From positions 1 to 23,913 of the IMG/VR virus record IMGVR_UViG_3300027973_000218: a DNA stretch of 23,913 nt; one strand, given 5' to 3'. Under the pieces are notes generated by a model. That model did no database searches. It was not told the origin of the DNA and saw nothing but the letters and a program-made list of their open reading frames with translations. How positions within the stretch are numbered: the first letter of the stretch is position 1; every line of letters begins with the position of its first letter. Source of the DNA: a virus. This document shows, in pieces, positions 1 to 23,913 of this stretch. Position numbers and translations under genes: made by a program.

Positions 1-389
1 GCTTGCACATTGTTCTGTGCTAATAAATTTTGACCTATGTTGATATCGCTGTTGACTCTCAAATTGCTTTGTATGGCCACTCCTCCTGTCACAATCAAAG
101 CAGCCGCTACCAGTGAAGTGGCAGCAGTTGAATCTGTGATGGATACTGTGGAATTAAAAATGGAATCACCATCCACTGCCAAAGTGTTTTGCAATTCTGT
201 AGAACCTGTGACCAATAAATCTGTAAGAGTGCTGGTGCCTGTGGAGTCAATATCAATCACTGATATACTGTTGGCTGTGATATTGTTGGTGGTAATGTTG
301 TTGGCCACAAGATTGCCTGCAGCATTCACGCTGAATGATGGACTTTGAAAGCCATACAACGATTTTAATGGATTATTAACTACTGGCAT
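1..389 (-). CDS. Tail-fibre-like protein, N-terminal part (cut by window edge)
   Basis: An open frame starts at the ATG at 389 and runs without a stop to base 1 (129 codons), so only the N-terminus is present. The protein is rich in Asn, Thr, Ser and Val and carries short fibre-type beta repeats: SVNAAGNLVANNITTNNITA early on, and IVTGGVAIQSNLRVNSDINI near the edge. The second matches the 'TGGVxIxxNLxV' pattern common in tail fibres of marine T4-like phages. There is no signal peptide or membrane segment. A late-promoter-like GATAAATA lies 20 nt upstream of the start (409-416), so it may form its own transcription unit; no strong Shine-Dalgarno is visible. The likely role is a virion fibre or baseplate-attached structural protein. 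The C-terminal half, where any receptor-binding domain would sit, is outside the window. Confidence 0.75.
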   Translation of the reverse strand, partial: MPVVNNPLKSLYGFQSPSFSVNAAGNLVANNITTNNITANSISVIDIDSTGTSTLTDLLVTGSTELQNTLAVDGDSIFNSTVSITDSTAATSLVAAALIVTGGVAIQSNLRVNSDINIGQNLLAQNNVQ

Positions 390-408
390 AAATGTCTAGT
401 TTTTAGTG

Positions 409-416
409 TATTTATC
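409..416 (-). promoter_or_regulatory. T4-type late promoter-like octamer GATAAATA
   Basis: The minus strand reads GATAAATA followed by CACTAAA, 20 nt before the ATG at 389. It matches the T4 late consensus TATAAATA at 7 of 8 positions. The same 15-nt string GATAAATACACTAAA recurs before the gene starting at 5300. Promoter activity is inferred. Confidence 0.5.
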
Positions 417-433
417 TAAAACCAGCTGCTATT

Positions 434-850
434 TTAACGTGTGATAGGATTAAGAGTTTCGAAATAGGTGGCTTGGAAGATGCATTTAGAACCATAGTAT
501 ATGGTGCTGTCAGCACCTTGTGCAGCAGTGGCTCGTAACTCCACATATGAATCGTTTACAGTGGCAGTAAGGGTGATTAATTCATTGCCAAGATTTCCAC
601 GACCATATATGGTCACTGTGGCAGCGTTTGGTCCACCCACCAGCAAACATCTTATAATTTCTTTGTTGTTGGTATCATAGTCCACCATCATGGTGTACTC
701 AGCAGCTGATACAGATGTGAATTGCCATCTATCTATTAATGTGTCTGTTTGCACACTGGTAAAAGGACCTCCCACTGAAAAATTTAAACCATTTTTTAAC
801 AGTAGAGTATTCTTTACACCCTTGCCAAACAAGTTGTTTACATTGAACAT
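434..850 (-). CDS. Small phage virion-type beta protein (138 aa)
   Basis: A 138-residue protein of predominantly beta character with no signal peptide or membrane segment. The middle part (SAAEYTMMVDYDTNNKEII, then TIYGRGNLGNELITLTATV) and the ending (CIFQATYFETLNPITR) resemble a small domain family that recurs among structural genes of marine T4-like phages, as stand-alone proteins or as fibre C-termini. A structural or fibre-associated role is inferred from this resemblance and the setting; the exact function is unknown. The ATG at 850 follows the stop of the upstream glycosyltransferase by 24 nt. An AAGG about 11 nt before the start may serve as ribosome site, although a promoter-like GGTAAATA overlaps it. 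The next gene downstream is a fibre-like protein. Confidence 0.7.
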   Translation of the reverse strand: MFNVNNLFGKGVKNTLLLKNGLNFSVGGPFTSVQTDTLIDRWQFTSVSAAEYTMMVDYDTNNKEIIRCLLVGGPNAATVTIYGRGNLGNELITLTATVNDSYVELRATAAQGADSTIYYGSKCIFQATYFETLNPITR

Positions 851-855
851 GTGTG

Positions 856-863
856 TATTTACC
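856..863 (-). promoter_or_regulatory. Late promoter-like GGTAAATA, very close to start codon
   Basis: The minus strand reads GGTAAATACACACATG, so the element ends only 5 nt before the ATG at 850. It matches TATAAATA at 6 of 8 positions. With T4 late spacing, transcription would begin at or next to the A of the start codon. It may instead be a chance match overlapping the AAGG ribosome site. Confidence 0.25.
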
Positions 864-874
864 TTAAAATAATT

Positions 875-1825
875 TTATTTTTTATTCTTTTTGTAGCCGT
901 GTTTGATCATGCTGTTGACAGATTGCATAATTCTATTTTCCACTTCTTTGTCCATTTTCATAGCATCTTCATTGGCTCTGTCAGCATATTCATCCATGGT
1001 TATGCGTATAGGACTGTAAATTCTACTGTCTTTGTTCATGTCAATGATATCAAATTTATTATTGTCTGGATAAGAAACATTATTGGGAAATGTTGAACCA
1101 AATACCACTGTGGCTGTTTTGTCAAAAGCATGTGCAAGATGTTGGCCCAAACTGTCACAGCCTAAGAAATGATCACACATTTTTATCACAGCACTCCAAA
1201 TTCTTATATGTATATTCTGAGGCACAGCCACTGGAAAATTTATCTGATGTTTACTAAAATCTATGGGAAATTCTGACATCACCATCACAGCATATTGTTT
1301 GCCCAACTGTCTAATTAGATTGATAATGTTTTCCAATTCAAAACTTCTACCACTCACATCTATAAAACTATCGTTGTCTTTTTTAGATACTCTACCAAAA
1401 GGTTGAAACACTACTATTTTTTCTTTTTTAGTGGTTTCTTTTATTTCTTTGATCATCTGTCTTGCCATGATCAGTTCTTCTTTGGAAAGATAAATTTTGG
1501 GTTTTTCTAATGTGCGTAGTCCTTTGCCATTAATCTCTATGTCATATGCTTGTGCAATATTACATTTTTGATTGTAGTATTCCCAAACCCTGTATGGTTC
1601 AGGAGTTATCAGTTGTCTATCTTTTAAGTATTCATTGAATAGATTCTTGTGCCAAACATCATACGCTCTAAAATGTAATTTAGGATGTCCTTTGTAGAAA
1701 TCAGTGCCACCTTCACACACAATAATAAAATCATCATTGGGATTATCGTTGGCATAATTTTCTAGTGCTGGCACTGAACACAATGTTCTACCTGCTCCTC
1801 CGTTAATAAAAAATGCTTTGTTCAT
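875..1825 (-). CDS. GT9-like glycosyltransferase (heptosyltransferase family), paralogue 2
   Basis: A 316-residue protein with the layout of family GT9 (ADP-heptose:LPS heptosyltransferase-type, GT-B fold). The N-terminus has a glycine motif followed by an 'xxPALE' helix (NGGAGRTLCSVPALENY, about residues 8-24). The C-terminal donor half has DHFLGCDSLGQHLAHAF (Asp224, His229), then VVFGSTFP, equivalent to the GT9 'DSGxxHLA...GxTxP' signature. Length is close to the family norm. It is a clear paralogue of the gene at 3631-4575: they share EPYRVWEYYNQKCN, VFQPFGR, DHFLGCDS and PIRITMDE. It begins 1 nt after the carbamoyltransferase stop, so the genes are almost certainly co-expressed. The sugar donor and acceptor are unknown; transfer to a host-surface glycan or a phage structural protein is inference. 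It could also be a GT9-fold protein with changed activity. Confidence 0.75.
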   Translation of the reverse strand: MNKAFFINGGAGRTLCSVPALENYANDNPNDDFIIVCEGGTDFYKGHPKLHFRAYDVWHKNLFNEYLKDRQLITPEPYRVWEYYNQKCNIAQAYDIEINGKGLRTLEKPKIYLSKEELIMARQMIKEIKETTKKEKIVVFQPFGRVSKKDNDSFIDVSGRSFELENIINLIRQLGKQYAVMVMSEFPIDFSKHQINFPVAVPQNIHIRIWSAVIKMCDHFLGCDSLGQHLAHAFDKTATVVFGSTFPNNVSYPDNNKFDIIDMNKDSRIYSPIRITMDEYADRANEDAMKMDKEVENRIMQSVNSMIKHGYKKNKK

Positions 1826-1826
1826 A

Positions 1827-3641
1827 TTAATTCGGCATGTGTATTAATTTTTTATGCTCGGGCAAGTATAGATATTCAATTTTGGAATTTTCTAGAGTTC
1901 TAAATGCATCATCCAAAGTTTCAACCAAAGGTTCACCACCCAAATTAAATGAAGTATTGAATAATATAGGTATACCTGTTTCATCTTTGAATGTTTTAAT
2001 TAAATCATAATAATGTTTATTTTGTTCTTCAGTAACTGTTTGTATTCTACAAGTGCCATCCACATGAATAATTGCAGGAATTTTTTCTTCAACACCTGGT
2101 TGACAATTCACAGCATACATCATAAACGGAGAATCTTTCATGCCACGCAAATCAAACCATTCATGCACATCATCTTGCAATATAGTTCCAGCAAATGGAC
2201 GGAAGTATTCTCTCTTTTTGACTAGATTAACAAAATCTTTGCCATCTTTGAATGTTGGGTCAAACAATATGGATCTATTGCCCAATGCTCTAGGACCGTT
2301 TTCTGATCTACCTTGGAACATGGCCACTATATTTTTTGATTTTAAAAGTTTTACCACATCTTTGTGTGTGGCATCTGTTATTTTAACATTTTTATTTTCA
2401 CTGATGCTGGCTCTTTTTTCAATGTCTGCCAATGTGTATTCTCTTATAGGACCCAAGTATAATGTGTTATGCACTTTTGGAGTTTTGTCAGCAAATATCT
2501 GATGATAGAACATCAATGCTGCACCCATTGCTGTGCCAGCATCGTTGGAAGTTGGTTCCACATACAGTTCAATTCCTTCTTCTTTCAAATGTTCTAAATA
2601 ATAATAGTTGGCCACACAATTTAATCCATATCCTCCTGACAACACCACTCTCTTATTGTTGCTCATGGACACTGCTTTACGAATTAATTTTAAAACTTGT
2701 TCTTGAGTTTGTGTTTGGCAAGCATAAGCCAAATCTCTACGATTTTGTAATAATGTTACATCATCATGAGATTTTCCTATTTCATCTTCCAGATAATCAA
2801 AAATAAGAGCGTTCACTAACGCTGCACTAGGGTAGGTTGGTACAATTAAATTTCTATTGGACAAAGGTGATTTTCCTTCAGTTTCAAATAATTGCGGAAT
2901 TTTATCATTGGGTTTGCCATAGGGAAATAATCCCATGGTTTTGCCTGCTTCAATTGCTTGGAATCCACAATATTGTGTCACAGCTTCGTATACTTTTACT
3001 ATGCCGGCTCTGTCACTGAATATTGCTTCGTGAGTTTTACCAGCTTCGTCAGTAATGTCCGAAGGAAAATTTTTTAATATTGCACCAATCATAGCATCAC
3101 GAGTGGCATAATGTTTGTACAATGAATGAAAGTTTGAAGGATATGCACAATTTATAATTGATTCCACTTCCCAAACAGTGGTCTGTCCTTGAATATTATT
3201 ATTAATGCCAATGAATGTTCCAGCACCATCTACAATCACCGACACAGCACTTTCCCAACCAGATCTGTAAAAAGCACATGCAGCATGTAATTTGTGATGT
3301 ATGTGACTGAGATCAATCACTTGAGGATGGTTGTGAGGATCAGCTGTTCTATCAATCAATCCCATTTTACGTGCCAGTCCAGTGTACACGTCATCACCTG
3401 TAAAATCCACTTTGCCTGCTGTGTCTTTGAGTTTTTGTGTGTGAGCCACAATCAAATAATCTATTTTGTCAGTGTATTTTAATATTTCCATCATGCTGGC
3501 ATAAGGTCCGCCATCATATTTTTGTCTACTTAATCTTTCTTCTTCTATGGAAAAAACAACGTTGCCATCTTTTAACAAACACACTCCGGCATTGTGTCCT
3601 CTAGCAATGGCAGCAATATAACCTGAAGGCTTACTTGTCAT
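1827..3641 (-). CDS. NodU/CmcH/TobZ-family O-carbamoyltransferase
   Basis: A 604-residue protein with both domains of the carbamoyltransferase family, which makes carbamoyl-adenylate from carbamoyl phosphate and ATP and moves the carbamoyl group to a hydroxyl, usually on a sugar. The Kae1-like N-terminal domain shows GHNAGVCLLKDGNVVFSIEE (about 15-34) followed by ERLSRQK, the metal-site motif HHKLHA (115-120) and VDGAGT (137-142). The C-terminal domain shows ENGPRALGNR (447-456), REYFRPFAGT (477-486), HVDGTCRIQ (near 526) and FNTSFN (561-566). Length matches full-size family members and no key motif is missing, so it should be active. It overlaps the upstream glycosyltransferase by 11 nt (ATGACAAGTAA) and is followed 1 nt later by a second glycosyltransferase. 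This implies carbamoylation of a sugar that the flanking enzymes transfer; the acceptor is unknown. Such genes are known as accessory genes in marine T4-like phages. Confidence 0.9.
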   Translation of the reverse strand: MTSKPSGYIAAIARGHNAGVCLLKDGNVVFSIEEERLSRQKYDGGPYASMMEILKYTDKIDYLIVAHTQKLKDTAGKVDFTGDDVYTGLARKMGLIDRTADPHNHPQVIDLSHIHHKLHAACAFYRSGWESAVSVIVDGAGTFIGINNNIQGQTTVWEVESIINCAYPSNFHSLYKHYATRDAMIGAILKNFPSDITDEAGKTHEAIFSDRAGIVKVYEAVTQYCGFQAIEAGKTMGLFPYGKPNDKIPQLFETEGKSPLSNRNLIVPTYPSAALVNALIFDYLEDEIGKSHDDVTLLQNRRDLAYACQTQTQEQVLKLIRKAVSMSNNKRVVLSGGYGLNCVANYYYLEHLKEEGIELYVEPTSNDAGTAMGAALMFYHQIFADKTPKVHNTLYLGPIREYTLADIEKRASISENKNVKITDATHKDVVKLLKSKNIVAMFQGRSENGPRALGNRSILFDPTFKDGKDFVNLVKKREYFRPFAGTILQDDVHEWFDLRGMKDSPFMMYAVNCQPGVEEKIPAIIHVDGTCRIQTVTEEQNKHYYDLIKTFKDETGIPILFNTSFNLGGEPLVETLDDAFRTLENSKIEYLYLPEHKKLIHMPN

Positions 3642-4575
3642 CTTGATTTCTTCTCATTACTCCGTTGATCACATAGTCTTCAATCTCTTCGTTCATAGAC
3701 ATCAATATTTCATTTTTTCTAGCAATTCTTTCGTCCATGGTGATTCTAATTGGATCATACTCCCTATCTATTTCTCCCATATCCATTATGTTAAAATAGT
3801 CACAATCGGGATAAGTGGTATTGACGGGATAGGTAGGTCCCAATACCACAGTGGAAGTGGTGCCTACTATGTAGGCCAAGTGCTGACCCACACTGTCACA
3901 GCCTAAGAAATGATCAGCTTGTTTGATCAGTGCTGTCCACACTCTTAGATTCAATCCTTCGGGCATGGCCACATCATCTGTGTATTTTTGATCCTTAAGA
4001 TCCATGCCAAATTCTGACATCAGTATCACTGCAAAGTTTTCTTTTTGTAGTTTTCGTATCAAGTTCTTAACATCTTTGTATTCAAAACTGCGTCCAGTTT
4101 TATCCAAAAGAGTTTTATCCATGTGCTCTACGCCTCTGCCAAATGGTTGAAACACAATGGCTTTATCTTTTTTAATTTTTGCTTTGATTTCTTCCATCAA
4201 TTTTTGTCCTTGAGCAGTTTCTTCCTTGCTGAGATGGATGGTGGGTTTGGGCAATGACCTCACTCCTTTGGCGTTGATCAATATATCAAAAGCCTGAGAT
4301 AGATTGCATTTTTGATTGTAATATTCCCAAACTCTATAAGGCTCCAAACTTACTATTTCTCTGGATTGTAATTTAGAATGAAATAAATTTTTATGAAAAA
4401 TATCGTAGGTTTTTTGATCCAGTATGGGATGACCTTTGAGTATGTCCACAGCTCCTTCGCAAATGACTAAAAAATCTTTATCGCCCGATTCTTCTGCGTA
4501 TTTTTCCAGTGCAGGAATAGCACACAAAATTCGGCCAATACCTCCGTTTAAAAAAAATGCTTTGGATCTATTCAT
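3631..4575 (-). CDS. GT9-like glycosyltransferase (heptosyltransferase family), paralogue 1
   Basis: A 314-residue GT9-type protein, first gene of the glycan-modification cassette. Visible elements are the N-terminal NGGIGRILCAIPALEKY (residues 10-26) and, in the donor-binding half, DHFLGCDSVGQHLAYIVG with Asp227 and His232, then TVVLGPTYP, a good match to the GT9 'GPTxP' region. It is a paralogue of the 875-1825 protein, with conserved blocks spread along the whole length. Its stop overlaps the carbamoyltransferase start by 11 nt, which suggests translational coupling. The start at 4575 has no Shine-Dalgarno and sits at the foot of an inverted repeat (4581-4610). The family transfers heptose or related sugars to lipopolysaccharide core in bacteria; what it modifies here is unknown. 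No membrane segment is seen, so it is presumed cytoplasmic. Confidence 0.78.
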   Translation of the reverse strand: MNRSKAFFLNGGIGRILCAIPALEKYAEESGDKDFLVICEGAVDILKGHPILDQKTYDIFHKNLFHSKLQSREIVSLEPYRVWEYYNQKCNLSQAFDILINAKGVRSLPKPTIHLSKEETAQGQKLMEEIKAKIKKDKAIVFQPFGRGVEHMDKTLLDKTGRSFEYKDVKNLIRKLQKENFAVILMSEFGMDLKDQKYTDDVAMPEGLNLRVWTALIKQADHFLGCDSVGQHLAYIVGTTSTVVLGPTYPVNTTYPDCDYFNIMDMGEIDREYDPIRITMDERIARKNEILMSMNEEIEDYVINGVMRRNQDDK

Positions 4576-4580
4576 ATATG

Positions 4581-4610
4581 TAATACTGTGCGGGTTTACA
4601 CACAGTATTA
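4581..4610. repeat. 10-bp perfect inverted repeat (hairpin) before the glycosyl cassette
   Basis: TAATACTGTG (4581-4590) is perfectly inverted as CACAGTATTA (4601-4610) around a 10-nt loop. In the minus-strand transcript the stem can extend by 4 pairs after one A-C mismatch, ending right at the ATG at 4575. No T tract follows on the minus strand, so it is not a standard intrinsic terminator. It sits in the largest gap of the window (4576-4646) and could be a processing site, an attenuator, an operator or a translation-masking hairpin. Confidence 0.6.
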
Positions 4611-4612
4611 TA
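4607..4612 (-). promoter_or_regulatory. Possible -10-like TATAAT box
   Basis: The minus strand reads TGATATATAATACTG; TATAAT is a perfect -10 hexamer. No good -35 is found 17 nt upstream (TCACAA). It overlaps one arm of the inverted repeat, so use as a promoter is uncertain. It could give the glycosyl cassette expression separate from the late units. Confidence 0.25.
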
Positions 4613-4646
4613 TATCAACAGTGATTTTGTTGTGAATTATTCTTGA

Positions 4647-5300
4647 CTAGTAAATTGGTACTGTGATTTTGAATGGAATTTTCCAATGCTTGACATTTGC
4701 ATATTTGGTAGGCACATTTCTCAACCAGGTCACATAGGTTTCCAGTTGGGCAATGTCTGCATCAGACAGTGTTTCGTTGCTTTCAATGGCAGCTTCAATT
4801 GCTGTGGCCTGCACAACCAAACTGGCTAAAAAACTTGCTCTGGTCAATGCATGAGTTCTAAATCTAGGTCTTACATATGCTCCGTTTACAAATTTTAAAT
4901 CTATGTTGTAATACTGTTGTGAAATCATTCCTGTGTTGTCGTTCCAAACATATTCAAAAGTTTCATCCACTCCTTCAGCATCTTGAGTTGGCAGTGTTTC
5001 TGTATAATTCTCCACTGGTCCGGTGGTGTACATGCCTGTGAGATAAGCAGCTTCAAATGTGTGTGTTTCTGCATTTAAAATTTGATACATTTTTTCAGCT
5101 TCTTCAATAGCGATGATTGCACTTAGGCCATCCATGGTGTCAGCACCAGCCACATATCTTTCCACTATTTTGGTTTCTTTATCCACACACACTTTTAAAT
5201 ATCTTGGGCCTGTGTAGGTGGCAGGGTATGTTTTATTCTGTGTGGTGGTGTCTAGATATGGCTCATCTGCCAAAGGTATTGTGAAATTTTTGTTTATCAT
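4647..5300 (-). CDS. Putative tail-fibre accessory protein (217 aa), function unknown
   Basis: A 217-residue soluble protein with an acidic middle part (THTFEAAYLTGMY, TQDAEGVDETFEYVW) and a helical C-terminal part (FLASLVVQATAIEAAIESNE, then LETYVTWLRNVPTKYANVKH). The 'LxxYxxWLRNVP...W' ending with a final WKIPF recalls the C-terminal region of phage tail-fibre assembly proteins, and the placement next to candidate adhesin genes fits that. The resemblance is weak and rests on one stretch, so the function is a guess. The start is well supported: AGAGGA lies 9-14 nt before the ATG and a late-promoter-like GATAAATA 27 nt upstream (5327-5334). It could equally be a small baseplate or fibre component. 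Confidence 0.65.
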   Translation of the reverse strand: MINKNFTIPLADEPYLDTTTQNKTYPATYTGPRYLKVCVDKETKIVERYVAGADTMDGLSAIIAIEEAEKMYQILNAETHTFEAAYLTGMYTTGPVENYTETLPTQDAEGVDETFEYVWNDNTGMISQQYYNIDLKFVNGAYVRPRFRTHALTRASFLASLVVQATAIEAAIESNETLSDADIAQLETYVTWLRNVPTKYANVKHWKIPFKITVPIY

Positions 5301-5326
5301 ATTTTATTCCTCTGTGCTATTTAGTG

Positions 5327-5334
5327 TATTTATC
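5327..5334 (-). promoter_or_regulatory. T4-type late promoter-like octamer GATAAATA
   Basis: The minus strand reads GATAAATACACTAAATAG, 27 nt before the ATG at 5300, with AGAGGA as ribosome site in between. It matches TATAAATA at 7 of 8 positions and lies in the intergenic gap after the third Cys-rich gene. Confidence 0.55.
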
Positions 5335-5345
5335 AACATATTATA

Positions 5346-6308
5346 TTAACTTGCTATAAATCTGATACGCATGCCACCCCAGCCGCCTCTGATTCCATGA
5401 TCTCTCACATCTGGACAAGGTTGTGGAGGTAGACCACCTGCGCCTATGGGTAAAAATGGTGAACATCCTTGCATCTCATAACATCCGCAGGATCTGTTTG
5501 ATACCCAACAATAGGAGTTGAAAGTGCCTCTGGTAGGTTGTTTGCTGAGTGCTGCCAGTGATTGTAGATAAGCAGGCAGCTGACTGCCTGACATACCACT
5601 TGTGTTGGCTTGTCCGTCTGATGTTTGAAAACTCACTCTAGCGCCTTTTTCTGCAAACATGTAGGCTGGCAGGGGAGCATGATGATGTGTGTAACAAGGA
5701 CATGTGGGATAGCAACCTAAAAATGATGTACAACCTATGGTGCCGCAGCAGTTGATGTCACCACCGTATGCCAGTGATTCCCAACCACCTGAACAATGAT
5801 TGCACACAATGCCGCAGTTGTCGTTGATGGGTCCAAAACTACAAAATCCGTTGGCTCTGTAGCAACAGAACATGCTGGTACCAGTGCTGCAGAAACTGGT
5901 GCCACCTCGGCCACCTCTGGCACACAAACAACCATTGGAAGTAGTGCTGGTCCAACACACTGTGCTGGGATCACCGCAACCTGAAAAACATAAATCATGA
6001 GCATATCTGGGAAAGCCCACACAGCCACACACAAAGTTGGCAGTGGTCACTGCTATGCTTTTTCTTGAATATCCACCTGCATTGCCGGGCAGTCCTCCAC
6101 CACAACAGCACATACGAGATCCTGATCCACCAGCACCCCATATCTCCACAATGGCACAACCTGTGGCTGGTGGTTTCCAACAGAAGCCGTTGCAGTAATT
6201 GGTGTAGAATGTGCCGGGTGAGAATGCATAGATCACACCCTGTTCAAGGTTGTTCTCAGTCACTGTGTATGTCACTTTTGATGATAATATACTTTTTAAT
6301 CCAGCCAT
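5346..6308 (-). CDS. Cys-rich glycine-rich fibre-type protein, paralogue 3 (320 aa)
   Basis: This is the third of three tandem paralogues. It contains 31 cysteines in 320 residues by hand count. After a variable N-terminus, residues about 54-80 (VEIWGAGGSG, then MCCCGGGLPGNAGGYS; CCC at 67-69) match the opening of the glycine-rich domain seen in many phage tail fibres, which usually reads 'VExWGAGGxGG...GGxGGY'. The chain closes with RDHGIRGGWGGMRIRFIAS, the expected final strand of that domain. Between them lie many Cys motifs (GCLCARGG, MFCCYRANGFC, DNCGIVCNHC, CYPTCPC, CGCYEMQGC). No signal peptide or membrane segment is present. Its start overlaps the previous stop by 1 nt (TAATG), indicating translational coupling. 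A virion adhesin or fibre-tip role is inferred; disulfides or bound metal are possible, but the sequence cannot decide. Confidence 0.72.
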   Translation of the reverse strand: MAGLKSILSSKVTYTVTENNLEQGVIYAFSPGTFYTNYCNGFCWKPPATGCAIVEIWGAGGSGSRMCCCGGGLPGNAGGYSRKSIAVTTANFVCGCVGFPRYAHDLCFSGCGDPSTVCWTSTTSNGCLCARGGRGGTSFCSTGTSMFCCYRANGFCSFGPINDNCGIVCNHCSGGWESLAYGGDINCCGTIGCTSFLGCYPTCPCYTHHHAPLPAYMFAEKGARVSFQTSDGQANTSGMSGSQLPAYLQSLAALSKQPTRGTFNSYCWVSNRSCGCYEMQGCSPFLPIGAGGLPPQPCPDVRDHGIRGGWGGMRIRFIAS

Positions 6309-7309
6309 TAGTTTAACCCCAAATATCCTGTTCCCACGTATTTAATCCTAATTATACCATGTCCACCTCGGTAGGCATGATCTCTCACATCTCCACATGG
6401 ATGTGGTGGTGCTCCTGCATGACCTGGTGGCACAAATGCTATGCAACCATTCATGTTGTAGCAACCGCAATATCTATGACCACCACTCCAACAGGATGTA
6501 TAGTGACCGCCCATGGTGGGATTGCGCGAAGTAAGTCCTAATGTGTGTATGTAACCATACTGAGCGCCACCGCTCCAGTTGTAGGCTCCATTGTCCACAT
6601 CATTGGTGTAGGTGATCCATGCTCCACAGTCTGCATACATCTTGGGTGGTGTTCTGGTGTGATACCAAAATGAACATGGACATGATGGCAAACAGCCAAA
6701 GAAACTCGCACAACTGAATCCAGCTGCCATGTTGCAGGTGCCGCCGTATCCTTGAGCTTCATGCACAGCACAACCTGCGCCTCTGTAGTTGCAAACTATT
6801 CCGCAGTTTTCACCAGCGGTTTTGGTGTTGCAAAATCCGTTGGCTCCAAAGCAGCAATAGGCCGATGGAGTGGTAGAACAATAGCTGTAGCCACCTTGAC
6901 CACCTTCTGCACACATACAACCATTGGTGCCATTGCCCTGCCAGCACACTCCTGTGCTTTCTGATCTGCCTCTGTAACATAAATCGTCTGAGTTACCGCA
7001 GGATAATCCCACGTTGCCTCTGATACAACAGCCTATGGTGACGTTGACTGTTCTTGAAGAATAAGCTCCTGGATTGCCAGGCAATCCAAATCCGCAGCAA
7101 CACATTTTGCCTCCTGATCCACCAGCACCCCATATCTCTATGGTGGCTGTGCCTGTGCCGGGTGATATCCAACACACACCACAACAGAAGTTGGTGCCCA
7201 CTGTGGTGCCTGGAGTGTAGGCCCAAATTCTACCTTCTTCGGTGTTGCTTTCTAAACCGTTCAACTGGAACGACAGTTTGGTTTCTAATAATGATCTCAG
7301 TGTGGCCAT
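6308..7309 (-). CDS. Cys-rich glycine-rich fibre-type protein, paralogue 2 (333 aa)
   Basis: The middle member of the tandem trio, with about 30 cysteines in 333 residues. The conserved frame is IEIWGAGGSGGKMCCCGFG (CCC at 70-72), LPGNPGAYS, GCMCAEGGQGGYSYC, YCCFGANGFC, ENCGIVCNY, CLPSCPC, CGCYNMNGC and the closing VRDHAYRGGHGIIRIKYVG. A short extension (TGYLGLN) follows the point where its sisters end. The section after 'SCPC' (about 220-285: YADCGAWITYTNDV and on) differs most between the three copies, which would suit a variable binding face. AGGA upstream of the ATG at 7309 gives a ribosome site, and only 5 nt separate it from the previous gene. The general scaffold is a phage tail-fibre glycine-rich domain in which many small-residue positions are Cys. 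The receptor is unknown. Confidence 0.72.
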   Translation of the reverse strand: MATLRSLLETKLSFQLNGLESNTEEGRIWAYTPGTTVGTNFCCGVCWISPGTGTATIEIWGAGGSGGKMCCCGFGLPGNPGAYSSRTVNVTIGCCIRGNVGLSCGNSDDLCYRGRSESTGVCWQGNGTNGCMCAEGGQGGYSYCSTTPSAYCCFGANGFCNTKTAGENCGIVCNYRGAGCAVHEAQGYGGTCNMAAGFSCASFFGCLPSCPCSFWYHTRTPPKMYADCGAWITYTNDVDNGAYNWSGGAQYGYIHTLGLTSRNPTMGGHYTSCWSGGHRYCGCYNMNGCIAFVPPGHAGAPPHPCGDVRDHAYRGGHGIIRIKYVGTGYLGLN

Positions 7310-7314
7310 AATGT

Positions 7315-8286
7315 TTATCCTGCTATAAATTTAATTCTGATGGCACCATTGCCACCTTTGCTGGCATGATCTCTCACACCTGGACATGGATGTGGTCCTG
7401 CCGACGGAAATCCTGGAGGCAATAGATTCATGCAGCCTTCATTTTCATAACATCCACAAGCTCCTGAAAATCCCCAACAGGTAGCAAAATGTGATCCCAT
7501 CTGAGGCCATCTGCTGGCTCCTGCCAGTGCTTGAGAATATTGACTTCGGCCTTGTCCTGACCAGTTGGCAAAACCATTGCCGTCATCTGAATTGAAACTC
7601 ACCACCACTCCGCATTTGGAAAAATATCCTGCTGGTCCTTGCATGTGAAAATGTGTGCTGCATGGACAAGATGATCCTGAAGCTCCTAGGAAACTCACAC
7701 AACTGAATCCACCTGGACAGTTGAGGTCTCCACCATATGCCCGTGCGCACCATCCACCTGAACAACATTTGTTGCACACTATGCCGCAATCACCGTTCAC
7801 TCCCAAAGTGGTATAAAAACCGCCTGCTGTGAAACAACAGTAGGCATTGGTGCCTGTGCTGCAATAAGAAATTCCGCCTCGGCCACCTTCTGCACACATA
7901 CAACCTGTGTTGCTGCCATTGGCATAAATGGTCACTCCAGTGGCATCTGAACAGCCTCTGAAACACAGTGCATCATTGCCGCAGGCTATGCCTGGTGATC
8001 CTGCGATATATCCGCAGCATGTGAGAGTGACTGTTTTTTTACTGTATGCACCTGGGTTACCAGGAGTACCAAATCCACAACAGCACATTTTGGCTCCTGA
8101 GCCACCTGCGCCCCATATCTCAATTATTGCTGTGCCTGATTGACAGGGATGAAAACAAATGCCTGCGTGCAGTCCTTCAAAATTGTTGGCTTGAAAATTA
8201 TATATCTGACCAGATTCCACATTGGTCTCCGTCACTTGTGGAAAGTTGTTGTTCTTGGTTGCCGTAAGGTTTTTCAAACTTGCCAT
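7315..8286 (-). CDS. Cys-rich glycine-rich fibre-type protein, paralogue 1 (323 aa)
   Basis: The first-transcribed member of the trio, with about 29 cysteines in 323 residues. The N-terminal 45 residues (MASLKNLTATKNNNF and on, ending in GQIYNFQANNF) are variable among the copies and may form the attachment part. The conserved scaffold follows: IIEIWGAGGSGAKMCCCGFG (CCC at 68-70), TPGNPGAYS, GCMCAEGGRGGISYC, YCCFTAGGF, GDCGIVCNKCC, SSCPC, CGCYENEGC, and the end VRDHASKGGNGAIRIKFIAG. Conserved Asp-His (RDH) near the end and the Gly-rich closing strand are kept in all three. The ribosome site is weak (AAAGAA). The 49-nt gap upstream holds no clear promoter, so it is probably read from the 8692 element. 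Role inferred: virion adhesin or fibre tip. Confidence 0.72.
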   Translation of the reverse strand: MASLKNLTATKNNNFPQVTETNVESGQIYNFQANNFEGLHAGICFHPCQSGTAIIEIWGAGGSGAKMCCCGFGTPGNPGAYSKKTVTLTCCGYIAGSPGIACGNDALCFRGCSDATGVTIYANGSNTGCMCAEGGRGGISYCSTGTNAYCCFTAGGFYTTLGVNGDCGIVCNKCCSGGWCARAYGGDLNCPGGFSCVSFLGASGSSCPCSTHFHMQGPAGYFSKCGVVVSFNSDDGNGFANWSGQGRSQYSQALAGASRWPQMGSHFATCWGFSGACGCYENEGCMNLLPPGFPSAGPHPCPGVRDHASKGGNGAIRIKFIAG

Positions 8287-8335
8287 ACTATTAATTCTTT
8301 TGTAGATTGTGATGCTGTGTGATTATCAAAATCAA

Positions 8336-8668
8336 TTACACTGCGCCAACAATCCAACCATAAGTTACGCCTGTATAAATCAAAGTCACAATTGCTTGAT
8401 TCAAGTCAATTGTTAAATTGTCAGCTGCTCCGTTGATCAGTGCACCGTTTCTAGCCACAGTGATGTTGTTGGTTCCTGCTAAGTTGCCAACGTCTATGAT
8501 TTGAATGGTGTCATTGTTCAACAGTCCAGTGCTCAGTGGCAAAGTGATAGTGAAGGCTGCTACTGTAGAGTTAGCCAAAATTCTATCATTCACAACTGCT
8601 TGATACGTTGTACTAACTTCACGTATAACTATACCAGCGGTTCCGGTTGTTGATATGTATCTTCCCAT
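8336..8668 (-). CDS. Small virion structural protein (110 aa), fibre-cap type
   Basis: A 110-residue protein with the pattern of a beta-rich domain that often ends phage fibres or occurs alone in marine T4-like phages: 'VNDRILAN...FTITLP' (about 27-45), then IQIIDVGNLAGTNNITVARN, then a final VTLIYTGVTYGWIVGAV. The 'TLP...D.I.I.D..GNAxTNNITI...G...I' series is the recognisable element. No Cys, signal peptide or membrane segment is seen. Start support is good: AAGGAC lies about 10 nt before the ATG, and a late-promoter-like CATAAATA 24 nt upstream. It leads the unit that contains the Cys-rich trio, so the proteins may be parts of the same fibre or baseplate appendage. The exact position in the virion is unknown. 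Confidence 0.72.
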   Translation of the reverse strand: MGRYISTTGTAGIVIREVSTTYQAVVNDRILANSTVAAFTITLPLSTGLLNNDTIQIIDVGNLAGTNNITVARNGALINGAADNLTIDLNQAIVTLIYTGVTYGWIVGAV

Positions 8669-8691
8669 GTTTTAGTCCTTATGTTTGCTTG

Positions 8692-8699
8692 TATTTATG
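8692..8699 (-). promoter_or_regulatory. T4-type late promoter-like octamer CATAAATA
   Basis: The minus strand reads CATAAATACAAG, 24 nt before the ATG at 8668, with AAGGAC between. It matches TATAAATA at 7 of 8 positions. It probably drives the 110-aa gene and the three Cys-rich genes behind it. Confidence 0.55.
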
Positions 8700-8712
8700 C
8701 TATTGCTGTGAT

Positions 8713-9033
8713 TTATGCAGTTGATGTTTCAATGCCGTAAACCACCACGCTAGCGTTGCCACCCGATGCGTATGCCACTAATCTTTGTGTTGCTGCCAAT
8801 ACCAAACCAGTTCTTTCTAGAACTCCTTTGGACAGCACTTCCACATCGTATTCAATGTACTCACCCAATGTAGGAGTAGCTGTGGTAGCCACAGCCAATC
8901 TAAAAGTTTGAGCTTGATTGCCTCGATTTAGGAAGTTTACAGCAACTATTGCAAACGTATCAGCTGGACAGGTATATACTGTTGTTAAGGCAGCTGCGGT
9001 TACATCCGACGCTCCCAATCTTCCTGTTGCCAT
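8713..9033 (-). CDS. Small virion structural protein (106 aa)
   Basis: A 106-residue beta-rich protein of a kind recurrent in marine T4-like phages. Recognisable stretches are MATGRLGASDVTAAALTTVY, then TCPADTFAIVAVNFLNRGNQ, then EYIEYDVEVLSKGVLERTG and the ending VVVYGIETSTA. The 'Y(T)CPAxTFAxVxVNxxNRG' stretch suggests an immunoglobulin-like sandwich used in phage decoration or tail-tube-attached proteins. AAGGAGAA 6 nt before the ATG at 9033 is the best ribosome site in the window, implying high translation. It lies 28 nt after the 2006-aa gene with no promoter-like element between, so it is probably co-transcribed with it. Location in the particle is unknown. Confidence 0.72.
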   Translation of the reverse strand: MATGRLGASDVTAAALTTVYTCPADTFAIVAVNFLNRGNQAQTFRLAVATTATPTLGEYIEYDVEVLSKGVLERTGLVLAATQRLVAYASGGNASVVVYGIETSTA

Positions 9034-9061
9034 TTACTGTTCTCCTTTTGTTGTACTCTTG

Positions 9062-12000
9062 TTAGCCTTGTAGGAAAAGCCCCATTGCTACGGGCGCTCC
9101 GTTAACTCCCGCTGTGAAATTCACAGGGGATTCAAAGTTTATTGTCACTCCAGTGGTGGTCTCAATGGTTGAAGCAAATATTGTGATCAAACCTGCTGTG
9201 ATTTGGTTCACGTTCAAACTGCTGGCTCCACCACCGATTTGACTAGCTATATATGTTCTAATCGCTCTCTGTGTGGGCACAATTTGGTCACTGTTGGCTG
9301 CCATTGTTCCATCTGTGGAGAATTCATTGATGGAAGCACTGCTGCCTCCCAATACTAATTCACCCAACTGAAGTTCTTGTAATCCTGAAATATTGAACGC
9401 ATCAGCATTCAATGTGGCTACACCCGTGCTCTGCTCTACTGAGAATAAATCTCCCACTCGGAAGTTACCGTCTTGATCTGTGCTGGTAAAGAACACACGA
9501 CCTCCGCCTGATTCCACAGTCTCGTTGTCTGAATCAGCAGGAATCAAAGGTATGCCAGGATAATTGGTTGATACAAAACCACCTGTACCTATGTCTAAGA
9601 AATCGTGACCTGTTAATCTGATTTGCGAATATCTAATTTTAATTGTGACAGGATCACCATGCGGTGGTGCTTCTGACACTTCTATCTGTGGGCTCACTTG
9701 CAACAGTGCAGTGAATGGATACTGTGTGCCCAATAGATTCTGCACAGTTACCAGTTTGTAATAGTTGCCTGGCAATGAAGCAAATTCTACATTGGCTCCT
9801 GCCTGTGGAATTTGCGTCAATCCTTCCACTTGTATGAATTTGCCATTCTGTAGACTGTTTCTAAATCCGCCAAATTCTGTCACAGTGCCCAATGAAGCAA
9901 TGTAAACTCCGTAGTCAGTGGTGTTCAAAGGCACAGTCAGTGCTGAATCCACATACAATGAAAAAGTGGTTGCAGTCAACACATTCACATAGTAGTACAC
10001 TCCGCTGTTGATTTGGAACATGCCAGCCACGTTTGCAAAAATAACTTTTTGTCCACTGGTGTAAGTGTGGTTTGTTGAAGTTGTGACCACTCCTGGGTTG
10101 GCATTGGTGATGCCACTCACAGTGCGTACCACGCCTGTTTCGGTCACTGTGGTTACGGCTGTCAAAAATGATGATCCTCTGTTGGTGAATGTGGGTTGAC
10201 CCAAAGCTCCATTGCCAATGAAAACTTCCACAGGTGCTTCCACTGTGTTGCTGGGATCCACTATGGTCACTGTGGGAGCCGTCACATAGCCTGAACCTGG
10301 TTCAATAATTCTAATGGCAGATATTCTTTCTGCTGTGACCACTGCTCTGGCAATGGTTGTGATACCTGAAGGAGGAGCACTCACAATAATACGTGGAGCA
10401 TAGTCATACTTGGTGGTACCGTCTAATATAACTTCTACCAATCTCACACTCATGGTGCCTGCAGCAGTGCTGAGCGTGACTGCTGCGCCGCCCAAAGAAG
10501 TGCTGACTTTGAATTGTGTTGCTGTGAATCCTGTGCTGATCACATAGTATTGAGTGTATGGATTTATGCCACCAAATGTGGTGCCATCAAACTGCACTGA
10601 TGCACCCACATACAATCCTGCAGTGGATGCACAGGTAATCACATCTGTGCTCACTGTGGTGTTGGTACAAGTGGTGTTAACCAAATGATCCCAACCTGCT
10701 TTGTGTATGGTCATGGTGCCTACAGCATCAGCCGAGACATCAAAAGTTGATCCACCTGGTGTGGTGCTGATAGTGAATGTGGTTCCAGTGGGCTTGCTCA
10801 ACACATAGTAAATGGTTGGATTGGTAGCAGTGGTGGTCACTCCACCAAATGCTGTGCCGCTGAACATGATGGGCATGTTAATGTCTAATGTGCTGCTGCT
10901 AGCACAAGTGAATCTATCATTTGACGCTGTGGCAGCTGTGACTGTGAATGATGTGAATGAAGGTCGGGCCACTTTGACAGCCTTGGTACCTGCATTGAAT
11001 CCCACCACGTAAGCATACTGTCCTGCTCCTAATCCTTCAGTGATGTATATGGATAATCCGGTCAACTGACTGGCCAATGATGTGTCAGTGTTGGAAATAG
11101 TGATAGTTTTATCAGTGCCGCTTTGAGACACGTTGCTGGCTGTGATATATCCATCACCACCATAGTTGCTCTCAGGTGATGTGACAGTTTCATCTAATCT
11201 AATTTCATACACAGCACCGTTGCGCACTGTGGCAGTGGTACCAGCAAGACCAAAACCATCTCCTGATATGGTCAGTGTGGCTGCTGTGGTGTAATTGGTT
11301 CCAGCATTGGTATACTCCAAAGCCAATATTCTATCACCATCTGTGAAAGTATTTCCCACTGTGGCATCTGTGCTTTTGTTGTTGACCACGCATGTGACTG
11401 GAACTTCTGAAGCATCTCCGCCTTCAGACACTGATCCAAATTTTCCATAAGAGTTATTTCCGTTGGTAGCACGCACTTTGCCACCATTTTCAGCTAGGTA
11501 TCCAATGTGATTGTAGTAACTGAACACAGAAACTAATTCTGATCTACCTAGGTTGGTCACCCAGAATCCGATACCATCTGATAAAATTTGTGTGAAGTCA
11601 TTGGCCACCACTGAATCATTTCCACCGTTGTGCAGTGCGCCATCCACTTTTAATCCCACACAACCTGTGCCAAAGGTACTGACGTTTTGCACATAGGGTG
11701 ATTTGTTGGTGATCCACACATCTTCATGTGATGGTCCCCAACCTGCATCCAATGATACGTAGGCTCCAGCAGTGGGTCTTTGTGTGCCGTAGGCGTTAGC
11801 AGCACCCAATGAGCCTGTCAATCCTTGCAGTGTGCAGTTTCTTAATCCTGTGCCGTTTCTCATGTAGAACATGTCCGAAGCCACACTGCCGGTCACAGCA
11901 GTTTCATAATACTTGGCAGCCACGATGGATTTGTAATTGCCTGTGTAGATCAAATCATGGGCCACAGCATCCACATATTCTCTCACATCTCTTTTGCAAG

Positions 12001-15000
12001 ACAACTCGTTGTCTGCTGTGAAATATGTAAGGAAAGCACCAGGATTGGTTTTTTTGGTGTATTCCACCACTTCAGTGGCTAAAAATTCTCTATTTTCAAT
12101 CAATCTCAACACAGCATCTGTGTAACCAATTGCAGTCTGAGGCAGATTAGAACCACTCACAGTGGGCTCGGGACTGGAACTGTCACCAATCACATTGTAG
12201 TTGATATAATCATAAATGTCTTCCACAATGCTCACTGCTGCGGCTGCTGCTGGAGCAGATCCTGCTGGAGCACTCACATTTTGTGTAATAGTGTTGCCGG
12301 CGCCCACAGTGCTCACAGTGAAAGTGGCAGCCAAACTGCTGACTCCCAATTGTCCTGATGCTATGGTAAGAGTGTTGCCCACTGTGTAGCCTGTGCCTGA
12401 AGTGTTCACAGTGATTAGAGTTACGAAACCTGTGGCATTCACAGTGACATTAAATGTTGCGCCACTGCCTGTTCCACCAGTCACTGTTCTGTTGGTGTAT
12501 ACTCCAGAAGTTCTGTTGACATCTTGTACTGGTGTGGACACTGATGTGACATATCCAGCTGCTGTGGCTGATACAGGAGTGTTGGTAATAATATCATCAA
12601 TGATATTTTCTAATCTGTCAATGCCTAGCAATGTGTATGGAGTGTCTGAAATATTTACATAGCTGGGAGCAGGTCTGATGTTGGTGCTTCTCAACTCATC
12701 TCCCACAATGGCTGTGCTTTCGCGCACACGTATGGGCAATACTTCATAAAATATTCCTGTCTTCACATTCACAGTGTTGCCGGCAATAATCTCAGCTGGC
12801 ACATCATCCACATCGCCTGCTGTGATTGCATCTATGATGATGTCCATTAATGATTCTATCAAACCTTGTGCTTGAGGTTCTTCCATAATATCGTTGTCAA
12901 TCACTTGTGACACAACCGCTTGCAATTCTACATAGGCTGCGTCATTGGAAATGGCAGCATCAATCACGGTCTTGGCAAATTCAATAGCAGCGCTGGTCTC
13001 TGTTTCCTGACCATACACATATGATCCGCTGCCTGTGTAATAAGAAATAGCAGCCAATCTTGATTTCTCATTGCCACCATGACTCAAATCCCATTGCACA
13101 GCATCAATGATTTGTCCTATATCTCTTAGACATTTGGCACTGTCATATTTTAATTTTACCACCATAGTGCCTGCAGCGGTGCTGAGTGCAACTGCTGAAC
13201 CTGTGGGTGTGAGACTCACACTGATCTGCGTAGATGTTTTAGTGATGATATAATATTCAGTCACAGTGCTCACTCCGCCAAATGTGGTGCCAGTGAATTC
13301 CACTCTCATGCCCACTCTAAGATTCACAGTGCTGTTGCAGGTGATTAAATTGGTGCTTGTGGTGGTGTTGGTACAAGTGGCTTGGAACGTGGCATTTATG
13401 TAGGCCACAGTTTCTCTCTGTATGAATGCTTTGTTTCTCACTAATAAATTTTTTGCTTTAGGATACAACGGTCCTTTGTCTATTTCTTTAAGAGCATATT
13501 GAATGGTTCTCCAAGGTTGGTTCAATGTGGCACCGTAGTCTGGAGCTGGTGCATCCACACCTGATAGAGCCACGTACCATACATTGTCAATCTTTCCAAA
13601 GTAACCCCATTCAGGCAGCGTGCCTGCAGAGTTCACCAATAATGTTTGACCTGAAAGTCCAATTGGTAATCTAGTAGGACCTGATGGTCCGTACAATAAT
13701 AAATCTCCTTGTGTGGTCAGTGCTGTGCTTTCTGCACCTCCCGATAATAGTTGCCAATATGTGCCAGTGTCCACTCCAGCTCCTGGTGCATAATCTGGTT
13801 GTGTGATTGTGGCAGGTCCCACGTTGTTGGAAGTGTGAGCCAGTATACAAATATATGAATTGTTGGTATTAATAATTCCTCGTACCACATCACCTTTGTC
13901 ATACAGAGTGGCATTGGCCCAGTTGCCTTTCCAATAGATTCCTTCGTTGAGTTTGTCCCAGTAGGTCACATTGGGTGGTCTGTTGCCTGTGCTGTCTTCA
14001 ATACAGATATAAGTGAATCCTCCCAAGCGTACCACATCACCATTGAGATATGCAGTGCCGTTGTTGTAATCACCTCTTAGACGGAATCCTGTTACAAATA
14101 GATCCCAATCCACACCTGCATAGGTGTTGGGGTTTTTATTCAAACTATTGGTCTTGGCCACGTAACCATAACCACCATAGGTCACAAAGTCACCTATCTG
14201 ATAGTTGGTTGCGGAACTCCATGAATCTTCAAATTCTAATCCTGGTACAAACACAGCCCAGTTGGCTTGATCTGCAGTGAGTGTGGCAGTAGAAACGTGA
14301 TAAGTGGTACAGATCCAAAGACTTGGTCCCCACTTGACCACATCATTGATTTTGTATCTGGTGGTACCTGCCCAATCTGATTTATATTCAATACCTTTGT
14401 GTAGATAATCCCACTTGGCTTGATCCGCTTCCAATCCACCACCCAACAGTGTGGCTGATGCATTTGAAGTGTGTCCTAGGTTGGCCACGTACAGTTGTCC
14501 ACCGTATCTGACCACGTCTCCCAATTTGTATCTGGTAGTGGTAGCCCAAGCATTCAACCAATTGAATCCTTTGGAGAAAACTTCCCAGTTGCCAATATTA
14601 TTTTCCAAACCTAAAGTGGTGGTGGCAGCTGATGTGTGTGCAGTGATACAGGTGTAGATGTATGCACCGTACTTGACTAAATCATTTACTTTGTATCTGG
14701 TACTGATTGCCCAATCTGATTTGTAATCAAATCCTTCTGAAAATAAATCCCATTTGGATTGATCTGCTTCCAATCCCAAAGTGGTTGTGGCAGCTGAAGT
14801 GTGTCCTTCGTTGGCAATGTACAAATACCCACCATATTTCACAATGTCATTGGGTTTGTATGTGGTGTTCAAAGACCAGTTGGCTTTCCACTCCTGACCA
14901 TCACTCATCAGGTTCCATTTTGCAGCAGTTAAATCTGTTTGAAAAGTACCGCTGGTGTGTCCCACCACGCAGATATAGGTACGGCCACCATATCTTATCA

Positions 15001-15082
15001 CATCATCGATAAAATACTCAACGGCAGTGATCCAGGCACCTTTCCAAATGAACCTAATCCTACCTAATTTAAACTCAGCCAT
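9062..15082 (-). CDS. Giant tail-fibre/baseplate structural protein (2006 aa)
   Basis: The second of two giant paralogues. Order by rough residue: 13-455, eight CBM5/12-like repeats (W...Y..GDVVxYGG..Y.C...H); 495-530, a beta-helix opening (VWYVALSGVDAPAPDYGATL, then PWRTIQYAL); 540-770, helical segments (AKCLRDIGQIIDAVQWDLSH) wrapped around a beta module; about 775, VKTGIFYEVLPIRVRESTAI then VGDELRSTNIRP; 992-1065, a second helical segment (SCKRDVREYVDAVAHDLIYT); 1074-1238, the core shared with its paralogue; 1380-1546, two more copies of the beta module; about 1656-1729, an FCCH-like segment; 1815-2006, the shared C-terminal domain with GGGRVFFTSTDQDGNFRVGD. AAGGAA lies about 10 nt before the ATG, and GATAAATA 26 nt before it. 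Proteins with this make-up are virion structural proteins in marine T4-like phages. Sugar binding and placement as a long fibre are inferred. Confidence 0.85.
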   Translation of the reverse strand: MAEFKLGRIRFIWKGAWITAVEYFIDDVIRYGGRTYICVVGHTSGTFQTDLTAAKWNLMSDGQEWKANWSLNTTYKPNDIVKYGGYLYIANEGHTSAATTTLGLEADQSKWDLFSEGFDYKSDWAISTRYKVNDLVKYGAYIYTCITAHTSAATTTLGLENNIGNWEVFSKGFNWLNAWATTTRYKLGDVVRYGGQLYVANLGHTSNASATLLGGGLEADQAKWDYLHKGIEYKSDWAGTTRYKINDVVKWGPSLWICTTYHVSTATLTADQANWAVFVPGLEFEDSWSSATNYQIGDFVTYGGYGYVAKTNSLNKNPNTYAGVDWDLFVTGFRLRGDYNNGTAYLNGDVVRLGGFTYICIEDSTGNRPPNVTYWDKLNEGIYWKGNWANATLYDKGDVVRGIINTNNSYICILAHTSNNVGPATITQPDYAPGAGVDTGTYWQLLSGGAESTALTTQGDLLLYGPSGPTRLPIGLSGQTLLVNSAGTLPEWGYFGKIDNVWYVALSGVDAPAPDYGATLNQPWRTIQYALKEIDKGPLYPKAKNLLVRNKAFIQRETVAYINATFQATCTNTTTSTNLITCNSTVNLRVGMRVEFTGTTFGGVSTVTEYYIITKTSTQISVSLTPTGSAVALSTAAGTMVVKLKYDSAKCLRDIGQIIDAVQWDLSHGGNEKSRLAAISYYTGSGSYVYGQETETSAAIEFAKTVIDAAISNDAAYVELQAVVSQVIDNDIMEEPQAQGLIESLMDIIIDAITAGDVDDVPAEIIAGNTVNVKTGIFYEVLPIRVRESTAIVGDELRSTNIRPAPSYVNISDTPYTLLGIDRLENIIDDIITNTPVSATAAGYVTSVSTPVQDVNRTSGVYTNRTVTGGTGSGATFNVTVNATGFVTLITVNTSGTGYTVGNTLTIASGQLGVSSLAATFTVSTVGAGNTITQNVSAPAGSAPAAAAAVSIVEDIYDYINYNVIGDSSSPEPTVSGSNLPQTAIGYTDAVLRLIENREFLATEVVEYTKKTNPGAFLTYFTADNELSCKRDVREYVDAVAHDLIYTGNYKSIVAAKYYETAVTGSVASDMFYMRNGTGLRNCTLQGLTGSLGAANAYGTQRPTAGAYVSLDAGWGPSHEDVWITNKSPYVQNVSTFGTGCVGLKVDGALHNGGNDSVVANDFTQILSDGIGFWVTNLGRSELVSVFSYYNHIGYLAENGGKVRATNGNNSYGKFGSVSEGGDASEVPVTCVVNNKSTDATVGNTFTDGDRILALEYTNAGTNYTTAATLTISGDGFGLAGTTATVRNGAVYEIRLDETVTSPESNYGGDGYITASNVSQSGTDKTITISNTDTSLASQLTGLSIYITEGLGAGQYAYVVGFNAGTKAVKVARPSFTSFTVTAATASNDRFTCASSSTLDINMPIMFSGTAFGGVTTTATNPTIYYVLSKPTGTTFTISTTPGGSTFDVSADAVGTMTIHKAGWDHLVNTTCTNTTVSTDVITCASTAGLYVGASVQFDGTTFGGINPYTQYYVISTGFTATQFKVSTSLGGAAVTLSTAAGTMSVRLVEVILDGTTKYDYAPRIIVSAPPSGITTIARAVVTAERISAIRIIEPGSGYVTAPTVTIVDPSNTVEAPVEVFIGNGALGQPTFTNRGSSFLTAVTTVTETGVVRTVSGITNANPGVVTTSTNHTYTSGQKVIFANVAGMFQINSGVYYYVNVLTATTFSLYVDSALTVPLNTTDYGVYIASLGTVTEFGGFRNSLQNGKFIQVEGLTQIPQAGANVEFASLPGNYYKLVTVQNLLGTQYPFTALLQVSPQIEVSEAPPHGDPVTIKIRYSQIRLTGHDFLDIGTGGFVSTNYPGIPLIPADSDNETVESGGGRVFFTSTDQDGNFRVGDLFSVEQSTGVATLNADAFNISGLQELQLGELVLGGSSASINEFSTDGTMAANSDQIVPTQRAIRTYIASQIGGGASSLNVNQITAGLITIFASTIETTTGVTINFESPVNFTAGVNGAPVAMGLFLQG
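11370..11862 (-). repeat. Conserved core copy B, shared with the 1794-aa gene
   Basis: This segment encodes MRNGTGLRNCTLQGLTGSLG onward and aligns with 17935-18430. Perfect nucleotide identity runs are visible: 26 nt (11589-11614 against 18153-18178) and 29 nt (11682-11710 against 18246-18274). Flanking parts of the two genes are much more diverged. Confidence 0.8.
13730..15046 (-). repeat. Eight CBM5/12-like protein repeats in the 2006-aa protein
   Basis: Eight units of about 48-68 residues each follow W(K/L)xxW...TxY..xDVVxYGGxxYxCxxxHTS...W....xG. Examples are WSLNTTYKPNDIVKYGGYLY (unit 2) and WATTTRYKLGDVVRYGGQLY (unit 4). The pattern resembles the carbohydrate-binding modules of chitinases (CBM5/12). 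The repetition is at protein level; the DNA copies have diverged. Confidence 0.75.
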
Positions 15083-15107
15083 TGTTATGATTTCCTTGTT
15101 GTGTTGT

Positions 15108-15115
15108 TATTTATC
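15108..15115 (-). promoter_or_regulatory. T4-type late promoter-like octamer GATAAATA
   Basis: The minus strand reads GATAAATAACAACACAACAA, then AAGGAA and the ATG at 15082, 26 nt downstream. It matches TATAAATA at 7 of 8 positions and sits immediately after the stop codon of the 1794-aa gene. Confidence 0.55.
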
Positions 15116-15118
15116 ATA

Positions 15119-18100
15119 CTAACTACCATATCCATTGCTGGTGTCTATCCCACTCACAGCATCACCTTCGTTGAGCTCTGTGGAAGCTACTCCACCCAAG
15201 AAATAATTCAATGCCAGCATGGATCCTTTGATTCCTGCCTTGAAATTCACCGGTGAATTTATCTGTATAGGCTCTCCACCCACATTAAATATGAAGTCAT
15301 TTTGTATCTGTATGGCACCTGCCCTTAGAATAGACACGTTCAAAGAGGATCCACCACCTGAAATTCTACTTTGTATGTAAGCTATGATTGCTTTCTGTGT
15401 GGGTACTATGTTGTCACTGTTGGCTGCCATGGTGGCATCTATGCTGAATTCACGTATCACTGCTCCTGATCCACCCAATACCACTCCACCCAGAGCCAAT
15501 TCAGTCAGACCATCCAGTGTGAAGAAATCTGCACTTAATGTCACAATACCAGTGTTCTGTTCCACTCTGAATTGTTCTCCTACTCGGAAGTTACCATTTT
15601 GATCTGTGCTGGTGTAGAACACACGTCCTCCACCTGACTCAACCACTTCATTGAATTGTGCAGGTTCATAACCTGCAGTGAATCCTGTTTTGTAAAGATC
15701 TGGATAATTGGTTGTGAATTTATTACCTGTGCCTATGTCTAAGAAATCGTGACCAGTCAATCTAACCTGACTGTAATTTTGTCTGATAGTGATTGACTCA
15801 TTATGACCTGGTGACAAGAAAGCATCCACTCCTGGACTCACTCTTAATGTGCCAAAAATATTAGGTTCTACACCACCCAATTGAACAAAATTACCCAATT
15901 TAAACAGTGAGTTGGGAATGTTAGCAAATTCCACATTGTCACCTGGGCTGGGCAATCTAGATAAATTTTTAATTCTTAAAAATTTTCCTGTTTGATATTT
16001 GTCAGCCAATCCATCGCCGCTCACAGTGGCACTCACGTTTAAAAATCCTGTGCCTCTGTTGGTAAATGTGGGTTGACTTATGGTACCATTGTTGGTTCTC
16101 ACGGAATAAAGAGCATCAATAACATTTTCATTATCCACCACTGTGATGGTAGGTGCGAATGAATATCCACTGCCTGGTTCTATCAATTCAATCTGACTGA
16201 TTCTTCCAGCATTGGTTCTTATTCTGCCCAACGCTCTTGCTCCATATCTGATCACCTTGATCTGATTGGTACTTGTATCAGTCAAAGGAATAAAACATGG
16301 ACCATTCACTGATCCACCAGTGATTTGTACAAACACTCCAGGACCTCCGATGGGCAACTGAGTGCCTAAAACTTTCCAATGCTTACCGTCAATACTTTCT
16401 GCAAGATCTCCTGATTCAGTGACAGCCACAAAACATCCTTGACTGTAACTGATCACATATTGATCTGACTCTGGTGGTAATTCACTGGGCTGCCACACAG
16501 TGATGTTAGATGCTGCCACAGTGCTCTGGTTGGCCAGTGTGTAATAAAATCTGTTGCTCAATGTGCTGGAGTCATTGGGATTATCATTGCAAGCTGCCAC
16601 AAATCTATTGTTGCCATACACAATGTCCTTCACATTTATTCCTGTGCTGCCTATGTCAGGTCCTTGATACCAACTCACACCTAGATTGGGACTTTCATAA
16701 GTTTGTCCCAGATCATCACACACAATAAACAGACCTGATCCACCGGCTGAATGTGTGAGCGCTGGTGTGGATCCATCATAAGGCGCTACTGCTGCTGCAG
16801 TCCACGATACTCCATTGTCTGCGGATCTCAATACAAAACCCTGATTGGTGGTGATGATGAAAATATCCTGTTCACATGAGATGCTGGTGAATGAACCATA
16901 ACCTCCTGGAGTGGTTAATCCTGTCCAAGTGGATCCTGTGGTGGTGCCGGATATAGCATTGGTAGATATGGCTAATAAATGAGTGCTGCTTCGAGCTGTA
17001 TAAAGATAATTCACTGGAGCCAATCCTGTGCAGGCTGTCCAAGTGCTGCCGTTGGTGGTAAAATATCCACCGCTGGCACTGAGTACCACAGTGACATTGG
17101 TGCTGCCGAATCGCGCTGATCCTACCACTCCCCATGTGGCACTGATGGGCAGTGTGGTGTTGCTGACAGAATATGTGGGATCTGAAAAAGATGCCAAAGG
17201 TTCAATGCTGTATTTGGTGGATCCATCCAACACAGGTTCAATGGCCAACCCTCCCAAAAGATGTTCAAAACCAGGTAATCCATCAAACTGTCTCACCACG
17301 CTGATACTTTTGTTGGGATGGTCATAGTAGGATATCACTCCGTACTGACCTCTGCCTGTGCCTTCTATGATTTGCACTCTTTGTCCTATTATTCTACCCG
17401 CTACAAAATATCCTACACCAGTGGCTCCTGTGAGCACAAACACTGCACCACCAGGAGTTTCACTTATTCTTATGGTGGCAGCATTCACTAATTCTTTCAC
17501 ATAGTACACAGTGTCTGGCACTATGTTGCCAAAAGCCGAACTTGGAAAAATAATTGCATCATTCACATTCATTTCTGTGATGTTTTGCACAGTGATGGTG
17601 TTGGCTGGGTTTCCGCTGGTGGCTGTGAAAAGTTTTTCATATTGTGGTTCATATTGTGCAGCCAACAGTATGCTGTTATCATCACCACCTTGAGCATTGC
17701 CCAGTATGTTGGTGTAACCTAATCCTCCTGTAATTCCGCTGTCCAAAGGATCTGTCAATCTCACTTCGCTGATGGACTGATAGCGTGTGTTGTCATAACC
17801 TATGAAGGCAGATGCTCCTGCACCTGAACCTGTGATGGTCACTGTGGCGCTGGTGTAATCCTGACCTGTGTGCGAATATCCAAAACAAAATATCTGATTT
17901 TCATCGTTGTACACACTGTTGATTAATGCTTCTCCAGATTGGTTGTCTAATTCAGCAGTGATGGGAGTTTCTGCCAAAGAAAAACCTTCTGCCACAGCAC
18001 CATATGCACCATATGAATTGTTGCCGTTGGTTCCACGCACTTTGCCGCCGTCTTCTGCCAAGTATCCTATGTGACAGTAGTATGTAAACACAGAAACTAA

Positions 18101-20503
18101 TTCTGATTTTCCTTCACCTTTGACCCAAAATCCTATACCGTCTGAAATAATCTGTGTGAAGTCATTGGCCACCACTGATTTGTTGCCACCATTGTGTAGA
18201 TCTCCATCCACTTTTAATCCCACGCAACCTGTGCCGAATGTGGATACGTTTTGCACATAGGGTGATTTGTTGGTAATCCATGCAGTGGTATCTGATGGAG
18301 AATTTCCAGGGTTAAGAGAAACAAATGCTCCACCACTGGGTCTCTTGGTTAGATATTGATTATTTGCTCCAAGTGTGCCATACAGTCCTTGTAGACTCAT
18401 GTTTCTTATGCCTGATCCATTGTTCACATAAAACATGTTGGATCCTTCATAACCTTCAGCTGGTCTGATGCTGGTGCTTCTTAATTCATCTCCCACTAAT
18501 GCTGTGTCATAGGGCACGTTGATGGGCAATATTTCTTCATAAATTCCTGTCTTGATAAAAATTGTGGCCGGTGTTCGAGATAATTTGTCAGCATTCACAA
18601 AATCACAGGCATATTTCACAGTTCTAAATGCAGTCTGCAATGTGGTTCCTCTGTTCAGTGCATTCACACCTTGTGTGGACACATAGAAAACGTTGGTGAT
18701 CACATCTTGTGGTTTCCAGTCTGGTATGCTGTTGGTGATCTGTAGTGATTCTCCTGAAGTTCCTATGTTGAGAGCAAAGGTCACACTGTCGTCACCTATG
18801 GTTTTGATATCTCCCACATGTTCCAACACATTGGCCACGCCACCTTGAGCTAATTTGACCCACAAAGGTCCTACAGCTTCACTCTCCAAATCCAGAGTGG
18901 GTTTGGCAGCTGATATGTCAGCTTCATGATATTCCACACAGGCAAAAGTGGTGCCTGCCACAGTGACCACGTCACCAGGATAATAAAATCTATTCTGTTG
19001 AGTTACGGGATCAACCTCGTACCATGGACCTCTCCATCTTTTACCTGTGACCAACAATTGCCAAGGATAAGGTGAATCAGTGCCAGGATCATAAGCAGTT
19101 TCTTCCAGTGGTAGATCACCTGCATTGTCTCGCACAGCAATGTATAAATTACCTCCGCTGCGCACCACGTCACCAGTTTTGTACTGAGTGGCTGCTGTGC
19201 TGTCATCATCCTGCCAGTCACCTCTCAAGTTATAACCTGGTACCATTAATTTCCAAGCACTGCTGCTGTCAACTGCCACAGTGGGCAGTACATTTATGTT
19301 GCTCAACAAACACACATAGCTGTATCCGCCATACATCACCACATCACCCTGTTGATAATAAGTGGTTGCACTCCATAGTGCTTCAAATCCCAAACCAGGC
19401 AACCAGATATCCCATTTGCTTTCATCCAGCACTGCGCTGTCAGCAAATACACCTACATTCGTTGCATCCATACAGATCCAAAGACTGGATCCACCATACT
19501 TCACAATGTCATTTTTTTTGTATCTGGTGTATTGAGTGTAATCGCCTTTGTATTCTATGCCGTCAATCACTGTTTCAAATTTTCCAAAATCAGCTTCCAA
19601 TCCATCTGCAGTGATTGCTGCTGTGCCTGTGATAGAATAATTTATGATGGCTCCATCTGTCTCCACTGACAATGCAGTGATTATGAGATTGTTGCTGGGT
19701 GCAAATCCACCCAACTGTGTGCCCAATACAGTGATCTGATCAGACGCACTGAAATCCATTCCAGTGTTGGTGAACTGCACGTGATACACAGCACCCACTC
19801 TAAAAACTTTGAAAGCAGCACCCATGCCAGCCACACTGTCTGTGGTGAAGTTGGGATTCACATACACATTGCTCACAGCACTTTGATGTCCTGTGATCAC
19901 TCTGTACACTATGCCACCATACTTAACCAACTCATCTGATCGGTATCTGGTGTTGACATTCCATTCCAGTTTGTAATCTAAATTTCTTGTGTACAAGGTC
20001 CAGTTGGGTAGATCCAATTCCAATCCTTCCAACGCTGTGGCACTCACATGATACAATGCGCAGAGATATAATCTTCCACCATAACGAATCAAATCACCTT
20101 TGATGTATGCAGTGCTGGGAGTCCAATCACCACGCCAGTTTTCACCTTCTGCAAACACAGTCCATTTGGCTTCATCACCTGATAATGCATCATTCGCGTC
20201 AGCATTGGAGGTGTGTGGTTCCAAACAGATCCACAATGTGGAACCCAGTTTGGCTATGTCATTGATCTTGTAGAAAGTGCTGGGAGTCCAATCACCAGTC
20301 CAGCTTTGCCCATCCAACATCTGACTCCATTTGGGAGAGGCATTGTCAAAATCTGTGTAAAAATTTGCATTGGCAGTGTGAGCTATCAAGCACACATACA
20401 CTTTGGCTCCGAAACGCACCACATCATCTTTGATGTACACTGTGGTGGCAGACCAAGAGTCTCTCCATCTAAAACGTATGCGTTCAATTTTAAATTCTGG
20501 CAT
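15119..20503 (-). CDS. Giant tail-fibre/baseplate structural protein with Asp-box propeller (1794 aa)
   Basis: The first of two giant paralogues. Order by rough residue: 13-555, eight CBM5/12-like repeats, the fourth split by an insertion of nearly 90 residues (about 210-298); 604-690, a beta-helix opening (VFYVSTQGVNALNRGTTLQT, then IFIKTGIYEEILPINVP); 691-856, the core shared with the paralogue (WITNKSPYVQNVSTFGTGCV); 957-1035, one beta module (IFPSSAFGNIVPDTVYYV); 1120-1425, a sialidase/BNR-like propeller with Asp-box motifs (SADNGVSW, ESIDGKHW, TTNGSTWTA); 1430-1530, GSGY-type repeats; 1577-1794, the shared C-terminal domain (GGGRVFYTSTDQNGNFRVGE). The start follows the 119-aa gene by 1 nt, with TAGGA as ribosome site. 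A host-binding long fibre or baseplate appendage is inferred. Hydrolase activity of the propeller is not supported: no sialidase catalytic set was identified. Confidence 0.85.
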   Translation of the reverse strand: MPEFKIERIRFRWRDSWSATTVYIKDDVVRFGAKVYVCLIAHTANANFYTDFDNASPKWSQMLDGQSWTGDWTPSTFYKINDIAKLGSTLWICLEPHTSNADANDALSGDEAKWTVFAEGENWRGDWTPSTAYIKGDLIRYGGRLYLCALYHVSATALEGLELDLPNWTLYTRNLDYKLEWNVNTRYRSDELVKYGGIVYRVITGHQSAVSNVYVNPNFTTDSVAGMGAAFKVFRVGAVYHVQFTNTGMDFSASDQITVLGTQLGGFAPSNNLIITALSVETDGAIINYSITGTAAITADGLEADFGKFETVIDGIEYKGDYTQYTRYKKNDIVKYGGSSLWICMDATNVGVFADSAVLDESKWDIWLPGLGFEALWSATTYYQQGDVVMYGGYSYVCLLSNINVLPTVAVDSSSAWKLMVPGYNLRGDWQDDDSTAATQYKTGDVVRSGGNLYIAVRDNAGDLPLEETAYDPGTDSPYPWQLLVTGKRWRGPWYEVDPVTQQNRFYYPGDVVTVAGTTFACVEYHEADISAAKPTLDLESEAVGPLWVKLAQGGVANVLEHVGDIKTIGDDSVTFALNIGTSGESLQITNSIPDWKPQDVITNVFYVSTQGVNALNRGTTLQTAFRTVKYACDFVNADKLSRTPATIFIKTGIYEEILPINVPYDTALVGDELRSTSIRPAEGYEGSNMFYVNNGSGIRNMSLQGLYGTLGANNQYLTKRPSGGAFVSLNPGNSPSDTTAWITNKSPYVQNVSTFGTGCVGLKVDGDLHNGGNKSVVANDFTQIISDGIGFWVKGEGKSELVSVFTYYCHIGYLAEDGGKVRGTNGNNSYGAYGAVAEGFSLAETPITAELDNQSGEALINSVYNDENQIFCFGYSHTGQDYTSATVTITGSGAGASAFIGYDNTRYQSISEVRLTDPLDSGITGGLGYTNILGNAQGGDDNSILLAAQYEPQYEKLFTATSGNPANTITVQNITEMNVNDAIIFPSSAFGNIVPDTVYYVKELVNAATIRISETPGGAVFVLTGATGVGYFVAGRIIGQRVQIIEGTGRGQYGVISYYDHPNKSISVVRQFDGLPGFEHLLGGLAIEPVLDGSTKYSIEPLASFSDPTYSVSNTTLPISATWGVVGSARFGSTNVTVVLSASGGYFTTNGSTWTACTGLAPVNYLYTARSSTHLLAISTNAISGTTTGSTWTGLTTPGGYGSFTSISCEQDIFIITTNQGFVLRSADNGVSWTAAAVAPYDGSTPALTHSAGGSGLFIVCDDLGQTYESPNLGVSWYQGPDIGSTGINVKDIVYGNNRFVAACNDNPNDSSTLSNRFYYTLANQSTVAASNITVWQPSELPPESDQYVISYSQGCFVAVTESGDLAESIDGKHWKVLGTQLPIGGPGVFVQITGGSVNGPCFIPLTDTSTNQIKVIRYGARALGRIRTNAGRISQIELIEPGSGYSFAPTITVVDNENVIDALYSVRTNNGTISQPTFTNRGTGFLNVSATVSGDGLADKYQTGKFLRIKNLSRLPSPGDNVEFANIPNSLFKLGNFVQLGGVEPNIFGTLRVSPGVDAFLSPGHNESITIRQNYSQVRLTGHDFLDIGTGNKFTTNYPDLYKTGFTAGYEPAQFNEVVESGGGRVFYTSTDQNGNFRVGEQFRVEQNTGIVTLSADFFTLDGLTELALGGVVLGGSGAVIREFSIDATMAANSDNIVPTQKAIIAYIQSRISGGGSSLNVSILRAGAIQIQNDFIFNVGGEPIQINSPVNFKAGIKGSMLALNYFLGGVASTELNEGDAVSGIDTSNGYGS
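17935..18430 (-). repeat. Conserved core copy A, shared with the 2006-aa gene
   Basis: This segment encodes VNNGSGIRNMSLQGLYGTLG onward and aligns with 11370-11862 at both protein and DNA level, including perfect 26- and 29-nt runs. It is the most conserved block between the two giant genes apart from the C-terminal domain. Confidence 0.8.
18839..20467 (-). repeat. Eight CBM5/12-like protein repeats in the 1794-aa protein
   Basis: Eight units follow the same W..W...Y...DxVxYGGxxYxCxxxH pattern as the paralogue, for example WTPSTAYIKGDLIRYGGRLY (unit 3) and WSATTYYQQGDVVMYGGYSY (unit 6). Unit 4 is interrupted by a beta domain between HQSAVSN and LEADFGKF. Units 7 and 8 carry short loop insertions. 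Confidence 0.75.
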
Positions 20504-20504
20504 G

Positions 20505-20864
20505 TTATATTCCTACGGGGTAAGTGTATGATTCATTCACTCTGAGAACCAGTTGTCCTTCAGAATCAATGTAATACAAAATATTTCTGCTGTCCCAACG
20601 AAATTGTTCATAGTTTAAATTATCATAAATTTTAGTGTGCTCCACATCTCTGCCTTCAAAAAAATCCACTCCTCTGGCAAAGCTGGGTAGATTTTCAGTG
20701 GGATTGCCTGGCAGATTGATCTGCAATGCATCTGTGCTGTTGGCACTCATGAGATCCACCTTGCCCAGATACAATTCACCTGCATCAGTTCTGCGCAGGC
20801 CATAGAAATATCTGCTGGATCCCAGTGTTTCTTCTATCTGTTCAATGTGTTGTTCGTTGTTCAT
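20505..20864 (-). CDS. Small conserved phage protein (119 aa), paralogue of the 158-aa protein
   Basis: A 119-residue acidic, aromatic-rich protein. The block YFYGLRRTDAGELYLGKVDL (about 19-38), the block FEGRDVEHTKIYDNLNYEQF, and the end YYIDSEGQLVLRVNESYTYP all recur in the protein at 22222-22698, so the two are paralogues. This copy lacks the last 35-40 residues of the longer one. Proteins with the 'YGLRRTDxGELYL' motif are found beside baseplate and fibre genes in marine T4-like phages; no function is established. It starts 4 nt after the 433-aa gene without a visible Shine-Dalgarno, so translation probably depends on coupling. The giant 1794-aa gene begins 1 nt after its stop. A minor virion or baseplate component is inferred. 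Confidence 0.7.
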   Translation of the reverse strand: MNNEQHIEQIEETLGSSRYFYGLRRTDAGELYLGKVDLMSANSTDALQINLPGNPTENLPSFARGVDFFEGRDVEHTKIYDNLNYEQFRWDSRNILYYIDSEGQLVLRVNESYTYPVGI

Positions 20865-20868
20865 ATTT

Positions 20869-22170
20869 TTAAGTTACAATGTTGATGGTATTGCCCATGC
20901 TTGAATGCACTGTGCATTGATAATACAGTGTGCCGGGAGCATCCATGGGCACTGTGAAAGTTACAGTGGCAGTGCCATCACCAGATATTCCATTGGTGTA
21001 TGCAGCACCTCCATTGCTCACTCTGATTTCCAAAGGATGAGTGGCATGCACAGTGTTGCTGAAAATGTATGTGGTTCCTCTGTGCAGATACAGAGTGGGA
21101 TCATTGGTGGCTGCATAAAATCCTGGACCAGTGTACACGTAATCTGAAGTGCCACTGTTGGCTAAACTCCATCTGATTATGGGACCATTCTGTTTGACCC
21201 AGTTGGTGCCATTGTAGTACAGCATGTCTCCCACTGTGGGTGCAGATATTACCACATCTGTGAGATCATCCAATGTGGCAGGAATACTCACGCTGGTAAA
21301 TTCCAGTGCAGTGGCTCCTGCGTTCACTTTGACAAATCTGCCACCTGCTGATGTGTAGTTGGCCGGAGTGTCTGTCAACGCTAAGAAAGTGGTTGGTATG
21401 GTGGGCTGGTTGGTCAAATTCTGATAATTCAAGAAATATGTGCTGTCAAATCCATCCAGTGTGTCAGCATTGGTTCCACCACCACCTGACGTGGCATCTG
21501 CTGCTGGTACCCAATTGGTGCCATTCCATTTTAAAACCTGTCCCACTGAAGGCACTGTTGTGGCTGTGTCCACATCTGACAGTGAATTGATTGATATGGC
21601 ACTGACATCAGAACTTTGAATGCCTGCCACAAATTCTAATCCAGTTGCTCCACTGTTGACTTTGACAAATCTACTGCCGGCTGCTGTGTAGTTGGCTGGA
21701 GTGTCTGTGAGAGCTAAAAAAGTAGTGGCTGCTGCGCCTCCGCCTCCTCCGCTGACTGTGCCAGGAATCCAATTGGAAGTGGCTGCGTTCCATAATAGAG
21801 CTTGTCCATCTGCAGGCACTGCTGTGGTGTTCACATCACTCAGAGAGTTGATGCTGGAAGCAGTGGTTAATAATTCTGTCCATGTGCCATCCACAGCCAC
21901 ATAAGCCTTGTCAGTGTCACTGGTGAAACCAAACATGCCACTGTAGGTGGTAGCATTGGGCAAACCTGCCAAATTGTTGTATTTGAAAGTGATTTTATTT
22001 TGACCTGTGGCAGTGATCAGATTGTTGTTGATCACAGTCAGACTGACTCCATTGCCCAAGGCTGAGTAAATTTCGTCAAAATTTGAATTGATTTTGATAG
22101 CTCCGGCTCTTAGATTATCTCCCTGACCATCATTGGGTGTTACGCCATCATTGATTATCTGTTTTACCAT
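20869..22170 (-). CDS. Tail-fibre-like protein with C-terminal cupredoxin-like domain (433 aa)
   Basis: The N-terminus IINDGVTPNDGQGDNLRAGA, then KINSNFDEIYSALG (about 5-38), is a motif common at the start of marine T4-like phage structural proteins. The middle has fibre-type repeats: SINSLSDV twice, LDDLTDV, and two copies of TTFLALTDTPANYT...GATxLEF. A Gly stretch (VSGGGGGAAATTF) acts as a hinge. Residues about 360-433 form a separate domain, LYLHRGTTYIFSN...HPLEIRV...TVTFTVPMDAPGTLYYQCTV and then HSSMGNTINIV. It has the cupredoxin pattern with His378, Cys419, His422 and Met425 in the places of type-1 copper ligands. Start support: AAGGAC before the ATG at 22170 and GGTAAATA 26 nt upstream. 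A virion fibre is the likely role; copper binding is untested. Confidence 0.8.
   Translation of the reverse strand: MVKQIINDGVTPNDGQGDNLRAGAIKINSNFDEIYSALGNGVSLTVINNNLITATGQNKITFKYNNLAGLPNATTYSGMFGFTSDTDKAYVAVDGTWTELLTTASSINSLSDVNTTAVPADGQALLWNAATSNWIPGTVSGGGGGAAATTFLALTDTPANYTAAGSRFVKVNSGATGLEFVAGIQSSDVSAISINSLSDVDTATTVPSVGQVLKWNGTNWVPAADATSGGGGTNADTLDGFDSTYFLNYQNLTNQPTIPTTFLALTDTPANYTSAGGRFVKVNAGATALEFTSVSIPATLDDLTDVVISAPTVGDMLYYNGTNWVKQNGPIIRWSLANSGTSDYVYTGPGFYAATNDPTLYLHRGTTYIFSNTVHATHPLEIRVSNGGAAYTNGISGDGTATVTFTVPMDAPGTLYYQCTVHSSMGNTINIVT
21298..21393 (-). repeat. Fibre repeat copy 2 in the 433-aa protein
   Basis: Encodes TTFLALTDTPANYTSAGGRF and on to GATALEF, 32 residues. It is an imperfect direct repeat of 21631-21726, with similarity visible in DNA as well as protein. 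The 'FLxLTDTPxxYxxxxGxFxxVNxxxxxLEF' unit is a common phage fibre element. Confidence 0.8.
21631..21726 (-). repeat. Fibre repeat copy 1 in the 433-aa protein
   Basis: Encodes TTFLALTDTPANYTAAGSRF and on to GATGLEF, 32 residues, paired with 21298-21393. Confidence 0.8.
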
Positions 22171-22195
22171 GTGTGTCCTTGATTGTGTTTGTTAA

Positions 22196-22203
22196 TATTT
22201 ACC
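22196..22203 (-). promoter_or_regulatory. Late promoter-like octamer GGTAAATA
   Basis: The minus strand reads GGTAAATATTAAC, 26 nt before the ATG at 22170, with AAGGAC as ribosome site between. It matches TATAAATA at 6 of 8 positions, with the same spacing to the start as the better matches. It probably drives 22170 through the 1794-aa gene. Confidence 0.42.
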
Positions 22204-22221
22204 ATAATACAAATATACCTT

Positions 22222-22698
22222 TTAAGTTCTGTCCCATGAAGATTCATTGTTGTCAAAAGTGATGGTGTCTTGATCCCATTTGATAGAAGCTCCTGTGAAC
22301 AGAGGTATTTCGCTCACATTGGGATAGGTGTAAGCGCTGGCTGCTGCTCCTGGATTTTCCATATCAATAGGATGATTGATTCGCACCACCAATTCACCTT
22401 CGGAATTGATATAGTAATACAAGTTGACATCATCCCATCTGTACTGTTCATATTTTAAATTGGTATAAATTTTATCGTGATTCACATCTCTACCATCAAA
22501 AAAATCCTGTCCTTCAGCCCATTCCTCATAGTTGGCAGATGCCAATCCTGGGTTGTTGATGGTCACACTGTCACCTAGTTCTGTTTGATCCACCTTGGCC
22601 AGATACAGTTCACCTGCATCAGTTCTACGCAGGCCATAGAAATATCTATCCTTGTGACTTTTAATGGTGTTGGCAATTGTTTGACCGATGTATTGCAT
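22222..22698 (-). CDS. Small conserved phage protein (158 aa), paralogue of the 119-aa protein
   Basis: A 158-residue acidic, tyrosine-rich protein. It shares RYFYGLRRTDAGELYLAKVD (about 18-37), FFDGRDVNHDKIYTNLKYEQ, YRWDDVN and YYINSEGELVVRINHP with the 119-aa protein at 20505-20864. It carries an extra C-terminal tail (TYPNVSEIPLFTGASIKWDQ and on to SSWDRT) that the shorter copy lacks. Ribosome site GGAGA lies about 9 nt before the ATG at 22698, and the gene begins 1 nt after the preceding stop, so it is co-translated with the 109-aa virion protein. The family occurs beside baseplate and fibre genes in marine T4-like phages; its function is not known. No transmembrane or signal segment. Confidence 0.7.
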   Translation of the reverse strand: MQYIGQTIANTIKSHKDRYFYGLRRTDAGELYLAKVDQTELGDSVTINNPGLASANYEEWAEGQDFFDGRDVNHDKIYTNLKYEQYRWDDVNLYYYINSEGELVVRINHPIDMENPGAAASAYTYPNVSEIPLFTGASIKWDQDTITFDNNESSWDRT

Positions 22699-22699
22699 A

Positions 22700-23029
22700 T
22701 TATGTTATCTCCACATAGCTCATTACCACATCCACTGCTGCTGCTGTGTTGCTCTCCACAAACAGATCATATTCAGCTGGTATGATTAATTTTTCTCCGC
22801 TCACCACCACTCTCAATGATGATGCTGGTGATATCTGTGCGTTTTTTATGTAAAATGCTTGAGCACTGGTGTCATCCTGCACAAACACACTGGCAGTGAT
22901 TATGCCTGCAGTGATATTGGCCAAACTGAGCCCAATCACAGTGGTTTCCACTCCCACAGGACCTTCATATATCTTCACAGGACTGGTGCCTACTGCACTG
23001 ATAATCTTGTTTTTGAATGCTGTTGCCAT
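22700..23029 (-). CDS. Small virion structural protein (109 aa)
   Basis: A 109-residue protein of a family recurrent in tailed phages: MATAFKNKIISAVGTSPVKI, then VGVETTVIGLSLANITAGII, SVFVQDDTSAQAFYIKNAQI, and the end TAAAVDVVMSYVEIT. The alternating beta pattern with 'TVIGLSLANIT' and a final 'VxxSxxEIT' suggests a small beta sandwich. Start support: TAGGAC before the ATG at 23029 and GTTAAATA 26 nt upstream. It precedes the 158-aa gene by 1 nt. A decoration or tail/fibre attachment role is inferred; no enzyme motif is seen. Confidence 0.72.
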   Translation of the reverse strand: MATAFKNKIISAVGTSPVKIYEGPVGVETTVIGLSLANITAGIITASVFVQDDTSAQAFYIKNAQISPASSLRVVVSGEKLIIPAEYDLFVESNTAAAVDVVMSYVEIT

Positions 23030-23054
23030 GTGATTTGTGTCCTATTTCTGTGTG

Positions 23055-23062
23055 TATTTAAC
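23055..23062 (-). promoter_or_regulatory. Late promoter-like octamer GTTAAATA
   Basis: The minus strand reads GTTAAATACACACAG, 26 nt before the ATG at 23029. It matches TATAAATA at 6 of 8 positions and shares the 'AAATACAC' extension with the elements at 409 and 5327. Confidence 0.38.
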
Positions 23063-23079
23063 CGTTTGTGTCATATGTT

Positions 23080-23913
23080 TTATCCTAAAGTAAGTGCATA
23101 TTCTACCGCAAATTGCTCTGCCTGTGTGAGTGTTACAGCACCGCCTGATCCTGCCACAGACACCCAGTTTGCACCGTCATAAATTTCCACATACAAATCA
23201 TCTTGATTGTATCTCATCAATCCTATCACAGGAGCAGAGGGTTTCTGTGCAGACAATCCATAAGGTATACGCACTCCGCCTGCCTGACTCAAATCCACAT
23301 AACCATCACCGGTGGTTTCAAATATGATGGGAGCATTTGTCACATAATTGGTAATGGTGTTGGTTTGAAAATTTAAATTTTCAATTCTGATGATGCCTGT
23401 GCCGTTGGCATTCAATATCAAATCTTGGTTAGTACCTGTGGTGGTCAATGTGTTGCCTGATATGGTGATGCTGTCCACTTGTAATGTGTTCACATCAAAT
23501 CTAGTGCTGTTGACATCTGCCACCAATGCACTATTGCTGTAAAATCTTATGGTATTATCATTGGCTCCTGGTGTTAGTTCAGGAGTGATGTAGGTGTTGC
23601 GATCCAAATCATACACACCTTGCAGCACAGTCCAACTGCCATCATAACCTTCAAATAGATTGGAATCAGTGTTGTATCTGATCATGCCCGCAGTGGGTAT
23701 GGCAGGTCTGGCAGCGTCACCACCTGCTGGCAATCTCACACTGCCTGTGCCTGTGAACACCGTGACACCTGTGGCTGGAGTAAAGGTCATATCACCAGTG
23801 GTGTTGGTGATGGTGTTGTCGTTGATTCTAAAATTTTCTATCTCCACACTGCCTGTGCCAGCACCACTCAATTGTAGATTTGAATTGGTGGTCTGTGTGG
23901 TGATCAAATTGTT
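23080..23913 (-). CDS. Tail-fibre-like structural protein, C-terminal part (5' end beyond window)
   Basis: The frame is open to the last base of the window, so the true start lies outside; an in-frame TTG at 23907 should not be taken as the start. About 277 C-terminal residues are present. They hold two units of a fibre repeat: 'TGSVRLPAGG...RPAIPTAGMIRYNTDSNLFE, GYDGSWTVL' and 'GGVRIPYGL...KPSAPVIGLMRYNQDDLYVE, IYDGANWV'. Between them lies YDLDRNTYITPELTPGANDN, then TIRFYSNS, a stretch recognisable from marine T4-like phage structural proteins. The chain ends TLTQAEQFAVEYALTLG. Repeats of the form NGTGIIRIENLNFQTNTITN (also GTGSVEIENFRINDNTITN) appear twice. This is a virion fibre or baseplate-linked protein by resemblance; the exact part is unknown. 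Confidence 0.75.
   Translation of the reverse strand, partial: NNLITTQTTNSNLQLSGAGTGSVEIENFRINDNTITNTTGDMTFTPATGVTVFTGTGSVRLPAGGDAARPAIPTAGMIRYNTDSNLFEGYDGSWTVLQGVYDLDRNTYITPELTPGANDNTIRFYSNSALVADVNSTRFDVNTLQVDSITISGNTLTTTGTNQDLILNANGTGIIRIENLNFQTNTITNYVTNAPIIFETTGDGYVDLSQAGGVRIPYGLSAQKPSAPVIGLMRYNQDDLYVEIYDGANWVSVAGSGGAVTLTQAEQFAVEYALTLG

Follow-up and report, generated by a model that had tools for sequence, protein, structure and literature searches.

Three tandem cysteine-rich genes in the window (the whole stretch of 23,913 nucleotides analysed here) most likely form a receptor-binding fibre-tip cassette with a Cys lattice, since family membership, Cys conservation, a fold match to gp24 of phage Pam3 and a chaperone-type neighbour all point in this direction. 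More specifically, we propose with slightly less than even confidence that their products p1, p2 and p3 are the distal receptor-binding tail-fibre tips of a T4-like cyanophage, whose loops carry a Cys core, most likely of disulfides. To our knowledge, neither the receptor nor the structure of the tip has been established for most cyanophages. Related viruses carry similar trios that have gone unnoticed, suggesting an as yet unstudied hardening or wiring of a possible host-gripping part.

Table 1. Position of the Cys-rich genes, their CCC motifs and neighbouring genes in the window.
Feature	Position	Strand	Details
p1, candidate fibre-tip paralogue, first in gene order	7315..8286	-	323 aa, 30 Cys; ORF, PHROG 4205, AF2 model
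p2, candidate fibre-tip paralogue	6308..7309	-	333 aa, 31 Cys; PHROG 4205, three-way alignment
p3, candidate fibre-tip paralogue	5346..6308	-	320 aa, 31 Cys; PHROG 4205, three-way alignment
CCC of p1	8077..8085	-	residues 68-70, inside loop 59-80
CCC of p2	7094..7102	-	residues 70-72
CCC of p3	6102..6110	-	residues 67-69
Probable fibre assembly chaperone	4647..5300	-	217 aa, PHROG 9740 family (E 2.8e-6); named by distant relatives
Small upstream protein of cassette	8336..8668	-	PHROG matches including tail families; similar-sized gene at same place in S-CAM1
Small upstream protein of cassette	8713..9033	-	PHROG 11338 tail fiber (E 1.3e-7); similar gene at same place in S-CAM1
Giant ORF, possible long tail fibre	9062..15082	-	2006 aa; from gene position in isolates

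Translation of the three open reading frames gave 9.3-9.7 % Cys and 15.6-18.3 % Gly, against a Cys background of 0.79 % (54 of 6830 residues) in the 15 other main ORFs of the window. At this background rate, the Cys counts of the trio have binomial probabilities of 9e-24, 3e-23 and 2e-22. These values bear out an earlier note on this DNA, which had described 9-10 % Cys amid otherwise Cys-poor proteins. Its three neighbouring paralogues with 29-31 Cys are indeed tandem paralogues, but the counts are 30, 31 and 31, so that its lower end was off by one. In a three-way alignment the other two paralogues show 46 and 48 % identity with the first, and many Cys are invariant across all three. CxC, CC and Cx3C spacings are present, and the reported CCC near residue 70 begins at residue 68, 70 and 67 of p1, p2 and p3, respectively. 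The opening IEIWGAGGSG and closing GGxGxxRIxF strands were recovered as an IEIWGAGGSG-like start and a GGxGxxRIxx end. Both TGT and TGC are used as Cys codons, so that no odd genetic code is necessary to explain the Cys richness.

Profile comparison assigns the trio to an unnamed family of T4-like cyanophages, PHROG 4205 and its kin. PHROG 4205 was matched over most of the length of p1, p2 and p3 (E 7.5e-11, 8.9e-6 and 4.1e-10; 27-44 bits). Proteins of S-CAM1, S-CAM3, S-SSM7 and Sf-FS3 reached 180-345 bits and those of P-SSM2 62-76 bits; Syn9 was without any PHROG 4205 match, and at E up to 1 two of 14 control genomes were also matched. A tblastn search of isolated phages with p1 at 1e-5 gave no match, and relatives were recovered at E up to 10 and by profile. 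The cassette is found in the isolates P-SSM2, S-SSM7, S-CAM1, S-CAM3 and Sf-FS3, making biochemical study possible on existing material. Its genes are labelled there merely as hypothetical proteins, as had been anticipated for marine phages. Literature on cyanophages and on Cys-rich or glycine-rich tail fibres contained no description of these proteins in the titles and abstract beginnings of the matches listed. The members of PHROG 4205 in S-CAM1, S-CAM3, S-SSM7 and Sf-FS3, to which no function is assigned, are homologous, Cys-rich and encoded as tandem triples in a like neighbourhood, but the window-type proteins form a separate, deeply split subfamily. Three tandem copies were present in 196 of the 211 loci with a family match in a profile search, a set that was chosen by Cys-bearing queries, includes duplicates and holds 82 distinct complete triads. 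The Cys content of 593 complete members ranged from 7.6 to 11.9 %, as found with a search profile that is itself Cys-rich.

Conservation of the Cys positions in homologues, which the earlier note had named as a test of its idea, was evident in an alignment of 113 window-type members, where 13 Cys are invariant and CCC is retained in every row. At least 95 % Cys was reached in 19 of 36 Cys-majority columns, compared with 23 of 55 for Gly columns; by this measure, Cys is as conserved as Gly in these members. Five Cys are common to all three subfamilies at a level of at least 90 %. Moreover, among 25 segments compared, the one with the CCC (67-73) varies least (0.26 bits, counting its own Cys).

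The AF2 model of p1 (pLDDT 80.9) displays a TNF-like beta core with a glycine-rich loop domain. It matched the Pam3 fibre gp24 (7ypx, Z 15.2 over 201 residues, rmsd 4.8, model residues 15-323; 7yfw, Z 14.7, model residues 25-323), the Bxb1 tail tip (Z 12.1) and the TNF-like and glycine-rich domains of ALK/LTK (Z 7.9-9.2), after which matches fell to Z 4.5 and below. The extracellular part of ALK/LTK has the same fold but belongs to an animal receptor with another function. Pam3 gp24 shares the TNF-like core and glycine-rich loops and is a fibre protein with an assembly chaperone. It is described as a homotrimer that has a domain of 39 % Gly, and the words cystein- and disulfide are absent from the main text of that paper (PMC9608196); here, in contrast, there are three paralogues of the Cys and Gly content given above. 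None of the 30 Cys of p1 lies within the eight long strands taken as core (p 0.003), and some shorter predicted strands do contain Cys.

That the scaffold is an ordinary glycine-rich fibre domain, as previously suggested, agrees with the Pam3 match and with three of nine scanned Cys-rich isolate relatives (S-CAM1_107, S-SSM7_114 and S-SSM7_116), which lie above the cut-off of Pfam Gly_rich_2 (PF21722); the other six lie below. The window trio reaches neither this nor any other Pfam cut-off, and one of the 113 window-type relatives gave a Gly_rich_2 match (E 0.0036). A sequence search of the PDB returned a single match at chance level (E 0.13). S-RIM44, Sf-FP1 and Syn9 encode glycine-rich fibre proteins with the Gly_rich_2 domain. 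In S-RIM44 and Sf-FP1 these form tandem trios that immediately follow a giant gene for a fibre or structural protein; five of their six members are at or above the Gly_rich_2 cut-off and the sixth is just below, while Syn9 gp38 is above. Syn9 gave no match to the subfamily profiles under default filters and a weak one with --max. Unlike the window trio, the S-RIM44 and Sf-FP1 trios contain 0.4-1.6 % Cys and 22.7-25.3 % Gly. In a rough alignment, all seven low-Cys rows are gapped at 10 of the 16 columns with a Cys majority, and six of the seven at one more; Gly amounts to 23.8 % in the low-Cys rows versus 15.7-17.1 % in the Cys-rich rows. A branch with support of 100/99 separates the two groups in the tree. 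The earlier note had suggested that Cys were either added or exchanged for small residues: addition fits these data better, and exchange fits less well, although Gly drops.

The gene just downstream of the trio probably encodes a protein distantly related to chaperones of tail-fibre assembly, a name reached transitively through profile links. PHROG 9740-type genes accompany the Cys-rich genes in 193 of the 211 loci. In the chaperone-like family, 33 of 92 relatives match PF16778 (Phage_tail_APC) and 33 of 92 match PHROG 4912 ('tail fiber assembly'); none of 10 window-type members examined matches either. A profile of 45 members of the S-SSM7, S-CAM1 and P-SSM2 types found the window copy (E 5e-10), and a profile-profile link had a probability of 99 % over 203 columns. 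The AF2 model of this protein (pLDDT 96) had no full-length match in a structure search, the best (Z 6.3) covering C-terminal helices only; 2kz6 was matched at Z 5.2 and by profile at E 0.0023. Pam3 gp25 was absent among the structure matches listed, which excludes nothing. In Pam3, gp25 is described as the chaperone of the fibre gp24 (PMC9608196), and the presence of a chaperone-family relative after the trio was counted in favour of fibre tips. Furthermore, the large gene at the position of the giant ORF is annotated as tail fiber-like in P-SSM2 and S-SSM7.

We suggest that each tip protein would share the architecture of Pam3 gp24, a TNF-like beta core joined to a domain of glycine-rich loops, with folding probably aided by the protein encoded just downstream. 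The loops would have been lengthened and filled with Cys in this lineage. About 19 conserved Cys per chain would tie them together, and disulfides would most likely form once virions reach oxic water, resulting in a rigid, stabilised tip; the less conserved Cys would vary freely. Should the tips be locked by disulfides or metal, they would show how an adhesin from a reducing cell hardens outside.

A network in which all Cys are paired in disulfides is unsupported. Same-direction co-changes of Cys were not in excess (100 vs 102; 56 vs 51), branches with changes altered exactly one Cys in 38 of 87 and 62 of 103 cases, and Cys parity per triad was random. These observations speak against pairing of every Cys but not against a conserved core of paired Cys. 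They weaken a fully stapled form of the disulfide-stapled or metal-loaded adhesin inferred in the earlier note, an interpretation that the data bear out in part. In favour of the proposed tips, C129 and C167 are jointly missing in two rows, and C158 and C202 in six of the eight rows without one or the other. One column pair co-changed 5 to 0 in the S-SSM7 type (p 8.5e-6, uncorrected for the 351 pairs) and one 3 to 0 in the window type (p 1.1e-4; 780 pairs).

A possible but rather doubtful alternative is that the conserved Cys of the same tip bind metal (Zn, Fe, Cu or Fe-S), so that a metal-laden tip would fold or adsorb with it; uneven Cys counts and the gain or loss of individual Cys are then less of a difficulty. 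The CxC, CC and Cx3C spacings suit such sites, and the gpL tail tip of lambda, whose outer surface bears an Fe-S cluster bound by Cys, provides a precedent (PMC10721106). However, no Pfam metal-binding domain was found in p1-p3 or the 113 relatives. Many thiols exposed to an oxic exterior would also need protection, which argues against metal coordination. It is improbable that free thiols of the tip bond covalently to thiols or disulfides of the host surface, rendering adsorption irreversible: no host partner is known, and the CCC segment is nearly invariant whereas receptor sites usually vary. Consistent with this idea are the many Cys without pairwise constraint, the location of Cys outside the main strands of p1 and the proposal that the glycine-rich loops of Pam3 face the receptor (PMC9608196).

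Very high Cys content would also suit a protein that is produced in the course of infection and acts in the cytoplasm, metallothionein-like or as a redox buffer, and the virion location of the trio is something we infer. Yet the p1 fold matches fibre tips, a chaperone-family gene adjoins the trio, tail-fibre genes lie upstream in isolates and the low-Cys trios follow giant fibre or structural genes, making a non-fibre protein highly improbable. Functionless compositional drift, with which the frequent change of some Cys columns would agree, is barely credible in view of the 13 invariant Cys, the five Cys shared by the subfamilies, the absence of complete members below 7.6 % Cys (even if the profile is Cys-rich) and the low Cys content of the other window genes.

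Returning to the receptor-binding tips, we considered the number of chains. AU tests rejected a single ancient triplication, in which p1, p2 and p3 would each be held together over the three subfamilies (p 1e-92, 2e-6 and 5e-6, respectively). The trios appear to have arisen independently or been homogenised, and early gene conversion may have acted within each lineage. Together with the low-Cys trios elsewhere, this makes a three-chain tip plausible. C1q-type heterotrimers, whose A, B and C chains come from three related genes, have a TNF-like trimer fold; we draw an analogy only and claim no homology. The three paralogues might form one TNF-like A/B/C trimer, in which a conserved lattice of Cys, bonded as disulfides or through metal, cross-links the loop ends both within and between chains, the paralogues having repeatedly evolved or been re-homogenised in separate lineages and then kept as distinct position-specific orthologues; we regard this full scheme as conceivable but unlikely. 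A three-chain tip would change thinking on host-range diversification, and the A/B/C lattice would mean both that a phage can bind its receptor through a heterotrimeric tip and that a glycine-rich fold can be hardened by Cys in a manner so far undescribed. A strict rule of always three chains is contradicted by loci with one copy and no Cys-rich neighbour (L093, L094 and L098, the last ending 160 bases behind the gene) or with two copies (L095, L104, L107 and L213). Cys-rich relatives in a like cassette are also found in P-SSM2 (PHROG 35878; PSSM2_304 and PSSM2_306), where, unlike in the window, two copies flank the chaperone-like gene.

The three Cys-rich paralogues p1, p2 and p3 are arranged in tandem, with the CCC and many further Cys aligned in register. 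In the 15 other main ORFs of the window, Cys accounts for only 54 of 6830 residues (0.79 %). At this rate the Cys count of each paralogue has p ≤ 2e-22, and a chance origin is therefore improbable.

Proposed Cys-rich fibre-tip genes of the window and the gene adjoining them
Feature	Position	Strand	Description
p1	7315-8286	-	323 aa, 30 Cys (ORF translation)
p2	6308-7309	-	333 aa, 31 Cys (ORF translation)
p3	5346-6308	-	320 aa, 31 Cys (ORF translation)
Putative chaperone gene, directly after p3	4647-5300	-	PHROG 9740, E 2.8e-6

An AF2 model of p1 calculated with 113 sequences reached a pLDDT of 80.9 and a pTM of 0.80. Among solved structures it resembled most closely the tail fibre of cyanophage Pam3 (Z 15.2 and 14.7), followed by the Bxb1 tail tip (12.1) and the TNF-like and glycine-rich domains of ALK/LTK (7.9-9.2); all later rows had Z ≤ 4.5. 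Proteins of S-CAM3, Syn9 (gp38) and P-SSM2 were among the top five viral predicted structures. The eight long strands of the model, which we chose as the core, contain none of the 30 Cys (p 0.003), and some of the shorter loop strands do hold Cys (e.g. 43-45, 128-132 and 168-171).

In the 113-row alignment, 13 Cys are invariant, and conservation of at least 95 % was found in 19 of 36 Cys-majority columns versus 23 of 55 for Gly. Five Cys are common to all three subfamilies at 90 % or more. The CCC segment (67-73) is the least variable of 25 segments (0.26 bits, Cys included), its flanks having 0.50 and 0.54 bits and non-Cys positions a mean of 1.33. This near-constancy is the reverse of Pam3, whose distal tip is reported to be variable. 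In an alignment with seven low-Cys relatives, which is rough because composition differs strongly, 10 of 16 Cys-majority columns were gapped in all seven and Gly content was 23.8 % versus 15.7-17.1 % in the Cys-rich proteins. Judged from these gaps, the loops of the Cys-rich lineage seem mainly to have been lengthened.

Searches of IMG/VR with p1 retrieved 19 loci, and single proteins of S-CAM1 and P-SSM2 gave 26 loci and one locus. At least 79 each were obtained with the alignment (from 80 of 257 relatives, overlapping with many of the loci L001-L019) and with the S-SSM7 protein (from 80 of 89 relatives). An HMM run over 212 sequences, comprising IMG/VR loci and phage records, detected 609 ORFs in 211 of them, the exception being the Syn9 stretch. 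The 593 complete family ORFs contain 7.6-11.9 % Cys (median 9.9); low-Cys relatives would escape detection, since the search patterns bear Cys and the HMM is Cys-rich. S-CAM1, S-CAM3, S-SSM7 and Sf-FS3 (three copies each) and P-SSM2 (two) carry relatives annotated as hypothetical proteins, and the S-SSM6a and P-SSM5 records also matched. PHROG 4205 matched the window proteins weakly and S-CAM1 strongly. In six whole records it gave two matches in P-SSM2, three in each of four others and none in Syn9 at E up to 1, a threshold at which 2 of 14 control genomes also matched. Virion proteomes have been reported for the cyanophages Syn9, S-SM1 and S-PM2 (PMC3037559), S-SCSM1 (PMC9602691) and S-CREM2 (PMC10665884).

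Three copies are present in 196 of the 211 loci, two in 6 and one in 9. Contig ends adjoin 8 of the 15 loci with short counts (L018, L019, L039, L044, L045, L051, L058 and L186). One copy was found in L093, L094 and L098, the contig of L098 ending 160 bases behind the gene, and two in L095, P-SSM2, L107 and L213. The 185 complete triads were reduced to 82 once near-duplicates were removed. A single triad was seen in each of five virus records that are 134-364 kb long and may be incomplete; in one of them the middle copy aligns in two pieces. Jumbo-sized viral contigs with a triad are L085 (364 kb) and L099 (353 kb). The middle paralogue is enlarged (409-412 aa, 36-40 Cys) in L099, L100, L102 (3761-4996) and L101 (3770-4996). 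The lone copy of L093 (3035-3988, 31 Cys) has a different neighbourhood, and no other Cys-rich ORF is listed in that locus.

On a 246-row FastTree phylogeny, calculated with long-branch warnings, the position label changed 13 times compared with 116.8 times after shuffling. Within a subfamily, therefore, each of p1, p2 and p3 is for the most part a stable orthologue, p2 and p3 of locus L183 being an exception. Grouping by position across subfamilies was rejected by AU tests. Low-Cys tandem trios of the Gly_rich_2 type exist in S-RIM44 (6191-8480 of its locus) and Sf-FP1 (6252-8542 of its locus). In both, a giant gene for a fibre or structural protein comes immediately before the trio. The repeated arrival at three copies, together with a fold described as trimeric in Pam3 (PMC9608196), is suggestive of a tip made of three chains, but loci that have only one copy or two argue against such a tip being obligatory. 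Inspection by eye showed two copies of a long stretch in the glycine-rich gp39 of Syn9 (31149-32327 of its locus), separated by a dissimilar one, as recombination or a frameshift might produce.

Joint loss links two pairs of Cys, C129-C167 in 2 rows and C158-C202 in six of the eight rows that lack one or both, representing few independent events. In a co-change and parity test, uncalibrated by any disulfide-rich control family, same-direction and opposite changes were about equal (100/102 and 56/51), the Cys totals of the triads were random in parity (even to odd, 15 to 15 and 18 to 23), and of the 87 and 103 branches with any Cys change, 38 and 62 altered exactly one. These patterns argue that the peripheral Cys are not obligately paired and are neutral on the conserved core. 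Metal binding has a precedent in lambda gpL, which shows that the tail tip can bear a Cys-bound Fe-S cluster (PMC10721106). From general knowledge of extracellular proteins, we rank disulfides above metal for the tip Cys.

The chaperone-like gene accompanies the tip genes in 193 of 211 loci, at a median of 51 bases behind the last one. Matches to PF16778 (phage tail assembly chaperone) and to PHROG 4912 (tail fiber assembly) were each obtained for 33 of 92 relatives of its product; none of ten window-type members tested matches either, so the name is transitive. A linking profile of 45 S-SSM7-, S-CAM1- and P-SSM2-type members recognized the window copy with E 5e-10 and, at a limit of 1e-3, 36 of 47 window-type members; profile-profile comparison gave a probability of 99 % over 203 columns. 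Upstream of the tip genes, P-SSM2 and S-SSM7 carry genes annotated tail fiber-like. Two tandem chaperone-like genes follow the triad in loci L037 (8025-8675, 8725-9369) and L052 (8026-8679, 8731-9393). On the minus strand of the window, the giant ORFs 9062-15082 (2006 aa) and 15119-20503 (1794 aa) start with tandem W..YK.ND.V.YGG-type repeats, as seen by eye. Region 875-4575 (minus strand) contains two related PHROG 8954 genes, with weak Glyco_transf_9 similarity below the cut-off, on either side of a Nol-like carbamoyltransferase gene, compared with one PHROG 8954 place in each of 24 matched phage records.
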